IMG/VR virus record: IMGVR_UViG_3300032268_000694
Coordinates: 1-64,000 of that record
Length of the DNA stretch: 64,000 bases
Source of the DNA: a virus
Direction: 5' to 3' (one strand)
Shown: piece after piece, positions 1 to 64,000 of the stretch
How positions within the stretch are numbered: position 1 is the stretch's first letter
Layout: each line of letters opens with the position of its first letter
Made by a program: the position numbers and the translations under genes
The notes under the pieces: generated by a model
Seen by the model: the letters and a program-made list of their open reading frames with translations, nothing else
What the model was told of the DNA's origin: nothing
Database searches by the model: none

Positions 1-108
1 TGGGCGAGTGATGAAGCTAAAGCCGATTGTGAGGCGATTAACGAGTATATGAAATCAATAATCATATATTGGGAAGCTCAATATACACCGAAACGTGCTG
101 TGGCATAA
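1..108 (+). CDS. Partial small protein, C-terminal end
   Basis: An open frame enters from the left edge and stops at a TAA at 106-108, giving the last 35 residues, which end in KRAVA. The family is not recognised. Its end loosely resembles that of the next gene (an AK-rich helix and a terminal P-x-RA-x-A), so the two may be old paralogs; this is weak. It is followed at once by the first copy of the early promoter-like box. Confidence 0.55.
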   Translation, partial: WASDEAKADCEAINEYMKSIIIYWEAQYTPKRAVA

Positions 109-115
109 TTCGGTT

Positions 116-128
116 CGTATATTTACGG
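116..128 (+). promoter_or_regulatory. Early-type promoter box, copy 1
   Basis: CGTATATTTACGG lies 16 nt before the ATG at 145. It matches three further boxes at 392, 593 and 828 and resembles the Bacteroidota -7 element (TAnnTTTG). No -33 element was assigned. Confidence 0.5.
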
Positions 129-144
129 TATAAAATTAAATGAT

Positions 145-387
145 ATGAAACAGAAAAAAGTAAAAGCATACCACATCGAGCACGATGGATGCTACAGTAA
201 CATAGTGGTAATTAACTGCCATAAAGAACACGTTGACAATTACCACACTACGTTCTTCAAATTAGCAGACGCTAAACGTGAGTTATTGAGTAGCCTGAAG
301 TTACATATTGGTGAATACACATATGCTGTTAAACGTATTAGAGCGATTAACAACGAAACAGTACCTCAACGCGCTACGGCAGAGTAA
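145..387 (+). CDS. Small early protein, unknown function
   Basis: This 80-residue protein is not recognised. It mixes charged and aromatic residues, with two Cys (near residues 17 and 25) and several His in the first half, and a basic helix in the second. It has no membrane segment or signal peptide. The start is fixed by the promoter-like box 16 nt upstream and by an A/T-rich leader nearly identical to the one before the gene at 421. Its place among tiny genes with individual promoters suggests an early host-takeover role, which is inference. Confidence 0.7.
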   Translation: MKQKKVKAYHIEHDGCYSNIVVINCHKEHVDNYHTTFFKLADAKRELLSSLKLHIGEYTYAVKRIRAINNETVPQRATAE

Positions 388-391
388 CGTT

Positions 392-404
392 CGTATATTC
401 ACGT
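392..404 (+). promoter_or_regulatory. Early-type promoter box, copy 2
   Basis: CGTATATTCACGT lies 16 nt before the ATG at 421. The leader that follows (406-423) repeats the leader at 130-147 almost exactly, so box and leader were duplicated together. Confidence 0.5.
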
Positions 405-420
405 CATAAAATTAAATGAT

Positions 421-564
421 ATGACAACAGGTTATGAAAAATGGTTAAGTGGTGAATTGAGAAATTTAGGTTCGTTCGCCGAGTCGTTAATGGAAACGTA
501 TTTGAAAGCTGATAGTAGCAATCGTGCCAAGTTAGAGCAAGCGTTCCCTGAGTGGTTCAAGTAA
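421..564 (+). CDS. Very small early protein (47 aa)
   Basis: A short open frame begins MTTGYEKWLSGELRN and ends at TAA 562-564. It is not recognised. It is predicted helical and amphipathic, with three Trp/Tyr-containing segments. It is supported by the promoter-like box 16 nt upstream, by the leader it shares with the gene at 145, and by the hairpin just after its stop codon. It could act as a small host-directed protein, but nothing in the sequence shows that. Confidence 0.6.
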   Translation: MTTGYEKWLSGELRNLGSFAESLMETYLKADSSNRAKLEQAFPEWFK

Positions 565-574
565 ATAGAATGGG

Positions 575-591
575 GTGGGGCGTAGCCCCAC
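575..591 (+). terminator. GC-rich hairpin after the gene at 421
   Basis: GTGGGGC/GCCCCAC pair perfectly around a GTA loop 10 nt after a stop codon. There is no T-run; the next promoter box begins 2 nt later. It may end or punctuate transcription between two small units. Confidence 0.5.
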
Positions 592-592
592 T

Positions 593-605
593 CGTATATT
601 CACGT
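593..605 (+). promoter_or_regulatory. Early-type promoter box, copy 3
   Basis: CGTATATTCACGT lies 18 nt before the ATG at 624 and abuts the preceding hairpin. Confidence 0.5.
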
Positions 606-623
606 TACACAAATAATAAACAC

Positions 624-824
624 ATGAAACAATTAGTAAGTAAAACAGGTGCTGCGTTATTAATAGTATGGGCAGTAGTAATGGTAGTAGTAATAGTAAT
701 TGGAGCTGGATCAGACGGTCCGATTGATGGTCCTGAACTCATCAACGCATGGACGTTCTACGGGTTCATATTAGGTTTACCTACAATATCAGTTGCAATG
801 ATGAAGTGGGGCGGTCAGAAATAA
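624..824 (+). CDS. Small membrane protein (66 aa)
   Basis: The protein has a strongly hydrophobic segment at about residues 8-27 (LLIVWAVVMVVVIVIG), an acidic linker (GSDGPIDGPE) and a second moderately hydrophobic segment near residues 43-58. This suggests one or two inner-membrane spans. The ATG at 624 is chosen over an upstream in-frame ATG at 552, because translation from there would cross the hairpin and the promoter box. The family is not recognised. Small early phage membrane proteins can alter the host envelope or exclude other phages, but that is only a possibility here. Confidence 0.65.
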   Translation: MKQLVSKTGAALLIVWAVVMVVVIVIGAGSDGPIDGPELINAWTFYGFILGLPTISVAMMKWGGQK

Positions 825-827
825 ACA

Positions 828-840
828 CGTATATTCACGT
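828..840 (+). promoter_or_regulatory. Early-type promoter box, copy 4
   Basis: CGTATATTCACGT lies 19 nt before the ATG at 860. The spacing to the start matches the other three copies. Confidence 0.5.
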
Positions 841-859
841 CATGATAAAATTAAAACGT

Positions 860-1054
860 ATGGAATTAACATTACAAGAGTTAAATGAAGTGTATTACAG
901 CTTAAATGTATTACTAAACGACAAAGATTCACATTTCGTTAATGTGGATGTAGTAACTAACCTGATAGATAAAATCGGTGATGAGATTGGACGTCTAGCT
1001 ATGGATGAAGTAAATAGTGAAATAAACGAATTAAAATTAACAGGTAAACTATAA
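860..1054 (+). CDS. Small helical acidic protein (64 aa)
   Basis: The protein is mostly helical and acidic, starting MELTLQELNEVYYSLNVLLN. An in-frame ATG at 842 is possible, but the one at 860 sits at the spacing seen for the other early boxes. The family is not recognised. It is followed within 11 nt by two more tiny genes whose leaders are copies of each other. Confidence 0.6.
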   Translation: MELTLQELNEVYYSLNVLLNDKDSHFVNVDVVTNLIDKIGDEIGRLAMDEVNSEINELKLTGKL

Positions 1055-1083
1055 TAACCAGAGTATGAACGTAAACGAATTAA
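1053..1083 (+). repeat. Direct repeat A, copy 1 (leader and first codons)
   Basis: A 31-bp stretch identical to 1216-1246 covers the intergenic CCAGAGT and the first six codons (MNVNEL) of the gene at 1065. Confidence 0.85.
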
Positions 1084-1220
1084 AAGAACAACTACAACAG
1101 GACTTACTGAGTCTATTAGAGGGAATGGGTATTGAAGATACATTATCACCTAGTGATTATGAAAATCTCAAAAACGAAGTATGTGATATAGTAATCACTA
1201 ACGTTAATAAATTAAAATAA
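1065..1220 (+). CDS. Very small protein (51 aa)
   Basis: An open frame starts MNVNELKEQLQQDLLSLLEG and ends NVNKLK. It is predicted helical, acidic and soluble, and is not recognised. It shares its leader and first six codons with the next gene, so one initiation region was duplicated onto a different body. It lacks its own promoter box and is probably read from the one at 828. Confidence 0.55.
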   Translation: MNVNELKEQLQQDLLSLLEGMGIEDTLSPSDYENLKNEVCDIVITNVNKLK

Positions 1221-1246
1221 CCAGAGTATGAACGTAAACGAATTAA
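1216..1246 (+). repeat. Direct repeat A, copy 2
   Basis: Identical to 1053-1083, offset by 163 bp. It supplies the leader and first codons of the gene at 1228. Confidence 0.85.
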
Positions 1247-1365
1247 TGAACATGAATGACATGTACTATGTAGGAAACATATACGATGTTGATGGTGATG
1301 GTTGGGTGACCAAAGCCGAGGCGCAAGCCATATTGGATGAAATAGGAATGGGCGACGGGCAATAG
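1228..1365 (+). CDS. EF-hand microprotein (45 aa)
   Basis: A 45-residue protein carrying one canonical EF-hand loop, D-V-D-G-D-G-W-V-T-K-A-E, at about residues 20-31. The calcium ligands are in place at loop positions 1, 3, 5 and 12, and helices flank the loop. Single EF-hands usually pair, so it may dimerise or bind a partner; calcium binding is inferred from the motif only. The start is copied from the preceding gene. The stop codon lies in the loop of a GC-rich hairpin. Confidence 0.6.
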   Translation: MNVNELMNMNDMYYVGNIYDVDGDGWVTKAEAQAILDEIGMGDGQ

Positions 1366-1370
1366 CCCGT
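1355..1370 (+). terminator. Hairpin over the stop codon
   Basis: ACGGGC/GCCCGT pair perfectly around AATA; the TAG at 1363-1365 overlaps the loop. No T-run follows. It probably marks the end of the small-gene unit. Confidence 0.45.
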
Positions 1371-1678
1371 TGGGCACCATGCCTGAAGAAGAGAATTCTA
1401 GAGGATCGAGATGATAGCGATCCGATAGCGGTTTGATAACGGAGTGCTCCCATGATAATTGCGGTCCATCGACGGGGCGTTGTCGCGCACAAAAAAGCTA
1501 TGGGTATTCTCAACTCGCACACGATCTCTACGCCCCGACAGTATATACGCATATCCCCCATATTTATACCCGCATTTCCATTTAACCCATTTTGGAACCA
1601 CTTGCGAAAATCGCAAAACTACCTTTTAAACAAATTTTTTATGTCGATAAAGTATATACTATCATCAATAACCATTTT
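1366..1678. other. GC-richer, structured, apparently non-coding gap
   Basis: No convincing gene was found on either strand. The stretch 1371-1580 is clearly richer in G and C than the surroundings. It holds a direct repeat GATAGCG (about 1416 and 1427), a long-range stem CGGGGCGT/ACGCCCCG (1473-1480 with 1530-1537), an isolated ATATTTAT box at 1560-1567 and a hairpin TTGCGA-AAA-TCGCAA at 1602-1616. It could be a structured RNA, a replication origin or a remnant of foreign DNA. No tRNA cloverleaf was recognised. Confidence 0.4.
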
Positions 1679-1852
1679 ATGAATAAAAAGTACATTGAGA
1701 GTTCGTTGATACTAACGAAAGAAGCATTCATTGAAGCAGCGTTACGTCAACAAACCGCGGAAGCTGCGCAATACGGACTAACACTCGACGAGTGGCGAAA
1801 CTCTATCCTAAGCGGTAGTGTTGTTCAGGCAAAGTCCCCATCGGATATTTAA
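1679..1852 (+). CDS. Small helical protein (57 aa)
   Basis: The frame opens at the ATG at 1679 (MNKKYIESSLILTKEAFIEA) and ends KSPSDI. An upstream in-frame start at 1592 is rejected because that extension crosses the structured gap and reads as low-quality sequence. The protein is predicted helical and soluble and is not recognised. Confidence 0.55.
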   Translation: MNKKYIESSLILTKEAFIEAALRQQTAEAAQYGLTLDEWRNSILSGSVVQAKSPSDI

Positions 1853-1871
1853 GTAAACAAAATAAAAGGTT

Positions 1872-2069
1872 ATGTCAATATTTCTCTCATACATGTTATT
1901 CAGTGGATTATTCATCGCTGGGTTTGTCAGTATACGCGAACACGAAAATAATCATCGACTCACACTATCCGACCTACTACTCAACTTTATCGGTGGTATA
2001 TTAATGGGTTGGTTAATGTTCCCGATAATTGCGATAGTTTATTTCGGACAAATTAAATTAAAAAAATAG
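1872..2069 (+). CDS. Small two-span membrane protein (65 aa)
   Basis: Hydrophobic segments at residues 1-20 (MSIFLSYMLFSGLFIAGFVS) and about 36-60 flank a short charged loop (REHENNHR), giving a helical hairpin in the inner membrane. The family is not recognised. It sits next to another tiny membrane protein, suggesting a pair of envelope-acting accessory proteins; the function is unknown. Confidence 0.6.
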   Translation: MSIFLSYMLFSGLFIAGFVSIREHENNHRLTLSDLLLNFIGGILMGWLMFPIIAIVYFGQIKLKK

Positions 2070-2087
2070 TTTAAAACCACAAATCAA

Positions 2088-2258
2088 ATGAAATTAACTA
2101 ATATCTTAATAGTATTATTAGGTCATATGGCCTTAATTTATCTTCATCGTTATCGTATGTCTATCGTTGGAATTAGCGCATTACAATTTATAGGATTTAT
2201 GCTATTACACGCGATATGGCATTTCTTTACTGCTAAACGTGCGTATATACGTATCTAA
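2088..2258 (+). CDS. Small membrane protein (56 aa)
   Basis: The frame begins MKLTNILIVLLGHMALIYLH, has a second hydrophobic stretch (about residues 26-47) and ends in a basic tail (AKRAYIRI). Two membrane spans with a basic loop (HRYRM) are likely. It lies 18 nt after the previous membrane protein and is probably co-transcribed with it. No family is recognised. Confidence 0.55.
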   Translation: MKLTNILIVLLGHMALIYLHRYRMSIVGISALQFIGFMLLHAIWHFFTAKRAYIRI

Positions 2259-2316
2259 GGAGTGGTGAGTGTAGTAACAAGACTATAATAGGGAACGATG
2301 GCTTATTACTGTTTGG

Positions 2317-2325
2317 TATATTTAT
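2317..2325 (+). promoter_or_regulatory. Late-type box TATATTTAT
   Basis: The box ends 8 nt before the ATG at 2334. It is the first start-proximal copy of the ATATTTAT motif that recurs before late genes through the window. Confidence 0.5.
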
Positions 2326-2333
2326 TGTAAACA

Positions 2334-3044
2334 ATGGCTACATTCAAAATTAGACTAGAAGACAAAGCAGCTTTCCTTAACCGTATGGAAAAGCAAGGTG
2401 TTGGGTTAGATAGTACTCAAATTGTTGATGATAAACTTAAAGGGTATTTTGAAGTAACTATTGACGAACCAAAACAATTACAAGTAGCTAAAGGTATTTT
2501 AAAACAATCTCCAAAAATTAACACCATAAAAGAAATGGAAAATAACAAGAAAAAAATGACTAAAGACGAATTAAAAGAAATGGTTCGTCAAGAATTACAA
2601 GCTGTTTTAGCTGAAAAGAAGAAAGCATCTGAAGATAAAGAAAAATTAGATGAAAACGAAGAGGTTCTAGAAGAGTCTCCTGCGGTTGAAATTTTATCTA
2701 TCTTAGCTGGTGTTGCTGGTTTAGGTTTAGGTAGTGCTGCTATTATGAAAGCACAAGATATTTTAAAAGCTAAAAAGCCAGAACTATTTAAGAAATTACA
2801 AGGTATCAGCGGTGCAATTAGCAAAGCAGATCCTTCTAAAAACTTAGAAGAAAACGAAGTACTTGAAGAATCTCCAGTAATGGATATCTTAGGTATCTTA
2901 GCAGGTGTAGGTGGATTAGGCCTAGGCAGTGCTGCTATCTTAAAGTTACAAGACAAAATCAAACAAAAGAATCCAGAATTATACGCAAAATTACAAAAAG
3001 TAAGTGGTACTATCAGTGCAGCTGATCCTTCTAAGAATTTGTAA
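2334..3044 (+). CDS. Acidic protein with duplicated glycine-rich domain
   Basis: A 236-residue protein. Residues 1-65 form a small mixed domain (MATFKIRLEDKAAF...). Residues about 74-92 form a charged helix (MTKDELKEMVRQELQAVLAE) resembling the N-terminal tags of many proteins further right. Residues 111-171 and 176-236 are two copies of a 61-residue unit: V-L-E-E-S-P, a hydrophobic Gly/Ala-rich helix (ILAGVAGLGLGSAAI), a charged helix and an ADPSKNL end. The hydrophobic helices could be membrane- or core-associated. The late box just upstream and the tag-like helix suggest a virion or head-interior protein; this is inference. The family is not recognised. Confidence 0.7.
   Translation: MATFKIRLEDKAAFLNRMEKQGVGLDSTQIVDDKLKGYFEVTIDEPKQLQVAKGILKQSPKINTIKEMENNKKKMTKDELKEMVRQELQAVLAEKKKASEDKEKLDENEEVLEESPAVEILSILAGVAGLGLGSAAIMKAQDILKAKKPELFKKLQGISGAISKADPSKNLEENEVLEESPVMDILGILAGVGGLGLGSAAILKLQDKIKQKNPELYAKLQKVSGTISAADPSKNL
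2664..2846 (+). repeat. Intragenic duplicated domain, copy 1
   Basis: Encodes residues 111-171 of the protein at 2334; the protein sequence is closely repeated at 2859-3041 (offset 195 bp). Confidence 0.8.
2859..3041 (+). repeat. Intragenic duplicated domain, copy 2
   Basis: Encodes residues 176-236. Both copies begin VLEESP and end ADPSKNL. Confidence 0.8.
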
Positions 3045-3070
3045 TTCGCAAATTAAAAATAAAGAAATTT

Positions 3071-3097
3071 GGGCGTCTTGAAAAAGATGCCCTTTTT
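3071..3097 (+). terminator. Rho-independent terminator
   Basis: GGGCGTCTT-GAAA-AAGATGCCC forms a 9-bp stem with one G-U pair, followed by TTTTT, 26 nt after the stop codon of the gene at 2334. Confidence 0.85.
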
Positions 3098-3143
3098 CTT
3101 TGGAAGTATAAAATCTCCTTCGTAACTTCCACCTACGCGGATT

Positions 3144-3168
3144 GGGAAAAAGGGAATGGGGAAATGGG
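3144..3168 (+). other. Possible G-quadruplex in the intergenic region
   Basis: Four G-runs (3144-3146, 3152-3154, 3158-3161, 3166-3168) are separated by A-rich loops of 3-5 nt; further runs follow at 3186 and 3193. The G-runs are on the + strand, between a terminator and a late-type box, in a genome where such runs are rare. Confidence 0.45.
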
Positions 3169-3203
3169 AAAAATGGCAAGGAGTTGGGGAACGGGAAAAC
3201 ACG

Positions 3204-3212
3204 TATATTTAT
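3204..3212 (+). promoter_or_regulatory. Late-type box TATATTTAT
   Basis: The box ends 15 nt before the ATG at 3228. It is preceded by CG, so it also resembles the early CGTATATT box. Confidence 0.5.
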
Positions 3213-3227
3213 ATATAAACATATATT

Positions 3228-3425
3228 ATGAGATACAAAAACAACGTATTAGATAAATTGACACAATTAGAAGCTTTAGTAACTAAGGTTCAATTTCAAG
3301 TAAACAGAGGTGTACAACAAGATACTATTTTAGAATCTGTTGAAGACTTAAAAGAACAAATTGAAAAAACACGTGAAATGATTTCTTTAGAACCTGATGA
3401 ATTCGCAAACCAATTCGCTAGATAA
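3228..3425 (+). CDS. Small coiled-coil protein (65 aa)
   Basis: A 65-residue acidic protein made mainly of one long helix with heptad-like spacing (LDKLTQLEALVTKVQF, then VEDLKEQIEKTREMIS). It probably forms a homo- or hetero-coiled coil. It is followed 2 nt later by a membrane-anchored helical protein, and the two may work together. The family is not recognised. Confidence 0.6.
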   Translation: MRYKNNVLDKLTQLEALVTKVQFQVNRGVQQDTILESVEDLKEQIEKTREMISLEPDEFANQFAR

Positions 3426-3427
3426 TT

Positions 3428-3700
3428 ATGTGGTTAACATTATTAATTGTACATATTATTGAATTAGCCATTGTTGGTGGTATTTTACTTATTAGACGTA
3501 ATGCTGCACTTGAAAAAGCTGTAATTGAACAACGCCAATATGTAGATGCTATTAGTATTATAGTTGCTAATTCCGATGCTAAATTAAGAGAATTAGATAT
3601 TCAAGGTGCATTTGAGGCCGATGATGAAGTGGGTACGTTCTTTAATAACTTAAAGGAAATACAAACCATCATAAGCGATTTCAATAATTCTAGAAACTAG
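3428..3700 (+). CDS. Membrane-anchored helical protein (90 aa)
   Basis: An N-terminal hydrophobic segment (residues 1-21, MWLTLLIVHIIELAIVGGIL) is followed by a basic residue pair and a long polar helix with coiled-coil character. The topology suggests one inner-membrane anchor with a soluble helical tail. It is adjacent to a small coiled-coil gene. The role is unknown; spanin-like or envelope-scaffold functions are possible but unsupported. Confidence 0.6.
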   Translation: MWLTLLIVHIIELAIVGGILLIRRNAALEKAVIEQRQYVDAISIIVANSDAKLRELDIQGAFEADDEVGTFFNNLKEIQTIISDFNNSRN

Positions 3701-3753
3701 TTTGGTTACGTCATTTTCCTTCCATATATTGGGAGTAAAATTAGGAAATCATT

Positions 3754-4524
3754 ATGTCATATAACGATAATTACGATATATTTGCTGACGACGATAAATT
3801 AGCACTTACTAAACGAGGCAAACCGCGTAAGCGTAAACCAAAAGAACCTCGTATTTATTTTACTCAAGATACTGAAGACGCTATTGTTGAATATCTTATT
3901 ACTATTAATACAGCTGAGCGTAATCGTATTTACAATGAACGTATTGAATATGGCTTTTACAAATTAGCCGAGAATATTATTCATACGTTTAAATTCTACT
4001 ATACTGATACGGATACGATTGAGGAACTTAAACACGAGGTAATTACATTCTTACTAGAAAAACTGCACTTATATAAACCTGAGAAGGGTAAGGCATTCTC
4101 TTATTTTGGTACTATAGCCAAACGTTATCTTATTGTATATAATGAAAATAACTACAAGAAACTTCAAGAAAAAGTTGATGTAGATGAATCTGATGAAGAG
4201 CAGATGTCGTTATATGAAAATGATAAGAACATTGAGAATATGTTGGATGGTAATACATTCATGGATCAATATATTAGATATATAGACAAATACATATTCA
4301 AGTTATTCCCTAAAAAACAAGATGCTCAAACAGCAGATGCTATTGTTGAATTATTTCGTAAACGTGAAACACTAGAAATATTCAATAAAAAAGCATTATA
4401 CATCTACATACGCGAAATCACCGATGTATCTACTCCTCAGATTACTAAAATAATTAAAAAACTTAAATTAATATACGTTCAGCTATATAATGAATATTAC
4501 GAGCACGGACATATAAAGATTTAG
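3754..4524 (+). CDS. gp55-like late-transcription sigma factor
   Basis: A 256-residue protein with the pattern of T4 gp55-type sigma factors, which direct host RNA polymerase to late promoters. A basic N-terminus (TKRGKPRKRKPKEPR) precedes Y-F-T-Q-D-T-E-D-A-I, a helical core with ELKHEVITFLLEKLHLYKPE, and the region-2-like GKAFSYFGTIAKRYLI. It is longer than T4 gp55 (about 185 residues), with an acidic insert around residues 145-165 and a C-terminal helical domain. It lies just upstream of the late structural genes, whose start regions carry a repeated ATATTTAT box. I infer that this factor reads that box. Any sliding-clamp-binding tail was not identified. Confidence 0.78.
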   Translation: MSYNDNYDIFADDDKLALTKRGKPRKRKPKEPRIYFTQDTEDAIVEYLITINTAERNRIYNERIEYGFYKLAENIIHTFKFYYTDTDTIEELKHEVITFLLEKLHLYKPEKGKAFSYFGTIAKRYLIVYNENNYKKLQEKVDVDESDEEQMSLYENDKNIENMLDGNTFMDQYIRYIDKYIFKLFPKKQDAQTADAIVELFRKRETLEIFNKKALYIYIREITDVSTPQITKIIKKLKLIYVQLYNEYYEHGHIKI

Positions 4525-4530
4525 TTATTC

Positions 4531-4538
4531 ATATTTAT
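4531..4538 (+). promoter_or_regulatory. Late-type box ATATTTAT
   Basis: The box ends 14 nt before the ATG at 4553. It argues against a TTG start at 4538, which would overlap it. Confidence 0.5.
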
Positions 4539-4552
4539 TGATAAACGCATTT

Positions 4553-4936
4553 ATGGCAAATTTTGATGACGTGACAGTATTCGGTAGCACGTCTCTATCG
4601 GATCTGTTCAAACAAATACACAAGAATAACAAAGATATCGACAAACAAATCGGTGATTTCATTGATACTATGAAACCAATGGCGACAGCCAACGCGGGTT
4701 CTGCAACAATGTTAATGCCTACTGTTAAAGATTTAATTGATGTTAACGTAAAGAACAATGAACAATTAATTAAAATGGCAGCTATCGCGCAACGTGCGGC
4801 TACTGTTAATAATAATTCAAATAACGAGTTAATTGATATGAGTGAGATTGAAGCTTTATTAGCTGAACAAAAAGAAGTTCAAGAACAAGGAAAAAAATTA
4901 TTAGAACAAGCACCTATTATTGCAATAAATAATTAG
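4553..4936 (+). CDS. Coiled-coil structural-type protein (127 aa)
   Basis: Starts MANFDDVTVFGSTSLSDLFK and ends in a charged helical segment (IEALLAEQKEVQEQGKKLLE). Proteins of this layout (a short N-terminal motif with SLSDLFK, then helices with an AIAQRA segment) are common beside baseplate genes in environmental T4-like phages, but their role is not established. It is placed directly before the spike-like gene, with 1 nt between them. It is probably a minor virion or assembly protein. Confidence 0.6.
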   Translation: MANFDDVTVFGSTSLSDLFKQIHKNNKDIDKQIGDFIDTMKPMATANAGSATMLMPTVKDLIDVNVKNNEQLIKMAAIAQRAATVNNNSNNELIDMSEIEALLAEQKEVQEQGKKLLEQAPIIAINN

Positions 4937-4937
4937 T

Positions 4938-6107
4938 ATGAAATATACCATTGGATCAGCAAATTCTTTTAAAGGATTTGGAAACAATAATTTTGGTTCT
5001 TTTACTCCCCCAACTGCTGGTAGAGTATATGGGGTTGTTACGACTGAAAATACTCCTACAGCTGCTATGTTTAGAAAAGTAGGAGGATTTAATGCTATTG
5101 GTACTATCTTTTATCTTAATTATAATGAATCCATTGGTGTTGTTGGAAGTATGGATGATACATTTTTAGATAATTGTAGTATTGCTAAACCAATATCATC
5201 TCAAATAGCAAACTATCCTGTATTACATGAATTAGTTAATATTTTAAGTTTACCTTCTTCAGATACTCAACAATCACCAGGTTCTACTTTCCCATACTAT
5301 ACTCTTATAAATTTATGGAATAGTGTTCAACAAAATGCTCAACCAGCAAACATCAACGCTAATTTAGGAATTACATTTGTTGAAAATTCAAATATCAGAT
5401 CATTACTTCCTTTTGAAGGTGATTATATAATACAAGGCAGACAGGGTGGATCTATAAGATTTAGTTCAACAACTAAGTTGTTTAGTGATAAAAATGAATG
5501 GAGTAGTATAGGAAATGAAGATAGTCCCATTACAATAATAACAAACGGACTTAAGTTTGATCCTAAAAAAAATTATTATGTTGAACAAATAAACAAAGAT
5601 AATTCTTCACTCTATCTAACTTCAACCCAACAACTTCCTCTACAAACAGACAGAACGGGAGTATTAAATCCACTTACAAATCCAATTGATGCATCAAAAT
5701 ATTTTAATGCTCAAGCTATTTTAAATAGTGATAGAATTGTTCTAAATTCTAAGAAGGATGAAGTAATGATATTTGCTAAAACAAATGTTGAGATAAGTAC
5801 TAAAAATATTATTAACTTAAATGCTGGTGATAGAGTACATCTTAATGGAGGGAGGATTTTTTTAGGTACTTTAAATAATCAATTACCAACTGAAAATATA
5901 GTATTGGGTGGTAAATTACACGATTTGTTACTTGATTTAATGGATACTATCCACCAATTTGGAACTGATATTGCAAGTGCTATTGGCAGTCCTGAGGGGA
6001 CACCAGCAACTGATATTATATCAGCAGCAAATAGTTTATGTAATTCAATAAATAATATTGAGAAAAACTTAGAAGGAATACTATCACAACAAAACTTTAC
6101 AGCATAA
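4938..6107 (+). CDS. Baseplate central spike / gp5-like protein
   Basis: A 389-residue protein. The N-terminal part (residues 1-60: RVYGVVTTENTP, GTIFYLNYNES) looks like the OB-fold barrel of gp5/VgrG-type spike proteins. The middle is variable. Near residues 262-307, alternating beta repeats (DRIVLNSKKDEVMIFAKTNV, then INLNAGDRVHLNGG) resemble the triple-stranded beta-helix stalk of phage spikes. A helical C-terminus follows. No lysozyme domain is visible, unlike T4 gp5; lytic activity may come from the GH19 gene at 9994. It overlaps the next gene by 1 nt. The assignment rests on fold pattern and neighbours, not on a clear motif. Confidence 0.6.
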   Translation: MKYTIGSANSFKGFGNNNFGSFTPPTAGRVYGVVTTENTPTAAMFRKVGGFNAIGTIFYLNYNESIGVVGSMDDTFLDNCSIAKPISSQIANYPVLHELVNILSLPSSDTQQSPGSTFPYYTLINLWNSVQQNAQPANINANLGITFVENSNIRSLLPFEGDYIIQGRQGGSIRFSSTTKLFSDKNEWSSIGNEDSPITIITNGLKFDPKKNYYVEQINKDNSSLYLTSTQQLPLQTDRTGVLNPLTNPIDASKYFNAQAILNSDRIVLNSKKDEVMIFAKTNVEISTKNIINLNAGDRVHLNGGRIFLGTLNNQLPTENIVLGGKLHDLLLDLMDTIHQFGTDIASAIGSPEGTPATDIISAANSLCNSINNIEKNLEGILSQQNFTA

Positions 6108-7354
6108 TGGCAAATGATTTAAATGTAGGATCTGTAGTTTCTTCTGATGTTTTAAAAACAATATCTACATCAACAGCAATTAAAACTTTTGGTGATCAAT
6201 TAAAGAATAAAGCTAAAGAAAAGGTTGTAGCTGTACTTAGAGATAAAGCTGGAGAATTAGCATCTAATCTTGAACAAGTAATTAAAGAAGAATACCAAGC
6301 AGGAATTGATCATAATGATGAGTTAAAAAGATTAGAAACATTATATCAGCAAGGACAAATTCCTACTAAAGAAGAATATGATAAAGTTGTTTTAGCAGAA
6401 AATGAAGCTTATAAAAAACAACAAGAATCTTTTGATCTTCAAAAGAAAAAAATTAGAAAGGATATAACTGATATTAATTTAGATCCTTATAAAAAAATAA
6501 AAGAAGATAGAAAAAAAAGAAAAGAACAAAGACAAAAAAAACAAGCAGAAAATAAAGCTAGAGATGCTAAAGCAAAAAGAGAATTACAAAAAAAGGTAAT
6601 AAAAAACGCAGCTAAAACTTTAGCTCCAATTATTGCTCTACAGATTGCAAATCAACTTTCTAATATTATATCTCAAAGAGCAAGATTAGAAGAATTAGTA
6701 AACCAAGTAAATGCTTATATTGATACAGCAAATACACCTGAAACTACTAGCATTGCTACTAATTTAAGAAATAATACTATTACATTAATTAATAACAGTA
6801 TTGGTAAATTACAAAGTCTTCAAACTACACTAAACCAGATAAATACATATTTAGCTATATTTAATGCTATTGTAACTGTGTTATCTGCTATCCCTATTCC
6901 TACTTCAGTACCTCCCGGTATTGGTATTCCTGTTAATGTAATTACTAGAATTATTAAAGCTATTGAAAAAGCAAATAAATTAATATCTGCATTAAATGTA
7001 GTATTAGCTATTGCTTCTGTATCATTAGAGAGTGAAGTAGGTAAATTAAACGAACTTATTTTAAAACTAAAAAATATTAATTTAGATGGATTAAATAGTC
7101 AACAATTAACTGATCTTACATCATCTATATATAACAATGTTGATAATTTTCCTCCCTATAAAGGATTTAAATTTAAAATTAAAGAAGAACAAAATCAGGC
7201 ATTTGTTGTTAAAGGTAATAAACGCCGCTACGCAGTTGCAACTAATCGTGACGGTGTAGAAGTATTAAAAAGCGAATTTTCATTTACACTAGACCCTAAC
7301 GATCTAGTAGACCAACTGAAGGTAGTTATTGATCAACGAAATTTACAAGGATAA
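6107..7354 (+). CDS. Baseplate/tail structural protein with coiled coil
   Basis: A 415-residue protein. Residues about 60-165 are a highly charged Lys/Glu helix (KKIKEDRKKRKEQRQKKQAE). A hydrophobic region (about 240-305, with AIPIPTSVPPGIGIP) follows, then a C-terminal domain (GFKFKIKEEQNQAFVVKGN, then RRYAVATNRDGVEVLKSEFS) of a type found in tail proteins of marine T4-like phages. The hydrophobic centre could insert into a membrane or the tail lumen. It may be a hub or short tape-measure-like protein; the exact role is open. The start overlaps the preceding stop (TAATG). Confidence 0.6.
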   Translation: MANDLNVGSVVSSDVLKTISTSTAIKTFGDQLKNKAKEKVVAVLRDKAGELASNLEQVIKEEYQAGIDHNDELKRLETLYQQGQIPTKEEYDKVVLAENEAYKKQQESFDLQKKKIRKDITDINLDPYKKIKEDRKKRKEQRQKKQAENKARDAKAKRELQKKVIKNAAKTLAPIIALQIANQLSNIISQRARLEELVNQVNAYIDTANTPETTSIATNLRNNTITLINNSIGKLQSLQTTLNQINTYLAIFNAIVTVLSAIPIPTSVPPGIGIPVNVITRIIKAIEKANKLISALNVVLAIASVSLESEVGKLNELILKLKNINLDGLNSQQLTDLTSSIYNNVDNFPPYKGFKFKIKEEQNQAFVVKGNKRRYAVATNRDGVEVLKSEFSFTLDPNDLVDQLKVVIDQRNLQG

Positions 7355-7355
7355 A

Positions 7356-7363
7356 ATATTTAT
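7356..7363 (+). promoter_or_regulatory. Late-type box ATATTTAT, 4 nt from start
   Basis: The box ends 4 nt before the ATG at 7368. This leaves almost no room for a leader, so the transcript could be leaderless. Confidence 0.5.
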
Positions 7364-7367
7364 AATT

Positions 7368-7733
7368 ATGAACATCAAAGTATTTAAAAAATTAATTAAA
7401 GAAGCTGTAATTGATGCTATTCATGAAGAGTTACCATACATTCTTGAAGAGCACGTGGCTAAACAAGAGAAAAAAGCATTGCGTGAAGGTAAAACAATGA
7501 GCTTTACCAGTGCAGATGTAATGACAGGTGCTGGTAATCCAGACGTTAAAGCATCATTACGTAGTAAAATGGGTGAAGCCTTTGGTTTTCAACAACCCCA
7601 AACACAATTAAAAGTAATTGATGCTGTTGATGAAGCTACTGGTGAGAAAGTAAATCCATTTGCTGCATTTATAGCTGATGCTGCTGCTAATATGACATCA
7701 ATGGATAGATCAGGATTAAGACAATTAGATTGA
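7368..7733 (+). CDS. Tag-bearing small virion-type protein (121 aa)
   Basis: The start is at the ATG at 7368, right after a late box, not at the upstream in-frame start at 7329. The N-terminus (MNIKVFKKLIKEAVIDAIHE) is a short amphipathic helix with L-I-K-E-A, similar to the putative prohead-targeting tags further right. A longer helix follows, then a polar C-terminus. It lies between tail and baseplate wedge genes. It may be an internal or assembly protein. No family is recognised. Confidence 0.6.
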   Translation: MNIKVFKKLIKEAVIDAIHEELPYILEEHVAKQEKKALREGKTMSFTSADVMTGAGNPDVKASLRSKMGEAFGFQQPQTQLKVIDAVDEATGEKVNPFAAFIADAAANMTSMDRSGLRQLD

Positions 7734-7734
7734 T

Positions 7735-8148
7735 ATGCCACTACCTCAAACAATACGTGTAAATCCGTTAGATTTACGTAGAAATATTGCTATTGGGGTG
7801 TCGCTACCTTTTAAAGGACCTTTTACAAGTACTTTTACTACTAGAGATCAAATTAAATCTAATTTAATCAATCTTTTACTTACTAATAAAGGTGAAAGAA
7901 TAATGAATCCTACTTTTGGATGTGATATAAAAAAACAATTATTTCAAAATATTACTACTGACTTACAACAAAATATTATAAATATTATTGTAGATGCTGT
8001 TAGTATATTCATACCTGAAATACAAATTGGATTAATAGAAGTAATTCCAAATATTGATTATAATCAAATAAGTATAACAGTATACTATAAAATTAGAATA
8101 TCTAATACACCAGGTCAAGTAACAATCCAATTTGAAACAATTCAATAA
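7735..8148 (+). CDS. Baseplate wedge protein, gp25-like
   Basis: A 137-residue protein, close to T4 gp25 (132 residues). It shows the family signature: I-G-V-S-L-P-F near residue 22, then TTRDQIKSNLINLLLTNKGE and the N-P-x-F-G-C motif (residues about 57-63). The gp25-like fold joins gp6 and the tail sheath in the baseplate inner ring. It lies 2 nt before gp6, as in many contractile tail clusters. The lysozyme annotation sometimes attached to this family is not supported as an enzymatic activity. Confidence 0.9.
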   Translation: MPLPQTIRVNPLDLRRNIAIGVSLPFKGPFTSTFTTRDQIKSNLINLLLTNKGERIMNPTFGCDIKKQLFQNITTDLQQNIINIIVDAVSIFIPEIQIGLIEVIPNIDYNQISITVYYKIRISNTPGQVTIQFETIQ

Positions 8149-8150
8149 AA

Positions 8151-9974
8151 ATGACAAACGAAGATAAAAATATATCATACTTAAATAAAGATTTTGGCTC
8201 TTTTAAAGCAGAATTACAACAATATGCCAAAACCTATTTTCCTAACACATATAATGACTTTACAGAAGCTACACCAGGTAATTTGTTCATTGAAATGGCA
8301 TCTTACGTTGGTGATGTTATGTCATTTTATTTAGACACTCAAGTACAAGAAAATTTCTTATTATACGCTAAAGAAAAAGAAAATTTATATGCACAAGCAT
8401 ATGTAATGGGTTATCGCCCTAAAGCATCTTATGCTTCAAATACTACTGTTGACATATATCAATTAGTTCCTTCTATTACTAATGGTGGTATTACAACACC
8501 TAATTATACTACTTATGGAGTTATAGTTCCAACAAATACATCACTTACCTCAACAACAAACGGAACTAAATTTTTAACAACACAACAAGTAGATTTTACA
8601 GATACAGGTAGTACTGAAATTAGTTTTGTTAACTCTGAATATTATTTATTTAAAAAATCAGTTCCTGCTATATCAGCAGAAATAAAAGAAACTACAATTA
8701 ATGTTGGACAAAATCAAAAATTTGCTACTGCAGTTATTACTGATACTAATATATTACAAATATTAAATGTTACTGGAAGTGATAACAATCAATATTATGA
8801 AGTTCCTTATTTAGCCCAAACATCTATCTTTAAACCATTAGCTAATCCATCTTATAATACAGATCAAGTACCTTATTTATTACAATTACAAAGCACTCCT
8901 AGACGTTTTGTCTCTAGAATTTTATCAGATAATACTTTAGAATTAGAATTTGGAGCTGGATTATCTTCAAATAAAACCGATACTCAAATAATTCCAACTC
9001 CATCTAATATTCAAGCTGGTATTGTACCTGGTATTTCATTATTAACAAACAATTATAATGAAGCTGGTACTTTTTTTACCCAAGAATACGGTTTAGTACC
9101 TAATGGTGACTTAACAGTAAAATATTTAGTTGGTGGTAGTATTACATCAAATGTACCTGCTAATGATTTAACTACTATAGATACAACAGGTGTAACATTC
9201 CCAGGGGGTGGTGGAGCTTTAAATGCTACTGTATTGCAGAGTATAGTATCATCAAACCCAAATCCATCTTCGGGTGGAAGAAATGGTGATACTGTTGATG
9301 AAATTAGACAAAATGCTTTATATTCTTTTTCAACTCAATTAAGAGCTGTAACTAAAGATGATTATATAGTAAGAGCAATGTCAATGCCTGCTGATTATGG
9401 TACTGTAGCCAAAGCTTATATTTCACAGGATTTAAATAGTAATCCACAAGAAACAGTAGCTCATACTAATCCATTAAATCCATTAGCTTTAGATTTATAT
9501 ATTTTATCTTATAATAGTAATAAACAATTAACTACAGGATCTTTAACTTTAAAAGAAAACTTAGTAACATATCTTAATCAGTATAGAATGGTTACAGATG
9601 CTATTAATATTAAAGATGCTTATTATATTAATATCGGACTTAATTTTGATATTATTGTATTAAGTGGATATTCTAATAAAGATGTAATAACTAATTGTAT
9701 AACAGTATTAAAAGATCATTTTAATATAGATAAATGGCAGATAAACCAACCAATTACCTTATCAGATATACAATCAAAACTTTTACAAGTTAAAGGTGTA
9801 CAATCTGTTGTGAAATTAGAAATTATAAATAAACAAGGAGGAAATTATTCTCAATATGGATATGATATTGCTGGTGCTACCAAAAACGGAAATGTTTATC
9901 CTTCATTAGATCCAGCTGTATTTGAAATTAGATTCCCTGACGTTGATATACAAGGTAGAGTAGTAGTAAGTTAA
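8151..9974 (+). CDS. Baseplate wedge protein, gp6/J-like
   Basis: A 607-residue protein, against about 660 in T4. The N-terminus (YLNKDFGSFKAELQQYAKTY, then TPGNLFIEMASYVGDVMSFY) is the typical gp6 opening. The central region contains RNGDTVDEIRQNALYSFSTQ and a TKDDYIVRA segment, as in baseplate J/gp6 proteins. The C-terminus ends in a beta-rich domain. Gp6 dimers form the inner ring of the baseplate around the hub and contact gp25, which is encoded immediately upstream. Confidence 0.9.
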   Translation: MTNEDKNISYLNKDFGSFKAELQQYAKTYFPNTYNDFTEATPGNLFIEMASYVGDVMSFYLDTQVQENFLLYAKEKENLYAQAYVMGYRPKASYASNTTVDIYQLVPSITNGGITTPNYTTYGVIVPTNTSLTSTTNGTKFLTTQQVDFTDTGSTEISFVNSEYYLFKKSVPAISAEIKETTINVGQNQKFATAVITDTNILQILNVTGSDNNQYYEVPYLAQTSIFKPLANPSYNTDQVPYLLQLQSTPRRFVSRILSDNTLELEFGAGLSSNKTDTQIIPTPSNIQAGIVPGISLLTNNYNEAGTFFTQEYGLVPNGDLTVKYLVGGSITSNVPANDLTTIDTTGVTFPGGGGALNATVLQSIVSSNPNPSSGGRNGDTVDEIRQNALYSFSTQLRAVTKDDYIVRAMSMPADYGTVAKAYISQDLNSNPQETVAHTNPLNPLALDLYILSYNSNKQLTTGSLTLKENLVTYLNQYRMVTDAINIKDAYYINIGLNFDIIVLSGYSNKDVITNCITVLKDHFNIDKWQINQPITLSDIQSKLLQVKGVQSVVKLEIINKQGGNYSQYGYDIAGATKNGNVYPSLDPAVFEIRFPDVDIQGRVVVS

Positions 9975-9993
9975 AAATTAAAAATAATAAAGC

Positions 9994-10593
9994 ATGAATT
10001 TAGACAAATTAAAAGGACACATCCCAGACAAAGTAATTATCCAAATCCCAGGAGTAATGGAAAAATTCCAAATAAATACTCCACTACGTTTAGCACACTT
10101 TTTAGCCCAATGTGGTCATGAATCCGGTGGTTTTCGTTTAACTAAAGAAAACTTAAACTATAGTGCTAAGGGTTTAACAGGTACATTTAAAAAATATTTT
10201 CCAACTGAAGCATCAGCTACTGCTTACGCTAGACAACCTGAAAAAATTGCCAATAAAGTGTATGGTAATAGAATGGGTAATGGTCCTGAAGCATCAGGAG
10301 AAGGTGCTAAATTCTGCGGTCGTGGTTATATTCAATTAACCGGTAAAGATAACTACACAGCATTTGGTAAATCTATTAATGAAGATTTAACTAAAGACCC
10401 AACATCCGTAGCAGATAAATACGCTTTACTATCAGCTGCATGGTTCTTTAGTAAAAATGGCTTACATAAATTAGCAGATGGTGGTGCAACTGACGCCGTT
10501 GTTACACAAATTACTAAACGTGTTAATGGTGGTACTATTGGTTTAGCTGATAGAATCAAACATTTTAAAGAATATCACGCATTATTAGCATAA
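9994..10593 (+). CDS. GH19 endolysin (chitinase-like lysozyme)
   Basis: A 199-residue single-domain glycoside hydrolase family 19 protein. Visible signatures are AHFLAQCGHESGGF with the likely catalytic Glu at residue 43, the NLNYSAKGL segment, N-K-V-Y-G-N-R-M-G-N, and G-R-G-Y-I-Q-L-T-G-K-D-N-Y. GH19 endolysins cleave the glycan strands of peptidoglycan. There is no signal peptide or binding domain. It lies inside the baseplate cluster, so it may act as a tail-associated lysozyme or in host lysis; the sequence does not decide. No holin was recognised beside it. Confidence 0.9.
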   Translation: MNLDKLKGHIPDKVIIQIPGVMEKFQINTPLRLAHFLAQCGHESGGFRLTKENLNYSAKGLTGTFKKYFPTEASATAYARQPEKIANKVYGNRMGNGPEASGEGAKFCGRGYIQLTGKDNYTAFGKSINEDLTKDPTSVADKYALLSAAWFFSKNGLHKLADGGATDAVVTQITKRVNGGTIGLADRIKHFKEYHALLA

Positions 10594-10610
10594 CAAAATT
10601 ATATACTGCC

Positions 10611-10618
10611 ATATTTAT
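10611..10618 (+). promoter_or_regulatory. Late-type box ATATTTAT
   Basis: The box ends 18 nt before the ATG at 10637, in a 43-nt gap. Confidence 0.5.
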
Positions 10619-10636
10619 ATGTAGTAATTACTAATT

Positions 10637-11734
10637 ATGGCGGTATATAAAATTTTTCCTGAAAAAAGTGCTACTATATATTCATTTTACCCAACACTAA
10701 ACACGGGTATTGATGAAATATTAGAAATTAGTACTTTTCAATCCATTGATGGGGGTAGTGAAGTATCACGTGCCCTAATTAAATTTCCATCTGATCAAAT
10801 AAACGATGTAATTCTTAATAAAGTATCTGGTAGTACATATGATACTTATCTTAAAGGATATTTAGCTAACGCTTCAGAAATTCCTTTAAATTACACTTTA
10901 TTTTCTTTCCCATTAGCTGCTGATTGGAATCAAGGTACAGGAAGATTAGGTAATGTCCCTACAACAACAGATGGTGTTAGTTGGAAATACACAGATCAAT
11001 CAGGAAGCACAGCATGGACTGCTGGTAGTTTTCCTGGTGGTGTAACAGGATCTTATACTGGGTCAAATGTGGGTGGTGGTACTTGGTTAACTAATGTTAA
11101 CTATGCTTCATCTCAATCATTTACTAATATTTCAACAAAAGACATTGAGATAAAAGTAACTAATACTGTTGCAGCTTGGTATGGTAATACAATATCTAAC
11201 AATGGTTTTATTTTAAAACATTCATCATCTTTAGAATTTACGACTGCTTCTAAATTTGAAACTAAATACTTCTCAGCAAATACTCATACTATTTATCCTC
11301 CATATTTGGAAGTTAGATGGAATGATTTTTCATATAGCACAGGTTCATTAACAGTAGTTACATCTAGTTATTTTACACCAGTTATAAATAATAACAAAGA
11401 AGAATACCAACAAGACTCAATTCAACGCTTCAGAGTTGCTGTTAGAGGTTTATATGCTCCAACTGCATTTAGAACCCTATTAAGTTATGGTAACACATAT
11501 GCTTTACCTACTTCTTCATATTGGTCAATAAAAGATTTGGATACTGAAGAAATGGTCGTAGATTACGATACGTCATATACTAAAATTAGTTGTGATAGTG
11601 TTAGTAATTATTTTGATGTATACATGAATGGCCTAGAACCAGAACGTTACTATAAATTACTTATTAAAACTATTCTTCCAACTAAGGAGGTAATAGTAAA
11701 CGATAAAGATTACATTTTTAAAGTTGTAAGATAA
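10637..11734 (+). CDS. Tail/baseplate protein with DNRLRE-like domain
   Basis: A 365-residue beta-rich protein. The N-terminus (KSATIYSFYPTLNTGIDEIL) and the following E-V-S-R-A-L-I-K-F-P resemble DNRLRE-type beta-sandwich modules, which often bind polysaccharide. A Gly/Ser/Thr-rich centre and a C-terminal beta domain (near residues 255-365) follow. In this context it is probably a virion protein of the baseplate periphery, possibly contacting host glycans. The domain match is by eye and moderately sure. Confidence 0.6.
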   Translation: MAVYKIFPEKSATIYSFYPTLNTGIDEILEISTFQSIDGGSEVSRALIKFPSDQINDVILNKVSGSTYDTYLKGYLANASEIPLNYTLFSFPLAADWNQGTGRLGNVPTTTDGVSWKYTDQSGSTAWTAGSFPGGVTGSYTGSNVGGGTWLTNVNYASSQSFTNISTKDIEIKVTNTVAAWYGNTISNNGFILKHSSSLEFTTASKFETKYFSANTHTIYPPYLEVRWNDFSYSTGSLTVVTSSYFTPVINNNKEEYQQDSIQRFRVAVRGLYAPTAFRTLLSYGNTYALPTSSYWSIKDLDTEEMVVDYDTSYTKISCDSVSNYFDVYMNGLEPERYYKLLIKTILPTKEVIVNDKDYIFKVVR

Positions 11735-12066
11735 TGTCTCAAATCCCAGTACAGAAAACTGTATTTAATAAAGATAGTTTTGGTAGATTAATTAACACTC
11801 AATTTAGCCAATTACTAAATCAAACTGTAGAAGAAACTAATACTTTTACAGTAGATGATTTCTTTCAATTATATGAAGATTTATTTTATCAAATTCCTAA
11901 AGAAGGAGATACTAATTCTCATAGATATATTTTACAACGTGAAGCTGATTATTTAGGTGTTAGCATCAGTCAAGATGATATTCAAGCATTATTAAATGAA
12001 ATTACATCATTAAGACAACAGGTACTTGAATCACAACAAACAATAAACGAATTGACTAAGAAATAA
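11734..12066 (+). CDS. Small virion-type protein with coiled-coil end (110 aa)
   Basis: A globular N-terminal part (VQKTVFNKDSFGRLINTQFS) with an acidic TVDDFFQLYEDLFYQIP helix leads to a C-terminal coiled coil (LLNEITSLRQQVLESQQTIN). It overlaps both neighbours by 1 nt (TAATG junctions), so it is translationally coupled to the large baseplate protein that follows. It may be a partner or chaperone of that protein. No family name is secure. Confidence 0.6.
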   Translation: MSQIPVQKTVFNKDSFGRLINTQFSQLLNQTVEETNTFTVDDFFQLYEDLFYQIPKEGDTNSHRYILQREADYLGVSISQDDIQALLNEITSLRQQVLESQQTINELTKK

Positions 12067-15000
12067 TGGCAGATAATATTAAAATAATAGGCAATATATT
12101 AAATGAACAGCAGGTACCTCGTTATGATACTGCTGATACTAATTTACTTACTACTCAAACAATCCAAAAAGATTTTGGTTTAGTTAATGATTATATTGAA
12201 TATTTTGTTTATGATGGTGGTGAGAATTTATTAAATACAAACTATACTTATAGGGATTTTAAATCACCAAATACATCATACGTTAATCCAAAAACCAAAG
12301 GATTACCCATTATTGAAATTGATCCTGTTAAGGATTTACAAAATTTAGGATACACATCAGGTGAATTTAAAGTTCAATATAATCTATTTACTAATAAAAT
12401 TTCAAATCCTGATGCTGAGTTATTCTTAAAAGAAATATCAGCAGATAGAACTGAATTAAGGGTAGGATCTACTATTTTAACTAATGTACAAATTGAAAGT
12501 GGATCCTTAGAACTTATAAACGAGTATACTAATTCTTCTTACTTTGTAGATTATCTTTTAAATTTTAGTAATAATATTCAAGCAGTAGTTGTAAACGTTG
12601 CTTTAAATAAGGTAGAAAGTGGTTATGAAATATTATTTAAATTATACCAACCACTACCAGACGACATTCAAGAAAAAAGTACATTGTGGGTAGTACAGGA
12701 AAAATCAAATCCTTACTCTTTTGATATTAATTTAGATACATTAATAATACAAGCTCCTGGTCCTAAACTAAGGGGTCCTAATTTTAATATTGATATTCCA
12801 AATCAAAATAACATTGCTACATCATACCAAACATATACTAATTTAATTGATAGCGTTCAAAACGTATCTACATCTTCATATCAACAACTATTAAGTTTAA
12901 TTACATCACAAAATATTGATATAAATGTAGACTACACTGGTTTTACAAATTTTGTATTTTTTAGTTCTGCTAAACAGAGGGTTATTAATTTTTATGGTAA
13001 AATAAAAAAAATAGAAGATTATAAAACAAATATAGCTAAATATGCTGTATCTTCTTCTATATTCCCCAGCATGATTGCTGAATCAAATTTAGCAACAGCT
13101 AGTATTAATACCATTATAGCTCAGTTTGATGGATATGAACAATACTTATATTTTGAATCAAGTTCATATACATGGCCAAAAACAACTACTACTATTCCTT
13201 ACGTTTTAGCATCAACATCATCTGCTCAAACATGGTATAATGCTCTTACAGGTAGCGGTGAAAGTTATGATGATGATAATCAAAATAATTTAATATTTAC
13301 TTTACCTTCATTTATTAAAGATGATGATGATAATGACCCTTATATCACATTTCTTAATATGGTTGGTCATTATTTTGATAATATTTGGATTTTCTTACAA
13401 GCAGTAACTGATATTAATCTAGCAAATAACAACCTAGAAAAAGGCGTTTCTAAAGATTTAGTATATTACGTATTACAATCATTAGGAGTTAAATTATATA
13501 ATCAATACGGTAATTCAGACAATACTAATTTTTTAATTGGTACTAGTGGTAGTTCTAATTGGGACAATAATTTCACCTCTACTGGTTCCTATTTAAACGC
13601 TTTACCACGTAAAGATTTACTTGCTGAATCTTATAAACGTATTTATCATAACTTACCTTTGTTACTAAAAACAAAAGGTACAGCTTATGGTTTACAAACA
13701 TTAGTATCTACTTTTGGTATTACTGGTAGTGTATTACAAGTAAAAGAATATGGTGGTGATATCAAATCAGGATTATTAGATGAATTTAATAATGATAAAA
13801 TTAGAATTATATCTAGTAGTATAGTAAGTGGAAGTGTGTTATCTCCATTTATCAGTTTACAACAACAACCTACATCATCTACTCAATTTAGAACAAATGA
13901 TTTACACTATGTAGATATATCGTTTTCACCACAAGATAAGATTGATATATTTACTTCTGCTTCTATTGCTGCTTCAGCAAGCGCTACTTGGAGTTTAGAT
14001 AATTTTATTGGTGATCCTAGATATCAATATACTAATTCTTATCCTACACTTGTTACTGAAAAAAATACTTATTTATCTCCATTATCTGCTTCTATAGTAC
14101 CATATACTGGTTCTTCAGCTAGTGGATCTATTGGTGCAACTGATTATAATAGTTTTATTCGCTTAATTCAGTTTTTTGATAATTCATTATTTAAAATGTT
14201 GAAAGATTATGTTCCTGCAAGAGCTAATTTATCAACAGGTATTACTATTAGTTCTCCAATTTTAGAAAGAAATAAATGGGTTTTTGCAAATCCATCTTCT
14301 ACCTCTAAAATAGAAGTTGAAGAAGGAACTATTAATGGACCTTCTATTCAAACAGAATATACTGATCTCTATCAGGGTATTAATTATAATAACAAAGTAG
14401 CTTATTATGATGGTAATTTAACAGGAAGTGGAATTAATGTTCATAATTACTTTGCTAGTGGAAATATTAATCCTTATCTACAACCAACATCAAGCTTAAG
14501 TTCAGGTGATTTATATATATTTAATCATTCTGATTATAATGTGATGTTAAACAATGTTTCTAAAAGTTTAACGTCAAATAACAGACAAAATATTGAATAT
14601 ATTTTTGGAACAACACAAAGTATTTTATCACCAGTTGAATTACAGGATTCATATGAGTCTTTAAAAACACATCAATTATCAAGATATGATGGTATTAAAA
14701 TATCTAGTTTAGAATATAATAATTATAATGATGGAGATATATCATTTGGTAAAACAGCAACAATAGATAAAAACGTAAGTAAAATAGGTTTATTTTCTGA
14801 GGTAACAGAAAATATATATTTACCAAGACGTAATAATGCTATATTAAAATATTTAGTAGATATTGATGGTAATTTAACTGAACTTAATCTTCGTAATACA
14901 CATTGGGAAGAAGTTCAAAATACCTTTATAGCTGGAGATACAGGAAGTATTTCTCAATTTAATAGCCAATTATACTCTAATCAAAAACCTACTGATGGTG

Positions 15001-16439
15001 AAAAAATAATATTTGATAGTGGGTATACTTATTCTCCACTATTGTATTTTCCTTCTTGTAGTGTGCTTGGTTCTAATAGTATTTCGTTTCAAAACCAAAA
15101 AAACATATCCGCTTACTTAGCAACTGCTCAAAATTTAAGTTCATCTTATTTTGTAAGTGGAAGTACACCATTGGGATACCCAGTAACAATGAGTGCTGGT
15201 ATTGGAGGGACAAATGCTATTGTTAATATATTTAATTATCCAATAGATACACCATCTACCTATTTCAAACCAGGAGCATTAAATAGCCCACCAGCATATA
15301 CATCCTCAGAAACAGGACAATATAAAGTAAATGCTTCTATGGATATGAGTATTACTATGGCTTCTGGTAGTCATGCTACCTGGAGTTTAGAAATGTATAA
15401 AAATGGAGTATTTGAAGCTAGTTCATCACAACAAGCATTTTTTGGAAATATAACAGCTGACTGTAACTATTATACAGTTGTAAATACCTCAGACAACTTT
15501 TATGTTATTACATATACAGCTTGTAATGATGGAACAATATCGTATATAAATTTAGGTCCTTTTGATACAGTATCAGTTCCTTGTTCTAGAACTTATCCTG
15601 TTACAAGATATAGTGGTGGTGATAATGATGGAGGTATTGCAGGTCCTGAAGTAAACACAACTACTAACCCAGTTTGTGGTACATATACTATTCCGGGCAG
15701 TACTACTCAAAATCTAAACTTTAATATTGATAGAGGAACTAATAATTTTAATTATGTTTCTCTTACAAATACCCAGAAATTAACATTCCAATTAAGACTA
15801 TTAGGTATAAGTGATTTTAATAATTATACTGCTTCTCTTAATACTGGTAATTTATCTATTGGGTCATTAGCACTAAGCACAGGATATTCAGTTGTCAACT
15901 GCCCCTTTGTAGATACATCTTCAGCTGCAACATCATCAATTACATTTTCTTCTGAGGTATCTAGTTTTTACAATAGAGGATATGTATTTTCACCTAACCC
16001 AACATCTGGTTCTCAGAGCGGGTTATATGGTCTTTATAAAGATGTAGACTATACCTTTGACCCTAAAGAAAATGATGTAGTTATTTTATATTTATCTGAC
16101 AACAGTATATTAGAATATACTATTAATAGAGTTAGTGTAAACCCATCTACAAATAAATTAACATTACATCTTAATAATGATTTGTCTCAAACAGCAATAA
16201 CTAATTTAAATAATGGTACTTATAAAAGATTTTTATTATTATCAAGACAAAAAGACGAAACTAACGTTATATTAAACTTTATTAAACGTGAAGGTAAATC
16301 ATCAAATGGATTCTTAATACCTAAAAATATCAGTCAAACCGTATTGAATAATATTGATGTGATAACTAAAGAAGTAAAGCAAAAAATACTTGGAGACCAA
16401 CCAATAATTAACGATATTCAAGGTGGAACTTTCCCTTAA
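12066..16439 (+). CDS. Giant baseplate/tail structural protein (1457 aa)
   Basis: The largest gene in the window. The N-terminal part (residues 1-250: NYTYRDFKSPN, PIIEIDPVKDLQNLGY) is followed by a helical region (about 420-560) containing LPSFIKDDDDNDPYITFLNM and LPRKDLLAESYKRIYHNLPL, then KTKGTAYGLQTLVSTFGITG. The C-terminal half is Ser/Thr/Asn-rich and beta-like, as in receptor-facing proteins. Position and size suggest a peripheral wedge protein comparable in role to T4 gp7 or gp10, though I see no direct match to either. Cys residues cluster only in its last third. Confidence 0.65.
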   Translation: MADNIKIIGNILNEQQVPRYDTADTNLLTTQTIQKDFGLVNDYIEYFVYDGGENLLNTNYTYRDFKSPNTSYVNPKTKGLPIIEIDPVKDLQNLGYTSGEFKVQYNLFTNKISNPDAELFLKEISADRTELRVGSTILTNVQIESGSLELINEYTNSSYFVDYLLNFSNNIQAVVVNVALNKVESGYEILFKLYQPLPDDIQEKSTLWVVQEKSNPYSFDINLDTLIIQAPGPKLRGPNFNIDIPNQNNIATSYQTYTNLIDSVQNVSTSSYQQLLSLITSQNIDINVDYTGFTNFVFFSSAKQRVINFYGKIKKIEDYKTNIAKYAVSSSIFPSMIAESNLATASINTIIAQFDGYEQYLYFESSSYTWPKTTTTIPYVLASTSSAQTWYNALTGSGESYDDDNQNNLIFTLPSFIKDDDDNDPYITFLNMVGHYFDNIWIFLQAVTDINLANNNLEKGVSKDLVYYVLQSLGVKLYNQYGNSDNTNFLIGTSGSSNWDNNFTSTGSYLNALPRKDLLAESYKRIYHNLPLLLKTKGTAYGLQTLVSTFGITGSVLQVKEYGGDIKSGLLDEFNNDKIRIISSSIVSGSVLSPFISLQQQPTSSTQFRTNDLHYVDISFSPQDKIDIFTSASIAASASATWSLDNFIGDPRYQYTNSYPTLVTEKNTYLSPLSASIVPYTGSSASGSIGATDYNSFIRLIQFFDNSLFKMLKDYVPARANLSTGITISSPILERNKWVFANPSSTSKIEVEEGTINGPSIQTEYTDLYQGINYNNKVAYYDGNLTGSGINVHNYFASGNINPYLQPTSSLSSGDLYIFNHSDYNVMLNNVSKSLTSNNRQNIEYIFGTTQSILSPVELQDSYESLKTHQLSRYDGIKISSLEYNNYNDGDISFGKTATIDKNVSKIGLFSEVTENIYLPRRNNAILKYLVDIDGNLTELNLRNTHWEEVQNTFIAGDTGSISQFNSQLYSNQKPTDGEKIIFDSGYTYSPLLYFPSCSVLGSNSISFQNQKNISAYLATAQNLSSSYFVSGSTPLGYPVTMSAGIGGTNAIVNIFNYPIDTPSTYFKPGALNSPPAYTSSETGQYKVNASMDMSITMASGSHATWSLEMYKNGVFEASSSQQAFFGNITADCNYYTVVNTSDNFYVITYTACNDGTISYINLGPFDTVSVPCSRTYPVTRYSGGDNDGGIAGPEVNTTTNPVCGTYTIPGSTTQNLNFNIDRGTNNFNYVSLTNTQKLTFQLRLLGISDFNNYTASLNTGNLSIGSLALSTGYSVVNCPFVDTSSAATSSITFSSEVSSFYNRGYVFSPNPTSGSQSGLYGLYKDVDYTFDPKENDVVILYLSDNSILEYTINRVSVNPSTNKLTLHLNNDLSQTAITNLNNGTYKRFLLLSRQKDETNVILNFIKREGKSSNGFLIPKNISQTVLNNIDVITKEVKQKILGDQPIINDIQGGTFP

Positions 16440-16469
16440 TAGTTCCTAATAATAAAATTTTAATTTAAC

Positions 16470-16477
16470 ATATTTAT
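16470..16477 (+). promoter_or_regulatory. Late-type box ATATTTAT
   Basis: The box ends 23 nt before the ATG at 16501, in a 61-nt gap. Confidence 0.5.
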
Positions 16478-16500
16478 TAGTATATACAACATAAAGAATT

Positions 16501-17163
16501 ATGGCAATTTTAAATCCTACAACAGTAACTGTAGATGCAATATTAACCACGAAGGGCCGCGAATTATTGGCTCGTAACGATGGTTCATTTCAAATTACTC
16601 AATTCGCATTAGCTGATGATGAGATTGATTATACTTTATATAATCCTAATCACCCGTCAGGGTCTGCGTTCTATGGTGAAGCGATTGAAAAAACTCCTGT
16701 ATTAGAAGCTTTCCCTAATGAATCACAAATTATGCGTTACAAATTAGTAACTTTACCTCGTGGTACATCTAAATTACCAGTTATTAACCTTGGATATAAT
16801 ACAATTATATTACGCCAGGGTGCTTCATTAACAATTACTCCACAAACCTTAAATTATTTAGGTTCTACAAGTACATTTGAAGCAAATGGTTACACAGCTA
16901 CAATTGCTGACTCTCGTTTAGTATCTTCATTTACAGGTACAGGTATTACTTCAGCAACTCCTCCTGCAGGATTAAACACAACTACAGGAACTGTATTATC
17001 AGTAACTCAAATTGGTACTTCATTCACATTAACAGGTACAACAATTAATACATTATTTGGTTCTACTTTAACATCATTATCAACTACAATTACTGTAATT
17101 GGTAGAGATAGTGGTGCAAGAGTTACTATTCCTCTTAATATTCAAAAAGTATCAACAATCTAA
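16501..17163 (+). CDS. Tail/baseplate structural protein (220 aa)
   Basis: The N-terminal domain (VDAILTTKGRELLARNDGSF, then FALADDEIDYTLYNP) is of a type seen in virion proteins of T4-like environmental phages. The C-terminal half (about 120-220) is Thr/Ser-rich and beta-like, resembling an immunoglobulin-like domain. No enzymatic motif is visible. It lies 8 nt before another virion-type gene and shares that gene's Ser/Thr-rich style. Confidence 0.6.
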   Translation: MAILNPTTVTVDAILTTKGRELLARNDGSFQITQFALADDEIDYTLYNPNHPSGSAFYGEAIEKTPVLEAFPNESQIMRYKLVTLPRGTSKLPVINLGYNTIILRQGASLTITPQTLNYLGSTSTFEANGYTATIADSRLVSSFTGTGITSATPPAGLNTTTGTVLSVTQIGTSFTLTGTTINTLFGSTLTSLSTTITVIGRDSGARVTIPLNIQKVSTI

Positions 17164-17171
17164 TTTAACAT

Positions 17172-18173
17172 ATGTCATTCTCAAGATATAACACCGAAGA
17201 TTCAGTAATCAGCTCAGAAACCGTAGTACGTGGTTTATGGAGTGGAGATGCTAATAGTTTATCTACTTTTTTTACTCAAAGCGGATACACTGAATATTAT
17301 TTAGACGTATATAACCAAGACCCTACAACATCTGGTTCTTCAGTACAATTTTCAATCCAATATGGTAATTTAAATGGATCTGGATCTAATTTAATAAATT
17401 CAGGTATACCAAATGGGGGTTATACTCCATCTCGTGTAGTATATGGTGAATATAGAAATTTAGTTTTTGGAACTGAAACCCAAAACTTTAGCTTTGATAA
17501 TGGTACAACAACAGCAAAAGATATATTTGTAGTTAATGTTGCTCGTTCTCGTTATAAAGAATCTTTATTACCTGGTTCATTTAATTTAACTTTAAAAAGC
17601 GGTAGTAGTGTTATTTCATTAACTGATGATAGTGGAACTACAAGTTTAACTCGCTTTATTGGTGAAAATAAAGTATTCTATATTATTAGTGGAAGTAATG
17701 GTAATGCATATACTGCCGCTGCTTCATCTTCATACTATGGAATGATGTTTCCTGATCTTGATTTAGTTATATTAAACGCAACAGCTTCATCAACAGTATC
17801 TTTAACTAGTGTATTTGCCCCGTTAACATCTGCTACTTCATCAGTACAAAACAATCATTTAAAATTATTTAATTCTATTGTTACTGGATCTGCAACAGGT
17901 AGCTTTCAATTAAAATCATCAGAAACAGTATCTTCACGTTATTTCTTTACAAGAGTAAAAAATAGTGAATTTAACTATACTTCAAACCCATCTATTATAG
18001 ATGAAAATGGTAACTTATTATATACAACTTTAATTAATAATCCTCAAACATACGTTACTACAGTAGGTATGTATAATGATAATAATGAGTTATTAGCAGT
18101 AGCTAAGTTAAGTAAACCATTAACTAAGGACTTTACTAAAGAAGCTCTAATTAGAATCAAACTAGACTATTAA
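17172..18173 (+). CDS. Tail/baseplate protein with C-terminal adaptor domain
   Basis: A 333-residue protein starting MSFSRYNTEDSVISSETVVR. The middle is beta-rich and Ser/Gly-rich. The C-terminal segment (about 260-333) contains NSEFNYTSNPSI and VTTVGMYNDNNELLAVAKLS, ending in a beta strand. The same domain forms most of the small protein at 22023, so that gene is a paralog of this C-terminus. Domains of this type recur in tail proteins of marine phages. The role is probably structural, near the baseplate. Confidence 0.62.
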   Translation: MSFSRYNTEDSVISSETVVRGLWSGDANSLSTFFTQSGYTEYYLDVYNQDPTTSGSSVQFSIQYGNLNGSGSNLINSGIPNGGYTPSRVVYGEYRNLVFGTETQNFSFDNGTTTAKDIFVVNVARSRYKESLLPGSFNLTLKSGSSVISLTDDSGTTSLTRFIGENKVFYIISGSNGNAYTAAASSSYYGMMFPDLDLVILNATASSTVSLTSVFAPLTSATSSVQNNHLKLFNSIVTGSATGSFQLKSSETVSSRYFFTRVKNSEFNYTSNPSIIDENGNLLYTTLINNPQTYVTTVGMYNDNNELLAVAKLSKPLTKDFTKEALIRIKLDY

Positions 18174-18176
18174 TGC

Positions 18177-19673
18177 ATGTCTTCATTCAAAAAGTTAAGC
18201 AAATCAGACGTTACAGTAGTACCTTACAATGCTAACAAGCAATGGTTGTTAGACTACTGCCCTTATCCTACATCATCTGATCATTTAACTATTTATAAAG
18301 GCACAAATGTTACTGGTAGTTTTTCTTTAGACGATGATCCTGTTACTGAAAATCAATATGAAAGATTAGTTTACTCTCAAATTAATCAGTTATTTTATCA
18401 AGAATATACTACCTCCCTAGATACTAGTTCGTTAATGCTTTCACTTAACAACTACGAATCTGCATCTCAACAAAGACCAACTTCATCTTATTTCATATAC
18501 AACGACAGTAAGAATTTAATTACTTCCTTTCCTACAGGCTCTATGGAAGGAATTCGTGTATTAGCTGTTAATCAAGACATTTATGGTAATAAAGTATTAC
18601 CAAATCACTTTATTTTATCTTCATCTGCTTACTATGTAACTGATGATGGTTTTGGTAATTTATATGATACAAAATCCACAAAAAAGCATATTGGAAATAT
18701 GTTTTATGCTCACGGGTTAGGTATCATAACAGATCCAGATTATCAATTAATGTTTCCATTACCACCTTTAGCTAAAAATGATATTGCTTATTTTCTAGAT
18801 ACTGATTCTCCTAAAACTATCTTTCCATTAAATAATGACGATCCTAGAGGAGGAACATTAGTACCTAGTACTTTAACTTTATCTGGCAGTGCAGCTGATT
18901 TAGCATTTTGGACTAATAATGGTAATGGAACTGTTACCTTAAATTCATCAGTTGTTGGAACATATGTAATTTACTATACTGTAGAATCTAGTTATAGTTG
19001 TGGTAACATTCCAAGTAATAAAGGTAAAATAGCAGTAAATGTAAGTATAACATTAGTACAACCCACAACTAGTACAACTACAACCACCACAACACTAGCA
19101 CCAACAACTAGTACAACTACAACCACCACAACACTAGCACCAACAACAACTACAACAACAACAACAACTACAACAACAACGGAGCCACCAACAACCACTA
19201 CAACTACTAGTACTACTACAACAACTACTACGGCACCACCAACCACAACTACTAGTACAACTACAACTACAACAACTGAGGCGCCAACACAATTGATAAT
19301 AACTTACGCGGCCAATGGTGCTAATATAAGGTTAGAAGCAAATGCGTTAGCAACATTAACTGAAACCATTGAGTTCCAAGTTATTAAGTCAGAAAGCCAT
19401 ACCTATGATTCTGCTAATTGTAGTACAGGAGAAACAATACCAAATAATTTAAACACAACGCAAATAGCTACAATTGCTTCTGGTACTACATTTGGTGCAA
19501 GTGCAGATATAACAGCAATAGGTACACTACAATCTACTAAAATAGATTCAGTAACAATAGTTTGGTCAGATACAACATCAATTTTTGTATCTAGTAATAA
19601 TACTATTATTACATCACCAATAACAGGAAAGAATTATAAAGTAACTAATGTTGATATGTGTACTCCTCTTTAA
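18177..19673 (+). CDS. Virion protein with mucin-like threonine tract
   Basis: A 498-residue protein. The N-terminal domain (about residues 1-285: MSSFKKLSKSDVTVVPYNAN, ending with a beta sandwich) looks like a virion structural domain. Residues about 297-371 are almost only Thr with Ser, Ala, Pro and Leu (TTTSTTTTTTTLAP units). The last 125 residues form another beta-rich domain with two Cys. The tract should be an extended, flexible or glycosylated linker. The DNA of the tract is repetitive (exact 39-bp duplication at 19065) and so prone to length change. Three glycosyltransferase-like genes follow directly, suggesting O-glycosylation of the tract; this is inference. Confidence 0.7.
   Translation: MSSFKKLSKSDVTVVPYNANKQWLLDYCPYPTSSDHLTIYKGTNVTGSFSLDDDPVTENQYERLVYSQINQLFYQEYTTSLDTSSLMLSLNNYESASQQRPTSSYFIYNDSKNLITSFPTGSMEGIRVLAVNQDIYGNKVLPNHFILSSSAYYVTDDGFGNLYDTKSTKKHIGNMFYAHGLGIITDPDYQLMFPLPPLAKNDIAYFLDTDSPKTIFPLNNDDPRGGTLVPSTLTLSGSAADLAFWTNNGNGTVTLNSSVVGTYVIYYTVESSYSCGNIPSNKGKIAVNVSITLVQPTTSTTTTTTTLAPTTSTTTTTTTLAPTTTTTTTTTTTTTEPPTTTTTTSTTTTTTTAPPTTTTSTTTTTTTEAPTQLIITYAANGANIRLEANALATLTETIEFQVIKSESHTYDSANCSTGETIPNNLNTTQIATIASGTTFGASADITAIGTLQSTKIDSVTIVWSDTTSIFVSSNNTIITSPITGKNYKVTNVDMCTPL
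19065..19142 (+). repeat. Two perfect 39-bp tandem repeats in the Thr tract
   Basis: 19065-19103 and 19104-19142 are identical. The low-complexity ACA/ACT codon tract continues to about 19290. Confidence 0.9.
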
Positions 19674-19715
19674 TAAAGAATTTGGAGTTATAAATTAAGA
19701 TAATTATATTAGGTT

Positions 19716-20675
19716 ATGAAAAATTTACGTTATATTTGCGTTCAACCTCGCATATTATACTATGCATGGCAGGTTGAAGTAATGATTAATAATTTCATTA
19801 AACATGGAATCAACCCAAATAACATAGATATTCTTGTTGCTTGGAATCCTAATGATAAAACATCAGAACCAGAAAATATAGAAGTATGGAATAAATTAGC
19901 TTCACATTATAGTTCGGTTCGTTTCTTCTTTTATGAAGATACAAGACAACAACCCATATACTATATTTCATCTGTGCGCCCCAACATATTAAAGCAGCAT
20001 TTTAAAGCGCATCCTGAACTGGAATCTGAGGCGATCTTCTATCATGATTGTGATATTGTATTTTCTAAACCACCCGATTTTAATGCGTTTTTAAGCGATG
20101 ATATTTGGTATTTAAGCAACACAAATTCATATATTAATTATGATTACATCATATCTAAAGGACAAGATGTATATGATAAAATGTGTGAAATTACTGAAAT
20201 GCATCCAATTATACCACGTTTAATGAATTCAAATTCAGGTGGTGCTCAATATATAATGAAAAATATTGATTGGACATTCTGGGAATCTGTTGAACATGAT
20301 AGTGAAAAACTATTTAAAGAAATTACTGAATTAAATAATATTAAAAAAACAGCTGATCCTAACTATCATGAATTACAAATATGGTGTGCTGATATGTGGG
20401 CTGTGCTTTGGAATGGTTGGTTAGAAGGAAATGAAACTAAAGTAGTACCTGAAATGGATTTTAGTTGGGCTACTGATTCTATCAGTAGATGGAGTGAAAC
20501 TACTATATATCATAATGCAGGTGCAACTTGTGAAAGTCAAGGAACTTTTTATAAAGCATTATATATGAATACATTGCCTTATGATTTAGATATAGAAAAA
20601 TTTAATAAAGAAAAAAATTGTTATAATTACGTTTTAGAAATCCAAGAAACAGCTAAAAAATCATGTCTAATATAG
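19716..20675 (+). CDS. Glycosyltransferase-like protein (GT-A type)
   Basis: A 319-residue protein beginning MKNLRYICVQPRILYYAWQV. A GT-A-like nucleotide-sugar fold is suggested by the D-C-D motif in F-Y-H-D-C-D-I-V-F (about residue 113), a hydrophobic strand before it, and the acidic E-M-D-F-S-W and Y-H-N-A-G segments near the C-terminus. It probably transfers a sugar from a nucleotide donor in the cytoplasm. It follows the Thr-rich virion protein by 42 nt and overlaps the next glycosyltransferase by 13 nt. The exact family is unclear. Confidence 0.65.
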   Translation: MKNLRYICVQPRILYYAWQVEVMINNFIKHGINPNNIDILVAWNPNDKTSEPENIEVWNKLASHYSSVRFFFYEDTRQQPIYYISSVRPNILKQHFKAHPELESEAIFYHDCDIVFSKPPDFNAFLSDDIWYLSNTNSYINYDYIISKGQDVYDKMCEITEMHPIIPRLMNSNSGGAQYIMKNIDWTFWESVEHDSEKLFKEITELNNIKKTADPNYHELQIWCADMWAVLWNGWLEGNETKVVPEMDFSWATDSISRWSETTIYHNAGATCESQGTFYKALYMNTLPYDLDIEKFNKEKNCYNYVLEIQETAKKSCLI

Positions 20676-21418
20676 GAATTGTTATACTAGCAACTAATGC
20701 TTATTTTGTTTTAGGAATTAGATTTATTAAAAAATTTATGCACCATTATAAAGGTGATAAACACATTACTTTTCATTTCTACTCAGATACCAATCCAAAT
20801 CCATATCTTCAAGAAGAAATTGATGTAAGATTTTATCCTGAATCTCATTCTAATTGGGTTGAAGGTACAAATTCTAAATTTAAAAATGTTATTATATTAG
20901 AAAATAGTGACAGTGATTATCTATATTATTTTGACGCTGATACAAACATAAGTAAAGATTTTACTGAAGATTGGTTTCTAGGTGATTTAGTAGGTGGTGA
21001 ACATTTTGGAAATAGATCATTTTTATCTAATGGTAAAGGTTTTGATAGATTCCTACAGTCTAAAGCTTACGTACCTGAAGATAGCCAATTACCTTATACT
21101 TACCATTATGGTGCTTTTTTTGGAGGTAAAAAAGATCGTGTGATTGAATTTTGTAAAACATTAAGAGAATGGCAATTAGAAGATAAAAAAATACCATATG
21201 AACCTGGAGTAAATGATGAAAGTTATATTAACACTTATTTTCATTTTAATCCACCATATACAGTCCCTTGTGAAAATTTTATGTTTGACATTAGTGATAA
21301 AGGAGGGTTAGGAGAAACTAGAGATACATCTTTAAATATAGATCATCATAAAAAAACTTTATTAGAAAATAAAGATACATTATTTAATATACAAAACAAT
21401 ACAATTGTATGGTTATAA
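20663..21418 (+). CDS. GT6-like glycosyltransferase
   Basis: A 251-residue protein resembling family GT6 (the family of animal ABO and alpha-1,3-galactosyl transferases, also found in some bacteria and phages). It starts NIGIVILATNAYFVLGIRFI. The D-A-D motif is in Y-Y-F-D-A-D-T-N (about residue 91). Y-H-Y-G-A-F-F-G-G and later D-E-S-Y-I-N-T-Y-F match the family's acceptor-binding and catalytic segments. There is no membrane anchor, as expected for bacterial and phage forms. It overlaps both neighbouring glycosyltransferases, so the three are co-translated. Confidence 0.78.
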   Translation: MSNIGIVILATNAYFVLGIRFIKKFMHHYKGDKHITFHFYSDTNPNPYLQEEIDVRFYPESHSNWVEGTNSKFKNVIILENSDSDYLYYFDADTNISKDFTEDWFLGDLVGGEHFGNRSFLSNGKGFDRFLQSKAYVPEDSQLPYTYHYGAFFGGKKDRVIEFCKTLREWQLEDKKIPYEPGVNDESYINTYFHFNPPYTVPCENFMFDISDKGGLGETRDTSLNIDHHKKTLLENKDTLFNIQNNTIVWL

Positions 21419-22035
21419 ATTTTAAAGATATTTATTTTTACTACCTTAACTATGAAGGTTATACTGATAGAAGGATAGAAATGGATAATATGTTAAATGA
21501 TTGGGGTGTAAATTACGATAGAATACCAAATAATATAGATCTACCTTTAAGACAAGATAGAATAACAGTAGGTCATATAAAATTATTAGAACAAGCTATT
21601 ACTAATAATATTTTTCCATTTATTGTAATGGATGATGATATTAAACCTATTAATGACTTTCCAAAAGATATTAATATACCAAACGATACAGATATTATAT
21701 TTTTAGGAGGGAGTTTATACAATTGTGGCGGAATTAAACCCGATATGTACATAACACAACATAATGATGATTTTTATAGAGTCTATTATATGTTAGGCCT
21801 AACTCCTTCTCTTATCCCCAACCTAAAATCAGCACAATTATTATTAAAATTTTTACAAGATTCTTTACAAACTGGTGAATTTTGTGATATTGTCATAACC
21901 ATGCATAGTAAAGAATATATTTATCTTACCCCTAAAAACGGACCATACTTCTATCAAAATAATTATAATGAACCAGTAACTAAATTTTTATGGAAAGATA
22001 ATTTAGACAAATATTTATACCCATGCCAGCAGTAG
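21409..22035 (+). CDS. GT25-like glycosyltransferase
   Basis: A 208-residue protein with the pattern of family GT25 (LPS-type glycosyltransferases): Y-Y-L-N-Y-E-G-Y-T-D-R-R near the N-terminus, G-H-I-K-L-L-E-Q-A as the conserved helix, and F-I-V-M-D-D-D-I-K-P (about residues 71-80) as the acidic metal-binding motif. It is slightly shorter than typical members. It overlaps the upstream gene by 10 nt and the downstream small tail protein by 13 nt. This places it in one translational unit with a virion protein. Confidence 0.75.
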   Translation: MVINFKDIYFYYLNYEGYTDRRIEMDNMLNDWGVNYDRIPNNIDLPLRQDRITVGHIKLLEQAITNNIFPFIVMDDDIKPINDFPKDINIPNDTDIIFLGGSLYNCGGIKPDMYITQHNDDFYRVYYMLGLTPSLIPNLKSAQLLLKFLQDSLQTGEFCDIVITMHSKEYIYLTPKNGPYFYQNNYNEPVTKFLWKDNLDKYLYPCQQ

Positions 22036-22334
22036 TACACACAGGATCATTCACAACATCATTTAAAAATGAACATACTATCTACGAAAACGAAATTCGT
22101 TGTTTGGTAAAGGAAAGTGATTACAATTTATCATACAACCCAACATTAGTGTCAGGTAGTTATGAAAGTGGATCCTTAAAGAATTTTGCTACTGCTTCTA
22201 CTTTCTATACTTACGCTACAACATTAGGATTATACGATGATGATAATCAATTATTAGCTGTTGCTAAATTAGGTAAACCAATTATGATGTCACCTGATAC
22301 AGACATGACGTTTGTAGTCAAGTATGACGCATAA
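22023..22334 (+). CDS. Small tail protein, paralog of the 17172 C-terminus
   Basis: A 103-residue protein. The segment with SDYNLSYNPTL and the strand TTLGLYDDDNQLLAVAKLGK align with the C-terminal domain of the protein at 17172 (NSEFNYTSNPSI and VTTVGMYNDNNELLAVAKLS). It is therefore probably a free-standing copy of that tail or baseplate domain. It overlaps the GT25-like gene by 13 nt, which ties the glycosyltransferase block to the tail genes. Confidence 0.65.
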   Translation: MPAVVHTGSFTTSFKNEHTIYENEIRCLVKESDYNLSYNPTLVSGSYESGSLKNFATASTFYTYATTLGLYDDDNQLLAVAKLGKPIMMSPDTDMTFVVKYDA

Positions 22335-22348
22335 AATAAATTTTAGTT

Positions 22349-22792
22349 ATGTTACAAACATCTGATCCTCTATATGTTGAGGATTTAATTAACAATCCTG
22401 ATTTCAATATTGATGACTATTGTGGTTATGTCTATATGACATGTCATAATTTAACAGGTCGTAGCTATATTGGTAAAAAAGCATTTCAACATACCACAAC
22501 TAAAAAATTGGGTAAGAAAGAACTAGCTGAAATTCCTGTTACTAGAGGTAAACGCCCCACTAAAAAGACAGTAATTAAGGAAAGTGATTGGAAAACATAT
22601 TATGGTTCTAACACTGAAGTGAAGTCATTACCTAAAGACGAAATGGTTCGTATAGTATTGCGTTTATGCAAAACAAAAAAAGAACTAACATACTACGAAA
22701 CAAAATTCCTATTTGATTATAACGTGTTGGAAAACGACATTTATATGAATGATAATATATTAGGTAAATTCTATCGAAAAGACTTGTTATAG
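22349..22792 (+). CDS. GIY-YIG-like endonuclease
   Basis: A 147-residue protein. C-G-Y-V-Y-M-T-C-H-N-L-T-G-R-S-Y-I-G-K-K fits a GIY-YIG core in which the first motif is degenerate (GYVY) and the second is YIG. It is followed by the S-D-W-K-T-Y-Y-G-S segment and the helix ending KTKKELTYYETKFLF, whose Glu could be the metal ligand. Such small proteins are frequent in T4-like phages and are candidate DNA nucleases; it may be free-standing and homing-related. It precedes the primase gene. Activity is inferred. Confidence 0.65.
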   Translation: MLQTSDPLYVEDLINNPDFNIDDYCGYVYMTCHNLTGRSYIGKKAFQHTTTKKLGKKELAEIPVTRGKRPTKKTVIKESDWKTYYGSNTEVKSLPKDEMVRIVLRLCKTKKELTYYETKFLFDYNVLENDIYMNDNILGKFYRKDLL

Positions 22793-22804
22793 GCAAGATA
22801 GAGT

Positions 22805-22814
22805 CGTATATTTG
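22805..22814 (+). promoter_or_regulatory. Bacteroidota-like -7 box CGTATATTTG
   Basis: TATATTTG is a full match to TAnnTTTG and ends 5 nt before the primase ATG at 22820. With CGTATATT it resembles the early boxes rather than the late ATATTTAT, which fits a replication gene. Confidence 0.55.
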
Positions 22815-22819
22815 AGGTT

Positions 22820-23770
22820 ATGGATAATACAGCTTTGCTATTTCTAACTGAATCGGTGCTAGGCAAGGGACAATCTACAAGCAAAGGTAACTATGCTTTT
22901 AAATGTCCATTTTGTACCCATCATAAAAACAAGATGGAAATTAGTATGCGCACAACAGAAAAGAAAGAAAATTTCTGGCATTGTTGGGTGTGTGGAGCTA
23001 AAGGTAAAACATTATTATCATTATTTAAGAAAATCAAAGCACCAACTGCTAAAATAGCAGAATTAAACATATTAGTAGTACCAAATAAAGCATACCAGCA
23101 AACTGAAAAAGGTGCTCTTGAACTACCTAAAGAATTTATTGCGTTTGATAATCAGGAAAAATTTGTAACTGATAGAGTTGCTCAAATTGAATTAAAACAC
23201 GCTCTTAAATTTTTAAGAAGAAGAGGTATTACCATAGACGATATTACAAAATACAATATAGGCTTTTGTAAGGACGGAAAATACGGCGGTAGAGTGATTA
23301 TACCATCGTTTGATGAATTAGGAAAGCTTAATTATTTTATAGCTAGAGATTACAAAGACGAAGCTAGTCAAAAATATAAAAATCCTCCTGTTGCCTCTAA
23401 AGAAATTATAGGATGGGAGTTATTTATAAACTGGGATGCACCAATTATACTTGTTGAAGGTATTTTTGATGCTCTAACTATCAAACGAAACGTCATTCCT
23501 TTGTTTGGTAAGGTATTGCACGATAAACTAATGCAAAAGTTAGTTATGTCTTCTGTTAATAGAATTTATATTGCTTTAGACCAAGACGCAAGACGAGATG
23601 CTTTAAAACAAGCAGAAAAACTTATGTCATATGGTAAAGAAGTATACATGGTAGAATTAGAAGGTAAAGACGCTAATGAAATTGGTTTTGAAGCATTTTT
23701 AAACACAATTGAGCAAACACAACCACTGACATTTCAGAGTTTGCTTGAAAAAAAACTACAATTAATATGA
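22820..23770 (+). CDS. DNA primase (DnaG/gp61 type)
   Basis: A 316-residue primase, close in size to T4 gp61 (342). An N-terminal zinc-binding domain has C29-P-F-C32 and a second pair in H-C-W-V-C-G (about residues 54-57). A TOPRIM domain follows, with I-L-V-E-G-I-F-D-A-L (about 213) carrying the catalytic Glu and I-A-L-D-Q-D-A-R (about 252) carrying the D-x-D. It makes RNA primers for lagging-strand synthesis with the phage helicase, which is not in this window. It overlaps the exonuclease gene by 4 nt (ATGA). Confidence 0.9.
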   Translation: MDNTALLFLTESVLGKGQSTSKGNYAFKCPFCTHHKNKMEISMRTTEKKENFWHCWVCGAKGKTLLSLFKKIKAPTAKIAELNILVVPNKAYQQTEKGALELPKEFIAFDNQEKFVTDRVAQIELKHALKFLRRRGITIDDITKYNIGFCKDGKYGGRVIIPSFDELGKLNYFIARDYKDEASQKYKNPPVASKEIIGWELFINWDAPIILVEGIFDALTIKRNVIPLFGKVLHDKLMQKLVMSSVNRIYIALDQDARRDALKQAEKLMSYGKEVYMVELEGKDANEIGFEAFLNTIEQTQPLTFQSLLEKKLQLI

Positions 23771-24549
23771 TTGACAAAAATTCAAACATTATAAAAGATC
23801 CTAAAATCAAGCGTATCGTTGAATATGCTGAAGGGGATAAACAAGTAAATGTATTAGATTCTAGATTCTACAGACGTGAAGGTAACTATTACCCATCCGT
23901 AACATCTGTTTTAAATTATTTTCCTAAAAATCAATTTTTCCATTCTTGGTTAAAAGATGTAGGACATAATAGCGAAATTATTGCTAATAAAGCAGCTGGT
24001 GAAGGTACTCAAGTACACCATGCTGTAGATGCTTTTTTAAACGGACAAGAAATTACTTGGATTGATGAGTACGGAAATGCTAAATATAATTTAGATGTTT
24101 GGAGAATGATTTTACGTTTTGCCGATTTCTGGAACACACACAAACCAGAATTGATTGCAACTGAATACCATTTATTTTCAGACGAGCACAAATACGCAGG
24201 TACTGCGGATTTAGTTGTTAGATTGTTTGATAATATATGGTTGCTAGATCTCAAGACATCGAACAGTTTACATACGTCTTATGATTTACAACTAGCTGCT
24301 TACGCTCAAGCATGGAATGAAACACATGATGAGAAAGTAACTCATACAGGTATTTTATGGGTTAAAGCAAGTACTCGTGGAGAGGGAAAGAACGGAAAGA
24401 TACAGGGTAAAGGATGGGAATTAAAGTTCGTAAACGACATTGAAAAGAATTTTAAAATGTTTAAAAATATATACGAAATATATACTTTAGAAAATCCTGA
24501 TTTCAAACCAATGACTGAATTATTACCAACGTCTGTTAAAATATCTTAA
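23767..24549 (+). CDS. PD-(D/E)XK exonuclease, Cas4/RecB-like
   Basis: A 260-residue nuclease. Motifs in order: Y-P-S-V-T-S-V-L near residue 42, G-E-G-T-Q-V-H-H-A-V-D (about 79), Y-A-G-T-A-D-L-V (metal Asp) and W-L-L-D-L-K-T-S-N (catalytic D-x-K), then Y-D-L-Q-L-A-A-Y-A, the QxxxY motif of RecB/Cas4-family nucleases. It probably processes DNA ends in replication or recombination. It is translationally coupled to the primase. Confidence 0.85.
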   Translation: MIDKNSNIIKDPKIKRIVEYAEGDKQVNVLDSRFYRREGNYYPSVTSVLNYFPKNQFFHSWLKDVGHNSEIIANKAAGEGTQVHHAVDAFLNGQEITWIDEYGNAKYNLDVWRMILRFADFWNTHKPELIATEYHLFSDEHKYAGTADLVVRLFDNIWLLDLKTSNSLHTSYDLQLAAYAQAWNETHDEKVTHTGILWVKASTRGEGKNGKIQGKGWELKFVNDIEKNFKMFKNIYEIYTLENPDFKPMTELLPTSVKIS

Positions 24550-24551
24550 GG

Positions 24552-24559
24552 ATATTTAT
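24552..24559 (+). promoter_or_regulatory. Late-type box ATATTTAT, 4 nt from start
   Basis: The box ends 4 nt before the GTG at 24564. The close spacing suggests a leaderless or very short leader. Confidence 0.45.
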
Positions 24560-24563
24560 TTGT

Positions 24564-25268
24564 GTGAAAAATAACCAATTTACTATAGTCATTCCTTGCA
24601 AAAACGAAGGCATAAACATATATGATTGTTTAGGATTCATTTGTAAACAAAAAGGAATAGGAAAAACTAGAGTTATCATTGCTGATAGTTCTGACGATAA
24701 AGAATCATTACATTGGTTATATAAAGCTAAAATAGATTTTAAATATTTTCTTAATATAGAAATTATTAAAGGGGGGTATCCAGCTAAAGCACGCCTTAAA
24801 GGTTCGAAATTAGTTGATACCCCTTATATATTATTTTTAGATGCTGATATAATGTTACTACATGATAAATTATTATATAATATACTAAATTTTAAGTTAG
24901 ATTTATTAACAGTACCTTTTCAAACTGAAAAAGGATGGAATTGGGTATTTCGTGTATTCGATATATTTCAAAACTTAAGTATAAAATTAGGTACACCATT
25001 TGCCGTAGGTGGTTTTCAATATTGGAATACTCAAAAATATTGGAAATTAGGAGGATATAAAGCAGATGAATTATTTGCAGAAGATTATTCATTGTCATCT
25101 AAAGTAAAACCACATCGTTTTCAAATATATAAAACAAAAAGTATATTTACATCAGCAAGACGTTTCAAAAAGAAAGGTATTGGTTATATGTTTTGGATTA
25201 TGATTAAAAGCTATATTAATCGAAATAATCCAGAATTCTTTAAACATCACCATAACTATTGGAACTAA
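24564..25268 (+). CDS. Family 2 glycosyltransferase
   Basis: A 234-residue GT2 protein, started at GTG directly after a late-type box. The N-terminus F-T-I-V-I-P-C-K-N-E-G is the usual nucleotide-sugar strand. I-L-F-L-D-A-D-I-M (about residue 90) is the metal-binding D-A-D, and F-A-V-G-G-F-Q-Y-W then F-A-E-D-Y-S-L provide the acceptor loop and catalytic ED motif. A basic C-terminal amphipathic region (ARRFKKKGIGYMFWIMIKSY) may touch the membrane. It is co-transcribed with a membrane protein and an LpxH-like phosphoesterase, suggesting action on a host lipid-linked glycan. Confidence 0.8.
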   Translation: MKNNQFTIVIPCKNEGINIYDCLGFICKQKGIGKTRVIIADSSDDKESLHWLYKAKIDFKYFLNIEIIKGGYPAKARLKGSKLVDTPYILFLDADIMLLHDKLLYNILNFKLDLLTVPFQTEKGWNWVFRVFDIFQNLSIKLGTPFAVGGFQYWNTQKYWKLGGYKADELFAEDYSLSSKVKPHRFQIYKTKSIFTSARRFKKKGIGYMFWIMIKSYINRNNPEFFKHHHNYWN

Positions 25269-25552
25269 TGTATAAAGAAATAATTGTACTATTGGCTCAA
25301 ACATTGTATAATATCTTCAAAGTATTGGAAATAAAATATACATACCAAAACAAAATAGGAGCTTTATTGTTAAATTCAGTTTGGATAAATTTAGTTGCAT
25401 TAGCATCCACATATTATGCAATTGATGATTTATTAAAAGGTAGATTTACTATTATAATATTTTACATATTAGGTTCTGTTTTAGGAAAATATATTGGAAT
25501 GCAATTGGGAAATCCCCGTAATCAAATTTGGAAAAAATTATTCAAAAAATGA
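25268..25552 (+). CDS. Small multi-span membrane protein (94 aa)
   Basis: The ATG at 25268 overlaps the previous stop by 1 nt; an upstream TTG at 25259 is less likely. Hydrophobic segments at about residues 3-15, 27-45 and 55-75 suggest three spans, with a basic C-terminal tail (RNQIWKKLFKK). The family is not recognised. It sits between a GT2 and an LpxH-like gene, with overlaps on both sides, so it may anchor or transport a glycolipid substrate for them. Confidence 0.6.
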   Translation: MYKEIIVLLAQTLYNIFKVLEIKYTYQNKIGALLLNSVWINLVALASTYYAIDDLLKGRFTIIIFYILGSVLGKYIGMQLGNPRNQIWKKLFKK

Positions 25553-26292
25553 GATATCAAGCAATTGTAGTATCAGATTTACATTTAGGTACTAAAGACT
25601 CCAAAGCAGAAGAATTTATTGAATTTTTAGAAGAACATCCTACTGATCTCCTAATATTAAATGGTGATATTATAGATGGATGGGCTATTAATAGAGGAGC
25701 CAAATGGAAAAAACAACATACAAAGGTTATTTCTAAATTGTTACAATTATCTAACAAAACACAAATAATCTGGATAAGAGGAAATCATGACGAATTTATA
25801 CAAGATTTTATCGGTACGCACCTGGGTAGAATTGAAATTAAAGAAGATTATAGACTTACTATACAATGTTGGGTGGAAAATGATGTTTATAGGAATGAAA
25901 ATTATTACATTTTTCACGGAGATGTTGTGGATGTTTTTATAACCAAATATAAATGGTTATCTAAAATAGGAGCTATTGGATATGACTTTGCACTAACACT
26001 TAATAGATGGTATAATCACTATCGTAAATTAAGAAAGCTACCATACCAATCAATCTCTCAGAAAATTAAAGGTGGTGTTAAAGCAGCTACCAACTATATC
26101 AATGATTTTGAAACAACAGCATTATCTATGGCCTATAAAAAAGGATGTAATGGTGTCATATGTGGACATATCCACCAACCCGAGGATAGAATAATTGATG
26201 GAAAACGTTATTTAAATAGTGGTGATTGGATTGAAAATATGAGTGCTATTTTGGTTGGCAAAGATGGTGATATATGTTTATATAATCACTAA
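25549..26292 (+). CDS. LpxH-like metallophosphoesterase
   Basis: A 247-residue calcineurin-type phosphoesterase, started at the ATGA overlap with the upstream gene. All metal-site motifs are present: S-D-L-H-L-G (D10, H12), N-G-D-I-I-D-G (about 41), R-G-N-H-D-E-F (about 76), F-H-G-D-V-V-D (about 123) and C-G-H-I-H-Q-P (about 203). The spacing and the IHQP ending resemble UDP-2,3-diacylglucosamine diphosphatases, which act in lipid A synthesis. The phage enzyme may change host lipid A or a related glycolipid. The substrate is not proven by the sequence. Confidence 0.8.
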   Translation: MRYQAIVVSDLHLGTKDSKAEEFIEFLEEHPTDLLILNGDIIDGWAINRGAKWKKQHTKVISKLLQLSNKTQIIWIRGNHDEFIQDFIGTHLGRIEIKEDYRLTIQCWVENDVYRNENYYIFHGDVVDVFITKYKWLSKIGAIGYDFALTLNRWYNHYRKLRKLPYQSISQKIKGGVKAATNYINDFETTALSMAYKKGCNGVICGHIHQPEDRIIDGKRYLNSGDWIENMSAILVGKDGDICLYNH

Positions 26293-26299
26293 TATTTAT
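26292..26299 (+). promoter_or_regulatory. Late-type box ATATTTAT
   Basis: The box ends 8 nt before the ATG at 26308 and begins at the stop codon of the upstream gene. It opens the tagged-protein block. Confidence 0.5.
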
Positions 26300-26307
26300 T
26301 GGTAACT

Positions 26308-27063
26308 ATGATCAAGTTACTAGATTTAATTAAGGAAATACAAAACAAACCAAAAGCTATATTCCTGGCTGGTCCCGCTGGCTCTGGTAAAACGTTTACA
26401 TCTGCTCAAATAATACCGAATAAACTAACGGTAGTTAATGTCGATGATACTTACGAAGAATTATTGAAAGCAGCAGGTTTAGGCACTAAAATCGCAGATT
26501 TCACGCAGGATCAATTGTCGCAAGCAGCTAAATTAATGGGTCAAGCTCAAAAAGCAACTAAAGAAAAATACGCACAATTAACTGGAGAAAAACAAGACAT
26601 TATTGTTGATGGTACAGGTGCAGCTAGCAAGCCTTTATTAAAGAAAAAACAAGAATTAGAAGCATTAGGATACGATACAATGATGATCATGATTTGGGTT
26701 TCACCTTACACATCATTAGAACGTAATGCTAGTCGCGATCGTGCATTGCAACCATCTATTGTTTTAAGAACATGGGTTGGTGTAAATCAAAATATTGATA
26801 CATACAGACAAGCATTTGGTAATAATTTTGTTTTAATTAATAATGATCCAAATGGTAAATTAGAATATGATCCTGCTTACGCTAGAGAGAAATTCTTTAA
26901 AACAGTTAAAGGTAGTGGTAAAGTCTACACACCAGACGAGAAAGCTAAGCGTGATAAAGAAATAGCAGACTTAAACGCTAACCTACAACAACTAACACAA
27001 TCAATTCCAGAATTTACATCTATGGATGATGCTAAATCTAAAATAAATAATTTTATTAAATGA
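26308..27063 (+). CDS. Tagged P-loop kinase, zeta-toxin/PNK-like
   Basis: A 251-residue protein. The first 10 residues, MIKLLDLIKE, are the recurrent N-terminal tag; a TTG at 26299 is rejected because it lies in the promoter box. Walker A is A-G-P-A-G-S-G-K-T (about 21-29). V-D-G-T-G-A and an Arg-rich lid (R-N-A-S-R-D-R) match the zeta-toxin/polynucleotide-kinase type of P-loop kinase. It probably phosphorylates a small molecule, nucleic acid end or sugar nucleotide. If the tag is a prohead-targeting peptide, the enzyme would be delivered with the DNA; T4 gp21-type cleavage after L-I-K-E would remove it. The C-terminus is helical. Confidence 0.72.
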   Translation: MIKLLDLIKEIQNKPKAIFLAGPAGSGKTFTSAQIIPNKLTVVNVDDTYEELLKAAGLGTKIADFTQDQLSQAAKLMGQAQKATKEKYAQLTGEKQDIIVDGTGAASKPLLKKKQELEALGYDTMMIMIWVSPYTSLERNASRDRALQPSIVLRTWVGVNQNIDTYRQAFGNNFVLINNDPNGKLEYDPAYAREKFFKTVKGSGKVYTPDEKAKRDKEIADLNANLQQLTQSIPEFTSMDDAKSKINNFIK

Positions 27064-27761
27064 TAAAATTAATAGACATATTAAAAGAATCTATATTAGA
27101 AGCTAAGTATGGAGATGTAGCAGTGATGCCTGCAAAAGGTGTCCAAAGAGGTACATCAGAGTCAGGTGCTAAATCATTTGACATTAATATTGGAAATACT
27201 GATGTTATTAAAAAAATGGCTAAAACACCAATGGGTAAAGCAGGTTCTGCTACTGCATTTAGTTATGAAGGTCCTGGAGGAAAAACATACTCAGAATTTA
27301 GTTGGAAAGAAGATACAAGTCAATGGGATGTTTGGAAAAACATGAATTATTTAATATTAACACCAATAAAACAACAGGTACATTGGTACCATGGAAAAAT
27401 GCCAGGTGGTAGTTATAAAGACGACAAAACAGGAAATTTGCTTCCTGGCTCAACAGGTACTCCACTTCCTGATTTAACAGTAGATAGGTTTGGGTATAAA
27501 GTATATAAAGCATTACTTTTAGAACCTAGTGTAGGGTATATTCAAAGTGATAAATCATCAACCCCAGCAGTTAAAAAATCAGTTTATACTAACTTAATGA
27601 AAGACAATGACTTAGTATGGGTGTCATCGGGTGGTACAGGTGGATTGGATTATGATCAAATAATGATTATTAACCCATCATATGCAGATAAAAATAAACT
27701 GAAGCAACAATTCGAAAAAGAAAATTCAGGTAAAAAAATTTATACATCTAATAATTTTTAG
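27060..27761 (+). CDS. Tagged protein of unknown function (233 aa)
   Basis: The N-terminus MIKLIDILKESILEAKYGD is the clearest form of the recurrent tag, with two possible L/I-x-E cleavage points. The body is mixed alpha/beta, with Gly/Lys-rich loops and conserved-looking patches GYKVYKALLLEPSVGYIQSD and WVSSGGTGG. The function is not recognised. It overlaps the kinase gene by 4 nt and is followed 9 nt later by another tagged enzyme, so the three are likely expressed and packaged together. Confidence 0.65.
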   Translation: MIKLIDILKESILEAKYGDVAVMPAKGVQRGTSESGAKSFDINIGNTDVIKKMAKTPMGKAGSATAFSYEGPGGKTYSEFSWKEDTSQWDVWKNMNYLILTPIKQQVHWYHGKMPGGSYKDDKTGNLLPGSTGTPLPDLTVDRFGYKVYKALLLEPSVGYIQSDKSSTPAVKKSVYTNLMKDNDLVWVSSGGTGGLDYDQIMIINPSYADKNKLKQQFEKENSGKKIYTSNNF

Positions 27762-27770
27762 CAAATAAAA

Positions 27771-28445
27771 ATGATCAAGTTAATAGACATATTGAAAGAA
27801 ATTGCTGGAGAGGCTGGTGGTATTTGGTATCATGGCTCTATGGCCGATATTAATCAAGCTAATTTAGATCCTTTATATAGACAAAATAAGGGTAAAGAGT
27901 TCATGGCTCAAAAAGCTGCAGATAGTGGTCGTACTGGATCTCAAGATGGGGTTGGTATTTATTTTGGCAAAGATAAAACTTGTATAGATTCATTCTGCCC
28001 TATGAGTTATACAGGGTTTTATAATACAAATGCAAAACAAGGGTTTATGTACGAAATGAAACTAAAACTCGATGCTAAAGTAGAAAGAAAAAGCGACTTA
28101 CATGCTATAGGACCAGAAGCTTTTAAGAGATTTAGACAAGAAGGAATAGATGCTTTTACTAATGGCACTGAATTAAATGTATTAAATCCTGAAGCGATAC
28201 AATCTTTTAGAAAGATAATGCAATGGAAAGAATCACCAGCTTTAATACCTATGGTTAGAGGAAAAAAAGGAGAATTAATACAATTTAATAATGAACAAGA
28301 AATGTTAAATTATTTAAAAAAGGAATTAGGTGATTATTCTGTTTTTACAAATAAAGATGGATTTAAAAATTATATTTCTAAAGACGATAATATTGAAAAG
28401 GGTTTTGTAGAATCAAAAGACAGTAAAAAATGGTTCAACGTATAA
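27771..28445 (+). CDS. Tagged ADP-ribosyltransferase-like protein
   Basis: A 224-residue protein. The tag MIKLIDILKEIAGEA precedes G-I-W-Y-H-G-S (about 17-23), then G-V-G-I-Y-F-G (about 61-67), then F-M-Y-E-M-K-L (about 92-98). This order of Y-H-G, G-I-Y-F and a beta strand with Glu is the layout of the ADP-ribosyltransferase fold (H-Y-E group). T4 packages a comparable enzyme, Alt, whose N-terminal peptide is removed by the prohead protease. NAD binding and modification of host RNA polymerase or another target are inferences. The C-terminal third has no recognised motif. Confidence 0.6.
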   Translation: MIKLIDILKEIAGEAGGIWYHGSMADINQANLDPLYRQNKGKEFMAQKAADSGRTGSQDGVGIYFGKDKTCIDSFCPMSYTGFYNTNAKQGFMYEMKLKLDAKVERKSDLHAIGPEAFKRFRQEGIDAFTNGTELNVLNPEAIQSFRKIMQWKESPALIPMVRGKKGELIQFNNEQEMLNYLKKELGDYSVFTNKDGFKNYISKDDNIEKGFVESKDSKKWFNV

Positions 28446-28455
28446 AATATAAATA

Positions 28456-29751
28456 ATGAACTTAGGACAATACTTAGTACAACAACTGTTAGAAGCAGAA
28501 CAAACAACAATTGCTTTGTTTCCTGGTGCTTTCAAACCACCACACAAAGGTCACTTTGCTGTAGTTAAAAAATTATTAGAAAATGCTGATCAAGTAGTTG
28601 TATTAATATCACCTAAAACACGTGAAGGTATTACTGCAGACGAAAGTGTTGCTGTGTGGGAACTATATAAAACATTACTAGATGGTTCTGTTGAAATAAG
28701 AGTTGCAGCAGAAAATCCAGTTAGAGAAACATATGATGTAATTAAAAATAATCCTGATACTAACTTTGTAGTAGCATTTGGTAAAAACGATGCTGATAGA
28801 TTTAGACAAATGGGTAAAAACCCAAATGCAAAAGTATTTGATGCTGGTACGTTTGAAGGCCAAAATGCAACAGGATTAAGAGCAGCATTAGCCGCTAATA
28901 ACGAAGATGCAATCAAACAATTCCTTCCAGATGGTGTTGATATAGCTGATTTCTTAATGGCTTTAAGTAAAGCTAAAAAAGAAGAACCACCTGTTGAAGA
29001 ACCAGCAGCTGCTCCTGCAGCTGAACCAGCTCCAGTAGCAGAATATAAATCTATAAATCAAGACGATACATTTGCTAATTATGTTTTAAGTAAAGAAACA
29101 GAAATAGAGCAAGCAGCACAGGATTTTAATTTTCCTATCCCAGATATAAGATATGCTTTTACTACAGGTAATATGGTTATATTAACAGATGACATTAAAT
29201 CTAAATTAGAAAATAAAGATCATCGTGATGAAGATAAAGGTGCTGGTCCAGCAATGATATTGAATTACGATAAAGACAAATATTATTTAGTATACGGTAG
29301 TCATTTAATACACGGTGAAGATCCTAAAGTATTAATGGCTGTATTAGATCTAGAAGGACCTAAACCATTCCCATTAAAAGAAGGTAAGCTAAACGAAAGC
29401 GAAACAGCGACTATTGGTGAATTTGTAAAGTATGCTATAAAAAACTTGGGAATTCAAAGTCCTCCCCGTAACTTATCGCTATCATACGATACAAATAAAG
29501 CGAAGGAAATGAGGAGTTTTGGTTATTTTAGTCCAAATGATAATAAAATATGGGTTTACTGCGCTAATAGAAATATGGCTGACATATTGAGAACACTAGC
29601 ACACGAATTAGTACACCGTAAGCAAGACGAAGACGGACGTATTAATTACGAAAGCGGTAAAACGGGAAGTGAGATTGAAAACGAAGCAAACGCTATGGCT
29701 GGGGTTTTATTAAGAGATTTTGGCAAACAACACGAAGAAATTTATCAATAG
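28456..29751 (+). CDS. Nucleotidyltransferase-metalloprotease fusion
   Basis: A 431-residue protein. Tag-like start MNLGQYLVQQLLEAE. Residues 19-165 are a cytidylyltransferase-like/NMNAT-type domain: F-P-G-A-F-K-P-P-H-K-G-H (H30-x-G-H33) and N-A-T-G-L-R-A-A-L in place of the usual I-S-x-T-x-x-R. A Pro/Ala/Glu linker (about 178-196) leads to an undefined middle domain. The last part has A-H-E-L-V-H (H383-E-L-V-H387) with E-N-E-A-N-A-M-A-G about 24 residues on as the third ligand, so a zinc metalloprotease-like domain. Joining both activities in one protein is unusual. It may modify NAD metabolism and cleave a host or phage protein; both are inferred. Confidence 0.75.
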   Translation: MNLGQYLVQQLLEAEQTTIALFPGAFKPPHKGHFAVVKKLLENADQVVVLISPKTREGITADESVAVWELYKTLLDGSVEIRVAAENPVRETYDVIKNNPDTNFVVAFGKNDADRFRQMGKNPNAKVFDAGTFEGQNATGLRAALAANNEDAIKQFLPDGVDIADFLMALSKAKKEEPPVEEPAAAPAAEPAPVAEYKSINQDDTFANYVLSKETEIEQAAQDFNFPIPDIRYAFTTGNMVILTDDIKSKLENKDHRDEDKGAGPAMILNYDKDKYYLVYGSHLIHGEDPKVLMAVLDLEGPKPFPLKEGKLNESETATIGEFVKYAIKNLGIQSPPRNLSLSYDTNKAKEMRSFGYFSPNDNKIWVYCANRNMADILRTLAHELVHRKQDEDGRINYESGKTGSEIENEANAMAGVLLRDFGKQHEEIYQ

Positions 29752-29753
29752 TT

Positions 29754-30221
29754 ATGTATATTATTTACTGTGACATGGACGGTGTCCTTGTTGATTTTGA
29801 GAAAGGTTACTACGATTTAACTGGTACCTCTACTAAACAATTTCCTAAGGGTGACAATTCATTTTGGCAACCAATAAGTGATGCTGGTGCTGAATTTTGG
29901 GCTACTTTACCTTGGATGCCTGATGGAAAAGAATTATGGAATTATATTAAGAAATATAAACCAAACATTCTATCATCCCCATCTCAGGACCCATCATCTA
30001 AAGTAGGTAAGGAAGCTTGGTTAACAATGAACTTACAAGGCGGGTATAAGAAAGCATATTTCTATGGTAGAGCTAATAAGCAATTATTCTCAGATAAAAA
30101 TAGAATATTAATTGACGATTTACCAAACACAATTAATGAATGGAATGCTAAAGGTGGTATTGGTATCTTACACACCTCAGCAGCCAACACAATAAAGGAA
30201 CTTAAAAAATTAGGGTTATAA
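29754..30221 (+). CDS. HAD-type 5'(3')-deoxyribonucleotidase-like
   Basis: A 155-residue HAD phosphatase. Motif I is C-D-M-D-G-V-L-V-D-F (residues about 6-15). Ser in I-L-S-S-P-S (about 75) serves as motif II and K-N-R-I-L-I-D-D-L-P (about 115-124) provides motifs III and IV. Size and motifs suit the 5' nucleotidase, deoxy (pyrimidine) group found in many phages, which dephosphorylate nucleotides. It has no N-terminal tag. It overlaps the next gene by 1 nt. Confidence 0.8.
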   Translation: MYIIYCDMDGVLVDFEKGYYDLTGTSTKQFPKGDNSFWQPISDAGAEFWATLPWMPDGKELWNYIKKYKPNILSSPSQDPSSKVGKEAWLTMNLQGGYKKAYFYGRANKQLFSDKNRILIDDLPNTINEWNAKGGIGILHTSAANTIKELKKLGL

Positions 30222-30805
30222 TGGAAGAATCAAAACTACAACGCGAGTTTAATCAACGCGACGTTCAACGTATGCGTAACATTATCACTAAAGATTATAA
30301 CGCTAAAACCACTACTCAAATTGGATATAGTAAAGCTCAAGCAGAACGTAAAGAAGGTGATGTTTGGGAAGAAGGTGGTAAAAACTGGACTCTTAAAAAT
30401 GGTATTAAACAAACTGTGACTCGTTTTGATGAAATTAAAAAAGTTATCAATTTACCTTTAGCTTGTCCTAAATGTAGCAAGGCTATGAAGCCTACTATGT
30501 TGAATAAGAAAATGTGGCCTATACACAAAATGTGTTTTGATTGTGTTATTGAAATGGAATCTGAATTAAAGCGTTTAGGTAAATTTGAAGAATATGCTAA
30601 AAACATTATTCACCGCGGTGCACGAACATACGTTAAGGATCTAGAAGATGCATTATTAGAATTAGCATTATATGAAAACAATGAAAGTTTTGTAACAGAA
30701 GCGGGAGACGTTGAAAAATGGACAGGTAAAGGTATAGACAAAGAAAAAATCACCAAGGAGATACAGGAACACATACAAGAAATCAAGGATCAACTTGATA
30801 CGTAA
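30221..30805 (+). CDS. Zinc-ribbon protein (194 aa)
   Basis: A highly charged N-terminal helix (LQREFNQRDVQRMRNIITKD) is followed by a zinc-ribbon-like site with C-P-K-C (about residues 83-86) and C-F-D-C (about 107-110), then a helical C-terminal domain. The body has no visible catalytic motif. Proteins of this type occur in T4-like phage genomes without a known role. It may bind nucleic acid or act as a structural or regulatory protein. Confidence 0.65.
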   Translation: MEESKLQREFNQRDVQRMRNIITKDYNAKTTTQIGYSKAQAERKEGDVWEEGGKNWTLKNGIKQTVTRFDEIKKVINLPLACPKCSKAMKPTMLNKKMWPIHKMCFDCVIEMESELKRLGKFEEYAKNIIHRGARTYVKDLEDALLELALYENNESFVTEAGDVEKWTGKGIDKEKITKEIQEHIQEIKDQLDT

Positions 30806-30812
30806 TATTTAT
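30805..30812 (+). promoter_or_regulatory. Late-type box ATATTTAT
   Basis: The box ends 28 nt before the ATG at 30841 and overlaps the upstream stop codon region. Confidence 0.45.
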
Positions 30813-30840
30813 AGGTATAATTCACTATAAATTTCTTTTA

Positions 30841-31119
30841 ATGGACAACGTTTGGTCGGTACTTATCACAGCAATTACAGTTTTGAGTGGTACATCAGCC
30901 TTTAGATATTACGAAAAGCGTGCAATACGCAAAGAACGCGATGATGAATTTATTCGTCATGACTGCAAAGATCGTATTACTAAATTAGAAGCATTACTAG
31001 AAAAATCATCCCAAGAAAAAGACGAAATGCGCCAACAGATACTAGATTTAGTAGCTGAAGTGGCTTCATTACGTACTGAAATTAAATACCTAACTGATAA
31101 ACGCATTGGAGGCATATGA
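30841..31119 (+). CDS. Membrane-anchored coiled-coil protein (92 aa)
   Basis: An N-terminal hydrophobic segment (about residues 4-22, VWSVLITAITVLSGTSA) is followed by basic residues and a long coiled coil (CKDRITKLEALLEKSSQEKD onward). Topology and size resemble inner-membrane spanin or holin-accessory proteins, but an outer-membrane partner lipoprotein was not seen beside it. It overlaps the next gene by 4 nt (ATGA). Confidence 0.6.
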   Translation: MDNVWSVLITAITVLSGTSAFRYYEKRAIRKERDDEFIRHDCKDRITKLEALLEKSSQEKDEMRQQILDLVAEVASLRTEIKYLTDKRIGGI

Positions 31120-31436
31120 TTAATTTAATATCTATATTAACTGAGGTTAAAGAAACATTTGAAAATTTTGCTACTGTTCGTGGTAAAGGTGCTGCTAAAA
31201 TTGCTGCTACCGCTGAAGAAAAAGGTGGATTATCCTTATTAACATGGCATCATTTTAAAGTTAAGGCTCCGTATTATAAAAAAGCAACTGAAGGTAAATT
31301 TGATAAAGAAGCAGCTATAAAAGAATTTGAAAAAACACTAAAAAGTATATCATTGAATATGACTCAAATAGAATTCCAACGTGAAGTTGGTCGTTTAGAG
31401 GTATTAGGTGAATTACTAATTAGAGACAAAAAATGA
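31116..31436 (+). CDS. Tagged small protein (106 aa)
   Basis: The start MINLISILTEVKETFENF matches the recurrent tag (L-T-E as a possible cleavage point). The body is a helical, basic domain with W-H-H-F-K-V-K-A-P-Y-Y and an acidic C-terminal helix. Similar short proteins occur in T4-like phages but without a defined role. It overlaps both neighbours by 4 nt. Confidence 0.6.
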   Translation: MINLISILTEVKETFENFATVRGKGAAKIAATAEEKGGLSLLTWHHFKVKAPYYKKATEGKFDKEAAIKEFEKTLKSISLNMTQIEFQREVGRLEVLGELLIRDKK

Positions 31437-32086
31437 GTTATTTAGTAGCAAATATACCACCAATTGAGGTTTATATTGATAAGCGTTTTTTGTATGATTT
31501 TCAAAAAGACGAAAAAGGTAAACTATTAGGAGATGGTGAGTGGGAAAAAGGACATTGGGTTAGTGTAAAATCTATCCCCAACCGTGTATTGTTATTCGAA
31601 ACATACATTGATACCTTTGGTGCTGTGTATGATAAATTACCTATTCACGCGTTTCGTTGGAGACCACTAAAATCAACAGATAAAGTGTTTCCATTAGATT
31701 TCCTACAGCTTTGGGATTGTTTATCGTATAATATATCAGTGATTGAAAAGAGAGTGTTAAGAGGTGTTAAAACGTATACTACAATGAAAGACCAATCCGT
31801 TATGGAAGGTGAATATTTATTTACAATTGATACAGCACATTCTGACCCAAATGAAATAGATTGTGGTTGGAGTGAAACACCAAATGAACATAAGTGTTAC
31901 AATGTATCAAAATTAGATAATGGACAAATATGCGCTCAACCAAACAATAGAACTAAATGGTACCAACCAAGTAGAACTAATGATATAACTGAAAAACCAT
32001 ATTTTAAATATTCCACTAAAATTTGGAAATCAGAAGACTATAGTAAATGGCGTCCATCTGATACTAATTGGGATTATAATAAATAA
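31433..32086 (+). CDS. Protein of unknown function (217 aa)
   Basis: An untagged globular protein with many Trp and Tyr residues. Recognisable segments are VANIPPIEVYIDKRFLYDFQ at the start, HAFRWRPLKSTDKVFPLDFL, and an acidic metal-site-like ID-T-A-H-S-D (about 141-146). A Cys/Trp-rich end follows. The function is not recognised. The segment GEWEKGHWVSVKSI suggests a beta-rich fold. It lies between a tagged protein and a sulfotransferase-like gene. Confidence 0.6.
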   Translation: MSYLVANIPPIEVYIDKRFLYDFQKDEKGKLLGDGEWEKGHWVSVKSIPNRVLLFETYIDTFGAVYDKLPIHAFRWRPLKSTDKVFPLDFLQLWDCLSYNISVIEKRVLRGVKTYTTMKDQSVMEGEYLFTIDTAHSDPNEIDCGWSETPNEHKCYNVSKLDNGQICAQPNNRTKWYQPSRTNDITEKPYFKYSTKIWKSEDYSKWRPSDTNWDYNK

Positions 32087-32091
32087 AATTT

Positions 32092-32742
32092 ATGATATAT
32101 TATTCAGATTATGATTTTGTTTGTGTTGATATTCTTAAAAATGGTTCTACTGGCTTAAGAAAAATATTTAAATTTGTTTTAGGAAGAGAATCAGATGAAT
32201 TATTTTTTATACGCAAACCTCAAATACACATAACAGTAGTTAGAAATCCATATAAAAGATTAATAACACAATTTTATCACATAAATAGAATCCAACTTTG
32301 GAAAGACTTTAAACATACTGTACATCATCCTTTTTTTAAAAAGTGGGTTAAAGAAATATATGAAGATGGATATAAGGGAAATGATAGTCATTTATATAAT
32401 CAAACCCACTTTTTACAATTTTATGAAAACTCAATAGATTATAAAATATTTAAATTAGAAGAATTAGTTGCACATGAATTATTCTTTTTTTTAGATTTAA
32501 CAGAAGAATATAAGATTGAAATAGATAATGAATATAAAAAAATAATAGATGAATTAGAAAAAAATACTCACCATGCTACTAATAATTTAATACAAGGAGT
32601 TTGGCAAAGCTATTATGATGTTGAAACTATTGAAATATGTAACAAATATTATGCAAATGATTTTGTAGCATTTAATTATGAAATTTTTGAACCTGAAGAA
32701 TTTGAACCTATATATTTTGAATACAAACCAAAACTGATTTAA
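32092..32742 (+). CDS. Sulfotransferase-like protein
   Basis: A 216-residue protein with the two PAPS-binding signatures of the sulfotransferase family: K-N-G-S-T-G (about residues 16-21, the 5'-phosphosulfate loop) and V-V-R-N-P-Y-K-R-L (about 53-61, the 3'-phosphate site). The C-terminal Y-A-N-D-F-V-A-F-N-Y matches the end of family-2 carbohydrate sulfotransferases. It probably transfers sulfate to a glycan. The substrate may be host surface polysaccharide or a phage glycan made by the glycosyltransferases here; that is inference. Confidence 0.72.
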   Translation: MIYYSDYDFVCVDILKNGSTGLRKIFKFVLGRESDELFFIRKPQIHITVVRNPYKRLITQFYHINRIQLWKDFKHTVHHPFFKKWVKEIYEDGYKGNDSHLYNQTHFLQFYENSIDYKIFKLEELVAHELFFFLDLTEEYKIEIDNEYKKIIDELEKNTHHATNNLIQGVWQSYYDVETIEICNKYYANDFVAFNYEIFEPEEFEPIYFEYKPKLI

Positions 32743-32749
32743 TATTTAT
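32742..32749 (+). promoter_or_regulatory. Late-type box ATATTTAT, 4 nt from start
   Basis: The box ends 4 nt before the ATG at 32754 and overlaps the upstream stop codon. Confidence 0.5.
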
Positions 32750-32753
32750 TATT

Positions 32754-33635
32754 ATGATAAAGTTAACAGAAATACTACAAGATATAATAGCTGAAAAGAA
32801 ACTTTGCCCTAAAGGCAGAGCTTACTATAATCGCCGTAGAGCTGCTGGTGAAAAACCTTCAGCTTATCTTTCTGGTCGTGCTGTTAAGGTGTGTAAAGGA
32901 TTGATGGAAGAAGGAAGTGAGGATGAAGCATGGGAATTAGTAGGTCAAAAAGATCTAAATATATCTAAAATAGTAAAAAATGCTGGATTTAAATATGATG
33001 AAGAATCTGTTAATAAATTAATACCTATTATTGAAAAAACACCTGCAACTAATATTTCTCCATCTCAAGTAACAAAACTTAAAAATTTTAATAATAAATC
33101 TGGTGAAGAATCTCTTATAACAGATATAATCAAAATCAGTAAATCTCAGAATCCAAGACAAGGATATATAGATTTAATGACTAAAAGAGATTCAAATGAT
33201 AGTAATAGACAAAGAGGATATGATATTGGTAGTTTATATGATCAAGTAACAACAGGAAATTATGAACCTCCTGTATTAATTGATATAAATGGAACTCTAT
33301 ATGTAGTTGGTGGAAGAACTAGACTATATGCTAGTTTAGCAGCTAATAAAAATATAAAAGTTAAAATATTAAACTCAGATAAATTAATTAATTTAGATGA
33401 ATCACTTCGTGATTGGTTTAAAAAAGAAGATTGGGTTCGTATTGATACAGCAGGCAACATAACTGGTCCTTGCGGTACAATGAAAAAAGGTAATAAAACA
33501 ACTCGTTGTTTACCTCGTGCTAAAGCAAACCGTTTAACTAAAGCTGAACGCGCTGCTACATCAAAGAAAAAAGCAGCATCTGATAAGCAATTTGTACCTA
33601 ATACTAAAAAAGCAAAAGTAAAACTTAATAAGTAA
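32754..33635 (+). CDS. Tagged ParB-like protein with basic C-terminus
   Basis: A 293-residue protein. The tag MIKLTEILQDIIAEKK (I-A-E cleavage point) is followed by a basic segment C-P-K-G-R-A-Y-Y-N-R-R-R. The middle has Y-E-P-P-V-L-I-D-I-N-G and V-V-G-G-R-T-R-L-Y-A, close to the ParB/sulfiredoxin-like nucleotide-binding motif (GGRTRLYA corresponds to GxHRxxA-type sequences). The C-terminus (about 217-293) has GPCGTMKKGNKTTRCLPRAK and Lys/Ala-rich runs, of a type (DUF5872-like) found in other phages. It may bind DNA in the capsid. Confidence 0.68.
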   Translation: MIKLTEILQDIIAEKKLCPKGRAYYNRRRAAGEKPSAYLSGRAVKVCKGLMEEGSEDEAWELVGQKDLNISKIVKNAGFKYDEESVNKLIPIIEKTPATNISPSQVTKLKNFNNKSGEESLITDIIKISKSQNPRQGYIDLMTKRDSNDSNRQRGYDIGSLYDQVTTGNYEPPVLIDINGTLYVVGGRTRLYASLAANKNIKVKILNSDKLINLDESLRDWFKKEDWVRIDTAGNITGPCGTMKKGNKTTRCLPRAKANRLTKAERAATSKKKAASDKQFVPNTKKAKVKLNK

Positions 33636-33639
33636 ACTA

Positions 33640-34191
33640 ATGAAAATATCAGAATTAAGACAATTAATTAAAGAAACTATTGAAGAAGCATTCTTCATTG
33701 GTGAAGATGATATCGATAATGTAGAGTGTAAAAAGTGTGGATGGAAATGGAAATTATCAAATGGTGGAGAAAATCCATACCTTTGCCATAAATGCGACTA
33801 TGATAATAGCTACGCTTACAATGATAGTATAGACGAATATGACGTTGAAAATGAACAAGACCTTAAAGAATTTATTGTCTTTATAAAAGAATATAAACAA
33901 GTATTAGCTGAAGGATGTGACTGCTTAACCGAAGCTGAATACCGTGGTCGCAAAGTGCAATTAGGCAAAATAATGCAGGGCGACATAAAGAAATTTAAGG
34001 TATTTGTTAAGAACAATAAGGGCAAAGTAGTTAAAGTTAACTTCGGATTTGGTGGTAAATCAGCCAAAGGTAAACGAATGGTAATTAAAGCTAAAAACCC
34101 AAAACGTCGCGCAGCATACAGAGCAAGACATAACTGTGATAACCCGGGACCACGTTGGAAAGCCAATTATTGGTCATGTAAAAAATGGTAA
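33640..34191 (+). CDS. Tagged zinc-ribbon protein (183 aa)
   Basis: The tag-like start MKISELRQLIKETIEEAF is followed by a zinc ribbon with C30-K-K-C33 and C49-H-K-C52. An acidic linker precedes a very basic C-terminal domain (about 105-183) with KFKVFVKNNKGKVVKVNFGF, R-A-R-H-N-C-D-N-P-G and a W-S-C-K-K-W end. This C-terminal domain recurs in uncharacterised proteins of environmental T4-like phages. The mix of tag, metal site and basic tail suggests an internal DNA- or capsid-binding protein; the role is unproven. Confidence 0.68.
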   Translation: MKISELRQLIKETIEEAFFIGEDDIDNVECKKCGWKWKLSNGGENPYLCHKCDYDNSYAYNDSIDEYDVENEQDLKEFIVFIKEYKQVLAEGCDCLTEAEYRGRKVQLGKIMQGDIKKFKVFVKNNKGKVVKVNFGFGGKSAKGKRMVIKAKNPKRRAAYRARHNCDNPGPRWKANYWSCKKW

Positions 34192-34204
34192 TTTAAATTT
34201 TAAT

Positions 34205-34212
34205 ATATTTAT
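34205..34212 (+). promoter_or_regulatory. Late-type box ATATTTAT
   Basis: The box ends 19 nt before the ATG at 34232. It argues against an upstream in-frame start near 34136, inside the preceding gene. Confidence 0.5.
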
Positions 34213-34231
34213 ACATATAAACACACAAACA

Positions 34232-35062
34232 ATGAATATTAAAGAAGTACGTAACGTTATCCAACAAGTAATTGCCGAAGCAATGGAAAAAGAGGGTGGC
34301 TTACCAAAAAGCGGTGGAAAACTAGTACACCTTAAGAAAGAATTAGCTAGCTTAAAGAACATGAAAGAATCTTTAGGTCAATTGCAAATCGCTGAAGGCG
34401 GTGAACAACAATTCGTAGCTGAATATGCACATATGCAAAAATTCGTTACTGAATTAGAAAAAATTAAAACTGCTCACGCTAAATTAGCTGAAATGTTAGA
34501 CAAACAAATTTCTGAAGTTGAAACTAAAGTTTCATCTGAGACTGAAAAGATCAAAGAAATGGTTGGTTTAATCGAAAAAGCTCCTAAGAAAGACGCTAAG
34601 AAAGCTCCTGCTAAGAAAGACGATAAAAAAGCAGAGCCTAAAAAAGCTGAAAAGAAAGAAGAGCCTAAGGCTGACGATTCAAAAAAAAAAGCTAAAAAAT
34701 TAGACGAAGCATCTTTCTCAAGTACTGATGTTAATGCTATTTTAAAAGCTGCTAGAGCTGCTGTTGAAGCAGGTAAAGAGGTAACTGTTGATGGTATCAA
34801 AATAGGAAAGGTAGTATCTGGGTTAGGAAGATTTATTCCTGCTGATGGTAGCCAATCTTTAAAAATTATGGATTACGTTGGTGAACCAGAAAAAATTGTA
34901 ATTGACGGAGTCCCGGCTACATTAAAACCAATGGAACCTTCTAAACCACAACCTGATACAAGGACACCAGAAGAAAGAGCAGCTCAACAAAGAGCTTTTG
35001 ATGACAGATACGGACCTGGTGGTGGATATGATACAGCATTCGGAAGATACACAGGAGATTAA
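34232..35062 (+). CDS. Tagged Lys/Ala-rich head-interior-type protein
   Basis: A 276-residue protein starting MNIKEVRNVIQQVIAEAMEK, with the textbook I-A-E/A site of a T4-type prohead protease. A helical region is followed by a tract of Lys, Ala, Pro and Glu (about 110-155, KKAPAKKDDKKAEPKKAEKK), a small domain (about 165-230) and a Pro/Gly-rich end. Long charged low-complexity tracts and the tag suit an internal head or scaffold-core protein. No family is recognised. Confidence 0.68.
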   Translation: MNIKEVRNVIQQVIAEAMEKEGGLPKSGGKLVHLKKELASLKNMKESLGQLQIAEGGEQQFVAEYAHMQKFVTELEKIKTAHAKLAEMLDKQISEVETKVSSETEKIKEMVGLIEKAPKKDAKKAPAKKDDKKAEPKKAEKKEEPKADDSKKKAKKLDEASFSSTDVNAILKAARAAVEAGKEVTVDGIKIGKVVSGLGRFIPADGSQSLKIMDYVGEPEKIVIDGVPATLKPMEPSKPQPDTRTPEERAAQQRAFDDRYGPGGGYDTAFGRYTGD

Positions 35063-35073
35063 TATAAATAACA

Positions 35074-35448
35074 ATGATCAAATTACTCGACATATTAAAT
35101 GAAGCTCTTGATCCAGTAGGTAAAGAAGATGATGACATCAACAACGATGGTAAAGTAGATAAAACAGATAAATACTTAGCTACTCGTCGTAAAGCAATAT
35201 CTAAAAATGTAGATGAAACTCATCTAAATTGGCCTCCGACTCCAGACCATGAAGCTACTATGGCTATGGGTGAGTTAAGAAGTATGATAAAAAATAGTAT
35301 AACTATTTACAAAAATGTCAAACCAAATCAACAATTACCAGGTTGGGTTTCAGCATACGTAACTTTAGCATCTGATTATATGAATAGTGTTGCTCAATAC
35401 TTAGTTGAAGAAGAAGCTACATTAGGCCAAGAAATAAACAATGGATAA
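35074..35448 (+). CDS. Tagged EF-hand-like small protein (124 aa)
   Basis: The N-terminus [17 protein letters not shown] carries the tag with an L-N-E/A site. Directly after it, [14 protein letters not shown] looks like a dockerin/EF-hand-type calcium loop (about residues 21-33). The rest is helical. It overlaps the next gene by 8 nt. It may be an internal virion protein; calcium binding is inferred from spacing of the acidic residues. Confidence 0.65.
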
Positions 35449-35962
35449 ACAAATAATACTAGAAAAATATATTAAAGTAGCTGTTCGTAAAGCACTTCAA
35501 GAAGAAGAAGCTAGACAACAAAAAGCTACTAAAGCGATGTATCTAGTATATCGTTTTCCCGGCTTAAAGAAAATAATGGAAGATTTAATGTCTCCATCTT
35601 TTGGTCGTTTTATCACAGACGTTATTGTTGTAGCTCCTAAACCAACAACATTCTCAGCTAAACTAATTAATGCACAAGATTTCGGAATTATATACAACGG
35701 CAAAGGTAAATACACAATTAAAGTATCTGGTAAAAAATATAACGTTCAAAATTTAGGTGAATTAGAAAGAGCTCAACAAGCGATAGCTGATTTATTAGAA
35801 TTGAACTATGCTATTGATGAAAAAGTAGCAGGCGGAGCTGAAGCTCCAGTTGCAGATGCAGGTGCTGAAGCATTTAGCGCCGCATCAGCTGCACCAGCAG
35901 GTGAATTACCAGCTGAAACTCCAGCGGAAGAAGAAACTCCTGAAGAAACCCCAGCAGCATAA
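35441..35962 (+). CDS. Tag-like protein with Ala/Pro/Glu tail (173 aa)
   Basis: The start [20 protein letters not shown], then EEEARQ, resembles the tag, with L-Q-E/E as a possible cleavage point. A compact domain (about 28-125) is followed by a tail rich in Ala, Pro and Glu (about 128-173, [19 protein letters not shown]). The family is not recognised. It overlaps the gene before it by 8 nt and the gene after it by 1 nt, so all three are probably co-translated. Confidence 0.62.
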
Positions 35963-37098
35963 TGACAGTTATAGATAAAATATTACGTGAATGGTCATTT
36001 AGATGCCATGATGGGATTGTTGATATAAACGATCCTATTAAACTGTCTATATTAAATGAAATACTTGGTTTTAATTTAGATGAAGTGAGACAACCATATG
36101 AATCCTTAACAGGAGCAGCTAAAGAAGAAGCTGATAAGTTAATTGAATTATTTAACTTAACTAAAGACAATATTCAAAAACAGACCTCTAAAAGAATAAT
36201 AATTTTATCTGATATACCTAGAAATGAAGTTTTTAAGAAATTACAAGATTTAGGATATAAACAAGATAGAACTATTTCTGGTTCATCAGCAGGTGGATTT
36301 ATTTCACCAGAAGGTATAGAAATTATAGTTAAATCTGAGACGTCTTCTAAAATAGGTGGTGCTGGAGTAGGTAATGAAAGGTTTTTTGTAGATGTAATAA
36401 ATAATCTTATTCAAGAAAGTGATGGTTCTGTTACTGTTATTATCAACGGTGGTGGTAAAACTTTAAAATACGATAATATAACTGAAGCTAAACATGTTGG
36501 TAAAGAAGGTGAGAAAAAAGGATGGAAAGCAGATGCTTTATTAATAGCAGGAAATGAAACATATCCAATTTCTTTAAAAGAAGATGGTCCCTTCCGTTGG
36601 GCTAGTGCTATGGGAGATCTTAAAGATCTTTATACAGCCGTACTTACTAAAGCTAGTAAAGATGAAATACCAAATCTTCAATTAAAAACAGACCCTGAAA
36701 ACCCTAGAGTACTTCAGATGTACAATCCTAGAACAAGTTCACCTTATGGTAGAATATTTGTAACAGATGTACCTCAACTAACTCAAGCAGAAAATATAAA
36801 TAAAATTATTTTTGGAGCTGATAATGCTATTGTTGTACAGCGAACCTTTACTGAATCTGATTTTGCACTGGCTGGAAATACTATAAATGTAACTGCTACT
36901 AAAATTATTACATCAATTGAAGATTTAAGTCCTGAAGATTATCCTATAGTAGAATTTGAACGTAATGCTTCAAAAGCAACTCAAACAAGTGGATTAACAG
37001 GTAGAGGTATTATAATAAGAATATCACCTAAAGGAAGAATGGATAAAGCAGGATCTAAAGCCAATAATTTAATATTGAACTATAACGATATAATGTAA
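35962..37098 (+). CDS. Possible PD-(D/E)XK-type nuclease (378 aa)
   Basis: The N-terminal motif ([20 protein letters not shown], then DINDPIKLSILNEIL) is a short module found at the start of several environmental phage proteins. In the centre, G-N-E-R-F-F-V-D, then W-K-A-D-A-L-L-I (about 191-198) and Y-P-I-S-L-K-E-D (about 206-213), have the Glu...Asp...S-x-K order of a restriction-type nuclease core. The C-terminal part is beta-rich. If the motifs are real, it would be a DNA nuclease; this is moderate evidence only. It starts at a TAATG overlap with the upstream gene. Confidence 0.55.
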   Translation: MTVIDKILREWSFRCHDGIVDINDPIKLSILNEILGFNLDEVRQPYESLTGAAKEEADKLIELFNLTKDNIQKQTSKRIIILSDIPRNEVFKKLQDLGYKQDRTISGSSAGGFISPEGIEIIVKSETSSKIGGAGVGNERFFVDVINNLIQESDGSVTVIINGGGKTLKYDNITEAKHVGKEGEKKGWKADALLIAGNETYPISLKEDGPFRWASAMGDLKDLYTAVLTKASKDEIPNLQLKTDPENPRVLQMYNPRTSSPYGRIFVTDVPQLTQAENINKIIFGADNAIVVQRTFTESDFALAGNTINVTATKIITSIEDLSPEDYPIVEFERNASKATQTSGLTGRGIIIRISPKGRMDKAGSKANNLILNYNDIM

Positions 37099-37101
37099 AA
37101 T

Positions 37102-37362
37102 ATGGAACAATTTAACCCATCAGACAAAATAACACTAGACGTACCTTTATTTATCCGTCTATTAGAATACGCTCGCGAAGACGCTAAAACCGATATGGAT
37201 TTACATAACGTAGCTGAAAAAGCAATCGCTGCAAGCGAAACCGGTAAAACATTAACAATGGCTGATTACGATGCTTTAGTAGCAGGTAATAGTGAAGATC
37301 AAGAAATGAACGAAATAAAAAGAATGATTAAGTTAGCAAATATCAAAACTTTCTTTAACTAA
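37102..37362 (+). CDS. Small conserved phage protein (86 aa)
   Basis: Mostly helical, with the distinctive segment LDVPLFIRLLEYAREDAKTD followed by MDLHNVAEKAI. This small-protein type is frequent in T4-like environmental phages, usually among structural or accessory genes, and has no established function. It ends the accessory operon, since a terminator hairpin follows 49 nt after its stop. Confidence 0.65.
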   Translation: MEQFNPSDKITLDVPLFIRLLEYAREDAKTDMDLHNVAEKAIAASETGKTLTMADYDALVAGNSEDQEMNEIKRMIKLANIKTFFN

Positions 37363-37397
37363 CATACAGACAGATTCATAGCCTGTCGCATCGAACA

Positions 37398-37405
37398 ATA
37401 TTTAT
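37398..37405 (+). promoter_or_regulatory. Late-type box directly before a hairpin
   Basis: ATATTTAT lies 6 nt before a terminator-like stem and 86 nt before the next start codon. It could start a short RNA, or serve the oxidoreductase gene at 37492. Confidence 0.35.
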
Positions 37406-37411
37406 GCAGCT

Positions 37412-37442
37412 GTGGCGCACCCAAAAGGTGTGCCACCTTCTA
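37412..37442 (+). terminator. Terminator hairpin
   Basis: GTGGCGCACC-CAAAA-GGTGTGCCAC forms a 10-bp stem with one G-U pair, followed by a weak T-rich run (CTTCTATTTT). Confidence 0.7.
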
Positions 37443-37491
37443 TTTTGAAAAGGCAAAATTTTTTATTATATTTACATGTTTAATTTAATTT

Positions 37492-38856
37492 ATGAATAAG
37501 AAAATAGTAATCATTGGAGCAGGAGTAGCAGGTATTAATGCTGCTACTAAATTAGTAGATAACGGATATCCTGGTGAATTAATCACCATCCTAGATAAAG
37601 GAAACGATCCAATTAACCGCTTACCTGAAGAGGTAATGACTGGTATGCTTGGTGCAGGTGGATGGAGTGATGGTAAATTAACATACCACACTGCAATTGG
37701 TGGTCAATTAGCTAAGTATTGCGGTGAAGAGAAAGCAATGGAATTAATGAAGCAAGTAGTAGATAACTTTACTCGTTTTCACCCTAAACCAGAAAAAATA
37801 TTCATGTCTGATCCACAGGAAGAACCTGAATTCATTAAACCATACTTTGGTTTAAGAATGTTTCCTGTATGGCATATTGGATCTAATTTCTTACATGAAA
37901 TTGCTAAAACATGGTATCAATATTTGTTAGATAAAGGAGTTAATTTTTGGTGGAATACAGTAGTATCTAATATTGATTTTAATAATAATAATATATTATT
38001 TAACCCACTTGGCATATCAGGCCCTACAGACACCCACTCAGTAAAATATGATGAATTAATATTTGCAGTAGGTAAATCAGGTATTGATTTTGCTCAAAAA
38101 TTAGCAGATGACTATAAATTACCTAATGAACCTAAATCAGTACAAATTGGTGTTCGATTTGAAGCACCACAAAAATATTTTCAAAAACTAATCGATGTAT
38201 CGTACGACTTTAAATTATACCAGAAATTTGATAATGTATCTTTAAGATCGTTCTGTACTAATAATAATGCTGCTTATGTTGCTGTAGAAGAAACATACGG
38301 TGATGTAAGTTATAATGGTCATGCTAAAAAAGGAAAAGAATTCGAAAACCAAATGACAAACTTTGGTATCTTAATGGAAATTAAAGGTATTGAAGATCCA
38401 TTTAAGTGGAGTAGAGATGTAGTAGCTAAATGTAACTTTACTGAAATTGGAGGTGAAGAACGTAGAATGGGGATGTATTATTCTCCATCATATGTAAATA
38501 AAGATGGAATTACATATAGTCATAGAGGTCCTTCATTAACCTCTGAAGGTGAACGTGTTAAAGCAGGTATAGGTGATGGAAATGTTTTAGATAAATTTAA
38601 AGATGCATTAGGTGAATATGCAGATTATATTTTAAATTTTATTGATAATATGAATAGTGTATTTAACTTTGGTGATGATTGGGGAATGTATATTCCTGAA
38701 GTAAAATACTTATCACCTGAACCATTAGTAAACTACGAAGATTTATCATTAAACGAATATCCAAACGTACACTTTGCTGGTGATGCTCTATCAGCTAGAG
38801 GTATTACAGTATCAGGAGCACATGGAATTTATATTGCAGAAAACTTAATAAAATAA
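37492..38856 (+). CDS. FAD-dependent oxidoreductase (COG2509-like)
   Basis: A 454-residue flavoprotein. The N-terminal dinucleotide-binding motif is I-I-G-A-G-V-A-G-I (about residues 6-14). The G-G-W-S-D-G-K-L segment (about 57-64) and the C-terminal F-A-G-D-A-L-S-A-R-G-I-T-V-S-G-A-H-G (about 428-445) are typical of uncharacterised FAD-dependent dehydrogenases with the second FAD-binding region. The enzyme probably oxidises or reduces a small metabolite, and no membrane segment is visible. It stands after a terminator and before small genes, so it may have its own transcription. As a metabolic gene in a structural region it is unusual. Confidence 0.82.
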   Translation: MNKKIVIIGAGVAGINAATKLVDNGYPGELITILDKGNDPINRLPEEVMTGMLGAGGWSDGKLTYHTAIGGQLAKYCGEEKAMELMKQVVDNFTRFHPKPEKIFMSDPQEEPEFIKPYFGLRMFPVWHIGSNFLHEIAKTWYQYLLDKGVNFWWNTVVSNIDFNNNNILFNPLGISGPTDTHSVKYDELIFAVGKSGIDFAQKLADDYKLPNEPKSVQIGVRFEAPQKYFQKLIDVSYDFKLYQKFDNVSLRSFCTNNNAAYVAVEETYGDVSYNGHAKKGKEFENQMTNFGILMEIKGIEDPFKWSRDVVAKCNFTEIGGEERRMGMYYSPSYVNKDGITYSHRGPSLTSEGERVKAGIGDGNVLDKFKDALGEYADYILNFIDNMNSVFNFGDDWGMYIPEVKYLSPEPLVNYEDLSLNEYPNVHFAGDALSARGITVSGAHGIYIAENLIK

Positions 38857-38859
38857 AAT

Positions 38860-39096
38860 ATGTCAGAAACAAAAAGGTTAAAAACACAAGACGGAACAAT
38901 AGTATACTACTTAGATGGTAAAATGCATAATTTTGATGGCCCCGCCTATTTACCTCAAGGCAACAAACGCGCAGCTGAATATTATGTATTCGGAGTTAAA
39001 TTTACCAAATATCAGTTTGATAATATTAAAAAAGATAATAATGGTGTTCCGTTCTACAAAACAGCAGCTGGTAAAGCAGCAGGCGCTAGAGTTTAA
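38860..39096 (+). CDS. Small protein with HxxDGPA-type motif (78 aa)
   Basis: The segment Y-L-D-G-K-M-H-N-F-D-G-P-A-Y resembles the single repeat of the toxin-antitoxin-like/MORN-like proteins (H-R-x-D-G-P-A) seen in phages and bacteria. It is followed by a small C-terminal region with FGVKFTKYQFDN. It lies 3 nt after the oxidoreductase and is likely co-transcribed. The function is unknown. Confidence 0.6.
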   Translation: MSETKRLKTQDGTIVYYLDGKMHNFDGPAYLPQGNKRAAEYYVFGVKFTKYQFDNIKKDNNGVPFYKTAAGKAAGARV

Positions 39097-39123
39097 GCAA
39101 AGTAAAAATTATACATTTATTGT

Positions 39124-39372
39124 ATGAGTAGAGGAAGACCAGCAGCAATAGAACCAGTAGAAGCACCACGTAAATATACTCGTATTTATGAAGATGAATA
39201 TGCTATTGAAACGTGGAGTTTCGATGTGGACAAATTTTCTAGAGGACCTATTTCTGTAGAGATTAAGTATAAGACCGGTGCTGAAAAAGCTATTAAACAA
39301 AATGCTAAGCAAGTAAAGCAGGATAAGAAAACTGCTCGTCAAATGAAAAAAATAAACGAAAGAAACAAATGA
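39124..39372 (+). CDS. Small basic protein (82 aa)
   Basis: A short beta-like N-terminal part (RKYTRIYEDEYAIETWSFDV) leads into a highly basic, helical end (KQNAKQVKQDKKTARQMKKI). The basic tail suggests nucleic-acid contact. A variant box (ACATTTATT at 39112) lies just upstream. It overlaps the kinase-like gene by 4 nt (ATGA). The family is not recognised. Confidence 0.58.
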   Translation: MSRGRPAAIEPVEAPRKYTRIYEDEYAIETWSFDVDKFSRGPISVEIKYKTGAEKAIKQNAKQVKQDKKTARQMKKINERNK

Positions 39373-39887
39373 GAATAGGATTAGTAGGTACAATGAGTGT
39401 AGGTAAAACTACATTAGCAAAAGCATTAGGTGAAATTGATCCATTTAAAGATCATAGTGTATATACTGAGCGTAGTAAATACTTACGTGATTTAGGTATT
39501 CCATTGAATACTGATTCTACATTACCAGGTCAATTTGTATTTTTAGCTGAACGTGCTACTGAATTATTATATCCAAATATTATTACTGATAGAACAATAT
39601 GGGATGTATGTGCATTTACATTAGGTTCTAAATCAATAGAAGAATTTGCAAAGCGTGCGTTTGTTGATGCTGCTATGTTTTTACGCAATAATTATGATTT
39701 AGTTGTTTATGTATCACCACGTGGCGTTAGTATGGAAGATAACGGTGTACGTGAAACTGATTTACATTATAGACGTAAAATTGATGAAGTTATTAAAATG
39801 TCACTAATTGAATATAGACCAAATAAATTAATTGAGGTAGAAGGCACAACAGAGGAACGTATCGCTACAATTTTACAAAATCTATAA
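39369..39887 (+). CDS. P-loop NTPase/kinase (AAA_28-like)
   Basis: A 172-residue P-loop protein. Walker A is G7-T-M-S-V-G-K-T-T15. A D-R-T-I-W-D segment (about 75-80) and an Arg-containing lid (E-T-D-L-H-Y-R-R-K) place it with nucleotide- or nucleoside-kinase-like AAA_28 proteins. It probably phosphorylates a nucleotide precursor. Size fits a single-domain kinase, and it carries no N-terminal tag. Confidence 0.75.
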   Translation: MRIGLVGTMSVGKTTLAKALGEIDPFKDHSVYTERSKYLRDLGIPLNTDSTLPGQFVFLAERATELLYPNIITDRTIWDVCAFTLGSKSIEEFAKRAFVDAAMFLRNNYDLVVYVSPRGVSMEDNGVRETDLHYRRKIDEVIKMSLIEYRPNKLIEVEGTTEERIATILQNL

Positions 39888-39894
39888 TATTTAT
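39887..39894 (+). promoter_or_regulatory. Late-type box ATATTTAT
   Basis: The box abuts an in-frame ATG at 39895. The ATG at 39913, 18 nt downstream, is preferred as the start. Confidence 0.45.
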
Positions 39895-39912
39895 ATGCAC
39901 AACAATAACAAA

Positions 39913-40941
39913 ATGAAAGTAACAGAACTACAAGAAATTATTCGTAACGTTATTAAAGAAGCGTTAAATGAAGATCAAGCTGCTGACAAAGCAGCACAAG
40001 ACGCTGAAAAAGCATCTGTACAAAAACAAATATCTGCCCTTAATAAAAAGAAATCAGAATTAAGTACAAATAAACCATCATCAGAAGATAAACCAGCACA
40101 AGATGCTGAAAAAATTGCTGTAGATAAAAAAATTGCTACATTAAATAAAAAAACACAAAAATTAAATAAACCAGGTATTTCATCACTTGAATTAGATGAA
40201 ATGGCAAACGTATCAGTACGTTACCAATTAGCTGGTGATGCTAATGCCGATGATTTTAAAGGTAAGAAAAATAGAATTATCACTGCTATGAAAGCCACAG
40301 GCGAGCCTATGGCAAAAATCGACGTAGCTGGTGAGTTAGGATACGACAAGCAAAATCCAATCAACTCTGATTTCATGGAACTTGTAGCCTCAGGTGTTAT
40401 TGAACCAGCAGGTGAACAAAAAGCACCACGTCTAACTCGTCCGGCATCTGATAAGCCAAAAGGTGGCGAAGGCGAAGATGATTTTGTTACTGGTGATTTA
40501 AGTGATGAAGAAGTAGACGCTATGTTTGCTAAAGCAAAAGCATCAGGTGATGAAGAACCCGAAATTGGTGATATTGAAAAAGCAGATGTATCTGCTGCTA
40601 AAATGTCAGATGAAGATTATGAAGCGTTTATGAAAGTTTCTGATTTAGAAAATCGTTTAGCTGCTACTAAATCTAATATCTTAAAATTAAAGAAATCAAA
40701 AATAGCTGCAGGTGATATTAGCGATAAACCATCAGATGAATTATTACGTTTACGTGATTTAAAAGCATCATTAGAAAAACGTATTGATGATATCGTTGGT
40801 TCTTCTAAATATTTACAACAACGTCAAGAAAAGACTACAGGCAAAAAATATGAGCCTATTAATATTGAAGATGTAGAAACAGAACCATTAGATGAATGGA
40901 CTATAAATAGAATGCAATTTTATGCGGGAATTAAAAAATAA
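39913..40941 (+). CDS. Tagged head-assembly-type protein (342 aa)
   Basis: Starts MKVTELQEIIRNVIKEALNE, matching the tag with an L-N-E/D site; an ATG 18 nt earlier would touch the promoter box. The protein is rich in Lys, Asp, Glu and Ala. It has coiled-coil segments (about 30-80 and 235-300) and a small domain (about 95-155). It ends D-E-W-T-I-N-R-M-Q-F-Y-A-G-I-K-K, similar to the scaffold end E-T-V-S-R-W-Q-M-L-A-G-I-K. It may join the scaffold core and be trimmed by the prohead protease. The exact role is unproven. Confidence 0.68.
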   Translation: MKVTELQEIIRNVIKEALNEDQAADKAAQDAEKASVQKQISALNKKKSELSTNKPSSEDKPAQDAEKIAVDKKIATLNKKTQKLNKPGISSLELDEMANVSVRYQLAGDANADDFKGKKNRIITAMKATGEPMAKIDVAGELGYDKQNPINSDFMELVASGVIEPAGEQKAPRLTRPASDKPKGGEGEDDFVTGDLSDEEVDAMFAKAKASGDEEPEIGDIEKADVSAAKMSDEDYEAFMKVSDLENRLAATKSNILKLKKSKIAAGDISDKPSDELLRLRDLKASLEKRIDDIVGSSKYLQQRQEKTTGKKYEPINIEDVETEPLDEWTINRMQFYAGIKK

Positions 40942-40945
40942 AAAT

Positions 40946-41629
40946 ATGAAAAAAGTTTTACCGATTGTTTTATTTGCTATAATAACAATATTGATCGGCA
41001 GTGTATTATTTGAAAAATGTAACAACAACGTTGAGCATAAAGTATTTTTAGCTCAAGTAGATAGTTTACATAAAGTAAACGATTCATTAGAAGCAGAAAT
41101 TGCTAAAGACGATGCTGAAATTGATTCTTTAGACTTAGTAGCTGTTGAGTTACAATATAAAGTAGATCACCAAAAAGCAAAAGTTAAAACTATTGTTGAG
41201 TATATTGAAATAGAAAAAAATAGTATTGATGCTTATTCTGATCCTGAATTAGTAACATCATTTAACAACCGTTACCCAACAGATACAATTAGTAATCCAT
41301 TATTAATAGCACAACCAGTATTAGTTAGCGCTGCTAAGGATTTAGTAGAATTAGACGGTGCTAAACAAATTATAGTATTAAAAGATAGTTCTATCACTAC
41401 ATTAGAAGCAAAAGTAACAGTTAAAGATAGTGTTATTGGAAAATATGCTAATAAAGAACTTAACTACAAAAACATTATCCTGAATAAAGATAAAGAAATT
41501 ACAGGATGGGAAGGACAATATCAAAAATTAGAATTACAATACAATAAACTAAAAGTAAAATCTAAATTCCAACGCATAGGAAGCTATGTAGTAATTGGTG
41601 GATTAGCTTACTTGATGTTAGTAAAATAG
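40946..41629 (+). CDS. Membrane-anchored coiled-coil protein, spanin-like
   Basis: A 227-residue protein with an N-terminal hydrophobic segment (residues 1-22, MKKVLPIVLFAIITILIGSV), a long periplasmic-type coiled coil, and a hydrophobic C-terminal segment (about 209-225). The ATG at 40946 is preferred, because an in-frame start at 40922 overlaps the previous gene and delays the membrane segment. The topology could suit an inner-membrane spanin, tying inner to outer membrane during lysis; the family is not certain. Confidence 0.6.
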   Translation: MKKVLPIVLFAIITILIGSVLFEKCNNNVEHKVFLAQVDSLHKVNDSLEAEIAKDDAEIDSLDLVAVELQYKVDHQKAKVKTIVEYIEIEKNSIDAYSDPELVTSFNNRYPTDTISNPLLIAQPVLVSAAKDLVELDGAKQIIVLKDSSITTLEAKVTVKDSVIGKYANKELNYKNIILNKDKEITGWEGQYQKLELQYNKLKVKSKFQRIGSYVVIGGLAYLMLVK

Positions 41630-41716
41630 TAGTGCTACCTTAGGGATTCACTCCGTTAAGCATTCTTAGACCAATGCGAAAACATGCCCCGCTATAGTCT
41701 CAGTATTATAGCCCTG
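41630..41716. other. Short structured intergenic segment
   Basis: There is no gene here. It contains a hairpin GCTATA/TATAGC (41691-41696 with 41707-41712) and a GC-richer composition than its neighbours. It may be the 3' part of the previous transcript or a small RNA; no tRNA was recognised. Confidence 0.35.
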
Positions 41717-41746
41717 ACTCCAACCCCGTAAGGTTGGAGTTTTTTT
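41717..41746 (+). terminator. Rho-independent terminator before terminase
   Basis: ACTCCAACC-CCGTAA-GGTTGGAGT is a perfect 9-bp stem followed by a run of seven T (41740-41746). The T-run adjoins the next late-type box. Confidence 0.92.
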
Positions 41747-41748
41747 AT

Positions 41749-41756
41749 ATATTTAT
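41749..41756 (+). promoter_or_regulatory. Late-type box ATATTTAT, 4 nt from terminase start
   Basis: The box directly follows the terminator and ends 4 nt before the ATG at 41761. A transcript starting here would be nearly leaderless. Confidence 0.55.
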
Positions 41757-41760
41757 ATAC

Positions 41761-43344
41761 ATGAGTCAAGCGAACATTAAGGAAATAATTAAACAGGAAT
41801 ACATCAAATGTGCTACTGATCCCGTTCACTTCTTTAGGAAATATTGTTACATTACACATCCAATTAAAGGTAGAGTTTTGTTTCATCTATATCCATTCCA
41901 AGAAGATGTATTGAATGATTTTAGAAGTAACAGGTTTTGTATTATCAATAAATCAAGACAGTTAGGTATATCAACATTATCAGCTGGTTTTGCTTTATGG
42001 ACAATGATATTTAATAAAGATAAAACTATATTGTGTATTGCGACGAAGCAAGAAACAGCTAAAGGAATGGTGGATAAGGTACAATTTATGTATAATAACT
42101 TACCTTCTTGGCTAAGAGGTAATCAAAAACCACTATCCGATAACAAATTATCATTAAAATTAGCCAATAACTCTCAGATTGTTGCTACATCAGCCGCATC
42201 AGATGCAGGTAGATCTTACGCCGTTTCGTTACTACTTATAGATGAGGCCGCGTTCATTGAAGGAATTGATAAAATCTATACGAGTATTAAACCTACTATT
42301 GCAACTGGTGGAGGAATTATTGCATTATCATCTCCTAATGGTGTTGGTAACTGGTTTCACAAAATGTACACTGAAGCCGAGATTAATAAAAATGATTTTA
42401 AAGCAATTAAATTAAAATGGGATCTACATCCTGATAGAACTGGTGATTGGGAAGCAACAGAGCGAACAAATATGTCTCCAAGAGAGTTTGCTCAAGAATA
42501 TGACTGTGACTTTCTAGGATCTGGCAATTCAGTTATTGAACCCGATCTATTATCTTTTTATGAAGAAACTTTTATTACAGAGCCTGTTGAACGTCGTTTT
42601 ATGGGTGGTGATTTTTGGATCTGGACTTACCCTGATTATTCTAAGCAGTATTTGGTATGCGCCGACGTTGCTCGGGGAGACGGTTCGGATTATTCAGCGT
42701 TCCATGTCATCGATGCGACAACGTGTGAGCAAGTGGCTGAATATAAATCACAAGTTGATACTCGTACTTTTGGTAATATGCTTGTGTCTGTTGCTACTGA
42801 GTATAATAATGCTTTACTTGTGGTTGAGAATGCTAATATTGGCTGGGATGTCGTTAATACGATAATTGAAAAAGGATATCCTAAATTATATTATTCACCT
42901 AGAGCTTATGGTGAAATGCATATGGATAAATGGCTAGATAAAATGGATAAGGAACAAACCGTTCCTGGATTCACTACATCAGCTAAAACAAGACCACTTG
43001 TTATCTCAAAGATGGAGTCGTATATTCGGGAGAAAGTATTTACCTTTCACTCAAAACGTCTATTAGAAGAATTACGTGTGTTTATTTGGCAACATGGAAA
43101 AGCACAAGCACAAAATGGATATAATGATGACTTGGTAATGGCGTTAGGAATGGGATTATTTACTCGTGATACTGCAATGAAATTCTACGAACAAGGAGTA
43201 GATTTGAATAGAGCAATGGTCTCAAATATCACTAGAACAGGATATGGCTATACAGGCCCTTCAATGCCTGGTGGTCAACAAAATCCATTTATGGTTGATA
43301 ACGGTCACGGACAGTTCGAAGATATAACATGGGTGTTAGGTTAA
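41761..43344 (+). CDS. Terminase large subunit, gp17-like
   Basis: A 528-residue packaging motor. The ATG at 41761 is chosen because an earlier in-frame start at 41734 lies in the terminator. Walker A is K-S-R-Q-L-G-I-S-T (about 64-72); Walker B is L-L-I-D-E (D161-E162). The nuclease domain has C-A-D-V-A-R-G-D-G (D302), V-V-E-N-A-N (E356) and N-D-D-L-V-M-A (D456-D457), the three acidic positions of an RNase H-like endonuclease. It cuts concatemers and pumps DNA through the portal encoded next. No separate small subunit was recognised. Confidence 0.95.
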   Translation: MSQANIKEIIKQEYIKCATDPVHFFRKYCYITHPIKGRVLFHLYPFQEDVLNDFRSNRFCIINKSRQLGISTLSAGFALWTMIFNKDKTILCIATKQETAKGMVDKVQFMYNNLPSWLRGNQKPLSDNKLSLKLANNSQIVATSAASDAGRSYAVSLLLIDEAAFIEGIDKIYTSIKPTIATGGGIIALSSPNGVGNWFHKMYTEAEINKNDFKAIKLKWDLHPDRTGDWEATERTNMSPREFAQEYDCDFLGSGNSVIEPDLLSFYEETFITEPVERRFMGGDFWIWTYPDYSKQYLVCADVARGDGSDYSAFHVIDATTCEQVAEYKSQVDTRTFGNMLVSVATEYNNALLVVENANIGWDVVNTIIEKGYPKLYYSPRAYGEMHMDKWLDKMDKEQTVPGFTTSAKTRPLVISKMESYIREKVFTFHSKRLLEELRVFIWQHGKAQAQNGYNDDLVMALGMGLFTRDTAMKFYEQGVDLNRAMVSNITRTGYGYTGPSMPGGQQNPFMVDNGHGQFEDITWVLG

Positions 43345-43347
43345 TAA

Positions 43348-43355
43348 ATATTTAT
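43348..43355 (+). promoter_or_regulatory. Late-type box ATATTTAT
   Basis: The box ends 20 nt before the ATG at 43376 and overlaps nothing coding. Confidence 0.5.
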
Positions 43356-43375
43356 TGATACAATAAAACAAAATA

Positions 43376-45253
43376 ATGGCAGAACAACAACCAGGTTTGT
43401 TTGGTAGGCTTACACGTTTATTTAGTACAGATGTTATCATCAGAAATGTTGGTGGTAATCAATTAAAAACTATAGACGTTGATAGAATCCAAGCCTACGG
43501 TAACGTAAAGACAAACGCATTAATAGATAGATTTACTAAGTTGCACAGATACGGAGCTAATATGCCGTACAACCCAACAATGAACTATCAAACATTGCGT
43601 ATTCAGTTATATACTGACTACGAAGCAATGGATACAGAATCAATTATCGCTTCAGCATTAGATATCATTGCTGATGAATCTACATTAAAGAATGAAGCTG
43701 GAGAAGTAATACAAATCAGAAGCGCTGACGAAAACGTTCAACGTATTCTTTATAATTTATTCTATGACGTATTAAACATTGAGTTTAATTTATGGTTGTG
43801 GGTTAGAAATATGTGTAAATATGGTGATTTTTATTTACATATGGAAGTAGCTGAAAAATTTGGTATTTACAATGTAACACCACTTTCAGTTTACGATATG
43901 GTTCGTGAAGAAGGACAAGATCCTGAAAACCCATCTTACGTATGCTTCAGGATCGACCCAACGGTAATAGCTGCTGGTGGTATGAGTAGCCGTGTTAAAG
44001 ACAGAGATGGTAAGATCAAATTTGAAAACTATGAAATAGCGCATTTTAGGCTATTAACTGACGCTAACTACTTACCTTATGGACGCTCGTTTATTGAACC
44101 TGCTCGTAAAACTTACAAACAGTATGTGCTGATGAAGGATGCAATGTTATTGCACCGCATCACACGCGCCCCGGAAAAACGCGTATTCACTGTAAACGTT
44201 GGTAATATTCCTCCTGCTGAAGTAGATAACTACATGCAGAAGATTATGCAAAAGATGAAAAAAACACCTATGTTTGATCATCAAACAGGCGATTACAACT
44301 TAAGATATAATTTACAAAACATGATGGAAGATTTTTATCTTCCGACTCGTGGTAATGATACAGCAACTAAGATTGACACAATCAAAGGTTTGGAATATAA
44401 CGCAATTGATGATGTGAATTTCTTACGTGATGAAATGTTAGCAGCGCTTAAGGTACCTAAAGCATTCTTCGGATTTGAAAAAGATCTAACAGGTAAAGCT
44501 ACATTAGCTGCTGAAGATATTCGCTTCGCTCGTACAGTTGAACGTATTCAACGTATTATATTATCTGAATTGTATAAAATGGCATTAGTGCATTTATACG
44601 TTCAAGGATATGATGGTGAAACATTATCAAACTTTGAATTATCATTAACCACTCCATCAGTAATCTACGAACAAGAAAAAGTAGCATTGTGGAAGGAAAA
44701 AGTTGAATTAGCTAAATCAATCCAAGATACAAACCTACTACCTTCAGACTGGATTTATGATTACATATTCCAATTCAGCGAAGATCAATACGATGAAATG
44801 CGCGATTTAGTAATTGAAGATAAAAAACGTGCCTTTAGATTAGCTCAAGTAGAGAACGAAGGTAATGATCCAGCTAAAACTGGTAAGTCATTTGGTACAC
44901 CACACGATTTAGCATCAATGTATGGTAAAGGTAGATCAGGAATGAATGTAGATGGAGCAATACCTCCAGGCTATGATGAGAAACGCCCAGTTGGTCGTCC
45001 TAAAGAAAAAGCATCTATGATCAATACACAAAACGATCCATTAGGTAAAGATAGATTAGGAGCTGGTGAAAACGGTACACTATATACCGCAAATATACCT
45101 GATGAAGGAAGCGGTACTCCTAAAGCAATGTTTGAACTTAAAAAATACAAAGGATTATTTGAGGGATTAAACATAGCTCGCAAGGAACTTGCAATGGGAC
45201 CTGATCAGGAACCATCGTTATTAGACGAGAAAAATATCAAGGACATACAATAA
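43376..45253 (+). CDS. Portal protein, gp20-like
   Basis: A 625-residue protein, larger than T4 gp20 (524). Family features are YEAMDTESIIASALDIIADE near residue 84, the wing and stem region, and the crown segment HRITRAPEKRVFTVNVGNIP (about 262-281) followed by L-K-V-P-K-A-F-F-G-F-E (about 360-370). The C-terminal 100 residues are polar and extended. It forms the dodecameric ring at the unique capsid vertex for DNA entry, the docking site of the terminase encoded just upstream. Confidence 0.93.
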   Translation: MAEQQPGLFGRLTRLFSTDVIIRNVGGNQLKTIDVDRIQAYGNVKTNALIDRFTKLHRYGANMPYNPTMNYQTLRIQLYTDYEAMDTESIIASALDIIADESTLKNEAGEVIQIRSADENVQRILYNLFYDVLNIEFNLWLWVRNMCKYGDFYLHMEVAEKFGIYNVTPLSVYDMVREEGQDPENPSYVCFRIDPTVIAAGGMSSRVKDRDGKIKFENYEIAHFRLLTDANYLPYGRSFIEPARKTYKQYVLMKDAMLLHRITRAPEKRVFTVNVGNIPPAEVDNYMQKIMQKMKKTPMFDHQTGDYNLRYNLQNMMEDFYLPTRGNDTATKIDTIKGLEYNAIDDVNFLRDEMLAALKVPKAFFGFEKDLTGKATLAAEDIRFARTVERIQRIILSELYKMALVHLYVQGYDGETLSNFELSLTTPSVIYEQEKVALWKEKVELAKSIQDTNLLPSDWIYDYIFQFSEDQYDEMRDLVIEDKKRAFRLAQVENEGNDPAKTGKSFGTPHDLASMYGKGRSGMNVDGAIPPGYDEKRPVGRPKEKASMINTQNDPLGKDRLGAGENGTLYTANIPDEGSGTPKAMFELKKYKGLFEGLNIARKELAMGPDQEPSLLDEKNIKDIQ

Positions 45254-45257
45254 TCAC

Positions 45258-45265
45258 ATATTTAT
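45258..45265 (+). promoter_or_regulatory. Late-type box ATATTTAT
   Basis: The box ends 21 nt before the ATG at 45287. Confidence 0.5.
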
Positions 45266-45286
45266 AGGTAGTGCACACTATTCATT

Positions 45287-46141
45287 ATGAAAATAAAACA
45301 CAGCAAATTTAAGAATACAGGAATATTGTTCGAGCTATTGGTACGCCAAATTGCATCGGATACTGTATCTAATAAAGATTCAGCTGCTATCGGATTAGTT
45401 AGAAAATATTTTAATAAATCAGAGTTAGCTAAAGAATATAAATTGTATCAAGCGTTAATTACGCCGAAAAATTTAAGTGAAGCTAAAGCCGAGACGTTTA
45501 TTAACTCGACACTTGAGGCTTCTTCTCGTTTAAATAAAACGAATTTACGTAAAGAAAAATATAATATCATTAAAGAAATTCGTGAATCTTATGATTTAGA
45601 AGAATTCTTTAAAGCAAAAATTAGCCATTACAAGCAATATGCAGCAGCATTTAATTTAATTGAATCACATAACTCCCCAGAATTTACTGCCCCACAGCAA
45701 ATTATCGATAATAAAATTACATTACTTGAACATATTACTCGTAAAGAGATTGATAAAGAAAGTGTTAAAGATCGTGTAATGGAAGAATATGGTAATATGG
45801 ATAAAGGTACTCGTATACTTGCTTATCGCATGTTGTTAGAGAAATTTAATAGTAAATATTCTACCTTGTCTGACACTCAGAAAAATGTATTGAAAGAATT
45901 TATCAATAACATCACTAATACAACTAAATTACGTGATTTTGTTAATAAAAATTTTATAGCTATTGCTGAAGAAATTAATCAAATTATCCCTACTGTAACA
46001 GATAAAACAACACAAATTAAATTATCTGAAGTAGTTACATTATTAGCGCCTTTAGATAAGACTCAAAACGTAAAAGACGAAAATATTATTTCGTTATTAC
46101 AATATCATCAATTAATTGAAGAATTAAAAACAGTAAAATAA
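45287..46141 (+). CDS. Conserved head-region helical protein (284 aa)
   Basis: Almost entirely helical and rich in Lys and Glu. The N-terminus KIKHSKFKNTGILFELLVRQ is characteristic of a protein often located between portal and protease in T4-like environmental phages. Its function is not established. In T4 the same interval holds the small core proteins gp67 and gp68. It overlaps the following gene by 1 nt. Confidence 0.68.
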   Translation: MKIKHSKFKNTGILFELLVRQIASDTVSNKDSAAIGLVRKYFNKSELAKEYKLYQALITPKNLSEAKAETFINSTLEASSRLNKTNLRKEKYNIIKEIRESYDLEEFFKAKISHYKQYAAAFNLIESHNSPEFTAPQQIIDNKITLLEHITRKEIDKESVKDRVMEEYGNMDKGTRILAYRMLLEKFNSKYSTLSDTQKNVLKEFINNITNTTKLRDFVNKNFIAIAEEINQIIPTVTDKTTQIKLSEVVTLLAPLDKTQNVKDENIISLLQYHQLIEELKTVK

Positions 46142-46671
46142 TGAATAGATTACAAGAACTAGCTGGTATCATCAATGAATCACAGCTAAATGAAGGTATA
46201 GTAGATCTATCTGATGCACAGGTAGACTTATTGATGGACAAAACTAAATTTGCTACTAAACCAGGAAGTTCTCCAGGAGTTTTTACAGTATATGATTTGT
46301 CGCGTCCAAAAGGTGCTGCATCATTCGGAGACGATATGGCTTCACAAAAAGTAGGATTTTTATGGACCCCAGAAAGTAAGTATAAAGCTTATAAGTTTGA
46401 ATCAGATGATGAAAATGCTGTAAAAAAAGTAATGGCAATAAAAGAAATTGCACCTACAGCCCCAAATACAGCCCCTAAACAAACAGCTGATGTTACTAGT
46501 TTAACAAAAATGATTCAATCTAATACTTCTTTAATGAATAAATTAAAGACAGTTAATAGTGGTCAAGAAGTAACAGAAACTATTGCTTTTATACTTAATA
46601 GTATTAATCCTAAAGCATCGGGTGTTAATAAAAGTAAACTTAAATCTATTATAGATCAGAGATTTCAATAA
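46141..46671 (+). CDS. Tagged protein in the head cluster (176 aa)
   Basis: Starts MNRLQELAGIINESQLNEGI, with I-I-N-E and L-N-E/G, two good T4-type cleavage points. The L-Q-E-L-A-G-I segment recalls the scaffold end (Q-M-L-A-G-I-K). The body is a small mixed domain with a Pro/Ala linker near residue 105 and a C-terminal helical region. It lies in the core-protein interval of the head cluster and is probably an internal or core protein. It overlaps both neighbours by 1 nt. Confidence 0.65.
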   Translation: MNRLQELAGIINESQLNEGIVDLSDAQVDLLMDKTKFATKPGSSPGVFTVYDLSRPKGAASFGDDMASQKVGFLWTPESKYKAYKFESDDENAVKKVMAIKEIAPTAPNTAPKQTADVTSLTKMIQSNTSLMNKLKTVNSGQEVTETIAFILNSINPKASGVNKSKLKSIIDQRFQ

Positions 46672-47807
46672 TGGACGCGAGCATAGAAAATAAACTTTTA
46701 CAAGAACAACTATTACAAGAAGCATTCTTGGATAGTGTGAAAGCATATGCTCAGGAAAAATATAATAAAATAGTTAGTACTATTAGTGATTGGAAAGATG
46801 CAGCTGCTATTATAGGAAATGTAATATCCAATCCAACAGTATTACAACGTTTTTCAGATGACGTTTGGTATAATTTCAAACGAGATACTTTAAAACGTTT
46901 AATAGCTCTTTTAAATAAATTAGGATTAAGCAATTTAGTTGCCTCTATTAATGGAGTAGTAACTAAAATTACTAGTCTTACAGGTTGGCAAAAATTTTTA
47001 GCAGCTACTGGAATTGGAGCTATTGCAGAATATGTAGTAGATAAAATGGCAGGACTTGCCCCAGATGCTATTAAAAACTTTATAGCTTCATATCTATCTG
47101 AAAATGGTTTAAAAACTATTATTTCTAAATTAACAGATTTTAAATCTTATTTAGGATGGTTACAACCAATCATTAAAGGAGTTGATATGTTGTATCAAGT
47201 AATGAAATCAAGTATTGCTAAATTTGGAACAGGTATTTTTACAAATAAAATAGATTTAGTAAAAAAAGAAAATAAAGAAATGGAATTAACAGAATACATC
47301 AAATCACTAGTACAACAAGAATTAGATGAAATGTCTGTTTCTGGTGATGCTGGTGGTTATTTATCTCCAAATGCATTTGCTAAAAAAGGACAAAAAACAA
47401 ATGCTGCAACAGCACAAGCGATAAGATCCGGTTGGACAAAAGCTTCTGGTATGCCTAAAAAATCTAAAGTATTTGATTATAAAGAATTGTGGAAAGGTAA
47501 AAAATCAGCTATGAATGAAACATTATTGAATATAATCGAACAAGAACTACTTAACGAAGTAACATACGGCAAATTTAAAAAAGACGTAAAACACAGAACT
47601 AAATCTGAGCAATTACATAAAGCTATTCGTGAAGTAAAACGCAAATTACAAGAAATTGATCGTATTGTTGAATATACGTCTCGTATGAAGCAAGAATTAA
47701 GTGAGGATGGTGGTATTAATTATTGGAAAGCAACTCAAAAGAATGTTGCTACTATTTCAGAAATGATAAATCAATTAAACAATAAAATAAAAAATCTGAA
47801 TCAATAA
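46671..47807 (+). CDS. Head-cluster protein with three tag-like segments
   Basis: A 378-residue protein. The N-terminus MDASIENKLLQEQLLQEAFL has two L-Q-E points. Residues about 25-195 are helical with hydrophobic stretches (FLAATGIGAIAEYVV). At about residue 204 a second tag-like segment appears (MELTEYIKSLVQQELDEMS), then a basic linker. At about 281 a third appears (MNETLLNIIEQELLNEV), before a basic, helical end. Each internal segment begins with Met. It looks like three tagged modules fused, which a prohead protease could separate. The function is unknown. Confidence 0.65.
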   Translation: MDASIENKLLQEQLLQEAFLDSVKAYAQEKYNKIVSTISDWKDAAAIIGNVISNPTVLQRFSDDVWYNFKRDTLKRLIALLNKLGLSNLVASINGVVTKITSLTGWQKFLAATGIGAIAEYVVDKMAGLAPDAIKNFIASYLSENGLKTIISKLTDFKSYLGWLQPIIKGVDMLYQVMKSSIAKFGTGIFTNKIDLVKKENKEMELTEYIKSLVQQELDEMSVSGDAGGYLSPNAFAKKGQKTNAATAQAIRSGWTKASGMPKKSKVFDYKELWKGKKSAMNETLLNIIEQELLNEVTYGKFKKDVKHRTKSEQLHKAIREVKRKLQEIDRIVEYTSRMKQELSEDGGINYWKATQKNVATISEMINQLNNKIKNLNQ

Positions 47808-47929
47808 TGGCAAAAGTAGTAGGCAATAGCAATAAGTTATTATTTGGCAAACGCAAAAACGGATCAGCAAAAAAATCATATAACAAACATACACCACGTC
47901 CAAAAGCATATAAAGGTCAAGGTAGATAA
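47807..47929 (+). CDS. Tiny basic protein (40 aa)
   Basis: Starts MAKVVGNSNKLLFGKRKNGS and is extremely rich in Lys, Arg, Gly and Ser, ending KAYKGQGR. It begins at a TAATG overlap with the previous gene. In position and basic character it resembles the tiny core proteins between portal and protease in T4-like phages. It may neutralise DNA or bind the acidic scaffold; this is inference. Confidence 0.6.
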   Translation: MAKVVGNSNKLLFGKRKNGSAKKSYNKHTPRPKAYKGQGR

Positions 47930-47941
47930 AATATAATATAA

Positions 47942-49300
47942 ATGAAAAGTATAGCAAATCAATATCGTGATTTAAAAGAAGGTAGAATGTCACAACAAAA
48001 TTTCATGAGAAATTTACGCATGACTATGCCTCAATATGTAACTAACGTAACATCATTTGGTGATGCGGTTAGAATTCTTAAAAATAAAAGTATTATTGTT
48101 GAATCTAATGCTGGTAATGACCAATGGCTAGATGCATTCCAGGATGCATTAGGTTTTAAAACATATATGTCTCCAAGTTACCTTATAAGTCAATATGGTG
48201 ATATGAAACCAGAAGATGCTGCTAGAAAGTTTATGGATGATTCTACAGAATCAGCAATGACTAAAGATAAAGAAAAATTTGCAAAAGAAACAGGATCAGA
48301 AGATGAATTTAATACTTTATTAAAGCAAATTGAAGATGAACCATCAAATGATGATTACGAACCAGATACTGATGCTGATTACGAAGAACCAAGAGATGAT
48401 TTCGATATGGCTGGTGGTTATAACGACGGTGAATTTTGGGAAGGTAAAGGTGAAGGTGATGAAAAGGAAATTGATGCAATGATCAAGAAAATGGAAGATG
48501 AAAAAGCTGGTGAAGAAGAAGTTAAATCTCAATACGATTTAGGCGAAGAATTAAATGAAGCTAAAAAGAAAGAAGAAAAAGTTGAATATAGCAAACAACA
48601 AGCTAACCCAACTGAATTAAGACTAGGCATCAGAACAGAATTAGAGTGCGATAGTGATATGGAATTAGATAAAGCTAAAGAAATTGCTTATAAAAATATT
48701 GCTAAAGATCCTATCTACTATACTAAACTAAAATTATCAGGTGTTGAAGCTCATCCTAAGAAAGTAAAAGGTGAGAAAGAAGTTCCTGCTAAAAAAGCTA
48801 AAAAAGAATCTGCTCAATTAGTAGATTTAGTAAATGGCATGCAGAAGGTTAAAATGCCTAAAAAGGACGAAAAAAAAAAGCTTAAAGAAGGCGTAGACGA
48901 AGCAATGCCATTTGCTGACTTACCTGCTGATCCTGGAAAATATAAAATAGTAAAGGATAGCAAAGGTTACATCATTAAAGCAACAAACGCTGATGGAATT
49001 GAATTTCAAAAAGGTGATGTTGTTAAAACATATGATGGTGAAGAAATTAAAATAGCAAAGTTCGAAGAAAGTCAAGGTAAAGTTAAAGCAATATACAGTA
49101 CAGGAATGTTCTTTAGAGGAATTGATATTGATGGTTTAGAAGCACCAAAACCAACAATGAGACCAGGTGTTGATATGGGCGCTTCATTTGAAAAAATGAA
49201 AAAATCAATGCAAGAAATTGTTCGTGAAACAATAAGTGAATATTTTGATGGACGTGATAATTTAATTAACCCACTTTCAGCAGAAGACGAAAACAACTAA
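47942..49300 (+). CDS. Acidic core/scaffold-type protein (452 aa)
   Basis: The N-terminal segment (YRDLKEGRMSQQNFMRNLRM, then F-G-D-A-V-R-I-L-K-N-K) is a conserved module in phage head clusters. Residues about 100-200 are very acidic (DEPSNDDYEPDTDADYEEPR). A middle domain carries TELRLGIRTELECDSDMELD, a recurring phage segment. The C-terminus has an SH3-like beta region and a helix (EKMKKSMQEIVRETISEYFD). It is probably a capsid core or scaffold component that is degraded during maturation. It lies just upstream of the protease. Confidence 0.68.
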   Translation: MKSIANQYRDLKEGRMSQQNFMRNLRMTMPQYVTNVTSFGDAVRILKNKSIIVESNAGNDQWLDAFQDALGFKTYMSPSYLISQYGDMKPEDAARKFMDDSTESAMTKDKEKFAKETGSEDEFNTLLKQIEDEPSNDDYEPDTDADYEEPRDDFDMAGGYNDGEFWEGKGEGDEKEIDAMIKKMEDEKAGEEEVKSQYDLGEELNEAKKKEEKVEYSKQQANPTELRLGIRTELECDSDMELDKAKEIAYKNIAKDPIYYTKLKLSGVEAHPKKVKGEKEVPAKKAKKESAQLVDLVNGMQKVKMPKKDEKKKLKEGVDEAMPFADLPADPGKYKIVKDSKGYIIKATNADGIEFQKGDVVKTYDGEEIKIAKFEESQGKVKAIYSTGMFFRGIDIDGLEAPKPTMRPGVDMGASFEKMKKSMQEIVRETISEYFDGRDNLINPLSAEDENN

Positions 49301-49301
49301 T

Positions 49302-49910
49302 ATGAAAACATTATTAATAGACCATACACCATTTCACATAGCTAAACTAACACTGTCAGAAGGTAAAAATGTACCTGGTGGAAGAATGCGTGTTAAAGGT
49401 AAATTACAAGAATCTGAAGTTAAAAATGGTAATGGTCGTGTTTATCCTAAAGAAGTATTGCAACGTGAAGTTGAAAAATACATGGAAGGACCAATCAAAA
49501 CCAACACTGCATTAGGTGAATTAGACCACCCAGAATCTACAATCGTTAACTTAAATAACGTATCACACAACATTAAAAAAGTTTGGTGGGATGGTAATGA
49601 TTTAATGGGTGAATTAGAATTATTAAATACACCAGCAGGTAAAATTGCACAAGAAATTATATCAGCAGGTATTCCATTGGGTATTTCATCTCGTGGTATG
49701 GGTTCAGTACGCCAAATAGGTGAAACTGTTGAAGTACAAGACGATTTTGAATTATTATGTTGGGATTTAGTATCAGTACCATCAACTCCAGGCGCTTATA
49801 TGTCATTAGCTGAAAATAAAAAAGCACAAGCTGGTAAAGACTATAGTAAAGTAAATGGTTTAATTACAGAAATTATTTGCAACGTAACAGGAGTTTGTCC
49901 TCTCTGTTAG
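49302..49910 (+). CDS. Prohead maturation protease, gp21-like
   Basis: A 202-residue protease, near T4 gp21 (212). Motifs: K-N-G-N-G-R-V-Y-P (about 42-50), G-E-L-D-H-P (His near residue 71) and G-I-S-S-R-G-M-G-S (Ser near residue 127), the His/Ser arrangement of the herpesvirus-like S78 prohead proteases. It cleaves scaffold, core proteins and the capsid protein, usually after an L/I-x-E sequence in T4. Many proteins here carry such a motif at their N-terminus. It is followed by a terminator hairpin. Confidence 0.92.
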   Translation: MKTLLIDHTPFHIAKLTLSEGKNVPGGRMRVKGKLQESEVKNGNGRVYPKEVLQREVEKYMEGPIKTNTALGELDHPESTIVNLNNVSHNIKKVWWDGNDLMGELELLNTPAGKIAQEIISAGIPLGISSRGMGSVRQIGETVEVQDDFELLCWDLVSVPSTPGAYMSLAENKKAQAGKDYSKVNGLITEIICNVTGVCPLC

Positions 49911-49936
49911 CAGATCGCGGCTTTTAATATCTACAT

Positions 49937-49944
49937 ATATTTAT
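49937..49944 (+). promoter_or_regulatory. Late-type box overlapping a terminator stem
   Basis: ATATTTAT overlaps the first bases of the hairpin at 49943. A transcript starting from it would begin inside the hairpin and so escape it, reaching the scaffold gene with a leader of about 100 nt. Confidence 0.45.
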
Positions 49945-49974
49945 GGGTAACCTAGAATGGGTTGCCCATCTTTT
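49943..49974 (+). terminator. Terminator after the protease gene
   Basis: ATGGGTAACC and GGTTGCCCAT pair over 10 bp (one U-G) around TAGAATG, followed by CTTTTT. Confidence 0.85.
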
Positions 49975-50003
49975 TGCAACTCGGGTATTACTAAACCCCA
50001 CAT

Positions 50004-50023
50004 TAAGATTTCTAATAATCTTA
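50004..50023 (+). promoter_or_regulatory. Hairpin in the scaffold leader
   Basis: TAAGATT/AATCTTA form a 7-bp stem around TCTAAT, 17 nt before the ribosome-binding site. Confidence 0.5.
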
Positions 50024-50040
50024 TTTCCGTAATCAAATTT

Positions 50041-50046
50041 AAGGAG
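50041..50046 (+). promoter_or_regulatory. Shine-Dalgarno AAGGAG for the scaffold gene
   Basis: AAGGAG lies 10 nt before the ATG at 50057. A purine-rich site this strong was not noticed before most other genes here, so scaffold translation may be specially high. Confidence 0.65.
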
Positions 50047-50056
50047 AACAAACAAA

Positions 50057-51082
50057 ATGAGTAACAAAGACTTATTCAAAGAAGCTATCGCCGACGCTAA
50101 AGCCGTTCGCGAAGCAGCGTTAGCAAACGCAAAAGTCGCTCTTGAAGAAGCTTTAGCTCCAAAACTTCAATCTATGTTAGCTGCAAAGTTACAAGAAATG
50201 GACAATGAAGAATTGGACGAAGTGAAAGAAGAAGACGACAAAATGGAAGAAACACTTTCTATTTCTGAAAACGACGAAGAATTAGAAGAAGATTTCGACC
50301 TATCTGAAATCTTAGCTGAATTAAGTGATGAAAAAGAACTTGACGAAGCAAAAGAAGAAGATGAAATTAACGAAACTGAAGATGAAGAAGAAACTGAAGA
50401 CGAAGAGTCTGAAGAAGAAGAAGAATCTGAAGGCGACAAAATCACTGACTTAACTGTTGATGAACTAAAAGACATTATCAAAGACATCATCTCTGCTGAA
50501 TTAGAAGCTGAAGAGTTAGAAACTCCAGAAGACGAAGCAGGTGAAGAAGCTGGCGAAGAAATGGCAATGAACATGGGCGGTGAAGAAGGTGATGAAGAAG
50601 AAATCGCTATCGACGAAGAAATCGATTTAGAAGAATTATTAGCTGAATTAGACGGTTTAGACGAAGTAGACGACGACTCAAATGAGATGTACGAAGCTAA
50701 GAAAAAAGACGCTAAGAAAGAAGAAGACAAAGAAGACATGAAAGAAGCTATTGATACAATCAATACTTTACGTAACGAGTTAAACGAAGTTAATTTGTTA
50801 AACGCTAAGTTACTTTATGTTAACAAAGTATTTAAAGCTAAAAACTTAACTGAATCACAAAAATTAAAAGTAATTGCTCAATTCGATAAAGCAACTACTG
50901 CAAAAGAAGCAAAAACTATTTTTGAATCAATGAATGATGCGATTGCAAAATCTGCAAAGAAAAGCACAATCAAAGAATCATTAGGATTCGCTTCAAAAGC
51001 TGCTGGTAATGCACCTCAAAAACAAATCGTACAAGTTGACGAAACTGTTTCTAGATGGCAAATGTTAGCAGGTATTAAATAA
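50057..51082 (+). CDS. Prohead scaffold protein, gp22-like
   Basis: A 341-residue scaffold, larger than T4 gp22 (269). The N-terminal helix (MSNKDLFKEAIADAKAVREA) is followed by a very acidic central region (about 55-215, with long Glu/Asp runs) and a helical C-terminus ending E-T-V-S-R-W-Q-M-L-A-G-I-K. Its place between protease and capsid protein is the T4 order. It forms the core on which the capsid assembles and is then degraded by the protease. The end motif is shared with the protein at 39913. Confidence 0.85.
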   Translation: MSNKDLFKEAIADAKAVREAALANAKVALEEALAPKLQSMLAAKLQEMDNEELDEVKEEDDKMEETLSISENDEELEEDFDLSEILAELSDEKELDEAKEEDEINETEDEEETEDEESEEEEESEGDKITDLTVDELKDIIKDIISAELEAEELETPEDEAGEEAGEEMAMNMGGEEGDEEEIAIDEEIDLEELLAELDGLDEVDDDSNEMYEAKKKDAKKEEDKEDMKEAIDTINTLRNELNEVNLLNAKLLYVNKVFKAKNLTESQKLKVIAQFDKATTAKEAKTIFESMNDAIAKSAKKSTIKESLGFASKAAGNAPQKQIVQVDETVSRWQMLAGIK

Positions 51083-51116
51083 ACAAATATTTTTTAAAAA
51101 TTTAATTCATTTAAAA

Positions 51117-52712
51117 ATGAACGTACAACAATTATTAGAATCTTCAAACCAATACAAAACTGTAATGGAAGATTCAAAAAAATTGTCTAGTAAGTGGGAA
51201 AAATCAGGCCTTTTAGAAGGTATCAAATCCACTACAGACAAGAACACAATGGCTATGCTATTGGAAAACCAAGCTAAGCAGTTAGTAACTGAAGCTTCTC
51301 AAACAGGTGGACAAGCATCTGGTGCTGGTGCATATTCTGGTGAAAGCTGGAATGGTGTTGCTTTACCATTGGTTCGCCGTGTATTCGGTGAAATCGCTGC
51401 TAAAGAATTCGTTAGCGTACAACCTATGAACTTACCTTCAGGTCTTGTATTCTATCTTGATTTCAAATACGGTACTAATGAATCTCCTTTCACTGCTGGT
51501 AGCTCTTTATATGGTGCTTCTACAACAAACAACGTAACAGTTCCTACTTCTCAATCATTATATGGTGCTGGTCGTTTTGGTTATTCAATCAACCAATACT
51601 CAGCTTCTATAGGTGCTGTAAGTTCTTCAGTATCTTTTGCTGATGTTAACTTTAACTCAGATTACATTGTAACTGGTTCTTTCAAGAAAGTATTAGTTCC
51701 ATTACCAACTAACGCTGATTTAAACGCTGTTAGATCATTTGTATTCACTACAGGTTCAATCGGTGCTACAGATATCATCCAACAATTTACTACAGTATCT
51801 AGCAATACTGCTTCTTTCGTTGTTACAGCTTCTTTATTACCAAACGCTTCTACTTTAGGTAATGTTATTTTATTCTACTCTGTTCAACCTACATCAGAAA
51901 CTCGTGGTGATTTTGAAGATGGTGCAACTAAAACAAACAGTGGTACAACAATCGCTATCCCAGAAATTAACGTTCAGTTAAAATCTGAAGCAATCGTTGC
52001 TAAGACTCGTAAATTGAAAGCACAATGGACTCCGGAATTCGCTCAAGATCTTAACGCTTATCATAGCGTAGATGCTGAAGCTGAATTAACTGGTATCTTA
52101 TCTCAGTACATTTCTATGGAAATTGATCTTGAGATCTTAGATATGTTAATCCAAAACGCTTACACAACTGAAAGATGGTCTGCAGTTAACAACCAATCTA
52201 TAAGCGCTGCGGGTGTTGTAACCCAAAACTCAGCAACTACTGGTGGTTTTTATAACACACAAGGTGGTTGGTTCCAAACTTTAGGTACAAAATTACAAAA
52301 AGTATCTAACACAATTCATCAGTTAACTTTAAGAGGTGGTGCTAATTTCTTAGTTACTTCTCCTACAGTTGCAACTATCTTAGAATCTATCCCTGGATTC
52401 GCTGCAGATGGTGATGGTGAGAAAATGGAATTTAACTTTGGTATCCAAAAGGTTGGTTCTTTAAACAGTCGTTACAAGGTTTACAAAAACCCTTACATGA
52501 CTGAGAACGTAATCTTAATGGGTTACAAAGGTGCTCAATTCTTAGAGTGTGGTGCTGTATTTGCTCCATATGTTCCATTGATCATGACTCCATTATTATA
52601 CGATCCGGCTACATTTACTCCACGTAAAGGTCTTATGACTCGTTACGCGAAGAAAATGATCCGTCCTGATTATTATGGTAAGGTGTTTGTTAGTGGTTTA
52701 GAAACAGTTTAA
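51117..52712 (+). CDS. Major capsid protein, gp23-like
   Basis: A 531-residue capsid protein, close to T4 gp23 (521). Family features are G-V-A-L-P-L-V-R-R-V-F-G (about 79-90), Q-P-M-N-L-P-S-G (about 101-108), R-K-L-K-A-Q-W-T-P-E-F-A-Q-D (about 298-311), and the end R-Y-A-K-K-M-I-R-P-D-Y-Y-G. A Ser/Thr-rich insertion (about 130-260) may form a surface domain. The first 60-70 residues are probably removed by the protease during maturation, as in T4. A terminator follows the gene. Confidence 0.95.
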   Translation: MNVQQLLESSNQYKTVMEDSKKLSSKWEKSGLLEGIKSTTDKNTMAMLLENQAKQLVTEASQTGGQASGAGAYSGESWNGVALPLVRRVFGEIAAKEFVSVQPMNLPSGLVFYLDFKYGTNESPFTAGSSLYGASTTNNVTVPTSQSLYGAGRFGYSINQYSASIGAVSSSVSFADVNFNSDYIVTGSFKKVLVPLPTNADLNAVRSFVFTTGSIGATDIIQQFTTVSSNTASFVVTASLLPNASTLGNVILFYSVQPTSETRGDFEDGATKTNSGTTIAIPEINVQLKSEAIVAKTRKLKAQWTPEFAQDLNAYHSVDAEAELTGILSQYISMEIDLEILDMLIQNAYTTERWSAVNNQSISAAGVVTQNSATTGGFYNTQGGWFQTLGTKLQKVSNTIHQLTLRGGANFLVTSPTVATILESIPGFAADGDGEKMEFNFGIQKVGSLNSRYKVYKNPYMTENVILMGYKGAQFLECGAVFAPYVPLIMTPLLYDPATFTPRKGLMTRYAKKMIRPDYYGKVFVSGLETV

Positions 52713-52751
52713 TTTTAGACTAATATAGTATAGCCCCGTAAGGCTTAAATT

Positions 52752-52782
52752 GAGACTCGAGCGCAAGCTCGGGTCTCTTTTT
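52752..52782 (+). terminator. Terminator after the capsid gene
   Basis: GAGACTCGAGC-GCAA-GCTCGGGTCTC forms an 11-bp stem (one U-G) followed by TTTTT. A smaller AGCC/GGCT hairpin with loop CCGTAA lies just upstream (about 52734-52747). Confidence 0.92.
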
Positions 52783-52812
52783 GCATATGTATTGATAACC
52801 AAATCGTTATAC

Positions 52813-53481
52813 ATGCGTGAACCTAATCGCGAAAGAAAAACTGAAATTAAGTCTATAAACGCTTTACAGTTAAACGAAGAGCAAAAAGAGGCAAAAAGAT
52901 TAATAATTGAAAACCAAATAGTGGTTATAACGGGTAGAGCTGGTAGTGGTAAATCATTAGTATGTGCTCAAGCAGCCTTAGATTTTCTTAAGAAAAAACA
53001 AATCGAGTGTATTTACAATACACGTGCTGCTGTGGAAGTTGGTAAATCATTAGGATTTTTGCCTGGAGATATCAATGGTAAATTTGATCCATATATGGAA
53101 GCACTTATTGAAAACCTAAACAAATGTTGTTCAGATAAAAAGGAAGTAACTAAACTAATTGAAGATAATAAAGTTAAAGCATTACCAGTCCAGTTCATCC
53201 GTGGTAAAACTATTGACGATATTCTGATAGTCGAGGAAGCACAAAACCTAACCAAAGGTGAGATGCTAGCTATATTGACACGCCTAGGCAAAACAGGTAA
53301 AATTGTTATTAACGGCGACAACGAACAGACCGATATCAAATCATTAACAGGCGAAATCAACGGCTTAAGTTACGTTATCGAATTATCCAAAAAACTTGAG
53401 GAAATCAAGTGGATTAAGCTGAAAGAGAACCACCGCTCTGATTTAGTAGGTAAGATACTCGAATTTGAATATGGAAAGTAG
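52813..53481 (+). CDS. phoH: PhoH-like ATPase
   Basis: A 222-residue PhoH-family P-loop protein. The ATG at 52813 is chosen because an in-frame TTG at 52750 lies in the terminator. Walker A is I-T-G-R-A-G-S-G-K-S (about 39-48). Walker B is I-L-I-V-E-E-A-Q-N, with VEEAQ in place of the common DEAQ. I-N-G-D-N-E-Q-T-D and E-N-H-R-S are sensor-type motifs. PhoH proteins are RNA-helicase-like ATPases frequent in phages; their phage role is not settled. Confidence 0.9.
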   Translation: MREPNRERKTEIKSINALQLNEEQKEAKRLIIENQIVVITGRAGSGKSLVCAQAALDFLKKKQIECIYNTRAAVEVGKSLGFLPGDINGKFDPYMEALIENLNKCCSDKKEVTKLIEDNKVKALPVQFIRGKTIDDILIVEEAQNLTKGEMLAILTRLGKTGKIVINGDNEQTDIKSLTGEINGLSYVIELSKKLEEIKWIKLKENHRSDLVGKILEFEYGK

Positions 53482-53491
53482 TAACTAACCA

Positions 53492-53499
53492 ATATTTAT
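53492..53499 (+). promoter_or_regulatory. Late-type box ATATTTAT
   Basis: The box ends 39 nt before the ATG at 53539. Confidence 0.45.
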
Positions 53500-53538
53500 A
53501 CGTGTTAAATACTACTCAAACAATAAGGAACTTATAAT

Positions 53539-55533
53539 ATGGCGAAAATTGCCCAAAACATTAAAAATCTATACGACGTATACAACGGCGATTCTAGAAG
53601 ATTTCTACCAATTATTGCTGGTAATACCCCGTTTGGGTACTATGATAACGATACAGAATTTGTAAGAGATGCTAGACGTGTATGTGGATTTGTTGCTATT
53701 CATTTAGGTGTTGGTGGATTAAAATTAACACCCATAAAAGCAGTCAGTGACATGACTGTACTTGCTACTTTTGAAGAAGCAGTTACCACTTATGGTAACA
53801 TGGTTTACCAATACAAAATTAGAGATAACTATATTAATATGGAAGGTGGTGATACATTACCTTTTATGAATAATACTAATACATTTGTTCTTAGTACTGA
53901 AATTGGTTCTCCTGTAAGATGGTCTTCAACTAGAAAAGCAACATTTAAAGAAATTGAATATGATATCGCCTACTCTCAATCAGTTGTAGATGGTGAAATT
54001 TATTGTATATCATCATCTGTATCTGACTATATTGCTCCTGATTTTGATTATATTAAATCATTTGGTTTTTCATCACCATACTCTAGTTCATTGTATGGTT
54101 CTACTTTAAATTTAAATCAATATATTAATAATCAATTTAATAGAATTGGTGGTCCTACTATTTCAACTCCTTATTATAATCCTGCAAGTGGTTCTTTTGA
54201 TTTTAGTTCTTTTACAGCTGCTAATAGCATTTTCTCAATTACAGGTAGTAATACAGTTAAAATAGAATTTAAAGTAACAGCATCAGCTGAAACTGATACT
54301 GCAACTATTTTCTATGTACCTACAGGTAGCACATCAGCACTTACAGCACAAAATATTGCAAATAAGATAACAAATGTTTCTTTAGGTACCTTTGGCACAT
54401 CAGTAGCAGTAACAACAGGATCAACACCCACAACATTGTTGTTTACTTCATCATTATCTCTTAACTATAATATAGTTAATTATAAAGTAAATAGCACCTC
54501 TATATTTTCCAATATAACATCAGGTTCAAATTATGAAATAACAGAAGGTAATACATTCGTTTATTATTTCCCTACTACTCCTTTAATGCAAAGTGGATCA
54601 AATGTATTTGGTACTGGATCTATTCCAACAACATACATTCAATCTAACCTAAACCCATCATTAAATGATAAAATAATAAGTAATAACCTTACTACTATAA
54701 CATCAGTTATTTCTGATGGTTATGGTGCTGAGGCTGGAGTTGGTGGTAAATATAATGTTAAAAAAGGAATATTACATTGTCAATCTGGGGTGCAAGATTA
54801 TGATTTAAACGCTTGGGCTGCTGATTCTGCTTCTTTAAGTGGTAGTGGAGATCGTATTGAAATTAAAAGAGTATTCTTTGAAGAAGAACCAGCAATTGCT
54901 CGTTACTTTGATCCGTATGCTGGTACAGGTACTGGTATTCAATCATTACTTGAAACATTTGGATTTGGTCAATTTTCTCCTGGTATTAACTTCTTATTAA
55001 TGCCTATTTCATTTGATGCTATGAAGCTTCAAGCAATTGAATTGAATGATCAAATTAGAAAATCAGCTTATTCATTTGATTTAATAAACAACCAATTAAG
55101 AATATTTCCTGTTCCTCATGGAGATAGAAAATTATTTTTTGAATATGTTACTATAAGTCAGAAGAATGAAATTGTTAGAGATAACAGACCTAACATTGTT
55201 ACTGATATAATGAATGTTCCTTATAGAAATCCAATCTATACGAACATTAATACTGTTGGTAGATTATGGATCTTTAGATATGCAGCAGCATTATGTAAAG
55301 AAATAGAAGGTGAAACAACTGCAAGACTTGACTATGGAGTTCAGGGTCAACCATATGCTAAAGGTGGTGAAATGTTAACAACTGCTAGAACAGAAAAAGA
55401 AAGTCTAATTACCGAACTAAAGGAAATGTTGAATGAAACATCTCGTAGAAATCAACTAGAAAGAAAACAACTAGAATCACAATATCTACGTGATACATTA
55501 CAACAAGTACCTTTACCAATCTATATATTGTAA
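53539..55533 (+). CDS. Neck/connector-type structural protein (664 aa)
   Basis: The N-terminal domain (EFVRDARRVCGFVAIHLGVG, then ATFEEAVTTYGNMVYQYKIR) and the C-terminal domain (R-V-F-F-E-E-E-P-A-I-A-R-Y-F-D-P, then SFDAMKLQAIELNDQIRKSA) are typical of a large protein after the capsid gene in T4-like environmental phages. A Ser/Thr-rich, beta-like insert occupies about 190-420. It is probably part of the neck or head-tail connector, comparable in role to T4 gp13, though direct homology to gp13 is not shown. It overlaps the next gene by 1 nt. Confidence 0.65.
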   Translation: MAKIAQNIKNLYDVYNGDSRRFLPIIAGNTPFGYYDNDTEFVRDARRVCGFVAIHLGVGGLKLTPIKAVSDMTVLATFEEAVTTYGNMVYQYKIRDNYINMEGGDTLPFMNNTNTFVLSTEIGSPVRWSSTRKATFKEIEYDIAYSQSVVDGEIYCISSSVSDYIAPDFDYIKSFGFSSPYSSSLYGSTLNLNQYINNQFNRIGGPTISTPYYNPASGSFDFSSFTAANSIFSITGSNTVKIEFKVTASAETDTATIFYVPTGSTSALTAQNIANKITNVSLGTFGTSVAVTTGSTPTTLLFTSSLSLNYNIVNYKVNSTSIFSNITSGSNYEITEGNTFVYYFPTTPLMQSGSNVFGTGSIPTTYIQSNLNPSLNDKIISNNLTTITSVISDGYGAEAGVGGKYNVKKGILHCQSGVQDYDLNAWAADSASLSGSGDRIEIKRVFFEEEPAIARYFDPYAGTGTGIQSLLETFGFGQFSPGINFLLMPISFDAMKLQAIELNDQIRKSAYSFDLINNQLRIFPVPHGDRKLFFEYVTISQKNEIVRDNRPNIVTDIMNVPYRNPIYTNINTVGRLWIFRYAAALCKEIEGETTARLDYGVQGQPYAKGGEMLTTARTEKESLITELKEMLNETSRRNQLERKQLESQYLRDTLQQVPLPIYIL

Positions 55534-56156
55534 TGAGATTATCATTTTATCCTATATTACAATACTTTGATGGGATTGGAGATCTAAAACCAGTAGACGA
55601 ACAACCATCTGATCCAAATCTTGGAGACCCTGAACCACCTGAAGGTGGTGCAGGTACTGGAGCAGAAGTTCCATCTGGTGGTCTCCCAGACCCAATTGGT
55701 GGTGGAGTTCGAGGAAAAGATGATCCAGCCCCAGGAGATGATATACCAACATTTTCAAAGGTTCAATATTATAAGATTGATTTGTATAACACTAAATCAA
55801 ATCTTTATGGTGAGTCAACAGAAAAGTGGTATTATCCTCCATATACTTTAAATTGTAATGTTGAAAGAAGTGATATTACTTTTACAGATACTGAATATGG
55901 TGTTGATGAAAATCAAACATGTACTTTGTTTGTTAAACATATAGATCTTGTTACTCTTGATATAACACCAGAAGTTGGGGACATATTTGTAGAGGTAGGA
56001 AGACATTTTGAAGTAAATGGAGTAAATAGAGTATTACAACCAGATCAAGCTTTAGGATTTCAAATAGATGGATCACCATTTTACATTGTAAACTATGTTA
56101 TAACTGGATATTTAACAAGAACAAGTAAATTAAACTTAGTAAAATATAGCTCATAA
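55533..56156 (+). CDS. Neck protein, gp14-like, with Pro/Gly insert
   Basis: A 207-residue protein. After a short start (MRLSFYPILQYFDGI) there is a Pro/Gly/Asp-rich insert (about 18-73). The remaining domain has KIDLYNTKSNLYGESTEKWY, then D-T-E-Y-G-V-D-E-N-Q-T and E-V-G-D-I-F-V-E-V-G-R-H-F-E-V, matching the general pattern of gp14-type head-completion proteins. Position after the connector gene agrees. The insert could be surface-exposed. Confidence 0.65.
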   Translation: MRLSFYPILQYFDGIGDLKPVDEQPSDPNLGDPEPPEGGAGTGAEVPSGGLPDPIGGGVRGKDDPAPGDDIPTFSKVQYYKIDLYNTKSNLYGESTEKWYYPPYTLNCNVERSDITFTDTEYGVDENQTCTLFVKHIDLVTLDITPEVGDIFVEVGRHFEVNGVNRVLQPDQALGFQIDGSPFYIVNYVITGYLTRTSKLNLVKYSS

Positions 56157-56497
56157 TGGGATTATTAGGTAAAATATTATTAAACGAAGGCATAACTATT
56201 TTTAAATGTGATATCCTTGTAAAAACATCTGCCGACCAAAATAAGGTAGAAATTTATAATGAGATTAGAGCATTAGAAAATGTTGTAGTTGTTACTATTG
56301 AACAAAGTGATTTTTTAAATAGAAAAGCAACTGATCAACACGAGTATTCTTTATTAAAATTAAAGTATATTGGTAGAGGCGATGCTAAATCATCAATTAA
56401 AGAAATTGGTATTGATGCTGTAACTAAAAACAGAGTACCGGGATTATTACAGTTTATTCCTCGTTATGATACAATTGTTAAAGTGGGATCTTATTAA
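56156..56497 (+). CDS. Small conserved connector-region protein (113 aa)
   Basis: An alpha/beta protein with V-E-I-Y-N-E-I-R-A-L-E-N-V-V-V-V-T-I-E-Q and G-L-L-Q-F-I-P-R-Y-D-T-I, a pattern common in small proteins beside neck genes of environmental T4-like phages. Alternating strand-helix order suggests a compact ferredoxin-like fold. No enzymatic motif is visible. It overlaps the neck gene by 1 nt. Its role is not established. Confidence 0.62.
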   Translation: MGLLGKILLNEGITIFKCDILVKTSADQNKVEIYNEIRALENVVVVTIEQSDFLNRKATDQHEYSLLKLKYIGRGDAKSSIKEIGIDAVTKNRVPGLLQFIPRYDTIVKVGSY

Positions 56498-56506
56498 AAA
56501 TAATAA

Positions 56507-57772
56507 ATGAGAGATAGAAAACCAATACCTAAAAACAGTTCTAAAATTACTCAGGAAGCTCTAAGCAATGCTTATCTTGCTTCACAAGGTAAACCAACTA
56601 GTGATTCTATTGCTCAAAGACACGAGAATAGAGCATTACAAACTACTCGCAAAACGGATAAGGTAAAGGATATTTCTATTGGTTTAGAAGATATTGATCA
56701 TGCTATCAAACACTATTTTGATAATGTTATCAAACCTACAGTAATGCAGGATGGACAGAGAATAGATGTTCCTGTTAGATATGCCTCACCTGAACGTTGG
56801 AAATCAGTACAACAAGATGGGTATTATAGAGATACTAATGGTAAATTAGTATTACCTGTTATCATGTATAAGAGAGATAGCGTTGAAAAAAATAGAACAT
56901 TAGGTAACAAAATAGATGGTAATTTAGCATCATTATTTCAGGTATTTGAAACTAGATATAATCAAAGAAATCAATATGATAAATTTTCTATTTTAAATAA
57001 TAGAATACCATCAAAACAATATTATGTTTCTGTTGTACCTGACTATGTAACTATTAATTATTCAGTTTCTATATTTACAAACTACGTAGAACAAAACAAT
57101 AAAATTATTGAAGCGATAGAATTTGCTTCTGATTCATATTGGGGACAAGAAAATAGATGGCATTTTAGAACAATGCTAGATAGCTTCTCTACCACAAACA
57201 TTATTAATAGTGGTGAGGATAAAGCAGCAGTAACTACTGTTACTTTAAAGGTAAATGGTTATCTAATAGCTGATAGTGTTAATAAACATTTAGCTGATAC
57301 AAGTATGCATTACTCACCAGCTCAAATTATATTTGGTTTAGAAGTTGTTGATAACCCAACAGAAAACTTTAATGCAGCTTCACAAATAGCAGCATCACAA
57401 GGTGGTGGCCAAACATCATTTGTGGGTGGTGGCTCTAACGTTACTAATATTAATAACAATGCATTAAATGATGCTATAACAACATATTTAAACCTAAACA
57501 ATGCTATGACCTCAGTCATTGTAAATGGATCGGGCACTACAGTAACATACCCTAATGCTTCAGTAGTACAACCACCAGCAGGATCAAACATTGCTGGAAC
57601 AACTCTATTAAGTTTTTCATTTTATGCTGGTCCTTTATTAATATCATTAAACGATATTTCTAACTTTTATGAAGACAGTGGTAATATTTATTTAGTAATA
57701 AATCCATCTACATTAGGATATAACTTAATAGGTAAACAAGTTACAATGATAGGTAAATTTCAACAAAACTAG
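56507..57772 (+). CDS. Conserved virion structural protein (421 aa)
   Basis: Segments V-P-V-R-Y-A-S-P-E-R-W-K-S-V-Q-Q-D-G-Y-Y-R-D, KNRTLGNKIDGNLASLFQVF, and Y-V-S-V-V-P-D-Y-V-T-I-N-Y-S-V-S-I-F (about 178-195) define a protein widespread in environmental T4-like phages, usually just after the neck genes. The tail-terminator (gp15-like) function is a plausible guess from position, but the sequence does not prove it. The C-terminal part (about 285-421) is more variable, with Asn/Gly-rich stretches. Confidence 0.65.
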   Translation: MRDRKPIPKNSSKITQEALSNAYLASQGKPTSDSIAQRHENRALQTTRKTDKVKDISIGLEDIDHAIKHYFDNVIKPTVMQDGQRIDVPVRYASPERWKSVQQDGYYRDTNGKLVLPVIMYKRDSVEKNRTLGNKIDGNLASLFQVFETRYNQRNQYDKFSILNNRIPSKQYYVSVVPDYVTINYSVSIFTNYVEQNNKIIEAIEFASDSYWGQENRWHFRTMLDSFSTTNIINSGEDKAAVTTVTLKVNGYLIADSVNKHLADTSMHYSPAQIIFGLEVVDNPTENFNAASQIAASQGGGQTSFVGGGSNVTNINNNALNDAITTYLNLNNAMTSVIVNGSGTTVTYPNASVVQPPAGSNIAGTTLLSFSFYAGPLLISLNDISNFYEDSGNIYLVINPSTLGYNLIGKQVTMIGKFQQN

Positions 57773-57788
57773 GTAAATTTTAATAACA

Positions 57789-57992
57789 ATGGCTTTAATA
57801 ACATTAGATCAAATATTATTACCTTTACGTTACAATAGTGGAAGTGGTGTGCTAGAACTCGCCGCTGATAGCTTTAAAACAGCTAGCTTTACTGAATTCA
57901 GAATAAGTGGATCTGTTGTATCTTCAGGATCAGTTTATATTGTACAATCAGGTTCACTAGAAGGCAACCCAGTAGACGGGGGGTCGTTCTAA
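57789..57992 (+). CDS. Small beta-rich protein (67 aa)
   Basis: Starts MALITLDQILLPLRYNSGSG, then Ser/Gly/Val-rich strands (SGSVVSSGSVYIVQSGSLEG). The style is that of the fibre-like proteins that follow, so it may be a small fibre-attachment or collar component. No family is recognised. It is followed by a leader with two palindromes. Confidence 0.55.
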   Translation: MALITLDQILLPLRYNSGSGVLELAADSFKTASFTEFRISGSVVSSGSVYIVQSGSLEGNPVDGGSF

Positions 57993-57995
57993 GTC

Positions 57996-58003
57996 ATATT
58001 TAT
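57996..58003 (+). promoter_or_regulatory. Late-type box ATATTTAT
   Basis: The box ends 59 nt before the ATG at 58063, giving a leader with palindromes. Confidence 0.45.
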
Positions 58004-58009
58004 ATGCGG

Positions 58010-58042
58010 CTTATATAAGTCGTAGAATCCTGGTATATACCA
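58010..58042. repeat. Two perfect palindromes in a fibre-gene leader
   Basis: CTTATATAAG (58010-58019) and TGGTATATACCA (58031-58042) lie between the late box and the fibre-like gene. They may be operator-like or structural; nothing further is seen. Confidence 0.45.
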
Positions 58043-58062
58043 ATTAAATAGGATCCATAGAT

Positions 58063-58977
58063 ATGGCAGTTAACATTAAATTAAAACGTAGTAACGTTGC
58101 AGGGACTATCCCTAGTCCAGCTTCATTAGATTTAGGTGAATTAGCGCTTAATACCGCTGATGGTAAAGCCTTCATGAAAAAAAGTGATGGTAATGTAGTA
58201 GAAATAGGGTCATCACCATCTTCTTCAATTTCTGCCTCTTACGCTAATACTGCGGGATTCGCCATAACTGCTGGATCTGCTAGTTATTCTAATATATCAA
58301 CAACATCTTCCTATTCATTAGTTGCTGTTTCTTCCTCATATGCTTTAACCGCATCTTTTACCCCAGGATCAGGTACAGCTATTAGTTCATCTTATGCTGC
58401 AACAGCCTCATCTGCTGATAATTTCTTAGTAAGAGGTACATTAACTGCCCAAACTATTGTTGCTCAATATATTACTTCTTCAACAAGCTTTATTACTGGT
58501 TCTACTAAGTTTGGAACCTTATCTTCAAATACTCATGAATTCACAGGTAGTGTTTCCATTAGTGGATCCTTATCCGTTAGCGGCTCTAATGTAATTTTAT
58601 CCAATCAGACATCTTCAATGTCTGTTGCTACAGCATCTTTTGCTACAACTGCATCTTATGTCAATGGATTAAACCTAGCCGCAATTACAACAGGTAGTAT
58701 TTTTGCCGGTGTTGATGTTAACATTAACAGTTTATTCTTAATAAAATCAGGCAGTTCTACATACTTTAACATAGCTAGTAATAGTAATACTACAGTATCT
58801 AGTGACTTATTTATAATTAAAAACTTTACAACCCAACAACCAGTATTAACAGTAAGCCAAAGTATAGTACAATTTGCAACCCAATCATTAGATCCTACAG
58901 GAACAACAACTGCAGGAAGCATTTGGTTTACTTCTTCATCAATGTATATTGGCCTTGAAGAATTTAATATTTATTAA
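58063..58977 (+). CDS. Fibre-like protein, Ser/Ala-rich (304 aa)
   Basis: The N-terminal domain (IKLKRSNVAGTIPSPASLDL, then G-E-L-A-L-N-T-A-D-G-K-A-F) is the common head of phage fibre and collar proteins. The middle has repeats of the pattern S-A-S-Y-A and T-A-S-F-A, which likely form an elongated trimeric rod. A segment with I-T-G-S-T-K-F-G-T and N-T-H-E-F-T-G-S-V-S recurs in the protein at 62281. It is probably a structural fibre or adsorption component. Confidence 0.68.
   Translation: MAVNIKLKRSNVAGTIPSPASLDLGELALNTADGKAFMKKSDGNVVEIGSSPSSSISASYANTAGFAITAGSASYSNISTTSSYSLVAVSSSYALTASFTPGSGTAISSSYAATASSADNFLVRGTLTAQTIVAQYITSSTSFITGSTKFGTLSSNTHEFTGSVSISGSLSVSGSNVILSNQTSSMSVATASFATTASYVNGLNLAAITTGSIFAGVDVNINSLFLIKSGSSTYFNIASNSNTTVSSDLFIIKNFTTQQPVLTVSQSIVQFATQSLDPTGTTTAGSIWFTSSSMYIGLEEFNIY
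58967..58974 (+). promoter_or_regulatory. Late-type box at the end of the previous gene
   Basis: ATATTTAT overlaps the last codons of the gene at 58063 and ends 30 nt before the ATG at 59005. Confidence 0.4.
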
Positions 58978-59004
58978 TATAACCATAAAACAAACAATAA
59001 TATA

Positions 59005-60264
59005 ATGGCAACTTGGAAAAAAGTCATAGTCTCTGGTAGTAATGCCGAACTTAATCAATTGAATGTTGGAAGCACCCAACAAATATCTATTACACCATCA
59101 TCTACTTTTTTATCAGGTTCATTTAGTGGATCTTTTAATGGAGCACTTAAATCACAACTTGCTAATGCAACTCAACCTAATATTGTTGGATATGATGTAT
59201 CAACTGGTACATTTACCTATCAAGGAACTGGATCATTCGTAGCAACTAGTGCCTCATATGCGGCTAATGCTGACTTGTTGGATGGATTAGATTCAAGTGC
59301 TTTTACATCTACTGGCTCTTTTCAATCATTTACAAGTTCAATTAACACAACAACAGCATCTTTTGCTTTAAGATTAGGAAGTTTAGAATCAGCAACTTCA
59401 TCACTATTTAGTGCTACTGCTTCATTAAATAACTATACTGCATCTCAAAATATATTAAATGGTACCTTTGCAACTACAGGTTCGAATAATTTTATAGGTA
59501 ATCAGACAATAACTGGTAGTTTTTCAATATCCGGTTCATTATCAGTTAATAATTCTAATGTAATATTAACTAATCAGACATCTTCAATGTCTGTTGCAAC
59601 AGCTTCATTTGCATCAACTGCAGCTCAAGTTAATAATGCTTTATCCTTTGGTACAGGTTTAACAGGAGGATCTTATAATGGTTCTACTGCTGTAACAACT
59701 GCTATCTCGGGTGCTGCTGCCTTATCATCTAATGTTCTTACTAAATGGACTGGTACTGGATTAGCTAATAGTAATATTACAGATACTGGTACTCAAGTAC
59801 AAATTGGATCTGGTGCCTCTGGTGGTGTGTCAGTTGCTGCGGGTGGTATTAACGTAACAGGTAACTCAATATTTAATAGTAATTTAACGATAAGTGGTGA
59901 CTTAACAGTAGCAGGTACTGCTTCTTTTACTAATACTGATAACTTAACTATTAAAGATAAATTTATATTAATTAATAGTGGTTCATCAACATTAGCAGAT
60001 TCAGGATGGATTACTCAATATAATGCTGCTGGTTCTGGCTCTGCTTTTTATTTAGAGGCTGCTTCAACTGGTGATTATGGTCGTTTTGCAGTAGCTTATG
60101 ATGTTATAGGAACATCAACTGCCTTAACAGTAGATCAATTTGTAGTAACTGCTAAAACAGCAGCTGGTGCCCCATCAGCAGATCCAACTTGGGGTGGTGC
60201 TACAAATGGATATGGTAATATGTTTATTAATAGCTCAAATGGTGACATATATATCTATTCATAA
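59005..60264 (+). CDS. Fibre-like protein with TWKKVIVSGS head (419 aa)
   Basis: Begins MATWKKVIVSGSNAELNQLN; the same head opens the protein at 60828. A Ser/Ala/Thr repeat region (about 35-200) with S-A-S-Y-A-A-N-A-D-L-L-D-G-L-D follows. The C-terminal part (about 210-419) has beta-helix-like repeats, then L-T-I-K-D-K-F-I-L-I-N-S-G-S and G-R-F-A-V-A-Y-D-V, seen in other phage fibre proteins. No peptidase (chaperone) domain is visible. It probably forms an elongated trimer involved in adsorption. Confidence 0.68.
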   Translation: MATWKKVIVSGSNAELNQLNVGSTQQISITPSSTFLSGSFSGSFNGALKSQLANATQPNIVGYDVSTGTFTYQGTGSFVATSASYAANADLLDGLDSSAFTSTGSFQSFTSSINTTTASFALRLGSLESATSSLFSATASLNNYTASQNILNGTFATTGSNNFIGNQTITGSFSISGSLSVNNSNVILTNQTSSMSVATASFASTAAQVNNALSFGTGLTGGSYNGSTAVTTAISGAAALSSNVLTKWTGTGLANSNITDTGTQVQIGSGASGGVSVAAGGINVTGNSIFNSNLTISGDLTVAGTASFTNTDNLTIKDKFILINSGSSTLADSGWITQYNAAGSGSAFYLEAASTGDYGRFAVAYDVIGTSTALTVDQFVVTAKTAAGAPSADPTWGGATNGYGNMFINSSNGDIYIYS

Positions 60265-60282
60265 AAAAAACTAAAACTAGTT

Positions 60283-60489
60283 ATGGCTTTTACATCAAAT
60301 CAATTAGTTGTAAATAATATTCCAACACAAAATAACCAGCCAACTCCAGACATTAATCAATTAAGTGTCCAGGAGTTGGCTTTTTTGCTTGATATTATAA
60401 GAAAATCATCTTTCCTTGGAGAACACATAGAGTTTGCGTATAATACTGTTGTTAAACTACAGAATCAATATTTACAACAAACTAAATAA
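60283..60489 (+). CDS. Small protein between fibre genes (68 aa)
   Basis: A polar N-terminus (MAFTSNQLVVNNIPTQNNQP) leads to a helical C-terminal half (LSVQELAFLLDIIRKSSFLG, then a VKLQNQYLQQT end). It is followed 2 nt later by another small helical gene. Together they could be fibre-assembly helpers; the sequence gives no direct evidence. No family is recognised. Confidence 0.55.
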   Translation: MAFTSNQLVVNNIPTQNNQPTPDINQLSVQELAFLLDIIRKSSFLGEHIEFAYNTVVKLQNQYLQQTK

Positions 60490-60491
60490 CA

Positions 60492-60725
60492 ATGGATTTA
60501 TTTTCCTTAGATTTTACTCCAAATGAATTAAATTTCATTAGACAATCTCTTGACTTAGTAACTATAAAAGGCACTGATGCTAAATTTCTAGCAGATCTTC
60601 AACTTAAGATTGAAAACGAATTAATTGAAATTCAACGTCTTATTCAACAAGAACAGCAACAAAAAGAGGATATATTAAAGCAAATCATTGCTGATGATAC
60701 ACCACCTTTACCATCTAAGAAATAA
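60492..60725 (+). CDS. Small coiled-coil protein (77 aa)
   Basis: Helical throughout, with Gln/Glu-rich coiled-coil segments (LIEIQRLIQQEQQQKEDILK) and a Pro/Lys end (TPPLPSKK). It begins LFSLDFTPNELNFIRQSLDL. It is probably co-transcribed with the previous small gene and placed between fibre genes, as assembly chaperones often are; this is inference. Confidence 0.55.
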   Translation: MDLFSLDFTPNELNFIRQSLDLVTIKGTDAKFLADLQLKIENELIEIQRLIQQEQQQKEDILKQIIADDTPPLPSKK

Positions 60726-60732
60726 TTTTAGT

Positions 60733-60740
60733 ATATTTAT
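60733..60740 (+). promoter_or_regulatory. Late-type box ATATTTAT
   Basis: The box lies 87 nt before the ATG at 60828. A hairpin ATACAC/GTGTAT (60779-60797) sits in the leader. Confidence 0.4.
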
Positions 60741-60827
60741 ACTAAACATACTGTAGGCCATAATAAGGAAGTAGGCATATACACGGCATAAGTGTATGTA
60801 TCTAACCACAGTAGCAAAATATATACA

Positions 60828-62177
60828 ATGCCCAATTGGAAAAAAGTCATCGTTTCTGGCTCGGATGCTAGTCTGAATTCCCTAAATGTATCTAATGGAA
60901 TTACTCTAACAGGATCTTTAGGAATAAGTGGATCTACTGGCACTTTACTTTCAGCCAATGTTGATACTATTATATTTACAGGCTCAGCAGCAATATCAGG
61001 TACACTAAATGTTACAAATGGCATAACAGGCTCATTATTAGGAACTGCTTCATTTTCTCAAACAGCATCTTATTGGAGTGGATCTATTAATAATGCATTA
61101 AGTGCATCATTTGCATCAACTGCTTCATTTGTAGCAAATGCTCAAACAGCATCTTTTGTTAATAATGCAGTTTCATCATCATATGCTCTAACAGCTTCGT
61201 TTGCATTAAATGCAGGAGGAGGAGGAGGAACAACAAGCACTTTTCCTTATATCCACCCCACGACAATAACAGGAAGTATTTCAATTCCTGATAATCATAA
61301 TGGATTGTTAATGAGTCCTGTCTCAATATCCGGAAGTGTTACTATTATGTCTGGGTCTAGTTTATTAACTATAGGTCCTATTACTGGTAGTGTAAGTTCT
61401 TCATTTGCATCAACATCTTCATACTCAAACAACATAATAGGAGCTGCAAATTACATTCCTAAATTTACCGGAGGTAATACATTAAGTAGCAGCATAATGT
61501 ATCAAAACAACAATGGAATAGGTGTAAATGATACTTCGCCTACACACCGATTCCAGGTAAATGGAGATATATCCACCTACAATAGTAGCAATACATTAAA
61601 TTTAACAAAATATTCTTTAATAGGAGGCCTTAATTCTACAGTAACAGGCAGTGAAACAAATCAATATGCTAATACTGGTATATATGGTTCATTAGGACAT
61701 TCAGCAACTACAGGAACATTCACACCACAGGATAATTCATTTGTAAGTGCATTTTTTGGTCAGTTTTCTAAAAGTGGAGGTGGAAATGTTTCTGGTAAAG
61801 TATCCTCATATGCAGCCATATCTAACCTTGCTGGTTCTGGTAGCGTAACAACAATATCTGGGTTTAGAGCTTATGCTCCACTTCAATCATTTGCTTTACC
61901 ATCATTTACTGGTACTGTAACAAATTATATTGGTTTATTAATAGATGATATTACTGGAACTACAGATGTAGGTTCTCGAATTACTAACAAATACGGTATT
62001 TACCAAACAGGTATTTCTGATAAAAACTACCTTGCAGGTTCTACTACGATTAATAACGTATTACAGCTAGGACAACAACACCCACTACCATCAGGTTCTG
62101 ATGGACAATTAGCAGTTTCCGCTTCTAATTTGTATTTCTTCTCTGGCAGTGCATGGAATAAAATATCATTTGCATAA
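60828..62177 (+). CDS. Fibre-like protein, second WKKVIVSGS head (449 aa)
   Basis: The ATG at 60828 gives MPNWKKVIVSGSDASLNSLN, aligning with the head of the protein at 59005; an in-frame start at 60792 is rejected because it lies in the leader. Repeats of the T-A-S-F-A type fill about 80-140. A Gly run (AGGGGGTT) precedes a receptor-like region (about 150-449) with beta-rich segments NNYIGLLIDDITG-type and NKYGIYQTGISDKNYLAGST. The last block resembles the end of virion fibres with a chaperone-free C-terminus. It is probably an adsorption or decoration fibre. Confidence 0.65.
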   Translation: MPNWKKVIVSGSDASLNSLNVSNGITLTGSLGISGSTGTLLSANVDTIIFTGSAAISGTLNVTNGITGSLLGTASFSQTASYWSGSINNALSASFASTASFVANAQTASFVNNAVSSSYALTASFALNAGGGGGTTSTFPYIHPTTITGSISIPDNHNGLLMSPVSISGSVTIMSGSSLLTIGPITGSVSSSFASTSSYSNNIIGAANYIPKFTGGNTLSSSIMYQNNNGIGVNDTSPTHRFQVNGDISTYNSSNTLNLTKYSLIGGLNSTVTGSETNQYANTGIYGSLGHSATTGTFTPQDNSFVSAFFGQFSKSGGGNVSGKVSSYAAISNLAGSGSVTTISGFRAYAPLQSFALPSFTGTVTNYIGLLIDDITGTTDVGSRITNKYGIYQTGISDKNYLAGSTTINNVLQLGQQHPLPSGSDGQLAVSASNLYFFSGSAWNKISFA

Positions 62178-62243
62178 AAATAAATAAAATAACAAAACAA
62201 ATCACAAATATAAAATATCCTAAAAATAATATCAATATTTTTA

Positions 62244-62251
62244 ATATTTAT
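62244..62251 (+). promoter_or_regulatory. Late-type box ATATTTAT
   Basis: The box ends 29 nt before the ATG at 62281, in a 103-nt very AT-rich gap. Confidence 0.45.
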
Positions 62252-62280
62252 TACAGTAATATACAAACAATTTAGCAAAT

Positions 62281-64000
62281 ATGAGCACTATCTATGTAGA
62301 TAATATACTTCCGTACTCTGGTAATTCGGTATTCATTAGTGGTAGCGTTAGTTCTTTAACAGCATCTTTTGCAGAAACTGCATCATTTGCTCCTGATTAT
62401 ACATTATCATCGTCTTTTTTAAATTATACAGGTTCAACCAATACTCGTATAAGCAATTTAGAAGCATTTAGCTCATCTCTAGATGCAGCATTTGCAACGG
62501 ATGCACAATTAAACACGGCAACTGCTTCTTTAAGCGGATCCATAAGTGCATTATCAAGTAGTTTTTTATCATATACGTCATCTCAAAAGGCTATAAATAA
62601 TACTTTAGCAACAACTGGTTCAAACTCTTTTATTGGTAGTCAAAACGTAACTGGTTCTATTAATATAAGTGGTAGTATAGTTGTAACAGATACAATAACT
62701 GCTCAAAAGTTAGTAGTACAAACTATTACTTCATCTGTTAATTTTGTTACTGGATCTACTAAGTTTGGAACAATAGTTTCAAATACTCATGACTTTACAG
62801 GAAGCGTCTCAGTATCAGGATCATTAGCAGTAAACGGCTCTAATGTAATTTTAACTAATCAAACATCTTCAATATCTGCAGCTACAGCTTCATTCGCATC
62901 AACTGCTTCTCTTGCCTTAACAGCATCATATATTTTAAATGCCGTAAGTGCCTCGTATGCTATGTCATCATCATTTGCAACTTCAGCTTCTTATGCTGAA
63001 AGTGCTTCATACGCCCTATCATCCTCAGCAGCAGTTTCATCATCATATGCCATAAGTGCTTCATACGCCCTATCATCCTCAGCAGCAGTTTCATCATCAT
63101 ATGCCATAAGTGCTTCATACGCCCTATCATCCTCAGCAGCAGTTTCAGCATCTTATGCTGATAGTGCTTCATACGCTATGTCATCCTCAGTAGCAGTTTC
63201 AGCATCTTACGCTACAACCGCATCTTATGCTGATAGTGCTTCATACGCTATGTCATCCTCAGTAGCAGTTTCAGCATCTTACGCTACAACCGCATCTTAT
63301 GCTGATAGTGCTTCAATAGCAGTTTCATCTTCTCAATCATTAACTGCTTCACATTTAACTCCTGTAACTAATTTATATGTAAATGAAATTTATCCTACTA
63401 CTGGAAATTCTGCAAATCGTATTTTTACAGAAAATCAAAATACAGGATTTGGAGGAATAGGAGATACAGTAATATATACTAGTCTTTTTGATATTAATCT
63501 TTACCCGGGTGCTGGTACTAGAGCAGTAAAAGTAACGGGATCATTGGGTGTAAGTAATGGAATTACAGGATCATTATTTGGAACAGCATCATTTGCATCA
63601 TTTGCTCCAAGTGCATCTTTTGCTGATAATGCTAATTTATTAAATGGATTAGATAGTAGTACTTTTGCATCTACTGCTTCATTCCAAAACTATACCTCAT
63701 CTACTGATGCTAATATTAGTTCAATTAATACTGCAACAGCCTCATTAAATGCAAGCGTTGCTAGTTTAAATGCTCAAACCTCATCATTATTATCTTATAC
63801 TGCATCATTAAATGGATTTAGTGCCTCAATACTATCATATACTTCTTCTCAAAATATATTAAATGGTACTTTTGCAACAACAGGCTCTAATACTTTTACA
63901 GGAATACAAACAATTAATAATAATTTACAAGTTACCGGTTCAATAAGTGTAACTAGTAATATTACAGCTATTGGTACTATAACTGCACAAACATTAGTAG
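62281..64000 (+). CDS. Partial large fibre-like protein (573+ aa)
   Basis: The frame opens at the ATG at 62281 (MSTIYVDNILPYSGNSVFIS) and is still open at the window edge. Residues about 145-215 (TAQKLVVQTITSS, then N-F-V-T-G-S-T-K-F-G-T and N-T-H-D-F-T-G-S-V) match the protein at 58063. Residues about 220-355 are a long S-A-S-Y-A repeat coded by near-identical 54- and 72-bp DNA units. A second head-like block starts near residue 361 (LYVNEIYPTTGNSANRIFTE). It is probably the main long fibre or collar fibre. Confidence 0.72.
   Translation, partial: MSTIYVDNILPYSGNSVFISGSVSSLTASFAETASFAPDYTLSSSFLNYTGSTNTRISNLEAFSSSLDAAFATDAQLNTATASLSGSISALSSSFLSYTSSQKAINNTLATTGSNSFIGSQNVTGSINISGSIVVTDTITAQKLVVQTITSSVNFVTGSTKFGTIVSNTHDFTGSVSVSGSLAVNGSNVILTNQTSSISAATASFASTASLALTASYILNAVSASYAMSSSFATSASYAESASYALSSSAAVSSSYAISASYALSSSAAVSSSYAISASYALSSSAAVSASYADSASYAMSSSVAVSASYATTASYADSASYAMSSSVAVSASYATTASYADSASIAVSSSQSLTASHLTPVTNLYVNEIYPTTGNSANRIFTENQNTGFGGIGDTVIYTSLFDINLYPGAGTRAVKVTGSLGVSNGITGSLFGTASFASFAPSASFADNANLLNGLDSSTFASTASFQNYTSSTDANISSINTATASLNASVASLNAQTSSLLSYTASLNGFSASILSYTSSQNILNGTFATTGSNTFTGIQTINNNLQVTGSISVTSNITAIGTITAQTLV
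63001..63306 (+). repeat. Tandem 54-bp and 72-bp coding repeats
   Basis: Three 54-bp units (63001, 63055, 63109) are followed by two 72-bp units (63163 and 63235, identical). Each begins AGTGCTTCATACGC. They encode S-A-S-Y-A repeats. Confidence 0.9.

Follow-up and report, generated by a model that had tools for sequence, protein, structure and literature searches.

A candidate virion O-glycosylation cassette combining a poly-threonine tract with a phrog_4417 enzyme

Known systems and layout of the locus

Glycosylated virions are known from the mycobacteriophages Che8, Corndog and Myrna (Freeman et al., 2023, as related in PMC12363180 and PMC12619734). According to these accounts, phage-encoded glycosyltransferases glycosylate the C-termini of capsid and tail-tube proteins, and Che8 has a glycosyltransferase cassette of three genes, one of them for a GT25 enzyme. 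Both features have likenesses in the phages described here. The Che8 system differs in that its capsid and tail proteins lack a Thr tract and its glycosyltransferase genes are distant from those for structural proteins. For GT1, homology to gp108–gp110 of Che8 was considered and rejected (hhalign probabilities below 1%, different PHROGs), and GT3 gave no significant hhalign match to gp110. A further likeness, of working only, is to eukaryotic mucin-type domains, in which a long Thr/Ser/Pro tract is a dense O-glycan acceptor. This role is putative here, the phage tract is almost pure Thr and assembly is cytoplasmic, and no homology is claimed. Virion glycosylation as such is not new, but the GT1 enzyme family and the poly-Thr substrate appear to be; nothing direct on virion glycosylation of the poly-Thr or phrog_4417 type came up in the open-access literature, a scope that does not prove novelty.

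The window analysed comprises positions 1 to 64,000 of the 119,275 bp IMG/VR record IMGVR_UViG_3300032268_000694. What follows on the tract, on enzyme families and fold, on gene order and on co-occurrence was obtained by computation. A Thr-tract ORF is followed by GT1, GT2, GT3 and a small tail ORF (Table 1), with overlaps of 13 nt (GT1/GT2), 10 nt (GT2/GT3) and 13 nt (GT3/small ORF), as the original prediction had stated. We assign a probability of roughly 0.7 to the reading that this cassette is a virion O-glycosylation unit in which GT1 glycosylates poly-Thr and GT2 and GT3 extend the glycan.

Table 1. Features of the locus (window coordinates).
Feature	Position	Strand	Basis
Tail-region protein, 498 residues	18177..19673	+	ORF; N-terminal relatives in IMG/VR
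Thr tract, proposed O-glycan acceptor	19065..19286	+	Residues 297–370 of the 498-residue ORF
GT1, phrog_4417, proposed poly-Thr O-glycosyltransferase	19716..20675	+	Profile, GT-A fold, co-occurrence
GT2, glycosyltransferase family 6, proposed to add the second sugar	20663..21418	+	Pfam GT6; coupled to GT1
GT3, phrog_24091, weakly GT25-like, proposed to extend the glycan	21409..22035	+	Profile match
Small tail ORF; conserved, marks the variable slot's 3' end	22023..22334	+	Partial copy of ORF 17172–18173

The tract and the enzymes

The 498-residue ORF follows genes for baseplate wedge proteins of the gp25 and gp6 type in a T4-like genome and was labelled a tail-region protein on this positional ground. 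It consists of an N-terminal domain, an Ig-like β-sandwich (approximately residues 200–290), the Thr tract and a 127-residue C-terminal domain. The model is confident only from about residue 200 and poor before it, and the Ig-like region gave weak matches to Ig/cadherin-like folds. The tract, predicted at about 75 residues, has 74 (55 Thr, 4 Ser, 7 Pro, 4 Ala, 2 Leu and 2 Glu). In a pattern scan of the whole record, runs of six Thr residues were confined to positions 19074–19276, with none on the other strand and no match to a reversed control pattern, which argues against a chance origin. The Thr codons (29 ACA, 18 ACT, 6 ACC and 2 ACG) are mixed as in the rest of the genome and pure trinucleotide runs reach at most five units, so the tract is not a product of plain trinucleotide slippage; a 39–48 nt unit is tandemly repeated in the tract. 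General O-glycosylation in the host Bacteroidota uses the acceptor motif D-S/T-A/I/L/V/M/T. As the acceptor in the tract this motif was rejected: it occurs only at residues 411, 457 and 465, and not within 297–370.

GT1 belongs by profile to phrog_4417 (E = 1.5e-61, positions 2–291 of 293), which is annotated in PHROGs as 'unknown function' and includes Lactococcus 'prophage pi2 protein 34', bIL285 orf45 and phiFL1A gp51; the association of this family with the tract is proposed here. A search of PDB sequences with the GT1 profile gave no match. The AlphaFold2 model (pLDDT 95.7) has a GT-A glycosyltransferase fold, as predicted, and D111 and D113 are invariant (DxD-type motif). Foldseek matched it to UGGT, glycogenin and others with modest TM-scores (about 0.45), so the fold does not prove the type of acceptor. 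The predicted GT6 character of GT2 was borne out by Pfam GT6 (E = 5.6e-11, 42.2 bits against a cut-off of 25) and by the Bacteroides ovatus enzyme BoGT6a (4ayj; E = 3.5e-10), with which GT2 aligns over residues 3–201. It would differ from BoGT6a and the blood-group A/B enzymes in its acceptor, here probably a virion O-glycan. The GT25 assignment of the third gene fared less well: two of nine GT3 family members matched PF01755 weakly (best E = 0.016) and GT3 itself did not.

The small ORF copies part of the C-terminus of ORF 17172–18173 (36% identity, E = 7e-15). Between it and GT1 the slot is exchangeable among relatives, with other glycosyltransferases, an acyltransferase and methyltransferases replacing GT2 and GT3. 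GT6 was rejected as the tract enzyme, as GT6 homologues without GT1 have no tract. A sulfotransferase-like gene at 32092, suggested earlier to sulfate the glycan, was dropped from the pathway; among 20 further records it turned up only in that of the closest relative.

Co-occurrence and alternative explanations

The expected co-occurrence of Thr tracts with glycosyltransferases was found for GT1. Of 131 GT1-bearing loci, which span Bacteroidota, Bacillota and one Actinomycetota phage, 100 had a poly-Thr/Ser tract on the same strand no more than 3 kb away and none had one that near on the opposite strand; among GT1-lacking controls the figure was one of 82. These counts are inflated by relatedness, and clustering left 35 of 41 at 70% identity and 15 of 20 at 60%. 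Among tail relatives a near-pure T/S tract went with GT1 directly downstream, those with Pro-interrupted repeats had GT1 nowhere in the record, and none of judgeable length was discordant; relatives lacking GT1 had either such repeats or no tract at all. Sampling through an unrelated gene gave three loci with tract and GT1, 45 with neither and no discordant case (Fisher P = 5.8e-5; discordance judged with at least 5 kb downstream). Matched phages carried the tract in 14 of 16 cases with GT1, the remaining two having variant Thr-rich repeats, and in none of seven with a homologous major tail protein but without GT1, its absence being checked over whole records. GT1 is thus the part of the cassette that tracks the tract across phages and GT2 and GT3 are interchangeable with other genes for glycan modification, so that the predicted link between cassette and tract holds for GT1 but not for the other two genes. 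The central idea of an O-glycan on the tract withstood all the computational tests applied.

The case named as contrary to the prediction, glycosyltransferases without a tract, does occur: a GT1-bearing fragment of 54.8 kb (L046/G001) lacks one, as do some shorter fragments. Another locus (L370) has GT1 and no local tract, and a freshwater group has GT1 placed away from tracts. Nine large GT1 records had no tract next to GT1, but eight of them had 7-Thr runs elsewhere. Conversely, a blind search for 9-Thr runs yielded 80 loci, only nine of which contained GT1, so poly-Thr has other uses too.

Phage glycosyltransferases often target host glycans. The target of the enzymes could be the surface of the host, such as its LPS, capsule or wall polymer, modified for instance to block superinfection; they would have been inserted as a moron beside a tail gene, with the tract an unmodified linker. 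Adjacent GT6 and GT3-like genes in a sugar-metabolism cluster of cyanophage P-SSM2, without GT1, are in keeping with this, but GT1 predicts tracts on non-adjacent proteins, across unrelated gene orders and host phyla, and the two are lost together in matched relatives, and we consider a host-surface role improbable. Still less credible is a low-complexity linker or slippage product with which GT1 is associated as a bystander. The tandem unit would fit such an origin, as would the TAP and TPTP linkers that occupy the tract position in GT1-free relatives, whereas the mixed Thr codons do not; in Bacillota phages, moreover, the tract tracks GT1 as a C-terminal tail, which links nothing, and in three phages a long Thr frame lies +1 behind the CCC-TAA end of the major tail protein.

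It is somewhat less unlikely, although still doubtful, that GT1 alone modifies the tract and that GT2 and GT3 share only its position, acting on another glycan of the host or of another virion protein. Compact phages have GT1 alone, the gene content of the GT2/GT3 slot varies greatly, and GT6 also exists without GT1. Against this stand the overlapping genes directly behind GT1 and the finding that most of the GT6 relatives found carry GT1 and the tract immediately upstream.

Proposed mechanism and the Bacillota phages

Under the preferred reading of a virion O-glycosylation unit, we infer the transfer itself, the identity of the sugars, the order of the enzymes and the benefit. GT1, as a GT-A enzyme in the cytoplasm, would use a nucleotide sugar and place the first sugars on Thr (and Ser) of the poly-Thr tract of newly made virion protein; GT2 and GT3 would then add further sugars. 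The product would be a mucin-like glycosylated segment between the Ig-like and C-terminal domains of a tail appendage, possibly a hydrated brush that resists proteases and bears on adsorption or shielding. The conserved GT1 would travel with its substrate, and the slot genes behind it would vary the finished glycan between related phages.

Phages probably use GT1 for mucin-like sugar coats on their particles. We further think it likely that phrog_4417 is a widespread, hitherto unassigned family of phage polypeptide O-glycosyltransferases that act on poly-Thr exposed at the virion surface. Tract and enzyme would together make up a mucin system, fitted by phages of unrelated lineages to a capsid, tail-tube or appendage protein; where the tract is in a shifted frame, as in some phages, just a fraction of the subunits would carry it. 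If true, this would assign a function to a family so far without one, present in lactococcal, enterococcal, staphylococcal and lactobacillus phages and in many environmental Bacteroidota phages. It would also suggest that virion glycosylation extends far outside the mycobacteriophages and is predictable wherever a poly-Thr tract accompanies phrog_4417 in the sequence, and would point to an influence on phage adsorption and surface properties that present genome annotation overlooks. A poly-Thr peptide would be a simple test substrate for the new family.

In Bacillota phages the tracts form the very C-terminal ends of capsid and tail-tube proteins, in many cases of both, and GT1 adjoins only one of the two genes, which are 2–3 kb apart. 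Of 96 T6-bearing frames, 89 end within 30 residues of the run, and at least two such frames were present in 36 of 54 records. We propose that GT1 would act in trans on the tracts of non-adjacent proteins. Compact phages combine the tract with GT1, which may act there without other such enzymes: no PF00535 or PF00534 enzyme (GT2/GT4 type) was present in 11 GT1-bearing phage records. Staphylococcus phages RQ1 and SA2 and Arcanobacterium phage TPWB06 are those with the long +1 Thr frame. An FN3-like extension, of the kind of Ig-like/FN3 decoration domains of phage major tail proteins, likewise lies +1 behind CCC-TAA in Bacillus phage 049ML001, which has an annotated two-piece tail protein and no GT1; the three phages differ in having a poly-Thr tail with no folded domain, and their frameshift is putative.

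Threonine tract and glycosyltransferase cassette

The window belongs to a 119,275 bp viral record with T4-like genes for terminase, gp20 portal, gp23 capsid, and gp25- and gp6-type baseplate wedge proteins. The predicted arrangement of a Thr-rich tract followed by three overlapping glycosyltransferase genes was confirmed. The 74 tract residues include 55 Thr, 4 Ser and 7 Pro, the Thr codons are mixed, and all six-Thr (T6) runs of the record lie inside the tract. The genes GT1, GT2 and GT3 follow the tract protein in this order, with overlaps of 13 nt (GT1/GT2) and 10 nt (GT2/GT3). The 103-residue ORF behind GT3, which shares 13 nt with its end, is a partial duplicate of the C-terminus of ORF 17172–18173. 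A GIY-YIG SegE-like endonuclease gene, kept in relatives, lies immediately 3′ of this small tail ORF.

Features of the window and of comparison loci (L handles)
Sequence	Feature	Coordinates	Remark
Window	ORF	10637–11734	Downstream of baseplate genes
Window	ORF	12066–16439	Downstream of baseplate genes
Window	ORF	16501–17163	Downstream of baseplate genes
Window	ORF	17172–18173	Downstream of baseplate genes
Window	Tract protein ORF	18177–19673	Downstream of baseplate genes
Window	Thr tract	19065–19286	Residues 297–370 of tract protein
Window	GT1	19716–20675
Window	GT2	20663–21418
Window	GT3	21409–22035
Window	SegE-like endonuclease	22349–22792
Window	GT2-family glycosyltransferase	24564–25268
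Window	ORFs with shared leader (starts)	26299, 27060, 27771, 31116, 32754, 33640, 35074, 39895, 46141	+ strand
Window	Sulfotransferase-like gene	32092–32742	PF03567, E 3.1e-8
L010	Inverted tail-protein copy	9437–10393	− strand
L329	Collagen-like repeat ORF	8465–10279
L336	Collagen-like repeat ORF	4843–6735
L339	Collagen-like repeat ORF	2267–4009
L022	Major tail protein stop	5673
L347	Major tail protein stop	4711
L021	Major tail protein stop	5755
L356	Major tail protein stop	5523
L025	Capsid protein stop	5770
L346	Capsid protein stop	4738

GT1 falls into phrog_4417, annotated in PHROG as of 'unknown function'. A Pfam search with GT1 gave no significant match, and its family profile matched none of the PDB sequences. 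The AlphaFold2 model was confident (pLDDT 95.7, pTM 0.92) and was grouped by Foldseek among the GT-A enzymes UGGT, WbbM, glycogenin, COLGALT1 and alpha-1,3-galactosyltransferase; Asp111 and Asp113 are invariant. GT2 is a GT6 enzyme, as predicted, but the proposed GT25 similarity of GT3, a member of phage family phrog_24091, proved weak. Genes resembling the GT6 enzyme and GT3 likewise adjoin in Prochlorococcus phage P-SSM2, within a sugar-metabolism cluster.

Association of GT1 with threonine tracts

GT1 relatives were drawn from IMG/VR, GTDB genomes and INPHARED. A tract was defined as at least six consecutive Thr, or 13 Thr/Ser in 14 residues, no more than 3 kb away on the same strand. Tracts accompanied GT1 at 51 of 76 IMG/VR, 35 of 39 GTDB and 14 of 16 INPHARED loci; none of these loci had one within 3 kb on the opposite strand, and 1 of 82 controls lacking GT1 had a tract. 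Because relatedness inflates the P value for this association, the loci were also clustered: a tract was present in 35 of the 41 clusters formed at 70% identity and in 15 of the 20 formed at 60%. The five tract-less 60% clusters are singletons. Three come from bacterial genomes assembled from metagenomes; the others are phages ENFP1 and LP65, the two most divergent phage GT1 members examined, in which the proteins encoded upstream have variant repeats rich in Thr (TTVAP; TTTETQTQTQ) in place of the tract.

The case named in the original prediction as speaking against it, a glycosyltransferase with no Thr tract, was seen in some GT1-bearing fragments. In the largest such fragment (54.8 kb; L046/G001) the tail homologue ends ahead of the tract position. 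Among records of at least 40 kb with no tract beside GT1, 7-Thr runs occur elsewhere in eight of nine, and for two records (G006 and G011) they were confirmed within open frames. GT1 and tracts are kept separate in a freshwater group. Three freshwater, GT1-bearing records (L329, L336 and L339) hold very long TSGTSG/SGTSGT collagen-like repeat ORFs (1400–2000 residues), which could be another Thr/Ser-rich glycan acceptor. In a blind search of viral contigs for 9-Thr runs, GT1 adjoined 9 of 80 loci; as most had no GT1 beside them, poly-Thr serves other uses too.

Fifteen relatives of the tract protein's N-terminal domain were taken from IMG/VR. Near-pure Thr/Ser tracts with sufficient downstream sequence were followed immediately by GT1 (L002–L005, L007, L014 and L016); in L006 the tract sits in the next ORF. 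Where the repeats are interrupted by Pro (L008, L009, L011, L012 and L015), GT1 is absent from the entire record. L010 and L013 end too soon for the pairing to be scored; where the L010 contig ends, the tail protein occurs a second time, inverted and bearing a Thr tract, which is probably an artefact of assembly. The slot behind GT1 is variably occupied by GT2-family or GT32-type enzymes, a hexapeptide acyltransferase or methyltransferases, or is empty. A further sample of 80 contigs was chosen solely by an unrelated gene, the family of ORF 16501–17163. With at least 5 kb downstream (n = 48), tract and GT1 occurred together in 3 and neither in 45, with no discordant contig (Fisher, 5.8e-5); the full 80 included two with GT1 but no tract and one with a tract at the contig end but no GT1.

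Virion-protein C-termini in Bacillota phages

In Bacillota phages (phiFL1A, EfsPF36, bIL285, 1706, CHPC836 and R3.3) the major capsid and major tail proteins terminate in the tracts. Seven phages whose major tail protein is homologous but whose entire record lacks GT1 had no tract at that protein; two of them have one 6-ACN match each elsewhere in the genome (DNA level, any frame). Within a Coetzeevirus-filed set (Lacticaseibacillus phage R3.3 versus phiJL-1 and Bassarid) the capsid C-terminal tract occurs only with GT1. The last T6 run lies within 30 residues of the frame end in 89 of 96 frames. At least two T6-bearing frames are present in 36 of 54 records, with GT1 adjoining only one, a pattern that argues for action of GT1 in trans rather than hitch-hiking.

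For mycobacteriophages Che8, Corndog and Myrna, PMC12363180 and PMC12619734 report glycosylation of capsid and tail-tube C-termini by phage-encoded enzymes, with reference to Freeman et al. (2023). Homology between the Che8 enzymes and GT1 is undetectable, and no Thr tract is present in the capsid and tail proteins of Che8.

In three phages, RQ1 and SA2 of Staphylococcus and TPWB06 of Arcanobacterium, the major tail protein ends in CCC-TAA and the long tract is found beyond this end in the +1 frame. In Bacillus phage 049ML001 an FN3-like extension follows the same kind of end in the +1 frame, so it looks as if the tract substitutes for a domain that decorates the surface. Planchet and nattely have a Thr frame at −1 behind their capsid genes. 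Both arrangements look like programmed frameshifting that would decorate a fraction of the subunits.

Candidate enzyme roles and other window genes

The majority of GT6 homologues have a tract and GT1 immediately upstream; none of the four without GT1 has a tract, and locus L370 has GT1 with no local tract. PF00535 (GT2-type) and PF00534 (GT4-type) enzymes are absent throughout 11 GT1-positive phage records. Together with the tract-less GT6 copies, this singles out GT1 as the strongest candidate to act on the protein itself, with the other enzymes as candidates for extension. GT1 would glycosylate Thr residues of the freshly synthesised virion protein, and GT2 and GT3 would lengthen the glycan. 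The host Bacteroidota have an O-glycosylation acceptor motif. This motif was absent from the Thr tract, in keeping with a route specific to the phage. Plausibly, the phage would gain a hydrated brush that resists proteases and affects adsorption or hides the particle.

The suggestion that the sulfotransferase-like gene adds sulfate to the glycan was not borne out: among 20 other records searched, the gene was found in just one, the closest relative. An additional GT2-family glycosyltransferase (an enzyme class distinct from cassette gene GT2), distant from the cassette, is the sole PF00535 match in the record and is retained in L007 at 88% identity. Many otherwise unrelated ORFs start with a similar short amphipathic leader (MIKLxDILxE / MKxxELRxxIxExI). 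It resembles the capsid-targeting leaders of T4 internal proteins, which are cleaved by the prohead protease, and the products may be packaged and injected.

What the first reader, a model, noticed from the sequence alone, without database searches (positions are those of the whole stretch)
28456..29751. Fusion of an NMNAT-like nucleotidyltransferase with an HELVH metalloprotease-like domain
One frame carries H-K-G-H (residues 30-33) and, about 350 residues later, H-E-L-V-H with a downstream Glu in the position of a third zinc ligand. The Pro/Ala linker and the tag-like N-terminus make it a possible injected bifunctional effector. I do not know this combination from described phages.
Basis: partly seen in the sequence, partly recalled or inferred. 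Interest (0 to 1): 0.72.

Follow-up and report, generated by a model that had tools for sequence, protein, structure and literature searches.

The report
Modular head-cargo polyprotein of T4-like phages
A phage gene joins a nucleotide-transferring enzyme, a small middle domain and a zinc protease behind a short tag resembling the one phage T4 uses to load proteins into its head, and each joint carries a motif like the phage's own capsid cut site, suggesting a multi-enzyme package that is loaded, cut apart and injected into the bacterium.

Summary
The fusion is real. One 431-aa ORF (28456-29751) holds a 13-residue tag, a HIGH-type nucleotidyltransferase domain (H30-K-G-H33), a disordered Pro/Ala linker, a middle domain, and a zincin (H383-E-L-V-H387, E408/E410). 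Both active sites are invariant in 39 viral homologues. An isolate, Flavobacterium phage immuto, has the same pair, so it is not a frameshift. 'NMNAT' is unproven: curated NMNAT cut-offs are not met, PPAT/NadD/NadM folds tie, and no NadV was found in this record or 10 relatives.

(2) Inter-domain linkers keep (L/I/V/M)xE next to the following domain (21/22 and 21/23, versus about 8 and 7 expected), like the major capsid protein's putative cut site (LVTE|A). (3) Relatives chain about five modules in one ORF, or place the same module behind its own tag.

Best reading: a head-packaged, prohead-protease-cleavable 'polyvalent' effector of T4-like, probably Bacteroidota, phages. Packaging, cleavage and injection are inferred, not shown. 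New variant of a known kind.

The parts
28456..29751 (+). Multidomain ORF, 431 aa: tag + HIGH nucleotidyltransferase + middle domain + zincin
28456..28494 (+). Tag MNLGQYLVQQLLE (residues 1-13), predicted helix, ending in LxE|A
   Evidence: LxE in 30/30 tagged homologues (15.9 expected); helix 3-13 in the model
28507..28971 (+). HIGH-superfamily nucleotidyltransferase domain (residues 18-172); H30-K-G-H33 at 28543-28554; R142 invariant
28972..29061 (+). Disordered Pro/Ala/Glu linker (173-202) with V194-A-E196 joint at 29035-29043
   Evidence: pLDDT <50; [LIVM]xE in 21/22 relatives, 8.4 expected
29062..29346 (+). Middle domain (about 203-297), weak ParB/sulfiredoxin-like resemblance; in other relatives a module of separate tagged proteins
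29347..29397 (+). Linker (298-314) with L307-K-E309 (29374-29382) and L312-N-E314 (29389-29397) joints
   Evidence: [LIVM]xE in 21/23 relatives, 7.0 expected; E-specific
29395..29748 (+). Zincin metallopeptidase domain (314-431); HELVH at 29602-29616, E408 at 29677-29679, E410 at 29683-29685
26308..27063 (+). Tagged (MIKLLDLIKE) zeta-toxin-like P-loop kinase; homologues in most related loci, usually upstream
   Evidence: Pfam Zeta_toxin 5.6e-10; neighbourhood
27060..27761 (+). Tagged (MIKLIDILKE) protein of unknown family
27771..28445 (+). Tagged (MIKLIDILKE) protein, ADP-ribosyltransferase-like by eye only
29754..30221 (+). NT5C-like nucleotidase; next gene here, fused behind the zincin in some relatives
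   Evidence: PHROG 2643 6.7e-28
31116..31436 (+). Tagged (MINLISILTE) protein
32754..33635 (+). Tagged (MIKLTEILQDIIAE) protein
33640..34191 (+). Tagged (MKISELRQLIKETIEE) protein
34232..35062 (+). Tagged (MNIKEVRNVIQQVIAE) protein, start revised from 34136
35074..35448 (+). Tagged ([10 protein letters not shown]) protein
39913..40941 (+). Tagged (MKVTELQEIIRNVIKE) protein, start revised from 39895
7368..7733 (+). Tagged (MNIKVFKKLIKE) protein, start revised from 7329
49302..49910 (+). Prohead (head maturation) protease, proposed to cut the tags and joints
   Evidence: PHROG 207 2.2e-55
51117..52712 (+). Major capsid protein with putative cleavage site LVTE59|A60 (51285-51293)
   Evidence: PHROG 138 8.6e-75; sequence; immuto equivalent IVSE|A

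Best explanation
The gene encodes a polyvalent-type cargo protein of a T4-like myophage. The N-terminal 13-residue tag targets it to the prohead core, in the manner of T4's capsid-targeting sequence. During head maturation the phage's prohead protease cuts after (L/I/V/M)xE, removing the tag and separating the nucleotidyltransferase, the middle domain and the zincin. The separated enzymes enter the host with the DNA and act at once: the zincin most likely cleaves a host protein, and the nucleotidyltransferase transfers a nucleotidyl group to an unidentified substrate (NMN is possible but not favoured). Shown: the fusion, its conservation, the nucleotidyltransferase fold and a zincin-type site, the tag family and the joint motif. 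Inferred: packaging, cleavage, injection and substrates.
For: Tag: 9 of 69 window ORFs (plus 34232 and the fusion itself) carry tags matching MIKLxDIL.E or MKxxELRxxIxxxIxEA, against 0 of 288 internal Met; 170 of 1152 ORFs against 2 of 4065 internal Met in related loci. The tagged bodies in the window share no significant similarity. T4's tag is 10-19 residues, with targeting at residues 4 and 7 and processing at residues 8 and 10 (PMC9026906); MIKLIDILKE has hydrophobic residues at 4, 7 and 8 and Glu at 10. Joints: [LIVM]xE in 21/22, 21/23 and 15/16 linkers against 8.4, 7.0 and 8.0 expected, and Glu is the only residue clearly enriched in all three linker classes. Capsid protein sites LVTE|A and IVSE|A match, and the prohead protease is present. 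Modules found both as tagged proteins and inside longer ORFs keep xxE near the same joint (70/95 against 30.3 expected; clean case QILME|GGNVFG in L012 and KLILE|GGNVFG in L070). Relatives add modules such as a Pol-beta-like NTase and a nucleotidase. Mosaic divergence: against L022, dS is 0.24 for the N-terminal domain and 1.14 for the zincin. Nearly absent from bacterial genomes.
Against: No virion proteomics was found for any member. In Pol-beta-fused relatives (such as L004, L018, L029) the tag is internal behind an untagged N-terminus, and one clade (L053-L080) and immuto gp88 lack it, so a strictly N-terminal targeting role cannot be universal. Homologues are not independent, so shuffle expectations overstate significance, and my tag patterns were written after seeing the window tags. 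Some divergent members (L043, L062) lack the joint before the zincin. The nucleotidase gene next door is untagged in this window.
Confidence: 0.55

Rival explanations
1. A cytosolic, infection-expressed NAD-salvage enzyme (true NMNAT) with an accessory protease, supplying NAD+ to counter NAD-depleting defences or to feed phage ADP-ribosyltransferases.
For: HIGH domain with PxHxGH; NadM/NadD among the best folds; immuto gp88 is annotated as NMNAT/NadR; phage NAD+ synthesis is known (PMC9503650).
Against: NMNAT equivalog scores are far under cut-off (23.0 vs 181 bits for TIGR01527; 26.6 vs 127 for NF002243). PPAT folds score equally well. No Nudix or kinase domain is fused, and no NAPRTase/NadV was found in this record or in 10 relatives of 124-183 kb, whereas every NadM phage in PMC9503650 also has NadV.
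Confidence: 0.15
2. The zincin itself cleaves the polyprotein (autoprocessing), as proposed for phage P1 DdrB and other polyvalent proteins, rather than the prohead protease.
For: Zincins are the hub domain and proposed autoprocessor of polyvalent proteins (PMC5512222); here the zincin is under the strongest constraint (dN/dS 0.02-0.07).
Against: The same xxE joint ends the tags of many proteins that carry no zincin, and resembles the capsid protein site, which points to the prohead protease.
Confidence: 0.2
3. The cluster is an injected nucleic-acid or nucleotide repair kit (P-loop kinase, HAD nucleotidase, nucleotidyltransferases, ParB-like domain) that reverses damage by host RNA- or DNA-targeting defences.
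For: A P-loop kinase with similarity to a polynucleotide kinase PHROG usually adjoins the gene, and is fused to the HAD nucleotidase in one clade, the domain order of T4 PNK (T4 PNK order from my own knowledge); Pol-beta-like NTases are fused or adjacent.
Against: The kinase matches Zeta_toxin best in Pfam; the HIGH NTase has no RNA-repair precedent known to me; the zincin does not fit repair.
Confidence: 0.15
4. The N-terminal peptides are ordinary amphipathic starts, and fusions arise neutrally by loss of stop codons between neighbouring genes; no head packaging.
For: Fusions often join genes that are neighbours in other loci, and tags are kept inside fusions.
Against: Near-identical tags on unrelated bodies, far above internal-Met controls, and Glu-specific joint conservation in otherwise hypervariable linkers indicate selection.
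Confidence: 0.15

Closest known systems
Polyvalent proteins of phages and conjugative elements (Iyer et al. 2017, PMC5512222)
   Same: Multiple unrelated enzymatic domains in one phage polypeptide; a zincin with HEXXH plus Glu in the next helix; ParB-like and Pol-beta NTase domains recur; predicted injection.
   Different: A HIGH-type nucleotidyltransferase plus zincin is not named there (no hits for NMNAT or cytidylyl in the text); here a T4-type tag and xxE joints suggest loading and cutting by the prohead protease instead of zincin autoprocessing.
T4 internal proteins IPI-IPIII and Alt with capsid-targeting sequence (PMC9026906)
   Same: Short N-terminal hydrophobic propeptide ending in xxE; several unrelated cargo proteins share it; a head maturation protease of the T4-like phage is present.
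   Different: T4 cargo proteins are not chains of several enzymes; tag sequences differ; packaging not shown here.
Phage NadM/NadR (HIGH NMNAT fused to Nudix or P-loop kinase; PMC9503650)
   Same: HIGH-superfamily nucleotidyltransferase in a multidomain phage protein; a P-loop kinase gene lies upstream.
   Different: No Nudix or kinase fused; zincin instead; no NadV found; curated NMNAT models not met.
Flavobacterium phage immuto gp88 (YP_010114595.1)
   Same: Same order HIGH domain then zincin, 31% identity over both pieces, followed by NT5C and a related gene neighbourhood.
   Different: About 907 aa, with a Pol-beta-like NTase in front and a further region behind; annotated only as NMNAT.
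M78/IrrE and minigluzincins (selecase, jannalysin)
   Same: Zincin fold with HEXXH and Glu.
   Different: Below the Pfam M78 cut-off (13.9 vs 22 bits); no significant sequence match to solved structures.

Membership tests
Polyvalent proteins | Two or more biochemically unrelated domains in one phage polypeptide | tested here: met
   Three folded domains here, more in relatives
Polyvalent proteins | Zincin core: N-terminal helix, three strands, two C-terminal helices bearing HEXXH and then Glu | tested here: met
   H314-331, E339-343, E356-359, E364-368, H374-392 (HELVH), H406-425 (E408/E410)
Polyvalent proteins | Delivered with the invading DNA | not testable with these tools
   Needs virion proteomics
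T4-type capsid-targeting-sequence cargo | 10-19-residue N-terminal propeptide shared by unrelated proteins, ending at a prohead-protease-type site | tested here: met
T4-type capsid-targeting-sequence cargo | Tag at the N-terminus in all homologues | tested here: not met
   Internal in Pol-beta-fused relatives, absent in L053-L080 and immuto gp88; it is N-terminal in the window protein
T4-type capsid-targeting-sequence cargo | Packaged in the head and cleaved | not testable with these tools
   Needs mass spectrometry
NMN adenylyltransferase (TIGR01527, NF002243) | Curated equivalog or subfamily score | tested here: not met
   23.0 vs 181.2 and 26.6 vs 127 bits
NMN adenylyltransferase (TIGR01527, NF002243) | HIGH nucleotidyltransferase fold with PxHxGH | tested here: met
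NMN adenylyltransferase (TIGR01527, NF002243) | NMN specificity rather than PPAT or NaMN | tested here: inconclusive
   PPAT, NadD and NMNAT chains tie at Z 14-15
Phage NAD salvage (NadM with NadV) | NadV/NAPRTase in the same genome | tested here: inconclusive
   None found in 11 records, but record completeness is unknown
Peptidase M78 (PF06114) | Pfam gathering score | tested here: not met
   13.9 vs 22 bits
ParB/sulfiredoxin superfamily (middle domain) | Significant sequence or fold match | tested here: inconclusive
   ParB 4umk E 0.083; PadC and Noc weak in Foldseek

The most novel reading that the evidence does not exclude
T4-like phages, probably of Bacteroidota, load their heads with enzyme polyproteins whose modules are bounded by prohead-protease sites. 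Capsid maturation cuts them into separate injected enzymes, and the same tagged modules move between stand-alone proteins and chains of about five. The capsid's own maturation protease would act as a polyprotein protease.
Probability: 0.42. Interest if true: 0.78.

Novelty: new variant of a known kind. Interest (0 to 1): 0.6.

Why it matters
If true, it links two known ideas, T4 head-packaged proteins and polyvalent effectors, through one simple rule (tag, then modules separated by xxE). It would give a sequence signature for finding injected phage effectors in metagenomes: 170 tagged ORFs were found in about 80 loci here. It also makes processing between domains directly testable in an isolated phage-host pair (immuto on Flavobacterium sp. 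LMO8).

Tried and rejected
Frameshift or assembly artefact: rejected (a complete isolate genome and dozens of contigs carry the fusion; one coding frame throughout). Confident NMNAT assignment: rejected. NAD-salvage partner NadV: not found. M78 membership: below cut-off. Virion proteomics for immuto: the Baltic Flavobacterium phage paper that I opened (PMC7077304) does not contain the word immuto, and a literature search gave nothing useful. Solved-structure sequence search for the zincin: no significant match. Fold search gave zincins only at middling scores (best Z 8.9), so the fold rests on those plus the motif, the conserved Glu and the secondary structure. The ParB-like reading of the middle domain stays a lead. 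Atomic zinc-site distances could not be measured because model coordinates are not exposed.

Full report
What is there. The ORF at 28456-29751 is real and continuous. Pfam CTP_transf_like and TIGR00125 pass their cut-offs, and PHROG profiles for cytidyltransferase and metallo-protease match the two ends. An AlphaFold2 model from a 39-sequence alignment (mean pLDDT 81, pTM 0.41) shows a short helix (3-13), a nucleotidyltransferase domain (18-172), a disordered linker (173-202), a middle domain (about 203-297), a second flexible linker, and a C-terminal domain (314-431). The middle and C-terminal domains refolded without the rest reach pLDDT 90.

It is not chance or an artefact. A scan of viral contigs found 585 stretches encoding relatives, of which 79 loci were kept. 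In an alignment of 39 sequences H30, G32, H33, R142, H383, E384, H387, E408 and E410 are invariant. The complete genome of Flavobacterium phage immuto carries the same pair in gp88, about 907 aa, annotated as NMNAT. dN/dS against five relatives is 0.02-0.07 for the C-terminal domain and 0.18-0.32 for the N-terminal one. Bacterial and archaeal genomes held only seven weak matches.

Domain identities. The N-terminal domain has the HIGH nucleotidyltransferase fold, but PPAT, NadD and NMNAT chains tie at Z 14-15. All curated NMNAT, NadD and PPAT equivalogs are far below cut-off. No NAPRTase (NadV) was found in the window's 119-kb record or in ten relatives of 124-183 kb, whereas a survey reports that every phage with NadM also has NadV (PMC9503650). 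So 'NMNAT' should read 'HIGH-type nucleotidyltransferase, substrate unknown'. The C-terminal domain fits a zincin: an N-terminal helix, strands, the HELVH helix, then a helix with E408/E410, with Wss1, selecase and IrrE-like structures among the nearest (best Z 8.9, a middling score). Viral structure predictions show near relatives inside much longer proteins with several other names. The middle domain has only weak ParB-like signals.

Tags. Nine of 69 window ORFs begin with MIKLxDIL.E-like or MKxxELRxxIxxxIxEA-like peptides, against none of 288 internal methionines; 34232 is a tenth, after correction of its start. Beyond the tag these proteins share no significant similarity. In related loci 170 of 1152 ORFs are tagged against 2 of 4065 internal methionines. 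The patterns were written after seeing the window tags, so the window count is descriptive; the internal-Met control and the related loci carry the weight. T4's capsid-targeting sequence is 10-19 residues, with targeting at positions 4 and 7 and processing at 8 and 10 (PMC9026906). MIKLIDILKE has hydrophobic residues at 4, 7 and 8 and Glu at 10. The window protein's own tag is MNLGQYLVQQLLE|A. Immuto carries comparable peptides, including one on its NT5C protein, and the Synechococcus phage B23 stand-alone zincin begins MNYKQFLRES. The tag is not universal: one clade starts directly at the nucleotidyltransferase, and Pol-beta-fused relatives carry it internally.

Joints. The linkers vary in length and sequence but keep (L/I/V/M)xE next to the following domain: 21/22 between nucleotidyltransferase and middle domain (8.4 expected by shuffling), 21/23 between middle domain and zincin (7.0 expected), 15/16 where no middle domain is recognised (8.0 expected). 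Repeating the test for other residues shows that Glu alone is clearly enriched in all three linker classes. The window's major capsid protein has LVTE|A at residues 56-60 and immuto's has IVSE|A at the equivalent place, which by analogy with T4 gp23 are the likely maturation sites; a prohead protease gene is present. These counts come from related sequences and are not independent.

Modules. Relatives place a Pol-beta-like NTase in front, repeat or insert a 350-residue module, or append a nucleotidase or other domains, up to 1358 aa and about five modules. Several modules occur both behind their own tag and inside longer ORFs, with xxE near the same joint: 70 of 95 joints against 30.3 expected. 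Clean cases are QILME|GGNVFG (L012) and KLILE|GGNVFG (L070), and DILKE before a module in L035 with NILKE before the same module in L007 and L008. Synonymous divergence between the window and L022 differs between the two ends of the protein (0.24 versus 1.14), as expected if modules are exchanged by recombination.

Mechanism. The simplest account is a head-loaded polyvalent protein: the tag brings it into the prohead, the prohead protease cuts tag and joints, and the separate enzymes are injected. The fusion, its conservation, the nucleotidyltransferase fold, the zincin-type site, the tag family and the joint motif are shown. Packaging, cleavage, injection and substrates are inferred. Cleavage by the zincin itself, as proposed for phage P1 DdrB (PMC5512222), is the main alternative for processing; it is disfavoured because proteins without a zincin share the joint. 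What the released enzymes do is open: NAD supply is weakened by the missing partner gene, and a nucleotide- or RNA-repair role is suggested by the kinase and nucleotidase next door but untested.

Known or new. Polyvalent proteins (PMC5512222) are the closest known class, and T4 internal proteins the closest known delivery route. Papers that I searched do not describe this domain pair or a prohead-protease-processed enzyme chain, but only an open-access subset was searched. I rate it a new variant of a known kind.

Noticed in passing
26308-27063: Zeta-toxin/AAA_33-like P-loop kinase with a tag, found in most related loci, usually upstream; in the L053-L080 clade it is fused to the HAD nucleotidase, the domain order of T4 polynucleotide kinase.
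   Followed up: partly
27060-27761 and 27771-28445: Two tagged proteins with a W-Y-H-G motif that look ADP-ribosyltransferase-like by eye; no family hit in Pfam, PHROGs or NCBIfam supports this.
   Followed up: partly
L021:6947-8401: A fusion with tag, middle domain and zincin has a C-terminal 220-residue module that looks ADP-ribosyltransferase-like by eye; not confirmed by any library.
   Followed up: no
L029:6140-10216: A 1358-aa ORF repeats a roughly 350-residue module (KYGNGYSFCISARG) twice between the nucleotidyltransferase and the zincin; a weak relative of it lies near the start of separate ORFs of about 870-1000 aa in many loci.
   Followed up: partly
L002:15874-16887 (immuto gp88): A second HEIEH motif lies in the C-terminal part of immuto gp88, a possible second metallopeptidase.
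   Followed up: no
L022 against window 28456-29751: The two ends of the protein differ nearly fivefold in synonymous divergence, suggesting recombination at the linker.
   Followed up: partly
31433-32086: Strong match to a PHROG annotated ferredoxin (1e-72), in the same gene neighbourhood as in immuto.
   Followed up: no
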